DNA of 64,000 bases. Origin: Polytrichum commune (taxonomy: Eukaryota > Streptophyta > Polytrichopsida > Polytrichales > Polytrichaceae). Where the stretch lies: NCBI GenBank assembly GCA_950295325.1, contig OX485806.1, positions 39,556,001 to 39,620,000 on the forward strand, in the 5' to 3' direction. Position 1 is the stretch's first letter, and the number at the start of each line of letters is the position of its first letter. This document shows positions 1-64,000 of the stretch, piece by piece. The position numbers were made by a program, and so were the translations under genes. The notes beneath the pieces were generated by a model that was not told the DNA's origin, ran no database searches, and was given only the letters and a program-made list of their open reading frames with translations.

Positions 1-925
1 GTAAATATATATTGTATATAATTATAGTAAATATATACTGTATATATTTACAATAAATATATACTGTATATAATTACAGTAAATATTTACTGTAAATGTA
101 TACATATTTATATATTATATATTATATATTATATACATATATATTATATACATATATACTATATATTATATATTATATACATATATATTATATATTATAT
201 ACATATATATTATATACATATATATTATATACATATATATTATATACATATATATTATATACATATATACTATATATTATATATTATATACATATATATT
301 ATATATTATATACATATATATTATATACATATATATTATATACATATATATTATATACATATATATTATATACATATATATTATATACATATATATTATA
401 TACATATATATTATAAACATACATGTTACATATATTATATACATATATGTTACATATATTATATACATATATGTTACATATATTATATACATATATGTTA
501 CATATATTATATACATATATGTTACATATATTATATACATATATGTTACATATATTATATACATATATGTTACATATATTATATACATATATGTTACATA
601 TATTATATACATATATGTTACATATATTATATACATATATGTTACATATATTATATACATATATGTTACATATATTATATACATATATGTTACATATATT
701 ATATACATATATGTTACATATATTATATACATATATGTTACATATATTATATACATATATGTTACATATATTATATACATATATGTTACATATATTATAT
801 ACATATTATACATATTAATATTAATGTATTAATGTATTAATGTATTAATATATTAATATATTAATGTATTAATGTATTAATGTATTAATGTATTAATGTA
901 TTAATGTATTAATGTATATATAATA
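1..925. repeat. AT-rich minisatellite block
   Basis: Three simple-repeat phases follow one another. About 120-420 has a roughly 15-bp unit of the TATATACATATATAT type. 423-806 is 16 nearly exact copies of a 24-bp unit beginning ATGTTACATATATT. About 815-917 repeats the 8-mer TATTAATG. Open frames across it are artefacts of period lengths divisible by three. Confidence 0.95.
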
Positions 926-1254
926 TTAACTATCAACTAATATAATATTTATAATATTTACACACCTTTGAATTCGTAATTATTTCCATACCCATACACT
1001 TACAATTCCATAAATTGCAAAAAATTAAAAAGATTTTATAATATTCCAATAGATCCTAGAATATTCCAAAAAGATTCTACATTTACTAAAATTTTGTTGA
1101 TTTGGTCATTATACTATTCTAATCAACAAAAACATAGGCAGCAAACTGTTGATTTTTACAAAAATTCAAAAATCAGTGAAATCGGTCCTTGCAGTGCCCG
1201 GATCGACAAAGATCTGTTGATTTTTTGTTGATTTGGTCATGATTTTCTAGTAGT
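926..1254. mobile_element. CACTA-type terminal fragment (right end)
   Basis: The segment ends TTTTCTAGTAGT at 1243-1254. Read on the other strand this is ACTACTAGAAAA, one base short of the classic CACTACTAGAAAA terminus of En/Spm elements. The 160 bp before it contain repeated GTTGATTTGGTCAT and CTGTTGATTT motifs, as expected of a subterminal region. No matching left end is visible. It may be an older element or an end nested in the neighbouring one. Confidence 0.45.
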
Positions 1255-1748
1255 AACTCGGCAATCTGTGCGGTGTACACAGCCTTCCAACCCACCTTCA
1301 AGTACGAGGAGATCTGCGAGGATAATTAGGTCAGTTTGTGAGGAAAAAATGTTGCTGATTCGGAGCCTTCTGAAGACAACGAGGATACGGAGTCAGAGGA
1401 GGGGGAAGAGCCAGCCACACTGTCTCTACGAGTTAAGGGAAAGGTAACACTGATCAAGGCACATCTTGGGATACATTGTTTCTGTAGGCAATGTGAATTG
1501 TAGTTTCATGCAATACCAAACCCTAATCTCTCTAGTCACATCTGCCTGCAGTATGATTAGTTGTAGTCAAATATACCAAAAATCTGACTACATATAGTCA
1601 CATCTGCTTGCAGTATGACTAGTTGTAGTCATGTATACCAAATATATGACTACCTATAGTCACAACTGCCACAACTATGGCTAGTTGTAATCAGCATCTC
1701 CCCAAAATCTGACTACTCCCCAAAATTCAATGTTTATGTCATGTCCAG

Positions 1749-4315
1749 GAGCTGAAGACGTCAGAACCAGTACAGTGGATTGTAAGAAAACGTCCTTCCC
1801 AATCCACCCCTGAGTTCAGGGTTCCAAAGCGCGTCACCCAATCTGCACCACGTCCCACGAGTGCACCTGCCGTGAAGATGTCGCAGGCATCATGGCCAGG
1901 TGATTCAATGGAGCATGATTTCTACGAAGAGGAACCTCCAGTCGATGATGTGGCAATTCTATCATCAAATATTGATTATCGCGCTTCCGATTCAGAAGGT
2001 GATGCCCACGTGGATGCAGCCATGTCACTTGACTTGGAGATCAAGAAATTGAAGTTGCAGAAGTTGGAGTTGTTGAGTTTACAACGTCGACGACAAGGTG
2101 GACAACACGCGCATGCACAATACTCTGGAGGCAGTGCGCAACATGGGCACGGACATGGAAGTGAAAGGCTCGAGCAAGACACGGTGATGCGGAAGGAGGA
2201 CTCTGAGCTACGCAGTCGCAGACGAAAGGTGGAGCTGCAGTAGCAATTGGGAGTTCGGGAAAGAGAACACCGTGGCAAGAAGAGATACACAGTGGAGGTT
2301 GACATGAGAGGCCATATCTGCGGACAAAACAGGCCGTTGTGGATGACGTGCCTGCAGGGCCACGCACAAGATGTGGACTTTAGCGTCGACAACTATCACA
2401 TGCACAGCACAACAATGTTGCTCTCCATCAAGCAACGTGTTGACAACACCTTTGATTACGAGGGGGGACTTGGGCGAGTCACCGAGGAAGCATTCCACTC
2501 GTTGTTGAAAAACCAGTTGAAGACTAAGAGATATCAGCTGAAGAAGGCATTATTAGCTGGGAGGACAAAGCCTAAGCACATTCGTCAAGACCATTGGGTG
2601 AGCCTCTCAAAGCTGATTGTGGAGGAGAGGAAGGTAAAGGAGGCGGAGAAGCTAAAAGAGAACCGGACACAGTTGAAGAGGCCATCGATCTCAGCTCGGG
2701 ACTCAGATGGGCTTGCACACAATCTAGTAAGTTTTGGACCATCAACCTTTGTTTGAGGCAGTCAATGTTACCTTAATCTTTCATGATAAGATTCAATGAT
2801 CCATTTTGCAAGGGAAGACTATGTTGGTGCAGGCCATTGAATTGGAGAGGACTCTAACACGGCAAGAATTTGACTTGTTCATGCGAAAGGAAAAAGAGGC
2901 TGTAACTAGGAAGGCAGGTGGCAGCCATGTCTCCTCCATGTCACCAGGAGGAAGCAGATTTGATCGCAGCTCGCCGTCCAGCATACACTCGAAAATGGTG
3001 CCGGATAGAGATATACACAGACGCATGGATGGGTTAGAGGAGAGCCTGAAGTTGATATTAGCTGCCTTGAAGATTCCACAGGCAAACGCAGTACCTCCTC
3101 CAAATGTACAGGTGGAAGGTGGAGCTGCAAGCAGCTCAGCAGAGAACGTGGACAAAGATAATATTGTCCCTGAACGTGGAAATAACAGTGGAGGGGAGAA
3201 AATGAAGAATGAGCTGAAATTTGACGACGTTGTCTGCAGTGAAAATGTATGTTGCAGAGGTCTGAGATACATAATCAATGGTTAATCACAGTTTAAGTTT
3301 AGGTGTTTTTGTGCTCGTTGCCTATGAACCTCAAAGTTCCGAGTTGCTTATGACTAGTGCTAGTGAAGTTTATGGAGACTATGACTAACATTAGTCATGT
3401 TCTAGACTATTTGTGACTAACTTTAGTCAGAAAATTCCCTTTAACATTGACTGTCACTGCATGACTGACTATGGTTGATCTAAGGATTCCAAAGAAATCT
3501 CTGATGGAAGAGAGGGCATGCAGATGGAAGAAGTCAGCAAAGGGAAGGAAGATGTGGACGACGTTGCTTTGACGTCCCTCCCGAAGCCTCGTCCACCTGG
3601 TGAGAAGAAAAGAAGGATCATTAAGAGTCAAAAGCTGGAAATCATGGGGGGTGAGCAGAAAATACTCCGGACTGAGAAGGGTACCACCAGCGAGCGGAGG
3701 AGAAAGGAGAAGGGGTCCTTGGACGAGGGGGAGCAAAGCCGGTCTTCGAAGGGATTCCCAGTTGTTGGGCAGAGGAAGACACGGGGACAAGCTGCAAAAC
3801 AGAAGCAATCAAGCAGTCATGTTGTCTCGGCCCCAGATAGGAAAGAAGACAAAATGGGGGCTCACCAGGAGAAAAACACATCAAAGGTAAGGAGACCCAA
3901 CGCATTGCACATTTGGTGTTTTCTTAAAGTGCATGAATAGTCTTAATGGCAATCCTCATTCCTTTATTTACAAGTGTTTGTGTTATTGCAGATAAGCGGA
4001 CAAAAGGATGAAGGCTCATCGACCTCAAAATTTTGCAAGGGCGACGTTGTTGAGATCATGGGTGTTGCAGATGGGGAAGAAGAAGAGGTGGTTGGTATTG
4101 GAAAAGTGGTTAACCTGGAAGGGTCCAAGTTGCATGGGGTCACAATTCCAGAAGGGTGTGTCTCAGTGGAAGTGTAAAAGAGCAAACTCGACGAGTACCT
4201 TCTCTATTGCAGCGTAGATTTGGACGACCCACTGATCACGAAAATGGGACAAACAGTAGGCAGCTTTATATTGTGGCCCACCCAATTCCTAAAGCATCCA
4301 TGTGAACTTAATTAG
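1749..4315 (+). pseudogene. CACTA TNPA-like transposase protein (Transposase_24), two in-frame stops
   Basis: Exons fit at 1749-2726, 2833-3246, 3485-3886 and 3992-4315 with GT-AG junctions; an acidic upstream exon ends at 1443. The first exon contains GGLGRVTEEAFHSLLKNQLK and then HWVSLSKLIVEERKVKEAEK followed by KENR, the conserved W..L and K.N+R pattern of the plant Transposase_24 family. The last exon, CKGDVVEIMGVADG to VGSFILWPTQFLKHP, resembles the C-terminal domain of such CACTA proteins. The frame is interrupted by TAG at 2241-2243 and TAA at 4175-4177, with protein-like sequence continuing in the same frame after each. The family protein binds element ends; this copy is probably non-functional. 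Confidence 0.7.
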
Positions 4316-4439
4316 GCTAAAATAGGGCACGATTCAATTTGGTTTAAACAATGTAGATATTAGAGCTTCACTGTGATTGTAGTGATCGATTGAATTTAGC
4401 GGACTATATGTATTCATTTAGTGTTCAGTGAACTTTTTG

Positions 4440-5277
4440 GGTCTGATGAGTATGTTATATGATCCAAGCTGACTACATGTAGTCATTAGCTCTAGTCACA
4501 TGTTTGAAAACAATGACTATATAAACAAAGGTTGACTTTTTGTAATTTTTGTCAACATTGTTCTCATATGTCGCATCTATATCATCATATCGTTGTGCGT
4601 GATCCTGAATGTATCTAAAGTTCTGACTACCATTTCACATACGAAGTAGTAACGTAACTGGAAATGATGACCAGTGATTAGGAAGCATACGCAATTTTTT
4701 TAAGTGGAAGACTATGAGTAATCGTTTTTTCTGGACTGAAAACAATCGAGAATCAGTCAGAAACCAATATTTTGTTTTTAAATGTGACTAGTTGTAGTCA
4801 TCCGGCACTACTGGATATAGTCACAACATCTCAAATGTTTACCAACACATGTGAATGGATGACGAGCCTTAAGAATTTCAAAACTACATCAATGACTAAT
4901 TGTAGTCATCACGATCATATTCTGCAACCACTGGCAGTCATGTTATGAGAACCACGTTTCATGACATTTTAGTCATTGAGTTGAAGAAGCTGACTAAATG
5001 CAGTCAAATAATTATGACTAATACGAGTCACATATTTGTGACTATAAATAGTCACATTTGACGGGCTGCCCAGAATCGAGAACCCAAAAATATTTCGGGA
5101 ACGCGCCATTGGGAAGTTGGGAACGTATGCCCGCAGATATGACTGTAGTCCTATTTCAAAATCTGACTTGTCCGTTATGACTGGGTTGATGACTAAAATG
5201 GGTAGTAGTCATAAGGTCATTTATGCCCGTTTTTAATCACAAAACCCAGTCATATTTTGCATGTTTTCCTAGTAGTG
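4440..5277. repeat. CACTA subterminal GACTA/TAGTC repeats
   Basis: Many short inverted and direct copies of (T)GACTA and TAGTCA occur, often as palindromes with a 3-6-bp spacer. The same motif is scattered through the element's introns (about 1535-1700 and 3350-3475). Subterminal motif arrays of this kind are transposase-binding sites in En/Spm elements; the binding here is inferred. Confidence 0.75.
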
Positions 5278-5375
5278 TTTGGACATTTGTGTAGCTAAGT
5301 GTATGAGCATAGAGATCACAAATGCCACATCTACATACATGTAGCTTAACAGAAGGGTTTTGGGTTCTACTGCAG

Positions 5376-7415
5376 TACCCAGTTTATTTTGCGTACGAGG
5401 ATGAAAACCTGCAGAGCATTCTGAAGGAGGTGGCAGCGAATGATGCAACAGGGAGGCCTGTGACAGCCACAACTGGAGGGTATGTGGAGGGACCCTGCTC
5501 AAATTGAATATTTTTGCTTTCCAAAATTCTCATTCTTCAAGGTTCCCTTCCTCTCTACAAAAAAGCTTAGGCTTATGATGAGCTTTATAGATATGATTTA
5601 TGAGAGCTAGAATTGGTATGTAATGTATCACATTTTGGATATTTTGCAGGTACAAGCTGGTCATACCTGTTGCCGATGCCAAGAAGCTAACAGCACCAAC
5701 TTTGACAAATATCCAAGTAGGTCCTGGTCACATTTTATTTCTAACTTGCTTGATGAAAACCATGGATGCTGCTATTAAGTGAGTGACTTGTGGCTAGTTA
5801 ACATGTCTTTATTGTTGTAAAGGTCCACTTCATGAGGGTCTACTCTAAAAGTTTGAGTTTTAAATCGTTTTCTACTCTAAATGAGTGGAAGCATAAATTC
5901 TATAGATTTTGATGGACTGAACCTTTTAGCTGTCTTAATTTGTAATAGTGGATGTTACTAATGGTTTGGTGTGATTTTTTGTACACCATATAATTGCTTT
6001 TTCTATTTCTCTCAGCAGTCAATTTGCATTGAGTGTTGGAAATAAAGTGAGCTAGCTGTTATATTGTGTTCATTGAACATTGTGGGAGTGAACATCCATG
6101 GTGGTATGGTGGTGCTATTAAATATGATGGGTTGAAGGGCTGGAGTTGTTCAATTAATGCTGGTCTGAAGCACATAAGAGTCTCTAGAGTTTTACACAGT
6201 AAGGTCTACTATTATTCTGTTCGTTGCAAAAAATGTTGAGAAGCTTCCTGGATATGCAGGGGTGGCTGCTTGGGTTGCGAGCTGAGGGTGACGATTCCAT
6301 TCTCCCAACTATTGCTATTGTGGCATCTTATGACACCTTTGGAGCAGATCCTGTAAGTTGCAATAACTCACTGCACTGGAAATCATGTACGGACTCCAAG
6401 GCAGCAACTGCTAGCAGGTGTAGAGCCAATGTTTGTACAAGGTTGCATCTTTGAATGTTCTTGTAGAGCTGAAGAGTGTCAAATGAGCAGGTTGACTGCT
6501 TTCTCACTTGTGTTTGTGCTCCAAGCAAAGTAGTAGGGAAGGTTTTATAGTGATTATTGCCGAGTGCAGGCCCTCTCTGTTGGAAGCGATAGTAATGGAA
6601 GTGGAGTTGCTGCCTTACTGGAACTAGCCCGTTTGTTTTCACGGCTATATGCCAACCCAAAGACACGAGGTCGGTACAACTTGCTGTTTGGCTTGACATC
6701 TGGGGGACCTTACAACTACATTGGTTCCAACAAAGTGAGTCTTCCTTCACATTTTGCACTATTGGTCTAGCAGTTACTGTGGCATTCCACACATATGCTG
6801 CAATTGTTTTCTATAGTGCGCTTTGAACTTTGTGATCCACTAGTTTTCTATATCAGTGAATGGAAGGCCTTAAGACTTGACTCAGTTTGTGGTGGAGCTA
6901 AGACTTTGTGGACCATAGTAGCTTCTTATGTAGAGTCTGACAGTGTTTTGGAGTGATGTGCAGTGGGTACGGGACTTTTGATCAGCGAGTTACAGAGACC
7001 ATGGAGTATGCATTGTGCTTGAGCACTCTGGGTTCATCGAGTGATAAGCTGTGGTTGCATGTTTCTAAGCCTCCTGAAAATGTTCTCATCAAAGAGATTT
7101 TTAACATACACTCTTGCTCTTTATTCCAATCCACATATTTTTGCACCGCTTATGTTGCAATAGCTAGAAATGTTGAAGTGGCAGTAGGTTTACAGACCAA
7201 TTTTGGGTATGTTGCAGAGTGAGGAGTGTCAGTAATGAGGGATTGGTCATGCTCATGTGCATTTTTAAACAGTTTATTAAGTTAGTAGTAGTAATGTTTA
7301 CCATAGAAGTTATTCATTTCTTCTTCCTGCTGCTGCTTTCTATTCAAGATATTGTATAGTAATACAACAGGTGTGATATGTGGACAATGTTTTGCAGGAG
7401 ATAGAGAATGGCTCG
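5376..7415 (+). pseudogene. NCLN: Nicalin (nicastrin-like ER membrane protein), 5' part of a broken copy
   Basis: Nicalin is an ER membrane protein of the nicalin-TMEM147-NOMO (BOS) complex. Exons are 5376-5479 (YPVYFAYEDENLQSILKEVA), 5650-5716 (YKLVIPVADAKKL), 6260-6352 (GWLLGLRAEGDDSILPTIAI then VASYDTFGADP), 6570-6734 (ALSVGSDSNGSGVAALLELA) and 6964 to about 7109 (DKLWLHVSKPPENVLIKEIF). The fifth exon has one extra T in the run at 6976-6980 that shifts the frame after WVRDF, and it lacks a clear donor. Upstream exons for the signal peptide are not in the window. The next exon is split by the 17-kb transposon starting at 7416 and resumes at 24549; no exons for the C-terminal half and membrane anchor were found. 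It is either a dead copy or a host gene disrupted by insertion. Confidence 0.85.
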
Positions 7416-7417
7416 GG
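7405..7417 (+). repeat. 13-bp direct repeat flanking the 17-kb element (left copy)
   Basis: AGAATGGCTCGGG occurs here and again at 24549-24561, immediately outside the two inverted termini. The right copy continues into nicalin coding sequence. It is read as the target-site duplication. Mutator-like elements usually make 8-11 bp, so one or two of the 13 bases may belong to the element end. Confidence 0.8.
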
Positions 7418-7500
7418 GAAAGTTAGTATGCGAGCGGAGAGCGGAGAGCGGAAAGCGGAGAGCGAAGACCGAAGAGCGGAGAACTCAATTTGAGACATGA
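7416..7500 (+). repeat. Left terminal inverted repeat of the MULE
   Basis: GTATGCGAGCGGAGAGCGG begins at 7427 and is followed by further GAGCGG/AAGCGG hexamers to about 7480. It pairs with the complement of 24455-24548. The hexamer repetition makes exact alignment ambiguous. Confidence 0.7.
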
Positions 7501-7789
7501 AATGAGAGAGAAATTGCACCTATAACCGCGGGATTGAGGGAAAAATGTTGAACTATTTTTAGAAACTTTGGAGAGTTATGGACTCTATTACCGTGGAAAT
7601 AAAGTAACATTTCCCTATTCATAAAGTTAATAGATTTTTGAAACATAGAAATATTAAAATAAAATACAAAATTAGGGCTTACATCACTATGATGTCACAA
7701 TTATAATTACCAAAATGGTGTACTATATTTTATATTACGGTAAATTAAATAATATTTACTATTTGAACGTGACATGAAGGAGGTTGGCG

Positions 7790-8245
7790 AAAAAAATTCT
7801 CCACATACAGTCCACCCTCTATTACTGTTACACCTATAAGTGTTAACCATTTCCAAACGTTCACTTTATTCTACTCCCTACATATTGCACACTATAAATG
7901 TTAAACCTGTTAATTGTTAACAAAACGGTGTTCCCTTCTTTGTAAATTTGACTCTATAAATGTTAACGAGTGAAATACATTCATAATTCACCCATGATTT
8001 GTAAACTTGATATTGAATAAAGTTTTGATTGGGTTTGCAATTTTGTGTATGATATTCTCTCACAATTACTCTTCACAATTGCTTATAGTTAGGACATGTT
8101 AAGATTTGCATATTGTTCAAAGAAGTAATTTTATAATTGTTAACTGTTAACACCTTTATACATGTAAAGTTCGATCCACTCCCGAGGGTTAACATTTATA
8201 GAGGGTGAACATTTGAGGGTGAACATTATAGATGGTGAACAAAAA
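7790..8245. repeat. Inverted-repeat (MITE-like) segment with GTTAAC motifs
   Basis: CTCTATAAATGTTAAC at 7952-7967 is matched exactly in inverse orientation by GTTAACATTTATAGAG at 8188-8203. Looser inverted similarity extends to the edges (CCACCCTCTATTACTGTTAC against GGTGAACATTATAGATGGTG). No coding potential is seen. It lies in the non-coding left arm of the MULE, downstream of the methyltransferase-like gene. Confidence 0.5.
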
Positions 8246-8584
8246 TGAAGAATGCAATGCGGGTAGTATGAATTGGAGTGTGTTGGGTGGTGTGCAACAA
8301 GTATTATTGAATACTTATGATTCAAGGAAACAAGGAGGAGGTGTGTGAGGCAACAACTTTTTATTGGAGTGGGTGGATGCTACATTGTTTTGTGACTAGC
8401 GGTTAAGATTGTGAGAAGATGGTGGACTAAATTCTCTTTGGAGTATGACGACCACCAAGTGAAGCGTGATTTGAGAACAACGAAAAGATGCATTCAATGA
8501 GATAATTGGAATATTGAAATCCACACAACACTTTATAAATCCAAATACCGATAAATCAAACCAACAAATCAATCAAACCCAAAA

Positions 8585-11500
8585 TCAATCAACCATGAGG
8601 TCGTCACTACTAGATTCCCTACTTCCAAAGATACTACCCTCATGGCCGCCCTCATCTGAAGTGGAATCTAAGCTATGGCACTCATTATCCACCTCCGCAG
8701 AATGCTCGAAGAAGTCTAAGGCACGGGGGTCATAACGTGGAGACGGGGAACTAGCTTCGGTAGGAGAAGGTTGTGCCGCTAGTACCATCGCCATATCATG
8801 GGCATAGATAGGCAATGTGAATCCCATGGTGGGAGTACCCAACACATCCGCTCCAACGCCAAGTCTGAAAAAAAACACGATAAATGTAAGAAAGAGGATG
8901 GAAAGTGTAAAAGCTGAATGGACAAAGAAAATAAGCGAAGAAGGTCATCATACTCACTTACTGCGAGGGCTCTGGCCTCGATCGCTTCAAGGCCGGCGGC
9001 CTCTTCTGCGTGCCTTGTGAAGCCTGCGTGGAAGCAACAACAATGGATGGAGCCTTCACCGTAGGCTGAACACTCTTAAGTGGCTTAAGGACACGGTTGA
9101 AGGTGTCCTCGTCCTCCTCAAGAGCAACGATATGGCGCCCAAGCTGCCTGCATGCATGGATAGAAGTCCCTGTTGCGGAGGAAAGGTTAGCAAAGGAAAA
9201 AAAAACAAACTTAGAAATTGAAAACTAGGATATGTTGGCAAGTGAATTAGGACATACCAACGCCTGCATTAATGTCCACCACAACCTGTCCAATGTCCGT
9301 AGTGGCCATGATCAAGGAGGACATGAAAGAAATATCTTTCTCCCGGGGACCACGCCAAGCTTTGGAGCCGTCCATGAGAGGAGTTGCGGTATAATTCATA
9401 ATCGCATCATCCATGTCGAGCTCAATGCCAAGAGCCTTGAGCTCATTGGCATCGCGAAGGCGAAATGACGAGTGCCGGGGCCGCTTATCAAGGTCAGATC
9501 CAATTGTTTTGGTGGCACGAACAAGTAGTACAACTTGGAAGAGGTTGGTGGTCTTGTCCTTATGCTTAGCTGAATGTAGGCGAAGACGGTTGACTCCCAG
9601 CCACTCCTTGAAGATCGTGAACCCAAAAGCAGCGAAGTGGTCTTCAATGCTCTCCCTGAAATCACCATTGTCATCTGGATGAAAGAGGAGGAGAGCTCCA
9701 TCGTCATGCAGGATCTCGTCCGCGAAATCGAAGAGTTCACCAATAAAATCGGAATCCAATGCATTCCAGGAAGGCACACTATAGGAAGGATCGGAGACAT
9801 TGGGTACCGGCAGGTTCTCCGGGAGGTCGGCAATGACAAGATCAGCCATGCCCACATCTGACCTCGCAACGCCTAGAGCTCTCCGCGGATAGGAGGGTGG
9901 AAGAGAAAGAATGAAGTTGGAAACATCCTGAAAATGACGACGTTGATGAAGAATAGAGGCATTCAAGATGCATTCTGAAACAACTGGAGGACGCCTAGCA
10001 GATGAAAGAACGGGCGGAGGAGGCGGCCTGGAAAGAGTAGGAACTTGACTAAGAGTTGTAGTGGATGCAACTGCCGCCTCAGGTGAAGCAGGGGGATCAT
10101 CCTCCACAGTCTTCAGCTTCCTCGCGCGCTTCTTTAGTGAAGACTCGTCTTGAGTCGCACGCTTCCTCCTCTTGGACTTCTGAGTGTTGGGCTCATCGAG
10201 AGTCGCAACAACCTCATCCGCCTCCGGAAGCTGACTCTCTAGAAGAACAACCTCATCGCTTTGAGAAGGTGGCTCTCCACCGGAGAGCCGAATCTTCAAG
10301 GCCGCCTCCTCATCCGGCTGCCACGTCCTCTTACACTCCAAGTACCAGCAACACTCGCGGAGATGCGGGAGGGAGAAGTTGCGCTTTTGAGCCGGGGAAA
10401 AAATGAAGGTGGGCGAAGAGGAATCCGACCATGCATCCAGAAATGGAGGAAGCTTCTTCAAAGCCTTCTTCTTGAAAAGCTCGTGCTTGATGTACCTTCA
10501 CAACCAAGGAGTGAGGCCAATAAGCAACTTAGAAAACAACTAGTTTGATATAAATGAGAACAAAAGATGGCCCAACTAACTTACCGGAAAATTAAGCGCT
10601 TGACAATGTTGTCAGCGCCTTTGACATCCTTCCACCACGTCCCCTTTCCATAGATATCTGACCCTGAGAAGTGACCAATGAACGCCTTATCCCAAAGGCA
10701 AATTCGCCACTTCTCCAAGTAATCCGGCAACGAATCAACTTCCACGTCTCCATCAAGCCCACCCAATGCACTTAGTATATCCGGTAACTCCTTGACCGCA
10801 GCATCCTCTAGCTGTGAAGGAATTCAAGGCGAACATGAGAATTGGCACAAAATGAAGAATTGAAAGGTAAGCAAAGAAAATAGGATAGACGTACCCCTGC
10901 CCAGAACGCTGCTTTATTGAGCCAAGATTTCAAGTTGTCCTCGCTTGCAGGACTTTTGGGAAACCGGATAGCTTCACGATTGAAACTTCCACTGTTCCAC
11001 CACTTAAGCCAACGGGCTTTATACTCTGGCTCGACAGCGGCAGTGGCAATGAGTTGCAATTTCTCCAATGTCATCTCAATCTTTTGAGAATGGTGGGCGC
11101 TATAATGCCTAGTAATCTGAAACAAATGCAATCAAAATAGAAGGCCAAGTAAATTTTAGAATGTTTACTGAAAAAATGCTGCAAAGAATGCAAGCAATAC
11201 GAAAAGCATAATTCCAAATTGGATGACAAGGAAATTACCTCATCTAGGAACTGTTTTCCAAGGGCAGGGTTTGCGATCGACTGTTGTTTGTTGAACTTGT
11301 GCCCAAGTTCCTCAGACGTCTTCTTAATTACAGCGTCCAATACATCACTCAACCCCTTCCCTGACTGCTCATCTAGAGGCACTTCCTCCTTGAAGATTTG
11401 GGCCGCCTCATCTACCGCATCGGCTATCTCTTGCTGGACATGTATTCTAAATTGTTAGACCATGACTCAAAGTAATGAATGCGAAGTAGGAGCTTGATGA

Positions 11501-12516
11501 ATTTGGAGTGACTTACATTGAAAATGAAGGACACCATAAGATCCTGGGTCAGCGGGTACCAAGGGCTCTTGGGGCCTCTACTCTTGCACGCTTGGAATTG
11601 CTCCTCGGTCAACAATGGCTGGTAGTAGCTAAGATCATACGAACCGTATTTTTGGATGCGGTGTAGAGTGTGAACAAGGCTAGTCTTAACGTGCGCAGTC
11701 TGGTTAGCCCTGTTGCGGTTGAGATAAATGGCATTAGATGAAAATAAAAAAATGAAGGAAAAAATGTTCAAAAAAATAACAAACTTACTTGTTTATGTCG
11801 TGCATTGCATTAAGGACGTCTCCACGCCCACCCGTTGTGTCGAGGATGACACATTCTGGGCAACCATGTTTCTCATACCAAAGTGCATCGTCCTTGTGAT
11901 CTGTTTCAATACACTCCTTCCACGCTAGCAAGCGGTGGTTACCATCATACACAAAGAACATGCATCCACTAAGGCTCATCAAGTCCTTATCCGAGCGCAA
12001 AAAAAACTCAAACTTATCATTTTCTGCATTCCATAGCTCTCCCCATTCACGCTTGTCTTTGGCAGAAATGAATCGATTCTCTCCACTCTCATTTGCAGTA
12101 GACACATAAAAAGTGGCAGACCCAGCTCGGTATCCAAATTGAAATGCTGCCATGAGCTTTGTAACGTCGCTGCGGAGAGTTGGCCGAACCAATGGCATGT
12201 GAATCAACCTGCAGAGAGGGATTCTCATAGAGGACTTTTCGACCGGTTGTATCCTCATGCCCTCAACAACTGAAAAACTATCTTTTTTTAAATTGTGGCG
12301 AATCCGATACTCCATTACACGAACACCCACATCCGATTCTGGTGGTGAGCCGGTGAGTGTCATCCCGGGTGTCTGCGGTTCGCCACTACCAGGTGTAAGC
12401 CCAGTAGGTTCAGCACATGACAACGGAGACCCTTGCTCCATATGCTCCTCTACACTAAGGGATGACCCAGCACCAATGCGAACCCCAACATCCAATGACT
12501 CTCCATCCGCAACCAT
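8585..12516 (-). CDS. ParB-like / permuted DNA-methyltransferase-like protein, 8 exons
   Basis: Exons are 12516-11789, 11709-11517, 11433-11239, 11116-10895, 10811-10585, 10495-9258, 9169-8962 and 8864-8585. All junctions are GT-AG, phases agree and the frame is open for 1,096 aa. The ATG at 12516 is the first in frame. Residues 185-200 (CMFFVYDGNHRLLAWK) carry the DG.HR signature of the ParB/sulfiredoxin fold. A basic stretch near 628-650 (KSKRRKR, KKRARK) looks like a nuclear localisation signal. Residues 740-845 (ADLVIADLPE ... DDGALLLFHPDD) resemble the catalytic half of N6-adenine/N4-cytosine methyltransferases, with DLPE where DPPY is usual. At about 927-955, VVDINAGVGTSIHACRQLGR and HIVALEED form the SAM-binding motif I. 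Catalytic motif before motif I is the beta-class, permuted order. The loss of the aromatic residue may mean altered or lost catalysis. It lies in the MULE, divergent from the transposase across a satellite array. Confidence 0.75.
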
Positions 12517-13303
12517 CTCAACAATCTCCTGAGAATCAATTACTTACCAACATAAGAACCAATAGAATGAACAATGCCACCCAATATTTACATGATAATA
12601 CAACCAAACTCACCTCAGCCTCATTGGGAGCTTTCGGCCATCCACAAAATCCACCTACCTCTAACCTTAGCCTTCTTGTGAGCTTTCAGCTACCCCCAAA
12701 ATCCACCCGAAATCAGATTATATGCTAGCAAATATGCCATGTTTCTTTCAAATATAATCTGACCTCTAAATCCCCCCCTAGCTATCAATTCGAACCACAC
12801 TAAGAGCATCTAAACATGACTAAACCCTCACTAACGTGCATTAACCCCCAACTAATACCTGTCCAAATGAGCATCTGGCCTACCAAAAAGTCCAATAAAA
12901 ATAAAAAATTCGGGTGCACATTTCTGCCCCAAGGGGACTGTCGGATCCGACAATGCCCCTAGCTCTCACCTCTAACCTCACAAGGACCATCCAGCCACCC
13001 TAAACCTCCACCCCCAGCTCTCACCCTAAACCTCCCGAAAATCAAAAGCGAGGTGCCCATATCTGTCAGTAGGGGTCTGTCGGATCCGACAGTGCCCCTA
13101 GCTCTCACCTCTAACCTCACAAGGACCATCCAGCCACCCTAAACCTCCACCCCCCAGCTCTCACCCTAATCATCCCGAAAATAAAAAGCGAGGTGCCCAT
13201 ATCTGCCAATAGGAGTAGGGGTCTGTCGGATCCGACAGTGCCCCTAACGCTCACCTCTAACCTTACTAAGGACGATGAAAAAGAAAGCAGAAGAAACGCA
13301 CCT

Positions 13304-13408
13304 TCACCTTCACCTTCACCTTCTCCTTCTCCTTCTCCTTCTCCTTCTCCTTCTCCTTCTCCTTCTCCTTCTCCTTCTCCTTCTCCTTCTCCTTCTCCTT
13401 CGTCTTTT
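13304..13408. repeat. CCTTCT/CCTTCA hexamer microsatellite
   Basis: Three CCTTCA units and then about 14 CCTTCT units lie between the third satellite unit and the LTR fragment. The Ser-Pro and Leu-rich frames here are repeat artefacts. Confidence 0.9.
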
Positions 13409-13509
13409 TCTTTCTTTAAGGATGCCTAGTGGGTTTGAAGCAAGGGTTATGGGTTCGCCGCTCACATACTTCGCCGCTCCGCTCACACAGACTTCGCAGC
13501 CTAAAGACG

Positions 13510-14339
13510 CCGCTCACCCTCGGAGACTAGGAGGCACAAGACTAAGGCCATGAGCTATGCGTAGCTCATGGCGTGGTGATTCTAGAAAGCTGAAGAACAC
13601 CTCAATCGGAGGTGTGAGCTAGGAGTTATGGCCATTTGAGTGGGGCGCTGTCGCGGGACAGCGCCCTGGTTGAGCATTGCCTGGGAGTCATTCCCGGGAC
13701 TGCCAAGGTTCAAACAGGCATAACGTCGTCAATACTTGCATGAATGGGTCAAGTGAGGGGTCCATCGGCATCTACGTGAAGCGTAGATGAAGATGGAGTG
13801 GTTGGTTGTTGGAATCAAAAATCATACAAGAAAGTTATGGTGGTCTGAAGCTGTTGGGGGCTTCTAGGCCCAGCAGCTAAAGGAAAATGTCTACTTGGCC
13901 CCAACTCTTGGTAGAGAGACAAGAGGTTGGTTGACGGTGGGGTAGGGGCCCCTCGTAGAGTCCTAGAGGCTTATATGGCTGAGGTGGTGTGGCCTCACCC
14001 ACCCGAGGCCGAACGGCACGGCCTCATTGGGCTTTGGCCCATTGTGAGGCCATAGTTGCATAGTATGGTTCGGGTTGTTGTAGTGTTGCTCCGGCAACGC
14101 GATGATCAACATGGGATTGGACTTCCATCGATGGAAGTCCACATTTGGGAATGGGTTACCGATTAAGGGGTGAGTCCCGAAAGCAAAGTAGGAAGGTTGG
14201 TTCCCCTCCTATGAACTAACCGGTCCGGGTAGGAGGAGCTAACCATTAGCTTGGCGGTATGCGAAGGGTTAGTACTCGTAACCTATGCTAGAAATGCGAA
14301 TTGGCAAGATTTTTAAGGGGACTAGCAAGGGTTGCGACA
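13510..14339 (+). mobile_element. 5'-truncated copy of the solo-LTR family
   Basis: About 820 bp are closely similar to 26200-27013, including the same hairpins, the TATATGG motif and the 3' end GGGTTGCGACA. The first 145 bp of the full-length copy, with its TGTCGC start, are missing. The 3' end joins satellite-like sequence directly, so the fragment interrupts the array inside the MULE. Confidence 0.8.
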
Positions 14340-17300
14340 ATCTAGCCACCCTAGAAAGCCACCAAAAATCAGATAATAACCTTGCATTTCTGCCCCCAGC
14401 TCTCACCTCTAACCTCTCGAAAATAAAAAAATGAGGTGCCCATATCTGCCCCTAGGGGTCTATCGGATCCGACAGTGCCCTTAGCTCTAACTTCTAACCT
14501 CACTAAGGACCATCCAGCCACACTAGGCTGCACCAAAAATCAGATAATAACCTTACATTTCTGCCCCAACTCTCACCTTGAACCTCCCGAAAATCAAAAG
14601 CGATGTGTCCTTATCTGCCCCTAGGGGTCTGTCGGATCCGACAGTGCCCCTAGCTCTAACTTCTAACCTCACTAAGGACCATCCAACCACACTAGGTTGC
14701 CACCAAAAATCAGAGAATAACCTCACATTTCTGCCCCCAGCTTTCACCTTGAACCTCCCGAAAATCAAAAGCGAGGTGTCCATATCTGCCCCTAGGGGTC
14801 TGTCGGATCCGACAGTGCCCTTAGCTCTAACTTCTAACCTCACTAAGGACCATCCAACCACACTAGGTTGCCACCAAAAATCAGAGAATAACCTCACATT
14901 TCTGCCCCCATCTTTCACCTTGAACCTCCCGAAAATCAAAAGCGAGGTGTCCATATCAGTCCCTAGGGGTCTGTCGGATCCGACAGTGCCCCTAGCTCTA
15001 ACTTCTAACCTCACTAAGGACCATCCAGCCACACTAGGCTGCCACCAAAAATCAGATAATAACCTTACATTTCTGCCCCAACTCTCACCTTGAACCTCCC
15101 GAAAATCAAAAGCGATGTGCCCTTATCTGCCCCTAGGGGTCTGTCGGATCCGACAGTGCCCCTAGCTCTAACTTCTAACCTCACTAAGGACCATCCAGCC
15201 ACACTAGGCTGCCACCAAAAATCAGATAATAACCTTACATTTATGCCCCAGCTCTCACCTTGACCCTCTTGAAAATCAAAACCGAGGTGCTCATATCAGT
15301 CCCTAGAGGTCTGTCGGATCCGACAGTGCCCTTAGCTCTAACTTCTAACCTCACTAAGGACCATCCAGCCACACTAGGCTGCCACCAAAAATCAGATAAT
15401 AACCTTACATTTATGCCCCAGCTCTCACCTTGACCCTCACGAAAATCAAAACCGAGGTGCTCATATCAGTCCCTAGAGGTCTATCGGATCCGACAGTGCC
15501 CTTAGCTCTAACTTCTAACCTCACTAAGGACCATCCAGCCACACTAGGCTGCCACCAAAAATCAGATAATAACCTTACATTTATGCCCCAGCTCTCACCT
15601 TGACCCTCTTGAAAATCAAAACCGAGGTGCTCATATCAGTCCCTAGAGGTCTGTCGGATCCGACAGTGCCCCTAGCTCTAACTTCTAACCTCACTAAGGA
15701 CCATCCAGCCACACTAGGCTGCCACCAAAAATCAGATAATAACCTTACATTTATGCCCCAGCTCTCACCTTGACCCTCTTGAAAATCAAAACCGAGGTGC
15801 TCATATCAGTCCCTAGAGGTCTGTCGGATCCGACAGTGCCCTTAGCTCTAACTTCTAACCTCACTAAGGACCATCCAGCCACACTAGGCTGCCACCAAAA
15901 ATCAGATAATAACCTTACATTTATGCCCCAGCTCTCACCTTGACCCTCACGAAAATCAAAACCGAGGTGCTCATATCAGTCCCTAGAGGTCTGTCGGATC
16001 CGACAGTGCCCCTAACTCTAACTTCTAACCTCACTAAGGACCATCCAGCCACACTAGGCTGCACCAAAAATCAGATAATAACCTTACATTTATGCCCCAG
16101 CTTTCACCTTGAACCTCCCGAAAATCAAAAGCGAGGTGTCCATATCTGCCCCTAGGGGTCTGTCGGATCCGACAGTGCCCCTAGCTCTAACTTCTAACCT
16201 CACTAAGGACCATCCAGCCACACTAGGCTGCACCAAAAATCAGATAATAACCTTACATTTCTGCCCCAACTCTCACCTTGAACCTCCCGAAAATCAAAAG
16301 CGATGTGTCCTTATCTGCCCCTAGGGGTCTGTCGGATCCGACAGTGCCCCTAGCTCTAACTTCTAACCTCACTAAGGACCATCCAACCACACTAGGTTGC
16401 CACCAAAAATCAGAGAATAACCTCACATTTCTGCCCCCAGCTTTCACCTTGAACCTCCCGAAAATCAAAAGCGAGGTGTCCATATCTGCCCCTAGGGGTC
16501 TGTCGGATCCGACAGTGCCCTTAGCTCTAACTTCTAACCTCACTAAGGACCATCCAACCACACTAGGTTGCCACCAAAAATCAGAGAATAACCTCACATT
16601 TCTGCCCCCAGCTTTCACCTTGAACCTCCCGAAAATCAAAAGCGAGGTGTCCATATCTGCCCCTAGGGGTCTGTCGGATCCGACAGTGCCCCTAGCTCTA
16701 ACTTCTAACCTCACTAAGGACCATCCAGCCACACTAGGCTGCACCAAAAATCAGATAATAACCTTACATTTCTGCCCCAACTCTCACCTTGAACCTCCCG
16801 AAAATCAAAAGCGATGTGTCCTTATCTGCCCCTAGGGGTCTGTCGGATCCGACAGTGCCCCTAGCTCTAACTTCTAACCTCACTAAGGACCATCCAACCA
16901 CACTAGGTTGCCACCAAAAATCAGAGAATAACCTCACATTTCTGCCCCCAGCTTTCACCTTGAACCTCCCGAAAATCAAAAGCGAGGTGTCCATATCTGC
17001 CCCTAGGGGTCTGTCGGATCCGACAGTGCCCTTAGCTCTAACTTCTAACCTCACTAAGGACCATCCAACCACACTAGGTTGCCACCAAAAATCAGAGAAT
17101 AACCTCACATTTCTGCCCCCATCTTTCACCTTGAACCTCCCGAAAATCAAAAGCGAGGTGTCCATATCAGTCCCTAGGGGTCTGTCGGATCCGACAGTGC
17201 CCCTAGCTCTAACTTCTAACCTCACTAAGGACCATCCAGCCACACTAGGCTGCACCAAAAATCAGATAATAACCTTACATTTCTGCCCCAACTCTCATCT

Positions 17301-18010
17301 TGAACCTCCTGAAAATCAAAAGCGAGGTGCCCATATCTGCCCCTAGGGGTCTGTCGGATCCGACAATGCCCCTAGTTCTAACTTCTAACTTCACTAAGGA
17401 CTATCCAACCACCCTAGGAAGCCATCAAAAATCAGATAATAACCTCGCATTTCTGCCCCTAGCTCTCACCTCTAACCTCCTGAAAATCAAAAGCGAGGTG
17501 CCCATATCTGCCCCTAGGGGTCTGTCAGATCCAACAATGCCCTAGCTCTAACTTCTAACCTCACTAAAGACTATCCAGCCACACTAGGAAACCACCAAAA
17601 ATCAGATAATAACCTTACATTTCTGCCCCCAGCTCTCACCTTGAACCTCCCGAAAATCAAAAGCGAGGTGTCCATATCTGCCCCTAGGGGTCTGTCGGAT
17701 CCGACAGTGCCCCTAGCTCAAACTTCTAACTTCACTAAGGACCATCCAACCACCCTAGAAAGCCATCAAAAATCAGATAATAACCTCGCATTTCTGCCCC
17801 TAGCTCTCACCTCTAACCTCCCGAAAATAAAAAGCGAGGTGCGCATATCTGCCCCTAGGGGTCTGTCGGATCCGACAGTGCCCTTAGCTCTAACTTCTAA
17901 CCTCACTAAGGACCATCCACCACCCTAGGAAGCCACCAAAAATCAGATAATAACCTTACATTTCTGCCCCAGCTCTCACCTCTAACCTCACTAAGGATGC
18001 TGAAAAAGAA

Positions 18011-18085
18011 AGCTGAAGAATGAAAGAAACGAAACGAAACGAACGAACGAAGGAACCGAACCGAACCGCACCGCACCGCCCGCTT
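18011..18085. repeat. Graded short tandem repeats at satellite edge
   Basis: The motif drifts from GAAAC through GAAC to CCGAA and CCGCA. The preceding GATGCTGAAAAAGAAAGCTGAAGAA resembles 13267-13296 at the other array boundary, so both array segments end on the same sequence. Confidence 0.7.
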
Positions 18086-20293
18086 CAACTTCCACTTCGA
18101 ACCTCACTATGACCATCCAGCCACCGAAATTCATATGATCACCTCTCATCTCTGGCCCCTAAGCTATCACATCGAACCACACTAAGAGCATCCAGCCACC
18201 CTACAAAGCCACCAAAATTTCTGCCGCCCCAGCTCTCACCTTGAACCTTACTAAGGATCATCCAGCTCTCACCTCATACCTCACTAAGGAGCCCTTTGCC
18301 AACCCTAAACCAGCCATCTAAAGTCATTTGCGAGGTTCAAATTTCATCCCCCAGGGCTCTCACCTCAAACCTCTCCACGGGGCGACCACTGCCCTTCCCT
18401 CGAGTCACTCCCCCGCTCCAAATCGTGGCTGCAACCCTGCAAGCCTAGTTCAGAGGTCCGTTGTAATGCGGGGAACGATGGTAGGCTACTGCCGCGGCAG
18501 TCTTGTTCCCTTCCACTTGTGACGGTCTCATTGTGATGTCGAGTGCTTCAACGGGCCCACACTTGTTGCCTTCTCTAGCTCACGAATACAACCCCTAATT
18601 TCTAGTGCATATATGTTAACATCGACTTGAGGTTCATACCTGGGTCTCGCAAATTCTCGATAGATCATGTGATATCTCCACTTGTCTGGTCGTACCCACT
18701 CCAGCTTCCTTGCTAGCAATGTCTTCACCACTGTGAGTCTGGCTTCTCCGTATACGAGACCTTGACCGTGTGCGGTCTGGGGAGAATTCCAATGCCTTGA
18801 CTGTGCTGTTTAAGCTATCATATCGTTGTTTCGGTTGTCTCATCCTAGATGCCCTTAATTGCTTCCTGCTTGAGAAAAATGCCTTCCTCCTCCTCTTCGC
18901 CTTTGGTTTCACTAACTCTATCGGCGAGGACCCTGTCATGTAACTGAACCGGCTTCACAAATTCTACACTTCCCTCCTATGTGAACATCACTCTATCAAT
19001 GTATGTGTCTCGCCTGTATTACATCCACACTAATATTCCATCCCATAATCTTTTTCACATAATGTCGATATGTTTTGATTACAGTCAAGTTGCTATAAAC
19101 ATATAAGGAATCATAAAAATGAACATTAAAAGAATGGACACGGATGTCTAATAACATTTATAGAAATAATTCAGAAGTAATCTAAAAATGAAGAATATCA
19201 TGTTTTATAAAAATAAAAATGATAGTACAAATGATAATACATAATTCAAACTAAACTAATTAGAAGAAATATTCTGTATAGCCATACCTTGACGATACTC
19301 TTCCAACTAAACTAACTTATTCTAGCTTCTCCTTAAAGGTTAATGCTCTTCCCTTGCCCATTTCAATCTTCCACTCCAAAAGAAACACTTTACTTTAGGG
19401 TGTCCCTTATATCCACTAAATGGTTCACGTGGTCTCTGGTGTATTTATAAGTACGTCACTCGGCATCCAGCCTCATGTTTGTTATTAATATATCTAATTT
19501 GGATTGGCATATGATCATGACTAACTTAAGTAACTGCTCCACTGCATTTTCAATTTTAATTCAAATTGACCCTTACCTTACACACCTTTCTGGCAAGATG
19601 TTCTACGTTTGGGAGGGAAACTTTGTTAATTCCATTTGTCTCGTATCTTTCGTGTTGTGCCTTCTTCCTTCCCATTCTACTTGTCTTCAATGCCTTAGTG
19701 CTACTGAAATACAACTTCCCTCTCTTTTTCCTTCTCTTGATATGATTTTGCATGTCAGGTATCACCCTTCCAGAGCATGTCTACTCCAACATTCCCAAAA
19801 TCCTCCCTTGAACCGAACACATCTTACGGCACTCGAGAGTCCATAACTTATGATTCTAAAACAAAGGAGTTGAGTATCACGAGATCTTATACAAGTGTTC
19901 GCACGAGGGACAGTCCTATATTTAATGCCCAATTGGGTCTTTGTCATTCGTTCTATTCCTGTCTTGAAACGTCAAGTCTATCTCTAGACCTAGTTATGAT
20001 ACATGCTTTAAGTCGGCGCCAAATAATCAAATTTAATTGCTTGTCGAGTAGAATGTCTACCATGACTTGCACGCTGTACTTATATATATCGTGACAGCGT
20101 TACCCATCACTTTTAGACCCAAGGGCGGCTGTTTCCATATTGAAAATATTAGTGAAGCTTTCGTTCAGAGTTCATCCATCATGTGGATCATGTCGTTGTC
20201 GTTGGCAGCCCATTTGTAATATATAGATGGCCCACAATGTTTAGAATCCTCTTTCATATTTCCATCTTGCCGCAAGGGCTCATTCCCCTTATC
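18086..20293 (+). promoter_or_regulatory. Upstream region of the MULE transposase gene
   Basis: About 2.2 kb without a convincing gene lie between the satellite and the transposase start. Degenerate satellite pieces persist to about 18300. A TATATATA box at 20081-20088 lies about 210 bp before the chosen ATG and is a plausible core promoter. I see no coding signal in 18500-20080. Confidence 0.4.
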
Positions 20294-23200
20294 ATGGCTC
20301 ATATTCCTGCTATTGGAGACTTGGGGTTGGCTGTCCTCTATGCAGATGGTGTGAGAGTCCCAGTTACCTTTCGGATGCAAGAGGACGGTCTAGCTTACGT
20401 GACGTCCCAACGTCTGAGTATTCGGTTCGGCTTCAGAGAGGATACTATTATTGTTGACGAGGATATTTTTGATGTTGTCACGTCAGAACTTACATACACC
20501 CTTGGTCGGGTATCGCAGCGAGATGAGAACAATAACTTGTTTTGGAGTCTTCCTCCAGGTAGTTACCGAGTGTATGGCCTCACTGATTCTCAGATGGCTG
20601 CGTCTACTGAGATCCTCACTCCTCGTAATTCCTCTACGTGCACCATTCAAACTCCTCTGCCACGTGATGTGAAGGTCAAGCTCGAGCCCGGTCTCGACAC
20701 GCCAATTGTAGAAAACGTTAGAGTTCAGTCTGTAATTACACTTTCTTCAGATGAAGAGGGCAGTCCCACCAAGCCCCCGCCTCAGGTTATAGTTAGTGGG
20801 AATGCTCCTAAAGTATATCCTTTGTCCCAAGAGACTGTTAGCATATTTCCATTGCTAAAACAACTTGCAGGAAGGCCGGGAAAAAAAAATATTCTAAAAA
20901 AATTAGATTACTCAGTGATTAGACACGAGAGAGTAGAGTACCTTCCTGCTGAGTTCGATGGTGTCGTCATATTTGAGTTGCCACCCGCTAGTGACACGGC
21001 CGCACGGTCACAGGCCAAGTCAATGCAGGGAATGGACAAGCGTTACGACGGCCATGTGTGGACGAAGACCATCACCACCAACATCACAAACGACTTTGGT
21101 TTGTCCTTCCGTTCTTCCGCTTGCGTTGGACACCTGCGTTGCAACAACAAGGAGTGCGAATATTTGATCCGCCGACCTCGTATTTTCGAAGTCAACGAGA
21201 CAGAGTTTGAAGGTTGTACCCTCCAAGCCTTTGTAGTGGATCAAGCGCCCCCACTTGACTCTACGTTTGTTTGCAAGGTATGTAAAGAACCCCCAACATG
21301 TATTGCTACATGTGGAGCGAAAATTTATTATGTTGCTGGCAAAAACAACCACACAAGAGCGTGCATCCACATTGGAACTCACGATCACCCTGTCAAGGTG
21401 GGCGACTACAGAGACACTAAGGCTGAGATCAGTGGCCTAATTGAAGAACAGATCGAGAAGACTCCTCAGGCTACCAAGAGTGCACTTGTGTTGGAGGCTA
21501 GCAAAGTTCTAATTGGCAACTATCTTCTTCAATCCGATGACGCGCCACCAAAGAAGCTCACTCTGGAGGAACTTGTTCCTGTATTCGACCGGTGCAAGGA
21601 CATGGCTTCCCCGAACATCCGCAACAAGGTCATGAGCTTCCGATACCTCAAAAGGTATGGTGTCATGGACTCTATCACCAAACTCCGTGGAATCAGTTTA
21701 TGGGCCTTTGTTCAGGAGAACAAATTCCCTGGTCAAGGGGCTGATCTTGACAAGGTTTTTGTCTTCAAGATGTCGGAAGTCGGGCCTGGTAGTGGGGTAG
21801 ACTTGGTGAAGCGTATGCAGCCCGGCGAAGATCTGGAGAATGCTTGGATGATGTTCGACCATGTGAAACGGGTTAGACAATGGACCACAATGGCATGCCA
21901 CGTGTATGACTCCACGTATTGTCGTGTCATGACCATTGCAAGTTGTGACATGCAATCGGAGGACTGTGATGCCCAGATCGTTTTTTGGAAGAATCTCAAT
22001 GCTGTGATGGAGAGGAATGGTGTTGTCGATACCAACTTCAAGGGTTTCATGGCCGACAGCGCCCAGGCCAATTGGAATGCAGTTCGGGTCATATATGGCA
22101 ACGGGAAGAAGGAGGACCGCATGGATGACCGGGAGAGAACCTGTCAGTTTCATTGGACCCAATCTATGGTTAAGTATACCGAGAAATACATTCCCGAAGA
22201 ACTCTGGGAGCAGCACAAGAAGATGTGCCACCAATATAGGACCGCGAGGACCATGGACGAAGCGGAAAACCTGTACCACGGGCTACGTGCATGGTGGGTA
22301 TCCGCCGGGGCAGTGACAGAGAAGGCACTTGACAAACTGGAGCTCTGGCTTGCATTCTGGCATTTCCGTTATCGCCAATGGGGAGGCTTCATGACCGGGG
22401 TATGTTGTCCCAAAACTTGTTGTTTTTTTTTTCTTTCACTGTAATTTTCACAACTCTTCTCCAATTTATAATTGCTTCCACTATGTGCACGCAGAAATTT
22501 ACAGAAGGAGAACTAGCAGAAATGCCTTCATGTAATCTCGCCGAATCAATACACAACAAGTGGCTTCAAGCGTCTGGAAATAGCGGCGGCGACCTCTATG
22601 TTGCTACCGTGGACGACTTCGTTCGAGGCTTCCTACAGGTTGTCAATTACTACCAGTTCCTGAAAGGTGATGTCGGCGGTACAGGCCCTACAAAGAAAGA
22701 GCTCAAGCTAAGGTTGGCAGAGCGCAGGGCGAAGCAAACGGGTAATCCTTTAGTCCTCGAAGACCCCATGATGGACATGCCTGGAGCAGAAGAGTTCTGT
22801 ACCCGGGTGCCTTGCATGGCTGGGGAAGAGGTATTCGGGTCCACGAAACGGAAAGCAGATCTACCTCTTGGAGCAGAAGAGGAGTCGCACAGACCTGATA
22901 AGGTCAACTTCTCACATCCCCGTGGCTCTGGTAGGGCTGTCCGGACTCGTTCCATTAACATGCCCATAATTATTGAAGAGGATGATTCCAATGTCCCGGA
23001 AGTTGCACCCATGGCGCCATATGCCGACAATGTCGTCCCGTCCCACATCCCCGAGGGACGGATCAGCCACGTCACTGCCGTCGAGGAGACTAGGGTGAAC
23101 GTGAAGGAGTGGCACATCGCTCGGTTGCCAAAGACTTCTGCCAAATGTTGTTGGGCACAGAGAGCTGTCACCAAAAAGAAGTGTACTGAGAGAATCGTAA

Positions 23201-23979
23201 GGGGTGCAAAATCAACCCCTGCCCCTACGTACACCGGTCTATGGCACAGCACTAGGAGGAATGTGAAAGAGACCACAGAGTTTTTCTTCTGCTCAGATGA
23301 TATCCATAGGTGCGTTAAGGGTAGCAGGCGCAAATGGGTTGTTCAATACTCTGCGGAACAGGAGAGACCAAGCATTCCGGATGTTTGGCCAGTGAAACTT
23401 GGCACTAACCTCAAGCAATGTGAGATCCTGGCCCTCGAGGCGGCCGGATTCCAACTGCCGCAGAAAGTGCCAGTCTCACCCAGAAGGCTCTTTTCCACTG
23501 CACCGTCTCCGGCAAATCTAGACTCCGTGCCGGTGCCAGCAGATGCGGACAGGTATCCTGGGAAGAGAGAAGGGAAGCTCGTTAAGCGCACCGCAACCCG
23601 TCCAAACCCTCAGCAGCGGCTATCCATGGGCTCTTCGGACTCCCTCAAAGCTCAACTCCGCTCGGTCACAATGATTCCTCACCCTGGCCATGGCTGCATC
23701 ATTGCGCTAGACTCGATGATGCCACCCGATGTGACACAATACCATATCACCATCAGTTCCCTCCCGGGTTGCACATGCCCTGCGTTCAAGAAGACAATGA
23801 CCAACTTTCGAGGGCGGAATCAATTCTCGTATTGCAAGCATGTTTACTATATTCTTTTAAAGGTCTGCCATCGCAATCCTGATGTAGACCTTTTCATCCA
23901 CGCGCCAACCTTCAGCTTCAACGAGGTCAAAGTAATTCTCGAGAGTGGAATTTTAACTCACCCTTTAGATCGGACCTAG
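20294..23979 (+). CDS. MULE transposase with SWIM zinc finger
   Basis: Exons are 20294-22399 and 22495-23979, joined FMTG|KFTEG over a 95-bp GT-AG intron, giving about 1,196 aa. The frame is open further upstream; the ATG at 20294 (MAHIPAIGDLG) was chosen for its ATGG context. An N-terminal region of about 250 residues is followed by a Cys-containing segment (CVGHLRCNNKECEYLI). The DDE-type core then follows, with CDMQSEDCDAQIVFWKNLN, FMADSAQANWNAVRVIYG, TCQFHWTQS and, after the intron, CNLAESIHNKWLQASGN. Near the C-terminus, CTCPAFKKTM to YCKHVYYIL is a CxCx(n)CxH SWIM finger typical of MudrA-like transposases. The enzyme would cut at the element's inverted termini. The frame is intact, so it is recently active or under constraint. 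Confidence 0.85.
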
Positions 23980-24454
23980 GATTTACTCTAGGAGTGTCCC
24001 TTTCTCCCATCAACATGATAGATCGATGAAGTAGTGCCTATTCATCCATGTTTCTAATCGAGTACGACATAGACTAAGTGATATAAGATTTTCATTGAAT
24101 AATTTAAGATTGTCAGCTCAATAATATAATAAATACAATCGCATGGATTATTTTTATTCAACTCAAAATGTTGGATTACAATACTCAACTGTATCATGTG
24201 TCTCTATACATCTTGGGATCATCCTTGGTTTTCATCATCTACTTATTTATTATATCACAATTTTACTATCATTTTTGCACTTCACGGTTCCCAAACTAAA
24301 TCAGACCATTTCAAATTCAAGGCATTTATTTTATTTAGTGCCTACACATTCCACGGAAATAGGTCCCAAATTTTTTCTATTTCTGGCATAATCTGGAATA
24401 TTCTAAGTATATTCTTGTACTATTTTTAGGAAATTCTAAATTTAATATAGAATA

Positions 24455-24548
24455 TTTCCTATTTTTACACCATTTCTGCTCTCCGCTCTCCAAATCGCCA
24501 CTCTCTGCTCTCTGCTCTCTGCTCACCGCTCACATACAAGTCTCGTCC
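24455..24548 (-). repeat. Right terminal inverted repeat of the MULE
   Basis: On the plus strand this reads CTCTCCGCTCTCC, later CTCACCGCTCACATAC, then AAGTCTCGTCC, and abuts the right direct repeat. Its complement matches the left end in the core GTATGyGAGCGGwGAGCrG. Confidence 0.7.
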
Positions 24549-24617
24549 AGAATGGCTCGGGACTTGCAGTTGTCTGTGGTACTCAAGCATAAGAAGATCA
24601 ATATCTCCGATTCACGG
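24549..24617 (+). pseudogene. NCLN: Nicalin exon, right-hand half after the MULE insertion
   Basis: The sequence reads MARDLQLSVVLKHKKINISD then SR before a GTATGA donor. LKHKKINIS is a conserved plant nicalin block that should follow the KPPEN..IKEIF exon at 6964-7109. The first 13 bases repeat 7405-7417, so the MULE entered this exon. The following acceptor near 24711 does not lead into the expected nicalin W-E-H segment, so the gene is lost beyond this point. Confidence 0.8.
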
Positions 24618-24828
24618 GTATGAACAATTCTTGTCACCTGATAGGTGCTTTTAATGTTATAAGAAAATTGTTCATGAGTATTGATTGACGTATTGGGGGT
24701 GTTGTTTCAGATTTCTGGATTTGCTCCGGCTCCAAGCCAAGCTACCAACCTCTTCTAGGATAGCACTCGGAATAGCACTAGGATAGCACTAGCAATAGCA
24801 CTAGACATTGTATTCGAGGCATTTGCAG

Positions 24829-25850
24829 TGGTTCACCAGTGGGTGAGGGTATGGGGCGCACGCACGATGGTTCAGGGCACCGAGGCAAAATTCCTCATGC
24901 TCTTCATGGAGAAGATCGTCATCAGTCGCGTAAACGTCACAACCGGCCCAAGGCGAGTCCCCCCCACCCCCCCCATTGTTCTTTGATGATTTGTTTATGT
25001 TTTTCTAGCTTATTCATTGTAAGTTGCTAATGTATTTTTGTTCCCCGAATGCAGAGGGACGTGCCTACTACCCACGTATTGAGCTCCACCCATTACCTGC
25101 ACTACGGTGATGGATATGCCCCTTACCCATACTTACATCCATATGGGTACTACCCACCGCATCCATATCCGTATGGCAGATATGTGGCATATATGTACAA
25201 TGCAACATCAAGGCGGTCACGTCGTTCTAGAACAATTTCACCTCGGCACAACCACTCCAACTCCCCCCATCGGAGTATGGAGGCAGAGCACAACATGGAA
25301 CGTGCTTTGGCGGGTGGAGTAAATGATCCCAAAAATGAACCCATAGCAATGGCCGAAACTCCAACGGTGAATGCACATGCACATGTTGAAGACGATGACA
25401 CACCTCTTTCGCAAGTGCTTCGCCGCACGACATTACACGAGCTTCCGGCCGACAATGTAAACTCTAATCCCAACCCTTAGTTTTTGTGCCCTTTATTGCC
25501 CAATGTATCACTGTATATTGCATATTGATTTTTTGGCAAGCACGAACTAACTTCCCCATGCATGGCAGGCTCCAAGTCCCACATTGTGCCAACTTCAAGC
25601 GGGAGGATTGACAAAACAGACCGAAAATTGTCATGCATGTGGACAACAACATGAATCTAATTGGCGATCAGAAGTGGATAGAAAGCTTAGCATGCTACTA
25701 ACACGTATCACAGGGGTTGAAGACACACTGGGCAATGTAGTGGATGGCATTTCAAGTATTATGTTAGAATTGGATACCATAGGCCGTCATGTTCGCGATG
25801 CGGGGGGCCTCTGCGGGATTCGCACTTCATCATGCACTTCAAGAGTATAA
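24829..25850 (+). CDS. Unrecognised three-exon gene (His/Tyr/Pro-rich, coiled-coil C-terminus)
   Basis: Exons fit at about 24829-24952, 25055-25456 and 25569-25850 with matching phase. The ATG at 24851 is a possible start. The first intron would use a GC donor (CCCAAG|GCGAGT), a minor but known class. The product begins MGRTHDGSGHRGKIPH, continues with a Tyr/Pro-rich stretch (YLHPYGYYPPHPYPYGRY), an RRSRRSR segment and an acidic region, and ends in a likely coiled coil (KLSMLLTRITGVEDTLGNVV). I do not recognise a family. The setting between a MULE end and an LTR suggests a transposon-derived accessory protein. The stop at 25848 comes just before repeat DNA, so the 3' end may be truncated. Confidence 0.45.
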
Positions 25851-26054
25851 CAATGCTTTCTCATTGCTAACTACACTTAGAAAATTGTCGGCAGTTATGT
25901 CAGTGATGCATACATGTATATACCACCAGAAGTGGGCGCCATCATCTCCAAAGAGAAGGTTGCAGTAGGACATCGTTTGCGAAATCGGCCATTCGTTACA
26001 TGACACTGATATCTGCAGAGGAAATATGCAGTATTTTTTGCTTGACTGCCCTGT

Positions 26055-27013
26055 TGTCGCGCACCTCTCCATGAGGAGTGCCCGAAACACCATGGGCACA
26101 AGGGGGACCCCAGAGTGACACCCGGGACTTGTGGCGCCGTTGGTGAGAGGGCCCAAGTGATCCTAGTGTGGGCGAGGGCCCCAGGTGTTGGAAACGCCTC
26201 CCACCCACGGAGACTAGGAGGCTCAAGGGTAAGGCCATGAGCTATGCGTAGCTCATGGTGTGATGATTCTAGAATGCTCAAGAACACCTCAATCGGAGGT
26301 GTGAGCTAGGAGTTATGGCTATTTGAGTGGGGCGCTGTCCCGGGACAGCGCCCTGGTACAGCAGTGCCTGGGAGTGATTCCCGGGACTGCCAAGGTTCAA
26401 ACAGGCATAATTTCCCCAAGACTTGCCCGAATCGGGCAAGTGAGGAGTCCATCGGCATCTACGTGAAGCGTAGATGAAGATGGAGTTGTTGGTTGTTATG
26501 ATCGGACGTCATACAAGGAAGTTATGATGGTCTGAAGCTGCTGGGGGGGTTCTAGGAAAATGTCCACTTGGCCCCAACTCTTGGTAGAGAGACAAGAGGT
26601 TGGTTGACGGTGGGGTAGGGGCCCCGCGTAGAGTCCTAGAGGCTTATATGGGTGAGGTGGTGTGGCCTCACCCACCCGAGGCCGAATGGCACGGCCTCCA
26701 TGGGTGTTGGCCCAATGTGAGGCCATAGTTACCTAGTATGGTTCGGGTTGTTGTAGTGTTGCTCCGGCAATGCGATGATCAACATAGGATTGGACTTCCA
26801 TGGATGGAAGTCCACATTTGGGATTTGGTTACGGATTAAGGGGTGAGTCCCGAAAGCAAAGTAGGAGGGTTGGTTCCCTCCTATGAACTATGAGGTCCGG
26901 GGTAGGAGGAGCTAACCATTAGCATGGCGGAATGCGAATGGTTAGCGCTCGTAACCTTTGCTAAAATTGAAAATTGGCAAGATTGTCAAGGGGGCTTAGC
27001 AAGGGTTGCGACA
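26055..27013 (+). mobile_element. Solo LTR-like element, 959 bp
   Basis: It starts TGTCGCGCACC and ends GGTTGCGACA, giving TG...CA ends within a 6-bp inverted TGTCGC/GCGACA. It is flanked by CCTGT (26050-26054) and CCTGC (27014-27018), a 4-of-5 target duplication. A TATATGG motif lies near 26645. No internal retrotransposon region, primer site or second LTR is present, so it is read as a solo LTR. Several perfect hairpins are embedded. A truncated relative lies at 13510-14339. Confidence 0.65.
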
Positions 27014-27239
27014 CCTGCCAAGTCCCTGGTTACTCCAACCCAAACAGATGTGGGATTGAGGACACACTTAGACATCTCTGCATCAGGTATGAGAAGCTTC
27101 AATTCAGAAACATGTTCCATTTTAGAAAACTCAAGAAGCAAAATTATGTAAATCGTTAATACTGCATGACCACACATCCTTGGGTCCACATGATCACGAA
27201 TTCTATCCATTGCACTTTTTTGCCACACGACAATAACTG

Positions 27240-27360
27240 TGATATTCAGTGTCACCAAAGTCTGAGTGTCAAGCTCAATATTGACTGTAAGCCGTGGTAT
27301 AGTGTCACGAACGCTAAATGTTGACCCGACACTATTTGTCACTCCTGGACTTTTGGATTG
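27240..27360. repeat. Dispersed repeat (copy at 31990-32100)
   Basis: Phrases such as TGTAAGCCGTGGTATAGTGTC and CTAAATGTTGACCC recur with mild divergence at 31990-32100 in the same orientation. No ends or coding sequence could be defined. Confidence 0.6.
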
Positions 27361-27528
27361 CTTGCTCAAACAAGTGTATACCTCTGGACGAAGGCGATGT
27401 AAAGTATTTGCTTCTACATCAAGTGAAGTGTAAATTGTGAATGTTCTCTTGTTGGTTGGATAGTAGTGCCCCCGCCCCCTTCAAAAGTAAACATACTAAA
27501 AATACAAAAATTCCGTTCTATGTGACAG

Positions 27529-29208
27529 GTTTTGAAGTAGAAACCGGACTTTCGAGAAGAACCATGGCCTTCAATATCTGTCAATGGTCTGAATTTTGTG
27601 AAGAAATTGTTGGTGAAGGACCCACATTTGAGCAACTGCTGCACACGCCTTGTGTACGTTACTCCTCAATTAACATAACACATCCTGTCTGAAAAATTGC
27701 TGATTGAGTGCTCATCATGAGTTTTGTAGGTGTACATGGGTCAACTGGGAAGTTTGAACTTCCTTTTAGTTGTGGAATTGCATCTAACCTTTGCAGCCCT
27801 GTTAATGGGTGCAGCACAACCCTGGGTATGGTAAGGAAGAGATGCTTCTGATATGCCTTTAGACATTTCTGTACTCTCAAATATGCGCGAATTTGTGAAG
27901 CACTCTCGGCTTGCCTGGTGTACTGACTTGTAGGCATTTCCAAGCACTCTGGATCCAGAGGAGATTCATGATCTGCGGGATCAATTTGATGCGATGCATG
28001 TAAGCAGAAATGGCACTTATCACCTCAGAAGAAATAAGACATGTATGTTAATGGCTTCAAGATTACTATATTTTACCAAGTTTTTCTGATTGCATGAGGT
28101 GGTTGTCTGGATTAGTGTAAATTGAATTGGCATTTACAGTTAATTTGGTCTTGTGATGTGTGGATCAGGCTTTGCGAAAGGACAGGCCTTGGTCATCAAA
28201 ATAAATTGTCTTGGAGGTTCTTCCAGCGTTAAGAGAATTGACTTACGGTGGTGGTATTTGTGCATTCTAAGTATTCAGGTACCTTCCAGCAATTTTCAAG
28301 ATATGTCAGTTGCAAACCAAAACGGGAAGGATCTGTTTCTCTAATAGCAAATTGTGGTATTCTGAGACTCCAGGTGGACAGTAATATGTATGCGATGGTC
28401 GATTTCGATGAGTTTGTTGCGGCTACACTCCATGTTCACCAGCTGAAGGAGAACAATTCTGCAAAGTGGCAAAGCCGCTCAAAAGCTGCATTTTCGAAAT
28501 TTGATGTGGATGGGGATGGTTACATTACTGCTGACGAACTGAAGATTGTAAGTTTGAGACATTCTTTGTCTATGAGAAAGGTCCTTATACTTTCAGTAGT
28601 TCCTTCCCTTGACCTGAATATTTTTATCCCACATTCGCATCCCGTCTTCTTTCGCTAGTTGGACCCTCTGGAGTTGGCCCATCTTATCACAATGTCCAAT
28701 GCATCTTGAGTGGGGAACAGTGGCAGCATGAATGCACATTGTTGTATAGATTGTGTTCGATCTGAACAAGAGTACATGTTGTCAGAAATCTGTCATCCGG
28801 AAGAATCTCCCAAACCAAAAGGATGTCTTTGACCTATTTGGAACCTACATTCGTTGATCTGGGATTTTCTTCCAAAGGCCAAGGACTCTGGGAGATACGC
28901 CTGTGAACAAAAATCACGCACTAAGACCCTGACTTGTAAGATTTGGTAACTGCAGCTCGTAAACTTGAGTTCACTGCATTTAGAAGTCTTTTTGTAGCCT
29001 TCAGAGCTTGTGATCCTCGGCTACATGTGCGACTTTATTGACACACTCAACAAGCTTGTAACTGTGTAAAAATATGCAGGCCACAGGAATTGACGGCTCA
29101 GTACAAACTTTGCGAGATGAAGCTGACACAGATGGAGACGGGAGAAATAAGCCCACCTGAATTCCAGAAGTTGCTGCACCAAGCCAGATTTGGATCGAGA
29201 ACCAAATA
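27529..29208 (+). pseudogene. CPK: Calcium-dependent protein kinase (CPK16/18/28 type), 3' part
   Basis: The family couples a Ser/Thr kinase domain to four calmodulin-like EF hands. Pieces in order are 27529-27652 (KPDFREEPWPSIS, NFVKKLLVKDP, end of kinase lobe), 27815-27913 (PWV, then DASDMPLDISVLSNMREFVK, junction segment), 27934-28036 (PSTLDPEEIHDLRDQFDAM, EF1), 28169-28225 (ALRKDRPWSSK), 28374-28549 (VDFDEFVAATLHVHQL and FDVDGDGYITADELKI, EF2-EF3) and about 29070-29208 (ADTDGDGR to LHQARFGSRTK, EF4). Damage includes TAG after VLK, TAA after PWVW, TAA after PWSSK, a frameshift near 27635, and one extra A near 29143 that breaks EF4. EF1 and EF2 have lost calcium-ligand residues; EF3 is intact. 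The N-terminal domain and most of the kinase domain are not in the window. Confidence 0.85.
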
Positions 29209-30576
29209 GTGACCACCCACCAACGCAAGTGACCTCAAAATGGCAACAAACAGATAGACGAGGCACGCAAGTAGTGTCCAGGGTTCCACGGGGACTCCGA
29301 CTCAGCCGATTGACTCCATTTTCTCGCCGAAGTGTGTGGTGATTGCTTATCTGTGATCCTCCTACTTTTGTGTTGAATTTCATTTCGTTTGTTGCGATGC
29401 TGTCTATTGTGGCTACAGAGAAACATGGAATTTTTTTCCTCTTCATCATTGCACAGTAGTGTTTTGAGGCGCAATCTGAGTGTTTCCAAGCTAGTTGATT
29501 CCAAATTGGTTACAATTCACAACCTTCATCATCTTGCATTTGCACTTGCCCTGTACTCAGGTTACCCACATATATTCTTCAGAACCAACTAAAGAATATC
29601 TCAAAGAAAAAGAAATGCTGTCCATGTGGGTTGCAAAGTAGTGTATAAAGAGGAAATGGGTCTTAAAAGGTTACGTTGTTCGACTAGCCCACTTCTCCTA
29701 GAATATGAAACATGCGGTTAGAACGAGATGGTGAGCAAATCCAAGTCGAGGTTATAGCCACTTTCCTCGTAATTTTTGGAGCTCGTATGAATATGAATAT
29801 CGTACTTGTTATCAGAATGATGATTCTCTTTGCTCTTTGTTGACTATTGAGCCTAGATTGGGTACTACCTTATTTTGAGCACTTTGTCCAATCTCCTTTA
29901 TGACACATGTCTTTTTGGTGTTCTTGGAGCTACACCTAATTACATGCCCTGTGGCGGGGGGCGGGGGGTGGGGGGTGGGGTGGACTTTTCAATTCAAAAC
30001 CTAAATGACGTACATGGGTCACTATAAATGAGAAGTTTATAGAGAAAAAAAGATGTATATGTATTAATGGCATGTTTAAAAATGGACTCATGTATTTATA
30101 CTAAGATTTTCACTTTGATGTGATAAATGCCTCCACTACATATACAAACTATGCATCATGAATTAAATAGTCCTTTAACACATATAAAATCCACTTTCAC
30201 TTTCCAAAGAGAGAGTCATTGAATTTTTATTTTTTTTCATCCATAGCATGTAACTCAACAATTGTATCAAACAAACAAAGGAAAAAGCATAATAACTTAG
30301 CCACAATCTAGAGAGCAAAACTAAAAGGAGCCAATGAGAGCTCCAAGAACCTTTAGTTTGTAAAAACCTAGAACCCAAATGCAAACCCTAACAAGAAGAC
30401 ACATGATAGACATTGGAGGAGTATGACCATATGCATATAATGGATGAAAATGTGAAGTGGATGAAACTAACACATCTAATGTCATGTTTTTCTCTAAACC
30501 TTAAGGCCGCCCTTTGTGTACATCTACCTTTACTTCATAATATTCAGTAGCCTTCTTAGATGTATACATTAGAGAA
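29209..30576. other. Intergenic, no gene seen
   Basis: It starts with possible 3' untranslated sequence of the kinase pseudogene. 29655-29950 is a diverged copy of a repeat also found at 34545-34700 and 35150-35230. No coding signal is seen. Confidence 0.5.
29955..29983 (+). other. G-tract, potential G-quadruplex
   Basis: Four runs of at least four G are separated by single C or T bases (GGGGGGCGGGGGGTGGGGGG then TGGGGTGG). This fits the G-quadruplex sequence rule with one-base loops. No gene context is apparent. Confidence 0.7.
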
Positions 30577-30942
30577 GGCACCACGGGCCTTGGCTTGGTG
30601 GTTAGGGCTCATGGCCCCCAATGAGGAGGTTGTGGGTTCTATTCCCCATGCCGGCGTGGTGCTCACCACCTTAGTCCACCCAACTATGGTGGGGGGTCCT
30701 TGGACCTTGTTGTATGAGTACCTCAAAGCCCTTTGGGGGGATACCATGTCCGGTATCTTCACGGCACTAGTGGCTAGCTAGGAACTAGTATAGTGTGTCA
30801 CTATAGTGCCCATCCTCGAAAGGGGAGAGTAGTATTGTCTCAATGTCCCCTTGTCCAGTGGGCATCGGTTCATTGACACTACGAACGGACACTTTATTCA
30901 CGCCGGCCCCTTGCTAAAAAGGGACCGGAGTTTCTATCTATC
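30577..30942 (+). mobile_element. tRNA-derived SINE, 366 bp, with 14-bp target duplication
   Basis: TATACATTAGAGAA occurs at 30563-30576 and again at 30943-30956. Inside the 5' end are an A box TGGCTTGGTGG (30591-30601) and a B box GGTTCTATTCC (30635-30645), 33 bp apart as in tRNA genes. This is an internal RNA polymerase III promoter. The 3' end is a short TCTA repeat rather than poly(A). It has no coding capacity and would need a LINE reverse transcriptase supplied elsewhere. Confidence 0.85.
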
Positions 30943-30999
30943 TATACATTAGAGAAAAACAACACCTCTCCCTTATGTATATTATGTACGCCAATGCCT

Positions 31000-33900
31000 C
31001 AAATATATAATACCCCTTCTTACACTCACATTAGTTCGTACATATAGGAAGAGTCCAACCCCCCAAGACCACATGCCAGTCAAATCTAGGTGTCCTAGTA
31101 AGATAAATAACCAAATTAGGCATGTCTATCTTATGAATCACATTGTGATTTTGATTACCATTGTGATTTATCACCATTGTTAGAGCATCCCCAGGAGAGA
31201 TAGTAAGCAACCCGCCAAAAATAATATATTATATGGTGTTTAGGAGCCCTCCATCTTGGGCGGGGCCGCTCATCTTGAGTCAGAGCCCACCAAAGCCTAG
31301 GCATACCCCCGGTATAATTAGGAAGCAATCAATAAGACAACGACACCTATTATCTGACATGGGATAAAGTAGGATATCGGAGTATCTGATATTAAAGTAA
31401 TCTTTTGGCGGGCCGGAGGAGGGTCGCCATATGAACCATTTATGGCGTTGGAAGGCCTTTACTATACCCGGGCCGCTTCTAAATTATGCCGGACCGGACA
31501 TTGGTGGGGCTCAATTTATGCCGGTACCGCCACCTAAGAACCCGGGATGCCCCATTTTTGGCGTTGGCATGCCCTATGGCGAGGCTGCTGGGGACGCTCT
31601 TAGTGTACTGAACTTTGAAGTTGACGGTGGAAATGATCAAAATTAACATGGTCACTGATATGTTTCTATTCATAGCTACTATCACCCAGTCATTTGATAT
31701 TCTGTTCTAATCTTCAAAAGCAAGTGCAGTTCCAACCAGGGCTCGGGGAGAACTGGTGGTTAGTTACAGATAAACCGGCTGAGTTTGAGAAATAACCAGT
31801 TGAAGTTGGAGACTTCAAGAGAATTTCCAATCATTTTAGAGGAATATATAGAGAATATACCTGAAATGAATAAAGCAAAACCGGAAGATATCAACATGTA
31901 ACCGGTTGGATTTAGAAGCACTAGGATCTTGACCAACTATATATGCCCAAAAACATCCCAGGCACTGGTTCCAACTATACTATATATGATATTATAGTGT
32001 CACCAATTCTAACTCAACACTAATTGTAAGCCGCGGTGTAGTGTCAGTCACCAACACTAAATGTTAACCCAACATTATTTGACATTCCTTGTAGATTTTT
32101 GGGGGATTATAGATTTACAGTGTTGCAATTACTATCACTTACCAAGTGCTTCTTCATCCAGATTTCAATCGTGCATGCCGGTATTTCATCACAAGTTGCT
32201 GACAAGCGAAGGTATGGTTTTGGCCAATGGATGAACTCATCCATCATCCATGACGATATTTGTAACCTTATTCATATGAAGTGTCATATGAAAAGTTACC
32301 ATAGTGACATAAAATACCATATGACACTGAATAATATATATAGTGTAGGGTGCAAGCACGGTAAAGTGGACAACATTTGATCCCTACATAGTGTTTAGTG
32401 AAAGTGATTCAGAACTATACACTAGCTTTAAATTTTATGAAGGAAAAAATATCATAGACATTTAAAAACATACTGCTCTACAAAGCCAAGCAAATGTGAT
32501 GATAGAAAAAATCATAAGTAAAGTCTACATATTTTAGAAGACGGTACAAGTGGTGTGCAAGCAGGTCATATTGAACAAGTGTTTGTCTAATATTTGTTTA
32601 AAGTACAATAAAATTACATCAAGTTGATGGTTTTCCACAAAGTTTTGTGATGATGCTCTCAAGTAGATAATGTATTCAAGGAATATGAAAGAAAAGTTCA
32701 ACTTCAAAATAGTGAAGGTCATGAAATCTACGTCCAAAACCAGACTCAACCATTTGCTTTTGAGCATCACATTTAGTGATAAGCATTGAAGATCTCAACT
32801 TGATTTTCTACATTTGAGTATTCAACACAAAATAACAAAGAGCATCATGAAAAGAAAATCCAATTTAAACAACGCTGTGCTACGTCTTTTAGACCTTTGA
32901 CTAAAAAAATTATGATTTTAGTATATTGGAACACTTTTTTGGTCCACTTAACAATTTCCTACACTCATGTGTACCAGTAATCTGATTCGCGAGATTTTAT
33001 GTAGTTCTGACATTTTCTTCTGCTTCTGGGTACACCGTAGTAGGAGTCTTATCAACAATGCACATCAAAATAACCTAACCGAGGATTTGTAATGCTTATG
33101 AGAGTAACAGTAATTAGATTTGCAAGAGGTTACGGTTTCAGGAATCAGCGCAGTGACTGACCAACCTTCCATAAAAATTGTCATAAAAATTGTCATAAAA
33201 ATTCGAATGAGAATCGGCATCCTTGGTGATGGCCACAGAATCATGAACGGATTTCAATGTGCGAAGGTGGAAGAAACAATGAGCATTCCCACATTGCAAA
33301 AATCTAAATTACTGTGAATGTCGTTCTTCACCACACGAGCAATTCCTTGTTCCAAATCTGTGTGTAAATTGACTCGATCGTGTCTCGGGTATTCTAACCG
33401 ATCTGTTGAGTAAACATCACCTTCGACAAACTTCTAGAACACATAACATTATTAAGCAGTGTGCGTTCGTTCATGTGGGACCTGAGAATACAACCATGAG
33501 ATGCTCATGTCATGCTCATGAGATGTTCATGTGGGACATGAGAATATAACCACGGGCGGTTTAAAATTAGAATTGAGTGTAGTTTTTAATACTGGTTCTA
33601 ATTTTGTATTGATGGGAACAATCAATGGCTATTCTCTAAAGAACTGTGCACCCCTACATATATCATGTAGACTACGATTTCACATATCATGAATCCCAAC
33701 CAAGACTAGAGTAATTGTATGGCCGGTTTCAGTTCATTCATCCAATATGTTCATCCATCATGAATTCGTTCATCTGTCTCTTAGAAGATGGTAGTAGGTT
33801 TGTGGAATCACTCAACCACATGCTTGTTGATACAGGACAATAGTGCAAGAAGGAAGTATTCATTGTTTACAAGTTGTAGAACAATTTATAATAACATTAC

Positions 33901-35560
33901 AACTTATTGTATCAATACTGAGTTGATGAGTTGTGCTCATGTGTCTTGCAGTAGATTCGAGAATAAAGCCTTTGGATGTTGAAATCCCAGTGCTTTAGGA
34001 CTGAATCTAAAGGCAGGGCAACTGAACACAACTCATCAAGTGAGCAATGTTATGATTGAGCGAAGGAGTAAAGAGTTGATTTCATATGTAAAAATTGTTT
34101 GTCGTCTCTGGATTGTTGTCTATTGCTTACACAAATTTGTATGCACACGCAAAATGGGGTGCTATCCAGATAATAGATTGTTATAATATACTAGTAAACT
34201 TGGGCGCTTCTACCTTAACATCATAATCTCCTCGTTGTTCACATGCTTAAATGACATCAAACCGATAACCACTTACTAGATCATTTCTTTGATTCATTTA
34301 TCCTAAAAGCTCCTAATTCATATTGAAACCCATCACCACACATATGATAATAAGTACACTAAACAAAATATGTTTTAGTGTGACATTAAAGTTGGTGTGC
34401 CATGTTGATTAGAGTGATATTCATAATGGCTATGATGTAGCACCAAGTGTCATGTGACACCCTCTCAAATTACCACCTAGTAGTTGCAAAATGAATAATA
34501 TGGGTTAATGTTGAAATAGTGTGGCTACACTAAGGTAGATGGATCTTAAATATTTCAACTAGCCCACTTCTTGTAGAATATAAGAGAAGCAATTACTATG
34601 AAATGATAATTTAGCAAATCCAAATTGAGGCAATAGCCATTCTCCTAGTAAGTTTTGTAGCTCAAATAAATAATATCTTACTCATTGTCAAAGTAAAGAT
34701 TCTCATGCTCATTAAATGGTCATATACTAGGTCCCCCCAATTCCATTTACAAGTGAACTTACTAATAGGATGGTTACCATATTTAGAGCAATGAGCACAT
34801 GCCAGTCCAATCTTTATTAAACACACGTGTTTTTGATAACGATTGTATTCAAGTTGCACCAAACCACATACCACTCAAATACAAGTGTCTGATTAAGAAA
34901 AGTAATTATTAAATTAGGTGCATCTACTTTAATTAGATTTTTAGTGTCATGCAATGTAATGTTTGGGTGGTCCCAAAAAACTTCGGGTGGAAATAGTAGT
35001 ACCTGCAAGCTCCCAACAATATGATTATTTATTTTTATTTAATAAAAAAAACTCCTTACTCATATTGAAGCCCATCAAAGTAAGTGTTCTCGTGCTCATT
35101 AAATGGTCATTAGGTCCCAATTTTGTTCACTATTGAACTTCAAATGGTTATCATATTTTGAACTCACAATCCAATCTCTTTGCACATATGTTATGCATTC
35201 TTGGGGCCACACCAGAGCACTTGCCTCTCAAATAGATTAAAGGTGTCCAATTAAGATAAGTAACTGAATTAGGCACGTCTACTTTTTTGGGGGGGGGGGG
35301 GGTAGTTGGAGAGAGAGGGCCAAAAAGTCAAAGCCAAATGCATAAAATGAACCAAAGGAAAGCGCGCCCACTTCAAGTGAGTGTCATGCAATTTTTTGGG
35401 TGGTCCCAAGAGATGGGGTTTTGGACTCCAAGTTGGAATTAGTACAACTTTTTAGTAGACACGAGGATTAACCCTAACTTAACAATAAGACAGACCCCGG
35501 CGCCCGGGCCATCTCCGATCTTCAAGCGTAAGTTGGAGATGAGTGGCCTGTAGAAGAACC
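31000..35560. other. Repeat-rich intergenic region, no gene seen
   Basis: A dispersed repeat around AGATAAGTAACCGAATTAGG with CCA...TCAAAT upstream recurs at about 31065-31135, 34860-34930 and 35215-35285, and again at 42215-42270. Another, at 34375-34475, is inverted at 42725-42840. A run of G lies at 35289-35301. Other stretches (32100-34300) are unique-looking AT-rich sequence without coding signal. Confidence 0.5.
34375..34475. repeat. Dispersed repeat with AGTGTCATGTGACAC core
   Basis: The segment from TGTGACATTAAAGTTGG to GTGTCATGTGACACCCTCTC matches the complement of 42725-42840. The core GTGTCATGTGACAC is a palindrome. It is probably an end of a small DNA transposon; ends were not resolved. 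Confidence 0.55.
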
Positions 35561-35689
35561 ATTGGTGGAGTGCAAGACATGGGAGCGTGACATGATCTGA
35601 TCACTCTTATTATTGTTATTATCATAATTGCAGCTGCTTTCTCTCCGCGCACTCTATTAATGGATTCCTTTATTCGCCCAGGTTCCCGG

Positions 35690-36076
35690 ATTCAGCTCGC
35701 TCATCGTTTCTAGAACAATTCATCAGTGTTTCACTCCTAAAACCCACCAACCCGTTGGCGATCATGACTCATCTCTGTTGCAAAAGCAGAAAGGCTTCAA
35801 GGTAAGAGTGGCAAATCCAATCCAGGCGTGGATCAAGTCTGATCACTCACGCTACTGGATTTGAGCTGATTTTCGCAGAGTGATGATGATGATGATGAGT
35901 GCGTTCTCGAGTTGTTACTTGCAGACGGTTTGGGAGAAAATGCTATTCTCTGCAAGTTTCAGTCGAAGGAATGCGACAAGGGGGATCTACAAAGCCTACG
36001 CTTCGGAGAGCATCTGGCCAAATGCCATGCAGAATGTACTACTCTTAATATCTGTATTGAAACTACTCTCGGGTAG
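35690..36076 (+). CDS. Possible two-exon gene fragment, unrecognised
   Basis: An open stretch ending CAGAAAGGCTTCAAG at 35801 has a GTAAGA donor. The acceptor TTTCGCAG at 35878 leads to 35879-36076, which reads SDDDDDECVLELLLADGLGE and then CKFQSKECDKG to a TAG. The composition looks protein-like and the phase fits, but the other frame is also open (with a Met run). I recognise no domain and no start codon is certain. It lies where the duplicated block carrying the Cys-rich genes begins. Confidence 0.25.
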
Positions 36077-37214
36077 GGTTTAGGGTGTAAGGTGTAAGGT
36101 TCAAGGTTTAACAGTTCTTCTGCACATCATCTGGCTATAGTGTCGTCGCATTGCTGAACAAATGGTGTGCCGGATTACAGGTTGTACTAATTAGAAAAAT
36201 TGTGGATTGTGGGCCTTATATAGTACATGATCAATTCTTCTGAATCGGGCACTTATATTTGATTGGTATATTTAAATTGAAGAATGGACACCGAATGCAT
36301 GGTTAATATTGTCGTTAATACGAAACTAAAAAATGGACACCGAATGGTTTAGGGTTTATGGTTTGATTCTCTGCACAGGATGTGGCTATTGTGTCGTCAC
36401 ATTGGTGAACAATGGTGGGCCTTGCTACTCGGCGGCAAGGTTTATAGTCCAGAATGGACACCGAAAAGACACGCGTGACAATCAGATTGGACTACGTGCT
36501 CAAAATATATGAACACCTGGGAGGGCCGAAGAGAATATTCACTTTGACCACCTATAGCTGCCGCATCTTATGAAACTCCAATTCTGACGAAACTTTGAAA
36601 ATGAAAATCCTCCTGATCCGTCGCAATTGTTAACCGGTGAGACAGTTCCTGATAATCCGATCCAACGGCCAAAATTGTTTGTGGAGTTGGCAGTGCCCAC
36701 AATAGCCTCGTCACACATACCTTGAGTTCTAGTAACTTCTACAACTGTAATTACCTCCAACTTCTTGTGGTTATTGGAAAGGCGAGGTTTGTGGCGATTA
36801 AAGCGTTCGTTGAACCTCACCAAGTCGCAGGGGAATCCAAGGTAGGTCACAACCTGTCTCGGAGACGTTATTAGCAATTGGCCAACAGGATCTCTGGTCG
36901 GAAGCCTTCTGCAGGAAGTCCAGTGGCTAAATTTCACAAAAGTAAACTATATCTGCCAAAGTCACACACACTGTACATAACAACAAGCCTGGTAACAATC
37001 TTTGTAGCTGACAGTTCTTAGTTATCTATAGGGTTGTCCCTACTTGTGAGGATTTGACGAAGTAGCTGGGTAATAAAGCAATAGTTGTTGCTCAATAATG
37101 TTGACCGAAGTACAAGATTTCTGCAGAAACATCAAAATCAAGACCATGATCATGGTGAAAGTTGAAACTAACCAACCCCATCCTCCTACCTACCGTCCTC
37201 AATGCTCATGACAA

Positions 37215-37220
37215 TATAAA
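37215..37220 (+). promoter_or_regulatory. TATA box of Cys-repeat gene A
   Basis: TATAAA lies 138 bp before the ATG at 37353. Gene B has a comparable box, and both promoters share a GGGyTGTCCCTAC block upstream (about 37031 and 45114). Confidence 0.6.
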
Positions 37221-37352
37221 GGGAGTGCGGGAGCTCCTGTATACTCAAACAACCTGATCTTCGAGCGAGTGAGTTAGGTCAGCATTACTTCAAGCACAGG
37301 AGTAGTACCGGTCGAGTATAACCTGGCGACGCAGGTGTCTAATTCTGGAGAC

Positions 37353-40300
37353 ATGGCAGCCATTCGGCATGCAGCGATCCTATGCATGATTGTTATGTGT
37401 GGGTTCACCGGTGAGTACCGCTCCACTAACTCCAGTCTGGTCGCTTAGTGAACTGCAGACTTGATGCATTTCCTCATTACTGTGGTTAATTCATGATGAA
37501 GGTTATCAGGCTAATAACGAAGACTTCTTTTCCAACTTCGAAAATTTCCTTGGATGCATAGATATCAAGTCACCGAATGTCGTCTTTGCTCCCATTCTCA
37601 ATGAGTTGTCTGGCACCCCTCAGTCTCATTGACGTACCGGTGACTTTGTATTCTTCTGTTTTGTCAAATCAACAAAAGTTGGCTCTTTTGAAGTTCCAAC
37701 TTAATCATCCTCATGTACTGAAAGTGAGTACAATAGAGGTCATGAATGTAGTTTGGATTACATGAATTTCCTTTTCGACAAGTTTCGAGCAGTGGTTACT
37801 CTGAAAATTGCATCGACTCGATGGACTGACTCTCTACGTTCCACCTCTTGATGTGGAGTCATCATCACTTCCAGTTCCAGTGTGAAATACACCTATTTGA
37901 GGTTGACAATTTTTGAGCAAAGAGGTGTCATGGAGGTCCTGCAATAACTGCAGCCTCAATGGGGCCCTCTTACAGCACCTGATCTTGATGTGATCTTTGA
38001 AGTTATCCTAGTGGAGGTCAATATCACTTCGGTGGTTGTCGAGTTTTTACCACAATTTTGTACGCGTGTTTGCAATTGCCGTCCCATCATGCCTTGCAGT
38101 CCCACCTCTCTATGTAAATCCACGACGCCGGTGTAGATTGGTACATGAAAATGATGTGGACTAAGATCGTGAGCACTGGTTTCTGATGATGCAGGTCCTG
38201 CAATTGCAACTGGAGGAGGATCAGGAGGTTGGGGAGGAGGAGGCTGGGGTGGTAGTGGATGTCCCACAGGCTACGCCAATTGCGGCCAATATTCCAAGTC
38301 ATGCAGCACCGCCATCAAGAACGACGTCAACAACTGCGGCAAGTGCGGCAACAAGTGCCCATCCTACACCTGCGCCGCGCCCACATGCACATGGGGCGTC
38401 TGCGGCTCCTCCTGCACTCCAGGCTTCAAGGACTGCGACTCCAAGCCACAGAACGGGTGCGAGACCAATGTCAACAACGATGCCATGAACTGTGGTGGGT
38501 GCGGCGTCAAGTGCCCAGCTTACCCATTCAGCACCACCACCTGCAGCAACGGCAAGTGCAACCCAGTGTGTCACCCATTCTGGAAGAATTGCAATGGCAA
38601 CTGGAATGACGGGTGTGAGACTGACACAGGCAAGGATACGAACAATTGCGGTGGATGTGGGATGAAGTGCCCAGTCTACCCTCACAGCACCACCACTTGT
38701 AGCAATGGGAAGTGCACCCCAGTGTGTAACGCAGGTTGGAAGAACTGCAACGGTGATTGGAAGGATGGGTGTGAGACTGACACAGGAATGAACTCGAACA
38801 ACTGTGGCGGGTGCGGCGTCAAGTGCCCAGCTTACCCATTCAGCACCACCACCTGCAGCAACGGCAAGTGCAACCCAGTGTGTCACCCATTCTGGAAGAA
38901 TTGCAACGGCAACTGGATTGATGGTTGTGAGACTGATACAGGCAAGGATACGAACAACTGTGGTGGGTGTGGCATCAAGTGCCCAGTCTACCCCCACAGC
39001 ACGACCTCTTGCAGCAATGGGAAGTGCACACCAGTATGCCTCCCCGGCTGGAAGAACTGCAATGGCGATTGGAAGGATGGATGTGAAACCAATGTAGGAG
39101 TGGACAACAACAACTGTGGTGGTTGCGGTGCTAAGTGCCCAACCTACCCTTACAGCACCACCACTTGCAGCAATGGCAAGTGCAACCCAATTTGTAACTC
39201 AGGAATGAAGAACTGCAACGGCAACTGGATGGATGGTTGTGAGACTGATACAGGCAAGGACACGAACAACTGCGGTGGGTGTGGCATCAAGTGCCCAGTC
39301 TACCCTCACAGCACCACCAGCTGCAGCAATGGAAAGTGCACCCCAGTATGTAATGCAGGCTGGAAGAACTGCAACGGTGATTGGAAGGATGGGTGTGAGA
39401 CCAATGTAGGAATGGATAACAACAACTGCGGTGCGTGTGGCATCAAGTGCCCAATCTACCCTCACAGCACGACCTCTTGCAGCAATGGGAAGTGCACCCC
39501 AGTGTGCCTCCCAGGCTGGAAGAACTGCAACGGTGATTGGAAGGATGGGTGTGAGACCAATGTAGGAATGGACAACAACAACTGTGGCGCGTGCGGCGCC
39601 AAGTGCCCAACTTATCCTTACAGCACCACCAGCTGCAGCAACAGCAAGTGCAACCCTGTGTGCAACGCAGGCTGGAAGAACTGCAATGGTGACTGGAAGG
39701 ATGGCTGTGAAACTGACACAGGCAAGGATAGCAACAACTGTGGCGTCTGCGGTGCCAAGTGCCCAACCTACCCTTACAGCACCACCAGCTGTAGCAACGG
39801 CAAGTGCAACCCAGTGTGCCACCCAGGCTGGAAGAACTGCAATGGCGACTGGAAGGACGGGTGTGAGAAGAATGTGAACACCGATGTGAACAACTGCGGT
39901 ACATGTGGCAAGGCTTGCCCTTGCGCCGATGGCAACGCTCTTCCGACCTGCAGGTTTGTGATATATACCCAATCAGCTTCAAGCCCTTCAAATTCAGAGC
40001 TGTTGTATGCCAGTGACATAAATTTACAAGGGAGAACTTAACAACATGGAAACTGTAAACATGGATGTCAACAAATTCACTTTTTTGTCATCATGCTTAA
40101 ATTCTGTGCAACTATCGTGATCCGAATGCATTTTTTGAGAACCAATGAATTCCTGCTTTTTTAACGTTAATACCCCAACTCGCAAATCAGAAATATCGGA
40201 TGCTCATATGAAAAGCATCTGCACAACCAGGTTAATTAATCAGGCTAAAGTTAGCAACAGGGAAACCTGTGTACATGCATGTCAATAAATAATCTCTTGT

Positions 40301-40479
40301 TTGGTACCATGATTAGATTTTTGTCAAACTGATGTGATGATCTGGATTGATTCCCAACAACAACTAATTGTTCCTGCTTTTGCAATTCGTTGATCTGCAG
40401 CAATGGGAGTTGCGGTGTGCAATGTAAGAGCGGATTCAAGTACGACACCTACCTAAGGAAGTGCCTCCAGCCATTGTGA
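37353..40479 (+). CDS. Secreted cysteine-rich repeat protein A (STIG1-like repeats)
   Basis: Three exons (37353-37410, 38195-39953, 40401-40479) give 631 aa with consistent phase. Exon 1 encodes a signal peptide, MAAIRHAAILCMIVMCGFTG. Exon 2 starts with a short Gly/Trp spacer (GGGSGGWGGGGWGGSG) and then has 11 NCGxCG-started repeats of about 52 residues. A typical unit includes CPVYPHSTTSCSNGKC, CNAGWKNCNGDWKDGCET and NNCGGCG. Exon 3 closes with SNGSCGVQCKSGFKYDTY. The pattern resembles plant STIG1-type and bacterial NGCET..NCG repeats, and extracellular disulphide-rich structure is expected. The role is unknown; an apoplastic structural, adhesive or defence function is possible. Gene B, 8 kb downstream, is a tandem paralogue. 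Confidence 0.85.
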
Positions 40480-43400
40480 ACATCGATCAGTGGGCTGATG
40501 GAATGATAATATTGTGGTATTAAATAGAGACATATATAATATATATATGTACAACAAATTGTCAATTGATCCATCAGAATGGTTCGATCATCAGTTTAGC
40601 AGACTTCCAGTTTGAGGGTCACATTTGAATTGCGATAAGAAGTGCAGTACCTCTCGTGTCAGAGCTGATCATCATGTTCGACATGACAGTTTCCTGAGTG
40701 TCCCCCGCTTGATCACCTTCGAGCAGGGTTTATCTTTGGTGTTCAGGTTTCCTGGTTGTAATCATGTTCCTTCATCCAATGGAAAGAACCCGAAATAAGT
40801 TTTCATGACATGGGTATTACCTACTAATCTGAAAAGCACTGCATGGGACGTGTTGTAACTATGCTGAATCTAGCAGAATGTAAGTCGAAATGTGTGGAGT
40901 CCGTGTCCGTGTTCGCAGAGGCAAACAGCTTCAACAGTTTGAAAATCCATCTGGAGTCAACTTTGAAGAAGTTAATTGTTCATCATAAGGAGAAAGTAGG
41001 AATACTTGCTGGAATTAGTTCCTGTTTTCATGCTCTTACATCTCACCGTAAGCTTAACCTCTCTTGTACCCATGGCAATCAAATGCATATCCTCCGATTC
41101 ACACATCAATGCATATTTACAAGGATCTACAATGAATCTATACAATGGTTCGGTGGATTTAACTAGTTTCCTGAATGTGATCTGGGTCAGTTTGGTCAGT
41201 GTGAGATTCACATAATATTAACTGTGGAGAATGTGCTGGGATTTTAGTTACTGGCTGGCTGTTCAATATAAGTCTGACGGTTTAAGCTTCCCTTAGAGCC
41301 TACCTCAGGAATAGTAAGTTCATCTCCTTTTGTCCAAAATCTTGCAGATAGTAGATACTAGCAGTACGTCATTGACTGTCCAACCGAGAAGCTTCTAATT
41401 GGACTTCATCTTGGCCTTAGATTTTATGTACATGCATGACAAGACTGTTGTGGATCGGATTTCAAGAGACTGTTGTACCTCCGCTACTGTTGGAGAAATT
41501 CTCTCGTAAGACAATATTATTGAAGCTTCCGGATCTCAACTTGGAAGTACCACGGGCAATAGGAATCAAACTGGTAGATATAAGATGTTACCACTGATGA
41601 AACTTGGACATACCCTGGCTATTGGGTTTTGTCCAGTTTGCCACTTGCTATTTTCCTAGGTGGCTCTTCCTAAATTCAAATAATCAGTCTTAACATCCAC
41701 ATATCTCCGATATCTCTGCTAATGAATACTACCGTAACCTGAGTGGTTAACTTTTTAATATGTACACTGCTCAATGAGGGGAATTAGTACGTCGAAGGCA
41801 GCTTAGAACTGAATCCATTTATTGTTAAGGTACATATTAAGGCAAAAGGAAGAATTATGTTGTCAGAAGTAGATTGTTTTCTAGTGTGAATCTCCAAATA
41901 CCATGGAAGATATGGGGGTATTGTTCAGTTTGTTTGTCATGTCCAACTTCTACCGAGTAGACGCACACAAGAAATCCTCTAGTGAATGATCATATCTACG
42001 ATGAAGTACTATTAGCAGATTTTGGATGAAAATCGAACCACCCTTGATTCAGTTATGACTATCAAAAGTTTATGTTTGTTAAATCCTTGACCAGAATACT
42101 TGCTCCTCTCAACCATGTTCATTATTGAGTGTGCAGGTTTTAATGAAATTTGAAAACATAGTTCAATTTTCTTTTAAAGCTTGTCTCTAGGTTGTTTGTT
42201 ATTTGATCCTCACCAAACCACACACCAATCAAATACAGATGCCTTATTAAGAAAAGTAACCGAATAACACCTGCACAGCGCAAACCTTATCAGCTGGGAG
42301 ACCGGGAGAAAGTAACTATGTTTTGCTCCAGCTCTGAACATCATCATTTCAGTATGGTCTTTCTCCAAGGTCGTTCCATTGCGAATGTATCATACAACCA
42401 TTCTACTCGAAAGCAACGTTACCGGCTATTTCAAAAAGATTTTGAGCTCCTCAAAAGCGGCGTACACCTAATACTCAGGTCTTGAATCACTGCATGCATC
42501 AGCTTTATAGCCCACCTTGTTCAGTCATTTCCTGGCTTGCGCAAGGCAAGATCAATCGCAAGCTCCAAAGAAATGCCATGACCTGTAAAAGGACTCTGGA
42601 AGGAGGAGAAATATGCACACAAATCGTAGTGCACTATTAGTAAACATCTTATTTAGCGCAGCCAACAAGATGGGCCTCATGATATCAAATGACTTGCAAT
42701 CAGTGGGTGGGTGGGGCAATTAGAGAGGGTGTCATGTGACACTTGTTGCTACATGACAAATCATGAAGATCACAATTTCTAATCACCATGGTGCGCACCT
42801 AATTTAATGTCACATTAGAGTTACTCACACTACGGGAATCCAGTGGATTTAATGTCATATTTGTTTGTCAACTTTGTGACATTCTTAGTTTTCACTAAGA
42901 AAAAGTGTCATATTTGTGACATTATTGTGTTCAATAAGTTGACACTAACGCAATCAAACGCAATAGTGTCATAAAATCCCTCAAAGAGGCCCGACAAAAC
43001 TGTAGGTTTCATCCTTCTTTGAGAGGGTTTTCTATCAAGAGTTCATTTAAAACTCGTCGTGTGTCAAAGCCTACTTGAATTGCAAATTGGGTGAAACTAC
43101 TTGGATCTCCTCTTGTCATCCCAAAAACTTTTGAGAGAACTTCGGGATTAAAATAGGGGTCCTTGCATGGGACACATCACCCTTAATCCCAGATTGATCA
43201 ATGCAAGGCTAGCTTGACCTGCCCTTTCTAATACGACAAGCTCAAAATTTAGGTTTTAATAGTCCGACACCACTCTTTGAGTATCATAGATTAGGCATAA
43301 ATTAGGCATTTATGAAAACATGAATGATTTTATGTACAAGCTCTTAAACTCACGATTTAGCGGACTCAAGGGAGTTTGATGCCAAGGCTTTACGAATAAC

Positions 43401-45216
43401 TCTATGAGATCAGATATGTACCTAGTGTAGGTGCGGGGCTGACGACTCATCACTATCACCACACAGATGACGAACTCACTCCTGCTAATTCCCTGCAAGC
43501 AAGACCCCAGGAAAAAGAGCGATGAGAACCCTAGCAGGTCGAAGCTCTCTCCACAACCCTAATAATAAGAGCCTGAGCAAAAATCCCGGAGGACAATCCT
43601 TTGGTTGGGTACCTGTAGCTGCTATCTATAATCTGATTATGTAGCTCCGAGTCGACGCCAGTATGCCTAAATTTGAATCATTTCGGCACATCTCATCAAA
43701 GACATGCGAGCGTGACATGATCAGCTGTGAGCCTGTGAAGTGGTTTGCCTTTCTACTATTAATGGATTCCTTATCCGCCCACAAATATGCAGCTATTCCG
43801 GTTATTACCCTCTCGGAGAGCCTAGTCTAGCCTGGTCTAGCCAGCACATTTCGATCATTAGCAGAGCACCTGGCATGCCGTCCGTCGATCCCCCATCGCG
43901 AATGCAGCAGGAAGCAACGCGAATCCAATCTTCTGTCCGCAAGCATGGACCAAGCCTAGTAGGTTTCCTGGATTTCGCCGATAACTTCTGATGACAGTGA
44001 ATCCACGGACCACGGTTAAGTTATTACTTGAAGGTTTTTGTGCATTTATAATCTATCAAATTCGCATAAACACGTGTACAAAAATTCTCGGCTTGAATAG
44101 CTCGCCTACAGCTTCGGCAATGCCAGCAGCTGGCAACGTCACATTTCACAGCCCTTGAAACGTCTGCAATACGGGATTGCAAAGGACACTAACTATTTCT
44201 AAATCACTTGTACATCGCTTCCAATGACTTGTAAAGACTTATTGTTTCACAAAGACGAGCACCATCCTTGGAAAGAGGGTATTGGGGATTCCATCAATAC
44301 CATTTAAGGTTTAGGCTTTCAGATGTCGTTCTTAGGACTAATCAGAAGCAATTTTTTTGAAACAAAGGTCGCCATTCAGACCCCAACTTTTCAAAAGGAT
44401 TACAAAGCATTTGTAGACTAAAACATGATTGTTATATGAAAGCAGAACCAAAATAGTGCTCCTTAGAAAACAAATTCCAAATCCAACTTGTAACAAAGAC
44501 GATGGCACCTACAGGTGCTACAGAGTTGCCACCCTGGGCTCATGAGTAACTTCTGCATGAGCTTCATTTCTGATTTCATCACGAGGGCAGAGTAAGTTTG
44601 TGGGAACTTGGAAGCACTTTTTTTTTTTTTCATGACTCTCACGTCGCAAGAAAATGCTGTCCATTGGTCCAGGGAAGAGGAGAGCGAGACAACTTACCAC
44701 TGGATGCTATAGCTGCGGATGTTGGCTAAATTTACGTTTTAGAGATTGGGCTTGGTTGGTGATAGCGCAGCTCTCCACAACCACCGACCAGTAAGTGATC
44801 GCAAAGCAGCTCACTAGGTTGTTCAGGTCAATCAAAGTTGTTGTTAATTACTGATGAACAGAACAGCTTGCAAAATCCGGATAATTGGCACAACTACAGC
44901 AGCGCTTGGCCCGAGTGACGTACTGATCTTACATGTCCACTTATTTTAATAATTCCGCGAGAATTCCGTTGACCCTGTGGAAAATTGTCGATAGCAGCTG
45001 TAGTGGGAAGCCTTTCTGCAAGTCAACGTAGAAGTAGAAATCTGCAAAAAGTGTCATCTCGGTGATGAGACTCTTACATAGGTCACCTGATATATCATAT
45101 TGCCTATCTTAGGGCTGTCCCTACAAACAGTGTAGGGTAAATTACTTTCTAGTGGAAATACTTCCCGAAGCACCAAGACATCGAACTTACTCATCAATAT
45201 TCCTCCCACCCCTGAG
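40480..45216. other. Intergenic between the Cys-repeat paralogues
   Basis: No gene is supported. 42725-42840 is the inverted partner of the 34375 repeat. 43700-43800 resembles 35575-35690 (GAGCGTGACATGATC, TATTAATGGATTCCTT), and 45000-45060 resembles 36900-36950, so the right part is the upstream flank of gene B duplicated with it. Confidence 0.5.
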
Positions 45217-45224
45217 TATATAAG
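45217..45224 (+). promoter_or_regulatory. TATA box of Cys-repeat gene B
   Basis: TATATAAG lies 105 bp before the ATG at 45322, in the same relative position as in gene A. Confidence 0.6.
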
Positions 45225-45321
45225 GGCATGCAGCAGAACTCAAATGCAGTCATCCTCGCAGTCCAGCGACCCGCCTACGAGGGAACTGATTTAGTGAAGC
45301 GGAGTATAGCATTTCTTAGAC

Positions 45322-47647
45322 ATGGCGGCCCTTCGACATGCAGCTATCCTCATGATGGTGATCAGTGCGTTCACCGGTAAGGACTCGAGTTTCAAATTTT
45401 TATGATAGATCACAGCATCTCAATTGAAGTAGGTTATAGCTTGTATTCATGATGCATTCATCTCGTGTGCATTGCAGTTCAGGTCGATGTCGATCGCATG
45501 TAGTTGAATTTGACAGCAGGATCATTGGTTCTTTGTGCAGGTCCTGCAATTGCAGGTGGTGGTAGTGGCGGTGGCGGAGGAGGAGGTTGGGGCGGAGGTG
45601 GAGGTGGAGGTGGAGGTGGAGGTGGAGGTTGGGGCGGAGGTGGTGGACATGGTGGCGGCGGCGGCGATGGTGGAGGAGGAGGCTGGGGCGGATCAGGTGG
45701 CTGTCCCACTGGCTACGATAAATGTCAAGGAAACTCGAATTCCTGCGAGACCTGCACCAAGAACGATGTCAACCACTGCGGCCGGTGTGGAAACAAGTGT
45801 CCAACCTACTCCTGCAGTACTCCCACATGCACCTGGGGCACCTGCGGTTCCATCTGCTCTCCAGGATTCAAGGACTGCGATTCCAACTCACAGAATGGTT
45901 GTGAAACAAATGTTGACAACGATGCCATGAACTGCGGCAGCTGTGGCACAAAGTGCCCCACGTACCCTTACAGCACCACTAGCTGCAGCAACGGCAAGTG
46001 CACCCCAATGTGCAACCCGGGAATGAAGGATTGCAATAGCAACTGGAACGATGGTTGTGAAACTAACACAGGCAAGGACACGAACAACTGCGGGGGGTGT
46101 GGCATCAAGTGCCCCACCTACCCTCACAGCACCACCAGCTGCAACAATGGCAAGTGCACCCCAGTGTGCAACGCAGGTTGGATGAATTGCAATGGTGACT
46201 GGACAGATGGTTGCGAGACCAATGTAGGAACGGATGCGAACAACTGCGGCGGATGCAACTCCAAGTGCCTCACGTACCCTTACAGCACCACTAGCTGCAG
46301 CAACGGCAAGTGCACCCCAATGTGCAACCCGGGAATGAAGGATTGCAATGCCAACTGGAACGATGGTTGTGAAACTAACACAGGCAAGGACACGAACAAC
46401 TGCGGGGGGTGTGGCATCAAGTGCCCCACCTACCCTCACAGCACCACCAGCTGCAACAATGGCAAGTGCACCCCAGTGTGCAACGCAGGTTGGATGAATT
46501 GCAATGGTGACTGGACAGATGGTTGCGAGACCAATGTAGGAACGGATGCGAACAACTGCGGCGGATGCAACTCCAAGTGCCTCACGTACCCTTACAGCAC
46601 CACCAGCTGCAGCAACGGCAAGTGCACCCCAATGTGCAACTCGGGAATGAAGGATTGCAATGCCAACTGGAATGATGGCTGCGAAACTGACACTGGCAAG
46701 GATACGAACAACTGCGGGGGGTGTGGCATCAAGTGCCCCACCTACCCTCACAGCACCACCAGCTGCAACAATGGTAAATGCACCCCAGTGTGCAACGCAG
46801 GTTGGATGAATTGCAATGGTGACTGGACAGATGGTTGCGAGACCAATGTAGGAACGGATGCGAACAACTGTGGCGGATGCAAATCCAAGTGCCCAACCTA
46901 TCCTTACAGCACTACCACTTGCAGCAACGGCAAGTGCACACCAGTGTGCAACTCGGGAATGAAGGATTGCAATAGCAAGTGGCTTGATGGGTGTGAGACA
47001 GACACAAGCAAGGACACGAACAACTGCGGCAGCTGCGGCATGGTGTGCCCTACCTATCCTCACAGCACCACCACTTGCAGCAACGGTAAATGCACCCCAG
47101 TGTGCGATGCAGGCTGGAAGAACTGCAACGGTGACTGGAAGGACGGCTGTGAGACTAACGTAGGAACAGACTGCAACAACTGTGGCAACTGCGGTTCAAC
47201 TTGCCCAATCTACCCTCACAGCACCAGAAGCTGCAGCAACGGCAAGTGCACCCCAATGTGCAACTCGGGCTGGAAGGATTGCAATAGCAACTGGAATGAT
47301 GGCTGTGAGGTAAATGTCAACAGTGATGTGAACAACTGTGGTGGATGTGGCAAGTCATGCCCCTGCGCCGACGTCAACGGCCTACCCTCTTGCAGGTCTG
47401 TGTAACCTCCCAGCCTTGACCTTCATGTTAGATTCTGTGCTTTCGTCTGCATTAACATATCCACATAACATGTAGATACTAACTATGAAAATTTCGTACG
47501 TCAACAATCTGTATATGCATGGCTACATAAAGTGTACACTAATACTCTTGCTCATGCAATTCGATCTGCAGCAACGGGAGTTGCGGAGTGCAATGCAAGA
47601 GCGGATACAAGTACGACACTTACCAGAGGCAGTGTATCAAGGCATAG
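45322..47647 (+). CDS. Secreted cysteine-rich repeat protein B, with Gly-rich spacer
   Basis: Exons 45322-45376, 45541-47395 and 47572-47647 give 661 aa. The signal peptide is MAALRHAAILMMVISAFTG. The spacer is a much longer Gly/Trp tract than in A, about 45 residues (runs of G broken by W, H and D). Eleven NCG-started repeats follow; three adjacent pairs are almost identical at the DNA level with a 312-bp period (matching blocks at 45960, 46272 and 46584), a recent two-unit expansion. Exon 3 (SNGSCGVQCKSGYKYDTYQR) matches gene A, and all intron positions and phases are conserved. A cell-wall or extracellular-matrix location is inferred from the signal peptide, Gly-rich tract and cysteines. 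Confidence 0.85.
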
Positions 47648-50113
47648 ATCCAGGGAAATGCATTAAGTCGCACTAGATGATTAGTCGGCTATAGAGTAGT
47701 AGCAATACATATATAGTGTGTGGTGCATTGAATATTCGTCAGGTTAGCAGTCTTCGAAGAAGCATCAGTAAGACTTGACGGGTAGGCACCCTATTGTGAA
47801 TAATAAGTGCCATCTCTGGGCAGACATGTTCATTACAAACTCCCTTCTTATCCAATCTGAGTATGTGATGCATCAGACATTGCTGAGTTGCCTCAGTACA
47901 AGTGAACGTTAAATGTCGATCTCTGGTGAATGCTTTTGATTGATACCTGAAAAAATCTGTATTCACAACATTTTGTTCATCACAGATATCACCAATAGGG
48001 CTATAAACTCATATAGTTACGTAGCAGGGTTTAGGTGAAGTAGCAGGACTTGGAACGAGGTAGGCATAGTTCTCTTTACATATCTAGAGAGCATCTTAAA
48101 TATGTCATGCGGTGTCTACACAGAAACTTTTATTTCTGCAGTCGGATTCTTGAAATTTCATGTACAATCAACATAATTATCTGAAACTCTCGATTATCCT
48201 GTCTTTAATACATAAGATAAGCAGATAGAGGGAACAAAATCTATCCTAACCCGGCATCGAACACAGTGCTGATCCCGGTCGATTTTGCAATCGAGCAAAA
48301 TATTCAAGACAGGATTAATTGTCTCTTAACAACATTCTAGCGCCTTGATGAATCAAGGTCGGAGTGCAAAATTAGATTACCATTTGCAAAGTAGGAGAAT
48401 GTTTCGTAGCAAAGTATCATGAGGTAAAGGACTTTTCAAGCTCCACCTCATTAATCAATAACTTGTTGGATCAATCTGACCTTGAATCGCCCACTACGAT
48501 GACCAGGACCATTTCTTTAGTCACAAGTGTCATTAGTTCATAGGAGTTACCAGTCTGACACCAGCTCGGTCTCCTATGCATTATTCAGTCATAGGATAAT
48601 CTCCTAGAATTAATTGGACTTAGGATCATTCTAAGCCCTTCTTACTTAGTGAGGTTCAATTAATGACGGTATCTCCCCTCCTAGTGTATATATGGAGCCA
48701 CTACTCCAGTTACTATCATCTTTCTCAAATGGCTTATGCATAAGGCCACTCCTGAAGATGTCATCAGGATAACTGAGAAGATATGTATCAGGATTTAGCC
48801 AGCACCTACTGTAAACACATTCCATGCCTTATGATTTGAGGAGATGAATTCATCTTCCTCACCGAATGCTAGTATGATAATAATTATTGATAATTGAATC
48901 GGAAATAACCTTCAGCATCGAGATGAAACCTGCTCAGCCCTGGGCCACGTAGCCTTTGCCGTATATTATGCTGATTCTTAAGTGCTTGAGATATAAAACG
49001 CACCCGTGCAGTACTGCATTGCTCTGAATCAATACTTCTGAGAAAACACTTGTAAATCAAAGCGGGACTAAAGCGCCTAGAGGCCAAAAAAGTATGAATC
49101 ATTCGTAGGAGAAAATTTCGAAAGAAACTGAGTATGGAAGAACGCTAGGATTATCAATGCCACAGCCACAGACCCCAACACAGCAGTAGAGTCCAATGAA
49201 GGAAAGAGAAACGGTCCCAGACGAAGGACACAAGAAGAACCTCAAGGCACGATATAACTAGCACGTCCAATACACCTACACATTATTCATCATGATAGAA
49301 ATATCCTTTTGGCCGATACTTAATCATGCCCGATTTAGCAATAGCCACCACGTCCAGAAGAACAGGAGTATCATCCGGCCATACAATGGCAAACGGCAGA
49401 ACAAAAAGAATACAAGGACAAGCTCGAGACACAGTAGAAGTCCCATATATGTATGATGGGTCGCTAGAGACCATAGAATTGTTCCGGTCACTGCTCTGGA
49501 CCTCCTTTGGACGTGGTGCTCTCAATCTATCACTTCAAACGGCACTAGCAACTGTTGCGGAATTAGAAGATGCAATCGGGTCGGATGCTGCGCGCATGTC
49601 ACGGAGCAGGTTGAAATCGACTCAGGATTACGTAGTTACTGGATCCATTGTTTTTGTTCCGATGCTAGATGAACAAAGATGTGAAGACAGAAGAAGATCA
49701 ATGAATAAACTAAAGCTTACAACAATACGAACCTCAAGACACGTTATAACTGGCACATCCAATATCGCTACACATTAATCATCAGGATAGAAACATCCCC
49801 TGACCCGAGACTTCATTAATCATGCCCTTTGTAACAATATCCACGGCGTCCACAAGAACAGGATTATGGTCATGAAACACGGTGGAACAAGAAGAATACA
49901 AAGACAAGCTTAAGACAAGCTTAAGACAAGGTAGCAATATTAAGGAGGAAGGCGGTCCGGATTGATAGTTATATGTTGCCACATCAGCATTTAGAAAGCC
50001 ACGTCTTAGTGAATTCGTATGATCTGGCATTGAGAGCCTTCTAGAACCTAGTTTGAATCTCAATTTTCCTGCCAGGAGAACTCAGTCGGAGGAGTTAGGA
50101 TCTTGCATGCTTA
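47648..50113. other. Intergenic with a two-copy ~492-bp tandem duplication
   Basis: 49219-49456 and 49668-49945 are diverged copies sharing ACAAGAAGAA, ATAACTrGCACrTCCAATA and AACAGGA phrases. On the minus strand both copies stay open and encode similar peptides (PVLLDVVAIAKSGMI and PVLVDAVDIVTKGMI). No family is recognised and no start is convincing. The rest shows no gene. Confidence 0.45.
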
Positions 50114-50298
50114 GGGCCGGTTTACACTACGGTGGGGAAGTCCACCGGTCATGAAAAAAAGGGCGTTTCTCAATTGTGATTGGTCGAAAATGCAACTCTT
50201 GACCAGTGAGTGTTTACACTAGGTGAAGAAAACAATGGTGGTGAACTTTTCTCATGGATGATAAAATGACATGGCCGCCTACATGGCGGCACTTTTTG

Positions 50299-50376
50299 GA
50301 GTTGGGCTTCTCCGGAGGAGTTTCTTGTCCGGCCTCAAGAGGCCGGACAAGAAACTCCTCCGGAGAAGCCCAACTC
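50299..50376. repeat. 78-bp palindrome (38-bp perfect arms, 2-bp loop)
   Basis: The left arm, starting GAGTTGGGCTTCTCC and ending CCGGCCTC at 50336, is repeated exactly in inverse orientation from 50339 to 50376, with AA between. It can form a near-complete cruciform or RNA hairpin. It sits inside the Harbinger element about 185 bp from its left end. A CT dinucleotide run follows at about 50459-50481. Confidence 0.95.
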
Positions 50377-52893
50377 AATAAAACTTTAATTTTCAAAAAT
50401 AGATCTGGACCGTAGATTTCAGATCTGGTTTTTTTCAAAACCTAAGGTGTTGACAAGCTTCTCTCTCTCTCTCTCTCTCTACTTCTTGAAATTTTAGAAC
50501 GACGAGCTCCACACAAAAGATGCTTGCGGGTTGCCCGTCAAAAAATAATACCAGTATAAAATTGTGAAGCGCAGACTGAACAGTATCCCTGACAGTCTCG
50601 CCTCAATTACGTGAAGTACCCCTTGTAGATAGCTGCTCCTATGAACTACGCTGTGAGTAGTCTCTACTGAGCGTGATAGACAGACTATTGAGAGTCTTGT
50701 GAGCAAGTGAGGTTGCAACGTCTGCTGGCCACAGAGACCGTCTGAGCTCTCTTTGCTTCACATTGACACAGCGCAGATACATATTGAGTGTAGTGCCGGT
50801 CTTGTATTACCATTTTACACACTGTTCTTGATTCCCAAAAAACTGTCAGGATGAACAAGAATAGTTCACCACAAGAGGATTTCAAGGTGTGGATTCGGAA
50901 ATTGTTTCAAAGCAATGACTACACTTATTATACATGGGATAATTTACCTATGACTTAAGAATACTTCCAATTCTTGATTGAATATTGCATATTATTCAAG
51001 AATATGATATATATTTATTACTTATTTCCAAGAAAGGTGATATGGCCTTGTTGACATTGATAACAAGTAAGAGGTCCGTCGACACCTGTTGTACGCTCTA
51101 CTAACTTTTTTTTGTGGGGAGCATGGGCACAGGTGAGGACCTCTTCTACAAGTGCTACGCACCTTGCGAAGAAATTGTCCACTCATCACATAACTTCTAG
51201 CAATTTCTCTTTGAAACTTAGAAGATTGATGATGAGTATTTTCTTACTTGACAAGTAATTTTTACATACTCTATAAAATGGGTGATACCTGTAAGTGTTG
51301 AATGGCGAAAAAACAGCCAGATAACATGAACATATGGTTATAACTCGTATACAGCAGATAATTTACAGTTAGACTGCTCCTCTATTGCGAGGATATGACT
51401 TTACTATCAAGATTTTCTGCCTGATGCACATATGCTGACTGTCTACTGATTCTATCAATAATTCGAAGGGATGAGTATGCTGAGAAAACAGATTGGAGAG
51501 TAATCGCATGAGCAATGTTCTAAGTTTACTCTATTGAACTAACCAAATGAGAGTAAGTTAGCAGAATGTCTCACTGAAGACGCAGTTCTTGATTATATTC
51601 AAACCTTACTCATTTCTGCTGACTAGTCGAGAGTTAGCTGATTGATACTGTCCACTATATGAAAGAGTGTAGAAGGAGTTTTAACTCTACAATTCTTGAA
51701 GTGAACACCTGAAGAATATACAGGAGGAAAGCACTTCATAAATAAGGATAGTCTCAGAGGTTCTGTTCACAATAAGTGCCTCTGAGAAAAAGGTCTTACA
51801 AACTGCCTTATAATATGTATATGCTCATAGTCTTCTGATATAAAACTAGAGCATACCAGGTAAGATGTTATGTGAGGAACTTACAAGATCTGTATAACTT
51901 TAAACAGATCCAGAAGGATGGCTTATAAAGAAACACTGTGAGTACTCTTAAGGTCCATTTAAGAACCTATCATTTAAATATGTTCCACCTTAAGCAAAAA
52001 GAGGAAAAAGCTGTCGAAGAAGCTTCGGTGTTATGAGAAGAAATATGTAGATGATCTGCGGTATGACTCTGGAACGCTGATCACTCTTTCGAGGTCAAGC
52101 GAATCACCAGCTACCGCATGAGTGATTCGTCATAAAAAACCATTTGAGATAAGAAGCTCTGGATAATGTATAAAAGTCCTATGAAGTCTTACGACCCTTG
52201 TTATTTCAAGGTCAAACTTCAGAAACTGACAATAACGATATGACAAGAAGTGTTCCTATGAAGATTAGTTTGGGTATGCTTGTGCGAAATTAGTCAAGAG
52301 AATGTCCTTCGTTCTTGTATTAAACCCTGCAACAAGGGAGCAGTGGTGTTCCACGCGAAATCTTACTTAACCTCTTAAGAGAGTTTGGGTCAGTGAGTCA
52401 GTAAGTTGTTGATCAACTTATTCACTTCGTAATACAATAGGGGTCCCGTTATGGATACCCTCTGTAACCCTACAAGGAATTAACAAGCTCAGGGAAGAAA
52501 GCAATATTTAGATGCTTGTATATCCGGAGCAGGAGTGGTTGGATGAACGTGAAAGGTTATCTGAATAACCCCGAACATACGTAGAAAAAGCTTGACGTTA
52601 TTTACGACAGTGGGTTCGAGTATGGCAGAAGAACTTATTGTATATGACTAATTTTGCAGATAGGAAGTGATGAACACTCATCTAAATTGCCCCAACTTCT
52701 ACTTGAGTAAGGGATATAATTAGAAGAGATGATAAAAACTATACCATGAAATTATCAGGACCCTATTCCAACAGGGATGTATGTTGTCTATTACCTTACA
52801 TAACATGACTTTACACTAGGTTTGACATAACCTATTGTAACATGAATTTAATCAAGACATGATTAAGTCAGCTCTCTTTGCTGTAGTAGTTCC

Positions 52894-53256
52894 TTAGCGA
52901 TTTTTTTTTGTGCAATTTTTTTTCGCAATAGTCTTAATTTTGTATCTTTCTTGTTCAACATGGGTCCAAGCAAATGACATAAATAAATAAAAAGTAGGCT
53001 TACTCACCCATACACGATCTTTGAACATTTTTGCATTATATGATCCAAGAAGAAATTGTGACACATATCCACTTGGCCGGTCAAATTTCCACACCACCCT
53101 CTCCTTGCTCCCAAACAAAAAATATGCCATCATCATAATTGTAGCATTATGGTGATACATGATGGTTTTTTGTATCGCCATAGTTGAAACGATAAAATAC
53201 TTCAAAACCATAAAGATCATAAGAGAGCACAAAATCTCTCTTCTTCGATTGTCCAT
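52894..53256 (-). pseudogene. Harbinger transposase N-terminal fragment
   Basis: 120 residues read MDNRRREILCSLMIFMVLKY ... QFLLGSYNAKMFKDRVWVSK then PTFYLFMSF. The F+...+M....F..L arrangement resembles the N-terminus of HARBI1-like nucleases. The catalytic DDE region is absent, and the reading ends in a Lys/Asn-rich tail. It matches the element type deduced from the termini. Confidence 0.45.
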
Positions 53257-53708
53257 GATTGAAGATCAAAGATAAGAAGAGAGAAATTGATGAGGATGAT
53301 TAAGAGGAGAGCATGTCTTAAATAATACCAAAGAGTAGTGCTTTGTCCAATGTGTATGGGTTTTCCCCTCTTCATTCTTAAACACCCAAAGAGACATTTA
53401 TTTCCTACATGGGCCAAACTTGACAATTGACAATTTTACAATTTTCATTATCTTTTTAATAAAATTGAACATTATATTACACAATTCTTGTTGAAATCTT
53501 TTGATACAATGTAAATGTAGAGAATTATGGTTTTTTATCACAAAAAATCTTCACCATTAGGTGAACTTCTCTTCACCGGTGGACTTCTCCGCTGGACTTC
53601 TCCGCTAAACTTCTCCTCTAGGTGTTTAGACTTCAACCGGTCAAGACTCCTTAAGAAATATTTTATTGCCTTTAATTCTTCTCCGGCACATCCACCATTT
53701 GCCTCATA

Positions 53709-54768
53709 CACCCTAACCTTGATAATATCACACTTGTTAATAGAACACCTTGATATTGTCACCTAAAAGTTTGAAACCGATTTCCATAGTGTAAAACTCC
53801 CTTGTTATTATCACTATCACCCTTGATAATGTCACATTTTTAAAAAAAAAATTGTAGTGTAAGTGTGATAATAACAAGTAACATGGATGAAAAAAGGCCG
53901 GATGGACAACAAATTCTATGGATGACGTCGGCATCTTCACCTGCTTCCGCTTGAATCTTGGGTTCTTGAATCTTGAATCTCATGTGCCGAAGAAGCAACG
54001 GTTTCTCTCGCAGATCAACTTCTCGCAGCTCCGCCTGCATTGTATGCTCTCTCCTCTCACCGCTCTGCCCCTCATCTTCTTGCCGCTCTCCTCAACAAAC
54101 TGCTGCATCCACAAGGTTTCTTCCTAAATGGTACTTTTGAAGCTTTGAGGCTTGTTGAATCAGTTCGGTGTTGAAGACCTTGTAAGGTGAAGATGATTTT
54201 GAGGTGGAATTTTCTACTGAGGAGCTTGTGCAATTAGTGCAAGATGGCGAACAGGTTCTTGATTCCATGGAAGTGGACCCATTGATTGTTGATAGCAGTG
54301 ATGATGAGTCTAAAGTAGTGAAGCTAAGCGATGCACAAAAATATGCTAAAGATGTTTTGAATTTTATGGCTAGCCAAGGTTCTCATATTTTCAGCACTCA
54401 TGAGTTGTTAGAAATGGAAAAAATCCATGACAAACTCATTAGAATTGGTGTTGCACATTTAACATCAACAAAACAATGTGACATTAGAAGCTTCTTTGTC
54501 TCTAGTGAGAGGTCTTTACCTGATCTCAATGACACATTATGATGTGCTCTTGTTGTTATTCACAATTTTGAATTAGATTTTACATTCAAAAACATTGAAG
54601 TCTCGTATTTGTTATATATTTTTAAAATTGTAATTTTATTTTGATTTTCTACATTTTTTTGATAATATCACATTATGCACAAAATGTGACATTATCAAGT
54701 ATGTCACACCTTGTTTATATCACACTTTTTGGTGAAACGGAGGGTGTGACATTATCAAGGTTAGGGTG
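53709..54768 (+). mobile_element. Nested pogo/Tc1-type element, 1,060 bp (TSD TA)
   Basis: The termini are CACCCTAACCTTGATAATAT at 53709 and, inverted at the right end, CACCCTAACCTTGATAATGT to 54768, with TA on both outer sides (53707-53708 and 54769-54770). Internal subterminal GATAATrTCACA motifs recur. It lies entirely within the Harbinger element, so it inserted later. It is too short to be autonomous. Confidence 0.85.
54204..54542 (+). pseudogene. pogo-like (CENP-B/Tigger type) transposase C-terminal remnant
   Basis: 112 residues include EELVQLVQDGEQVLDS and LSDAQKYAKDVLNFMASQGS. The acidic then helical C-terminus is typical of pogo/Tigger transposases after the DDE domain. DNA-binding and catalytic domains are missing. 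It lies inside the nested TA-flanked element, which supports the assignment. Confidence 0.55.
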
Positions 54769-54840
54769 TATAACCATGTCTTGGCCAAGCATTCTTGACC
54801 GACCGGAGGCCTTCTCCACCGTAGTGTAAACCGGCCCTTA

Positions 54841-56279
54841 GCAAGCTGACCGCTGCCCCAGATGTATCAAGCACAAAAAAGAAAAGTTGGTGCCACCATC
54901 TTGTGAGTGCCACTTTATACTTGGGGCTGGATTGAGGGTCAGCCCGAACTCTAAAAAATTTGGGCCAATAAGATTGTTCGGTTTCATCGAATCCAGTTCA
55001 AGAGCTTTATATTTGGGGCTGGTTCAAACACTCACTCATCCCATGTGGCATTCTAGGTGGCACAATTTTAGCGCCAACATTCGGGCTTGACAAAATTGGG
55101 ATGAACTTTTCCTTGGCCCAATCTCTCAACATGTGCCGGATTGAGTTCATCCGTTGGATAATGGACATCTCACCGTCTGTCTTTAGAGGGTAAATTCTTC
55201 TCCTCACCTCTCCTCTTCCCTCTGTTTCCTCTCCTTTCCCTCAAGCTTCCTTCCCTCGCCACTCTACTTAGGAATTCTCATGTCTTGGCAAGTGGGTGAC
55301 AGTTGCATGAGTTATATTACTCCGACATTATACATTTAAGGTGAGTTGCATGCGCCACTGAGGTCAATTTCACCAATACTTCTAGATTGTATGAGAGTTT
55401 TATCTTTCTTCATTGTGTACCTATCTATGTTTAGTTTAGGTATTCGACTATGTAGATGATTTTGCAAATACTCACATTATTCTTAAGACATGACATTATA
55501 TTCTGTTGGAAGTGATAGGGTACAATAACAACATCAACTCATCTGTTGATGTTGCAGTTCGCTTCACTATCTGCAAGAGTAAAGCAATTTTAGGATACTT
55601 TAGTATAATCTTCACAAATCATCTTGGCCACTTACAACTTTTGGTGCAATGATCTCATCGGACGTCCACAGATGCTTGAAAACATTCGGGAGTTTATACT
55701 AAGGCCTTCGGTGCACATGCTGTAATTACTAAGACAACAATTTTGAAAGCCTATATATGCATAACTAAATCAGGGGAGGTCCGATTTTCAATCGAAATTT
55801 TTTGCTGATGTTACAGCATGGATTTGTTATCACAACGCAAATTTCGTTGTGTAAAAGTAATCGGTGGAAGTTAAAGAACATAAAAAACGAACCGTTTAAC
55901 ACCCTCACACCTTATAGCTGACTTCATAAAAGTGGATGCAAAGAATACTGCATTGGTTCAATGACACAATCTCACTGATCATCACTTAAACATGGGTTCA
56001 CTTAAGTAACCTGGAATCACTTATGTCTGGCAGATAAGACATAAGATCTGCCAGTCTCAGACTTGCGCATCAATTTCTTCAGTGTTTTAAAATGCCCGCA
56101 AGCAAGACACTTACTGGCATTACTTCAGGATTAAGAGCAGTACCATGCTTGAAAGACCAAACTTGACAAATCATCAGAACAGTTCTGTGCAAAGTGCCAA
56201 GAATATGATTTTCCTTTCACTAGATCAAAACCTTGGTCCAGGGTTGGACTAGGCCACAAATTTGTGACTCGCGAGTCAA
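54841..56279. other. Intergenic, no gene seen
   Basis: A short imperfect duplication (TTTATACTTGGGGCTGG and TTTATATTTGGGGCTGG) lies near 54910 and 55005. The remainder has no coding signal. The part next to 56280 is probably 3' untranslated or terminator sequence of eS17. Confidence 0.4.
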
Positions 56280-59005
<2,726 letters not shown>

Positions 59006-59105
59006 GGTGGAAGCCGATGGAGGTCGTGGCCGGCTGCGAGGAGCGTCGAGGAGCGCTGAGAGCGTGGGCAGTGGAGCCTGCGAAAGAGGGAGAGACGAGC
59101 AGCGG

Positions 59106-59114
59106 CTAGGGTTT
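59106..59114 (-). promoter_or_regulatory. RPS17: Telo-box (AAACCCTAG) of the eS17 promoter
   Basis: The minus strand reads AAACCCTAG followed by a pyrimidine-rich stretch (CTCTCCCTCTTTC), about 100 bp before the proposed ATG. Telo-boxes are common near the transcription start of plant ribosomal-protein genes. A second AAACCCTAA is at 58760-58768, within the intron repeats. Confidence 0.65.
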
Positions 59115-59199
59115 TGGCACCAACTTCCCCTGTTCACCGGATCTTCCGGTCTTCAATGTATAGTTACTGTCTCGTCCGGTGTTTCACTTTAAAGTTTCA

Positions 59200-61459
59200 T
59201 TTCCGTATAGAACCGAGGTCCGGTCGGCTTAGGGCCCGGTAAAGCCTACGTTTTAGAGAAACCCCAACGCCACCGCCACATCCCCCTCCAATTCCCGCTC
59301 CAAACCAACGGAGGCACCACCATTAATTGTTACACTCCTCATTATATTATAATCTCAAACTATATGAGACAATCATCATGTACATGTATAAGTGTGAATA
59401 AATTAGCTGCATATAGCTTAATGTAAAATATGAAGTGTTATGAAGAAAGCACATTTTGGTATTGAAAGAGGCCAACCAAGGTAGAGGATCCACTATATAA
59501 TTATAATAAAAATAGAGTCTCCTCTTCATTTTGGTTTCTCTAAATCTATGTTCATTGGATGTGGTAGTGGTAATTATTCTTCACTCCCTTTGAAGTACCG
59601 TTGGAGTGAGATCTGTTGGCAACAATGGAGATGCTTTGAAAAGCCATATAAGGCCAACAGGCCTTAGTCCATTAATTATCTTAATCAAACACCTAATATC
59701 ACATGTACTTCACTAGCAAAATATTTGAAATAGGATGAGACTTCATATAGGGTGCACTTTCTTTTGCAAGCAATTTTTTTGAAAAATGTTCAATGTAATA
59801 TAGCATCTTTTTCTATTCACATTATGCATTATAAATATGGTACCATATATTATTTTGTTTTACTTTTTTGTAGAACTACATGATATAGGATATTGTGTTT
59901 AGGATGGTACAAAACTTGTAGATGGTCACAAGGTTTTCCACTCACAACCTCAACTCTTGAGCATGTAATCGTGTTCATGTAATGCCCATTCGAGTTATTG
60001 TAGTGCTTTTGTATTACTCAGAGGTTTTCTTTTAATTGTGTTCTTGTTCATCATGTATCCCTATCATTATTTGGGTGTCTATCCCTTGTCATTATTATAT
60101 TCCATCCTTTGTTGACATACTTAGTGACATAAAGCAACCCATGTCTTATGTTAATGGGGTGCCTCATCATCACTAAGCTTGTTGATATAGAGTGCCTTAA
60201 AACATCATATATGATGATTTTAAACAACACAAAAGATGCGTTTTTTAAATTAACAAGGTTTAGTTTAAATGGAAAAAATTACAGTTCAAACTACCAGAGG
60301 GTGCAAGATAATGAAGAAAAGTAGAAGTAGACCAAATAAATAAGTTGTTATAAAAGAAAAATATTGGATAAGTGAGGGTACTAGAGAAATTAACCATTTG
60401 AGACATGTCTATCTCTCCTTCATGGTCGATTCATCTCAAGTTATTCTCACTAAAGTCTATAGTGTTGTTTGGTTCAACGCTCATAGTGCTAAAAGGTAAT
60501 TATATTGGGGGATGCAAGAAGACTTGACTAATATGACTCCAACACATAACAAACAACTTCAAAATTTTATCATGTATCAAACCAAAAACACCTTCAACAA
60601 TTCAAGGTCCTTGATGTTATTTTAGAGTTAAATACATCTTTAAAAAATTGACCTATAAGGAACATTTTCACCTTTGATTTAAATGCTTAACACAATTTCA
60701 CATCATGTGTGATCTCCTACATGCATGGCCTCTACCTTGCAGACTTTGAATAAAACTTCAGTAAGATTTTTGTTACTTTGAGCCATGTCATAATGCATTA
60801 TATGGGCAACATGTGATTAGGTGACAATTGTAATTTGCACCCAAGGCCAAGGTATGGGGCGTATCCATAAAATGATTATATTCTAATAGGAAAAAGATGC
60901 AAAATTGCTCCATGTCAAGGCAATATTAGAAATCTTTGTTTTCTTTATTGGATAAATAGTCACACTATCAATATAGTTTTATTCAACATATTTTGTCAAC
61001 AATAACATTTTCATGATCGGAGACAATCGTCATAAAGAGTGTTGAACATACATGTATATGTCTCTACATACCATTTCAACATGTAATGTCATGTACTAGG
61101 CCATTAGCATATATTATACACTCTCTATTTGAACATGTGCCATCCTAGTCACACCGTTCGCTCAACATATTGCCATCGACGGTTGGTCGTTGAAAATCTT
61201 TGGAAAGGCAAACACATCACCCATCCATAGTCTTTTTTACAATAGGTAGAGATTCTTGTGAGGTCCTCTCTTGTGAGGTTCACCTCAATCCAAGGATGTG
61301 CCAAAAAGTATGAATTTTAGACATGCTCAAGTAAGAAGTCACCCACAAAGCAAAGTTGTGGGTGATGAATTTTAGAATGCATCCATGTGGTTGGAACAAA
61401 AGTTGTTTATCATTGTTCTTTCAATTGAGCTCTCTCAACCAGCGCAGAGAATAATGTAG
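59200..61459. other. AT-rich intergenic, no gene seen
   Basis: No coding, RNA or terminal-repeat signal was recognised. The sequence is AT-rich and unique-looking. Confidence 0.5.
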
Positions 61460-62165
61460 GCATTAGAAATACTCAAAATTTCAAGTAATTTGATCACAAG
61501 GAAGATTCATTGAGCTCTTAATAGAATCGTCAACTAAACCAATTTTAGTCTCTTGACATACTCTCTCTTGGAATGAAACGAAGTCCCCCTCCTCCCATCG
61601 CCTGTTCATTCTTGCGATGTTGTAGGATTGCTATCATCACGACAACCCCTAAAATATAGTCAAATTTGATAGCACCATTCCCACCCAGCTGGTATCATCT
61701 TTTATTCATACCATTTGGGTACCTAATATATATTGAGGATTTCACATGTTTTTGATACCAAGACGGTATGGAATTTGACAGCATTTGTGTTTTTGATACT
61801 ATATGGGTCTATAAACCATGCTAGAACGTTCTTACCTATTAGGTAAAATCACCCTAGTATCAATATGGTTTAGAATGATAATGATGCAAAAAATAACTAC
61901 AATATACAAAGATTCTCACATAGACATACCCACCAGATAGCAATATTTGATTGGTATCACAATTTTCATACCCACAGGTGGGTTCTATGATACCATTATT
62001 GGTGTTGATTACTGATACCCATGTGTTCATCTATACACCAGTCCAACAGAATTCACAATGTTCATCGTCATCCTCAAACTCTTTGATTCCAGGTTGGAAA
62101 TGGATGGAAACGACTCAAATGACTAACCGCTCTCATTCAATGAAGACGACAAGGCAAGCGTAAGA
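61460..62165. repeat. Rearranged partial duplication of the BRIP-like gene
   Basis: 61462-61640 is a direct diverged copy of 62166-62345, the last codons and stop region of the neighbouring gene. 61777-62045 is an inverted copy of 62858-63113, part of that gene's intron. 62056-62110 repeats the coding stretch at 62418-62470. None is open over a useful length. Confidence 0.75.
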
Positions 62166-62252
62166 AATACTCAGAAATATATCAAGTAATATGGTGACAA
62201 GAAAGGAGGATCCCATTGAGCTCTTGATAGAATCGTCAACAGAACCAATTTT

Positions 62253-63911
62253 TTAGTCTCTTGACATACTCTCTCTTGGGTTGAAATGAAGTTCCCCACC
62301 ATCCCCCCATTCATTCTGCAATGTTGTTGTGGCATCGCCACCATCAACACCACCACCACCACCCTCAAATATATTCGCCGTTCCACCATCCTCCACTAAC
62401 ATGCTGTCCGTGTTACCGTGTTCATCATCATCATCAAACTCTTCGATTCCCGGTTGCCCATCTTCGAATTCCTCATCGCCGTCCTCGTCACCCCATCCCT
62501 CAAGATTCTCAAGCTCGTGTCCACTAACACTGGGTTGCAGCAGCGAGTCATTGTTGTCCTCTCGACTGGGTTCCGATTGAAAGGTTTGGTTCAATTTCTC
62601 ATCGGAATGTTGCACTTGTTGTTGTTGTTGAGCTTGTTGCGATGATGTTTCAGCTTCTGCTGCAGCTGCGGCTGCTTCGGCTTCAGCTTTCACTTGCGCA
62701 GCCTCGGCCTCAGCCTGTGCTTGGGCCTCAGCCCTGGCTTGTGCCTCAGCTCGCGCCTTTTCAAGGGCTTCTTTAACGCGTGCCTCTTGTGCTTCTTTTT
62801 CAGCCTTTTCTTTTGCCTCAATCTGCACAAAAAATAAAACATCAGTGAACCAAGCTTGGGCCAGTATATAGGTGAATGCATGGGTATCAATGATCAACAT
62901 CGATAATGGTATCCAAGAACTCAAGATTGTGAAACCAGTCAAATATTCATATCTGGTGGGTGTGTCAAGGTGGGAGAATATTTGTATACCCGAGTTATTA
63001 TTTGGACCAATACTGTTTTAAGCCATATGGATACTAAGCTGATAATACCCAGGTAAGAAGGTTCTTGCATGGTTTATAGACCCAAATGGTATCAAAAACA
63101 CAAATACTGTCAAATATTAATAGCATATCCAATTAGGAATAGCCAATTATGAGTGATAATGTTGTGGTCGATTAATTCCCAGCCATTTCTGATCCTTTCA
63201 TCATGATGAGCATGGAATGCCAAGACTGCCAACATCAAATCAAATGTAAGTGGGCCTAACTTGGTTCCTTATGTTAATTGAACCACCTATATTTCAGTGG
63301 TGTGTGATTAGGTGTGAATCTAAGAACGGACACCAAAAAGGCATCATGCGTTTTAAAAGAGATTGGGCTGAGTGCTCGAAATTTGATAACTATTCTAGGT
63401 TCAATAGTCAACATAATTGGGGAACCCATATGATCATTTAAGAAGAAAGAGAATTTTCACTTTCATTATGAATATCATGTTCGTACGAGTTCCGAAGAAG
63501 ATGAGGAAAATGGCTACGGCCTTGATCTAGGTTTGCTAATCATTTCGTAAATATCTCATGTTTAATATCCTAAGAGGAATGGCTACCTACCTTATTGACT
63601 GCACAAACAACATTTGACTTTAAGAAATACAAACCTGAGCACGGGCATCGGCAAGCTTTGTCCTTTCATCAACAAGCAGATACTTCTCTGCAAGGAGTCT
63701 CTCCTCCCCTCTCATTTCCCCCTCTGATCTCTTTTTCAATATAGTGTTGAAAGTTCGTATCTGTTTGTCCAGCACCCCCACGTATTCACTGGTCTTGGCC
63801 TTCAATGTATCATTCCAGGATTGTGATCTGGATACCACCAAGGTTGTCTCTGATGTTGATGTTTCCATTTCGTCCGGATCATACTCCGCCACAACATGGT
63901 ACGGTAAAAGT
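62253..63911 (-). CDS. BRIP: BRIP-like SWI/SNF subunit (GLTSCR1/BICRA domain), 3' part
   Basis: Two exons are in the window: 63911-63635 and 62822-62253, joined ADARAQ|IEAKEK with GT-AG sites. The upstream exons lie beyond the window edge. The first exon begins (R)LLPYHVVAEYDPDEMET, then SRSQSWNDTLKAKTSEYVGV and MRGEERLLAEKYLLVDERTK, the core of the GLTSCR1 domain found in animal BICRA and plant BRAHMA-interacting proteins BRIP1/2. The second exon is a charged Ala/Glu/Gln coiled coil (about 90 residues), a poly-Gln patch, and an acidic Asp/Gly-rich tail ending NPRESMSRD. The family is a subunit of nuclear SWI/SNF (BAS-type) remodelling complexes. The frame is open with no damage. The intron contains one arm of an inverted duplication whose partner lies downstream. 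Confidence 0.75.
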
Positions 63912-64000
63912 CTACACGCAACATGCCGAGATTAGGATCAGGTTTATCACTGTACCATTAGTTTGTGGAGGAATTAAGGAATTCAAGACTGAAGACTGCA

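Follow-up and report, generated by a model that had tools for sequence, protein, structure and literature searches.

Previous studies on the VANDAL transposons of Arabidopsis described an accessory protein, VANC, with targets in non-coding DNA that are often tandemly repeated and that change from one related element to another (PMC5735166), together with the protein. Like the transposon described herein, the VANDAL elements are MULE-type and carry an accessory gene, a likeness drawn from excerpts of the published descriptions (PMC5735166, PMC10398659). VANC has the domains DUF1985 and DUF287, and those excerpts mention no methyltransferase domain, whereas the present protein is methyltransferase-like (PMC5735166, PMC10398659). 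Moreover, the VANC21 motif, YAGTATTAY, is non-palindromic, whereas the word found here is a palindrome (PMC5735166, PMC10398659).

Genes that join ParB and methyltransferase sequences were reported previously within algal transposons, and in the excerpted account the Ectocarpus authors propose that a similar gene binds and modifies its own transposon (PMC12477816). Compared by description, the algal and the present gene have in common a ParB-like part, an N4/N6 methyltransferase and a location on the strand opposite the transposase, and the proteins comprise 1,104 and 1,096 aa, respectively. However, the algal gene sits in a Sola1 element and the present one in a MULE-like element, and the excerpt names no target array for the algal gene, whereas a palindrome array is present here (PMC12477816).

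The transposon described herein is autonomous, MULE-like and recently active. It lies in a window of 64,000 nucleotides of Polytrichum commune (the whole stretch of DNA that was analysed) and has the following features.

7415-24548, no strand: complete transposon of 17,134 bp, with the same ends in 10 other copies read
7405-7414, no strand: left copy of the 10-bp target-site duplication, AGAATGGCTC
24549-24558, no strand: the 10-bp target-site duplication again, right copy, AGAATGGCTC
7415-7483, plus strand: left end with GAGCGG-type subterminal repeats, shared among the copies
24484-24548, minus strand: right end with GAGCGG/GAGCAG-type repeats, inverted relative to the left end
8585-12516, minus strand: accessory gene of eight exons (1,096 aa), spliced in frame at GT-AG junctions and aligned with L053+L082
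12516-11789, 11709-11517, 11433-11239 and 11116-10895, minus strand: accessory gene exons 1-4, junctions picked by hand
10811-10585, 10495-9258, 9169-8962 and 8864-8585, minus strand: accessory gene exons 5-8, junctions picked by hand
11789-12225, minus strand: ParB-like segment, recognised by the motif DGNHRLLAW only
9060-9903 (approximate limits), minus strand: amino-methyltransferase domain of the permuted N6/N4 type, predicted from PF01555 (E 1.2e-6)
9817-9828, minus strand: place of motif IV, with DLPE replacing DPPY (aligned with the DPPY of 5hfj and 5hek, in a segment scoring below 0 bits)
12932-13257, no strand: 139-bp tandem repeat of 2.3 units (TRF), with 3 palindrome places, one of them mismatched
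14336-17989, no strand: 170-bp satellite of 21.5 units (TRF), nearly all of which hold the palindrome
14629-14644, no strand: an example of the 16-bp palindrome CTGTCGGATCCGACAG, which has 374 exact places across the genome (reversed control, 0)
20294-22399 and 22495-23979, plus strand: transposase gene of two exons (1,196 aa), with a SWIM-like C-terminus

The element begins with GGGGAAAGTTAGTATGCGAGCGG and ends in CACATACAAGTCTCGTCC. Each of the 11 copies whose two ends were read (that of the window and ten others, 14.8-17.8 kb long) is flanked by an exact 10-bp duplication; the ends, the accessory gene, the array and the transposase therefore constitute one mobile unit, as a preliminary description of this DNA had claimed. 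The right border and the inverted GAGCGG-type ends given there also hold, whereas the left border, placed at 7416, was off by one, and the reported 13-bp target repeat is 10 bp long; the extra GGG represents the element's first letters at the left and flanking DNA at the right.

In an excerpted account, target-site duplications of MULEs span 8-11 bp, and some MULEs lack terminal inverted repeats (PMC6446971). The present element has a duplication within this range as well as imperfect terminal inverted repeats of the GAGCGG type. Its transposase was scored at 93 places across the genome. The CxxH and SWIM-like motifs of this protein were recognised by eye only; exon 2 reached E 0.12 against PF04434 (SWIM), under the cut-off, a Pfam search with the single exons of the window yielded nothing further, and the spliced protein gave no Pfam match at E<=10. 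The gene, earlier called a SWIM-finger MULE transposase, is intact, and its MULE label is held less firmly than before, with the 10-bp repeat, the inverted ends and the SWIM-like C-terminus in its favour.

The preliminary description had also placed a GATC-centred 16-bp palindrome in nearly every satellite unit. Consistent with this, CTGTCGGATCCGACAG recurs with no more than 4 mismatches at 24 places between 12900 and 18010; 19 of these are exact, 4 differ at one position and 1 differs at three. To relate protein class to palindrome, we tallied 148 loci across the genome; 78 T-type matches of 71% or above were taken in, T-type matches below 71% and unlisted ones were left out, the GATC and TTAA clusters are those among the matches listed, and the GACC list is complete. 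At least 30 loci of the G class adjoin CTGTCGGATCCGACAG (GATC core), at least 23 of the T93 class adjoin GGTGCCGTTAACGGCACC (TTAA core), and 6 of the D class adjoin GGTCGGACCCGACCACC (GACC core). Class and palindrome type agree in 59/59 loci of these three classes with a listed cluster, with 0 cross-class cases; one locus of another class has one single TTAA site alongside. Some of the loci tallied are fragments.

The same relation emerges when one starts from the palindromes. Among the matches listed, the nearest methyltransferase within 20 kb is of the G class for 31 of the 33 GATC clusters and of T93 for 24 of the 27 TTAA clusters, and it is of the D class for 6/7 GACC clusters; the six leftover clusters have no methyltransferase within 20 kb, save one TTAA site by another class. 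Loci without a listed cluster of their own palindrome are common in the G class (33/63) and fewer in T93 (5/28), both among the matches listed, and 2/8 D loci lack a GACC cluster on the complete GACC list. A partial T93 locus (C1:37739693) has no TTAA cluster in a stretch where the TTAA list is full. For the 35 T<93 loci, a palindrome was identified in one element only. The change of word with protein appears graded, as a T-type relative of 87% identity (L090) has GGTGCCTGTAAYGGCACC in 2/2 units read, and a CG-NNNN-CG frame is common to three of the four palindrome words seen.

The transposases follow a different pattern. Transposase-A copies of at least 96% identity are paired with the same divergent gene in 20/21 cases, and 19/20 of these have a listed GATC cluster, so that among close copies the gene goes with its palindrome, as proposed earlier. 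Among the 57 copies at 86-95%, the partner is T93 in 17, T<93 in 16, G in 8 and another class in 3, and none was found for 13; the objection that the preliminary description had raised against itself, other copies lacking the gene or array, thus applies only in part. One apparent gene-less copy in the 95% transposase group (C2:17117089) actually has a gene, if a diverged one, together with another palindrome. Transposase-B copies have the G class beside them in 16/62 cases, and a methyltransferase was not found for 40/62. The G class thus pairs with transposases A and B, while transposase A pairs with G, T93, T<93 and D. The palindrome tracks the methyltransferase class rather than the transposase.

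These pairings bear on the possibility that the palindrome serves transposition, as a binding site or topological anchor for the transposase together with the accessory protein. The palindrome is conserved, and in the elements read the two genes have the array between them, as such a role would have it. Nonetheless, the G and T93 palindromes differ although their transposase A is 86-100% identical, and one palindrome is common to two transposase families; we regard a role in transposition as very unlikely.

The satellites themselves address another alternative, namely that palindrome satellites merely amplify themselves and match the class through linked descent. The spacing between the two genes varies even among near-identical copies, members of a class are related to each other, and the palindrome is barely more conserved than the remainder of the window array (0.984 in palindrome columns versus 0.942 in other columns, a difference so small that it was dropped as evidence for the palindrome). 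Since copies of one class share ancestry, the 59 loci do not represent 59 independent events. On the contrary side, no cross-class case occurs among them, and the identical 16 bp of the GATC palindrome is found in two satellites without detectable similarity, alongside two transposase families (z 0.4 for the 170-bp unit of the window against the 171-bp unit of L082, palindrome masked). Likewise, the D element has two satellites, of 322 and 107 bp, which both contain GGTCGGACCCGACCACC (z 3.0, under the shuffle maximum). While satellites A and B could have a common ancestor beyond detection, hitch-hiking alone appears a poor explanation, only slightly less improbable than a function in transposition.

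The accessory gene appears to be maintained as a protein-coding gene. Its 7 introns are all GT-AG and its frame stays open throughout, with junctions chosen by hand, and an additional exon may lie upstream; the earlier claim of two divergent intact genes, one of them with eight exons, is borne out. Compared with the ten most divergent among 30 copies, the large exon has a dN/dS of 0.14-0.20 at a dS of 0.16-0.18 and is thus subject to purifying selection. Stops occur within 2/30 G exons and 5/26 full-length T93 frames. No relative was found in viral contigs with one query (A4), and one L085 piece searched against phages and against plasmids gave chance matches only.

As to its N-terminal part, the label "ParB-like" is weaker than in the preliminary description; it derives from a DGNHR motif, kept in 4/4 aligned sequences, and a profile or fold match was not found in Pfam, PDB or Foldseek. 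The AF2 model of the ParB-like exon has a mean pLDDT of 44 and that of the methyltransferase segment about 44, and neither gave a Foldseek match at E<=0.001. In one Foldseek listing, 6pbd, 8urk and 5hfj were among the first 28 rows, none at E<=0.001. The TTAA element read (L081 with L024) yielded no ParB-like exons, and its array borders directly on the methyltransferase exon. Many TTAA copies may have this layout; 11 of the 27 TTAA clusters among those listed begin 470-474 bp from the methyltransferase match.

The methyltransferase-like label has profile support. The isolated domain scores 29.1 bits against PF01555 (cut-off 26.7), the whole protein 25 bits, slightly under the cut-off, and the domain matches phrog_3008 at E 3e-7. 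The CcrM model matches at E 4.2e-7, yet with 29 bits against its own cut-off of 830. By sequence, the protein is a relative of N6_N4_Mtase (PF01555), with a predicted domain whose catalysis is putative. It has significant sequence matches to the beta-class amino-methyltransferases CcrM (6pbd), M1.HpyAVI (5hfj, 5hek) and M.MboIIA (1g60), and the same order, from the motif IV region to motif I; motif I is kept in the C-terminal part, across an intron. Unlike these enzymes, it lacks DPPY at motif IV and has a large N-terminal extension and introns. The catalytic motif IV has the consensus [DNS]PP[YFW]. The accessory protein departs from it, with DLPE aligned there in a weak segment; the G class has DLPE or DIPE, three relatives read have EYAD, DYPD and QFPD, and in the sequences read the fourth residue is always D or E and never aromatic.

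These residues weigh on a third alternative, namely an active DNA amino-methyltransferase that would deposit 6mA or 4mC on its own array, at the core (GATC, TTAA or GACC). Through this self-made mark the element would stay active, or cytosine methylation by the host would be blocked. The domain is a genuine N6_N4_Mtase domain with motif I retained, and the GATC and TTAA cores resemble short methylase sites, although the GACC core is itself non-palindromic. The excerpted Ectocarpus proposal of binding and modification also points this way (PMC12477816). However, because motif IV reads DLPE and not DPPY, marking by methylation, as the preliminary description had suggested, is doubtful. The domain is probably not an ordinary catalyst, and active methylation is unlikely, if somewhat less so than the two alternatives above.

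That protein and word change together, class by class, points to recognition of the element's own DNA by the protein. We therefore favour, with some confidence, an explanation in which the second gene of an autonomous MULE-like element encodes a sequence-specific recognition protein for its own palindrome array, with an anti-silencing or activating function like that of VANC. The protein, with its ParB-like segment and an amino-methyltransferase domain that is probably no normal catalyst, would bind the palindrome that recurs in the satellite separating the divergent genes, and on the array it would keep the element's own promoters open. An anti-silencing role for such a self-recognition protein is probable by analogy; VANC provides the functional precedent. 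For the present system, co-occurrence in the sequence is shown, and both binding and any effect on silencing are inferred.

The family may also consist of exchangeable modules, each a ParB/methyltransferase-derived protein with its own palindrome array, whose specificities arose as pairs and moved from one transposase family to another; each lineage would thereby recognise only itself. We consider the chances of this evenly balanced. If true, such modules would share the logic of VANC while using a different kind of protein, and would parallel, on a eukaryotic transposon, ParB-parS or the specificity of methylases.

What is new is the occurrence of three protein classes, perhaps four, each with its own palindrome in one genome. 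As the classes come with their own palindromes, the sequence itself reveals a target, which is directly testable. If binding and anti-silencing hold true, this would be a system of VANC logic built on another protein, and these transposons would offer a natural set of proteins, each with its matching DNA word, in which to study the evolution of DNA recognition.

The search covered a genome of 407.8 Mb in 64 contigs, in which the window is C4:39556001-39620000. The features of the window are as follows.

1-921: AT-rich tandem repeat with a 48-bp unit, TATATATG-like
7415-24548: transposon, its ends in common with other copies, flanked by a 10-bp duplication
38173-40041, plus strand: open reading frame of 622 aa
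45504-47405, plus strand: open reading frame of 633 aa

The two reading frames are related and consist of Cys-rich repeats of the NCGGCGIKCPTYPHSTTSCSNGKCTPVCNAGWKNCNGDWKDGCET type with a 156-bp unit; neither matched Pfam, and the first had no match in the PDB.

The 10-bp duplications are exact in all 11 copies of the transposon read at both ends (the window's and ten others), which are 14.8-17.8 kb long. With junctions picked by hand, the accessory gene comprises eight exons in frame (1,096 aa), and the transposase gene two (1,196 aa). Genome searches yielded 2,112 transposase candidates, with 93 places scored, and 111 accessory-exon matches, merged into 85 loci. A divergent accessory gene lies upstream, 8-26 kb off, at 19 of 19 full-length transposase places at no less than 98%, and also at one partial place at 99%. 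Two transposase matches at 64% (C3:13620520 and C3:58494818) lie inside very long open frames of 2,390 and 2,527 aa. Thirty copies of the accessory gene's large exon (~414 codons) were compared, the window's included. Fifteen of the others are within 0-4 changes of the window copy, a stop occurs in two of the 30, and dN/dS is 0.14-0.20 at a dS of 0.16-0.18 for the ten that diverge most (L051-L060). The element has thus moved recently, and selection maintains the accessory protein.

Each of three methyltransferase gene classes has its own palindrome, named by its core: GATC for class G (at least 85% to the window exon), TTAA for T93 (at least 93% to the TTAA element L081), and GACC for D (42-46% to the window exon over >700 bp). 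Exact GATC palindromes occur 374 times genome-wide, TTAA palindromes followed by NNC 248 times and 17-bp GACC palindromes 61 times, with 0 in each reversed control. Clusters were built with longer palindrome variants added (38 of 38, 59 of 59 and 100 of 110 places listed; GACC 61 of 61). The nearest methyltransferase within 20 kb was G at 31 of the 33 GATC clusters among palindromes listed (none at 2), T93 at 24 of the 27 TTAA clusters listed (another class at 1, a single site; none at 2), and D at 6 of 7 GACC clusters (none at 1). Conversely, a listed cluster lay within 15 kb of 30/63 G, 23/28 T93, 6/8 D, 1/14 other-class and 0/35 T<93 loci, some of these 148 loci being fragments; among the clusters listed, no G, T93 or D locus had the palindrome of another class. 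On C1 up to 37.68 Mb, where GATC palindromes are listed in full, the six G loci pair off with six clusters, the distance being 38 kb in one case.

A later tally gave a G-class partner in 20 of 21 transposase copies at 96% or above. For the 57 copies of the same transposase family (A) at 86-95%, the partners were G (8), T93 (17), T<93 (16), other (3) or none found (13). A second family, transposase B (62 of 150 matches at >=73%), had G genes in 16 copies, a 47-49% class in 6 and none found in 40; a listed GATC cluster was present at 10 of those 16, and at 2 of those 40. In these partner tallies the palindrome tracks the gene, and gene and palindrome together switch relative to the transposase. 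An insertion that contains the GATC palindrome lies within an intron of the B-linked gene (L053 with L082, C5:48758615-48770871), and exon 2 of that copy is interrupted by a stop codon.

Nor does the palindrome appear to depend on its satellite. In L082, which adjoins a G-class gene at 95% and carries the other transposase, the window's palindrome lies in a 171-bp satellite; with palindromes masked, against letter-shuffled controls, this satellite compared with the window's 170-bp one gave z 0.4. In a C3 element (L083 with L087; transposase 84%, methyltransferase 46%), GGTGGTCGGACCCGACCACC recurs in both satellites, one of 322 bp and the other of 107 bp, which gave z 3.0 against each other, under the shuffle maximum. 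The copy at C2:17117089 (L081 with L024) looked gene-less but proved to hold a diverged methyltransferase gene; its unrelated 234-bp satellite (z <=2.0 against the others) carries a different palindrome, GGTGCCGTTAACGGCACC. A 50-bp block is common to the 171- and 322-bp satellites (z 18), yet their palindromes differ. Thus, one palindrome survives across different satellites, and a common block accompanies different palindromes. A CG-NNNN-CG centre is common to the three class palindromes and absent from a fourth word, GGTGCCTGTAAYGGCACC, which has the arms of the TTAA class with a changed centre. This word was seen in just two units of a single element, in L090, a 451-base piece of its array; the T-type gene of that element is at 87%.

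A block common to the element classes (window 13430-14300; L082 3038-3510; L083 130-2057) is 93% identical between A and B; its D counterpart, at about 76%, makes up part of the 322-bp satellite. What seems to be a similar stretch lies outside the element (window about 25900-26400, near 26.3 kb), and the block is possibly a dispersed repeat. A 24-bp palindrome, GGGCGCTGTCCCGGGACAGCGCCC, lies at window 26330 and occurs in L082 too.

The simplest explanation of the class matching would be that the accessory protein binds the palindrome array of its own element. Because the array separates the two divergent genes, both promoters could be affected by such binding. By analogy with VANC, whose targets are likewise tandem repeats that change among related elements (PMC5735166, PMC10398659), we favor an anti-silencing role.

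Catalysis by the methyltransferase domain is a weaker reading. The spliced protein does resemble DNA amino-methyltransferases in profile and PDB sequence matches: PF01555 (E 1.2e-6 on the isolated domain, over the curated cut-off; 2.2e-5 on the whole protein, just under it), phrog_3008 (3e-7), and 5hfj (9.9e-5), 6pbd (1.8e-4) and 1g60 (0.0057). NCBIfam CcrM matched (4.2e-7) with 29 bits versus a cut-off of 830, so the protein is a relative but no CcrM itself. The motif order is permuted, with the DPPY region first and motif I C-terminal. However, motif IV departs from DPPY: DLPE is aligned there in the window protein, within a segment scoring below zero bits, and relatives have DIPE (L051, L059), EYAD (L081), DYPD (L085) or QFPD (L086), which makes a normal catalyst doubtful.

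The ParB name for the N-terminal part goes back to the preliminary description and drew no support from Pfam, PDB or Foldseek. That part contains MFFVYDGNHRLLAW, and DGNHR is conserved in 4 of 4 aligned sequences. Further methyltransferase families of ~45% and ~32% identity (L085, L086) have ParB-like exons, in stretches barely longer than the genes. ParB-like exons were not found in the stretch read of the TTAA element (L081 with L024). This argues against recognition by a fixed pair of domains; the palindrome core may be read by the methyltransferase part, or relatives of full length may work in trans.

A Sola1 element with a ParB-like plus methyltransferase gene opposite its transposase, the same layout as here, was already described in PMC12477816, which also cites comparable genes from red and green algae. 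In the accessible parts of the literature on such genes (moss, alga, MULE, repeats), we found no earlier report of gene-matched palindromes, although one may exist. For a binding protein of this kind, predicting the target from the element sequence would be unusually direct.
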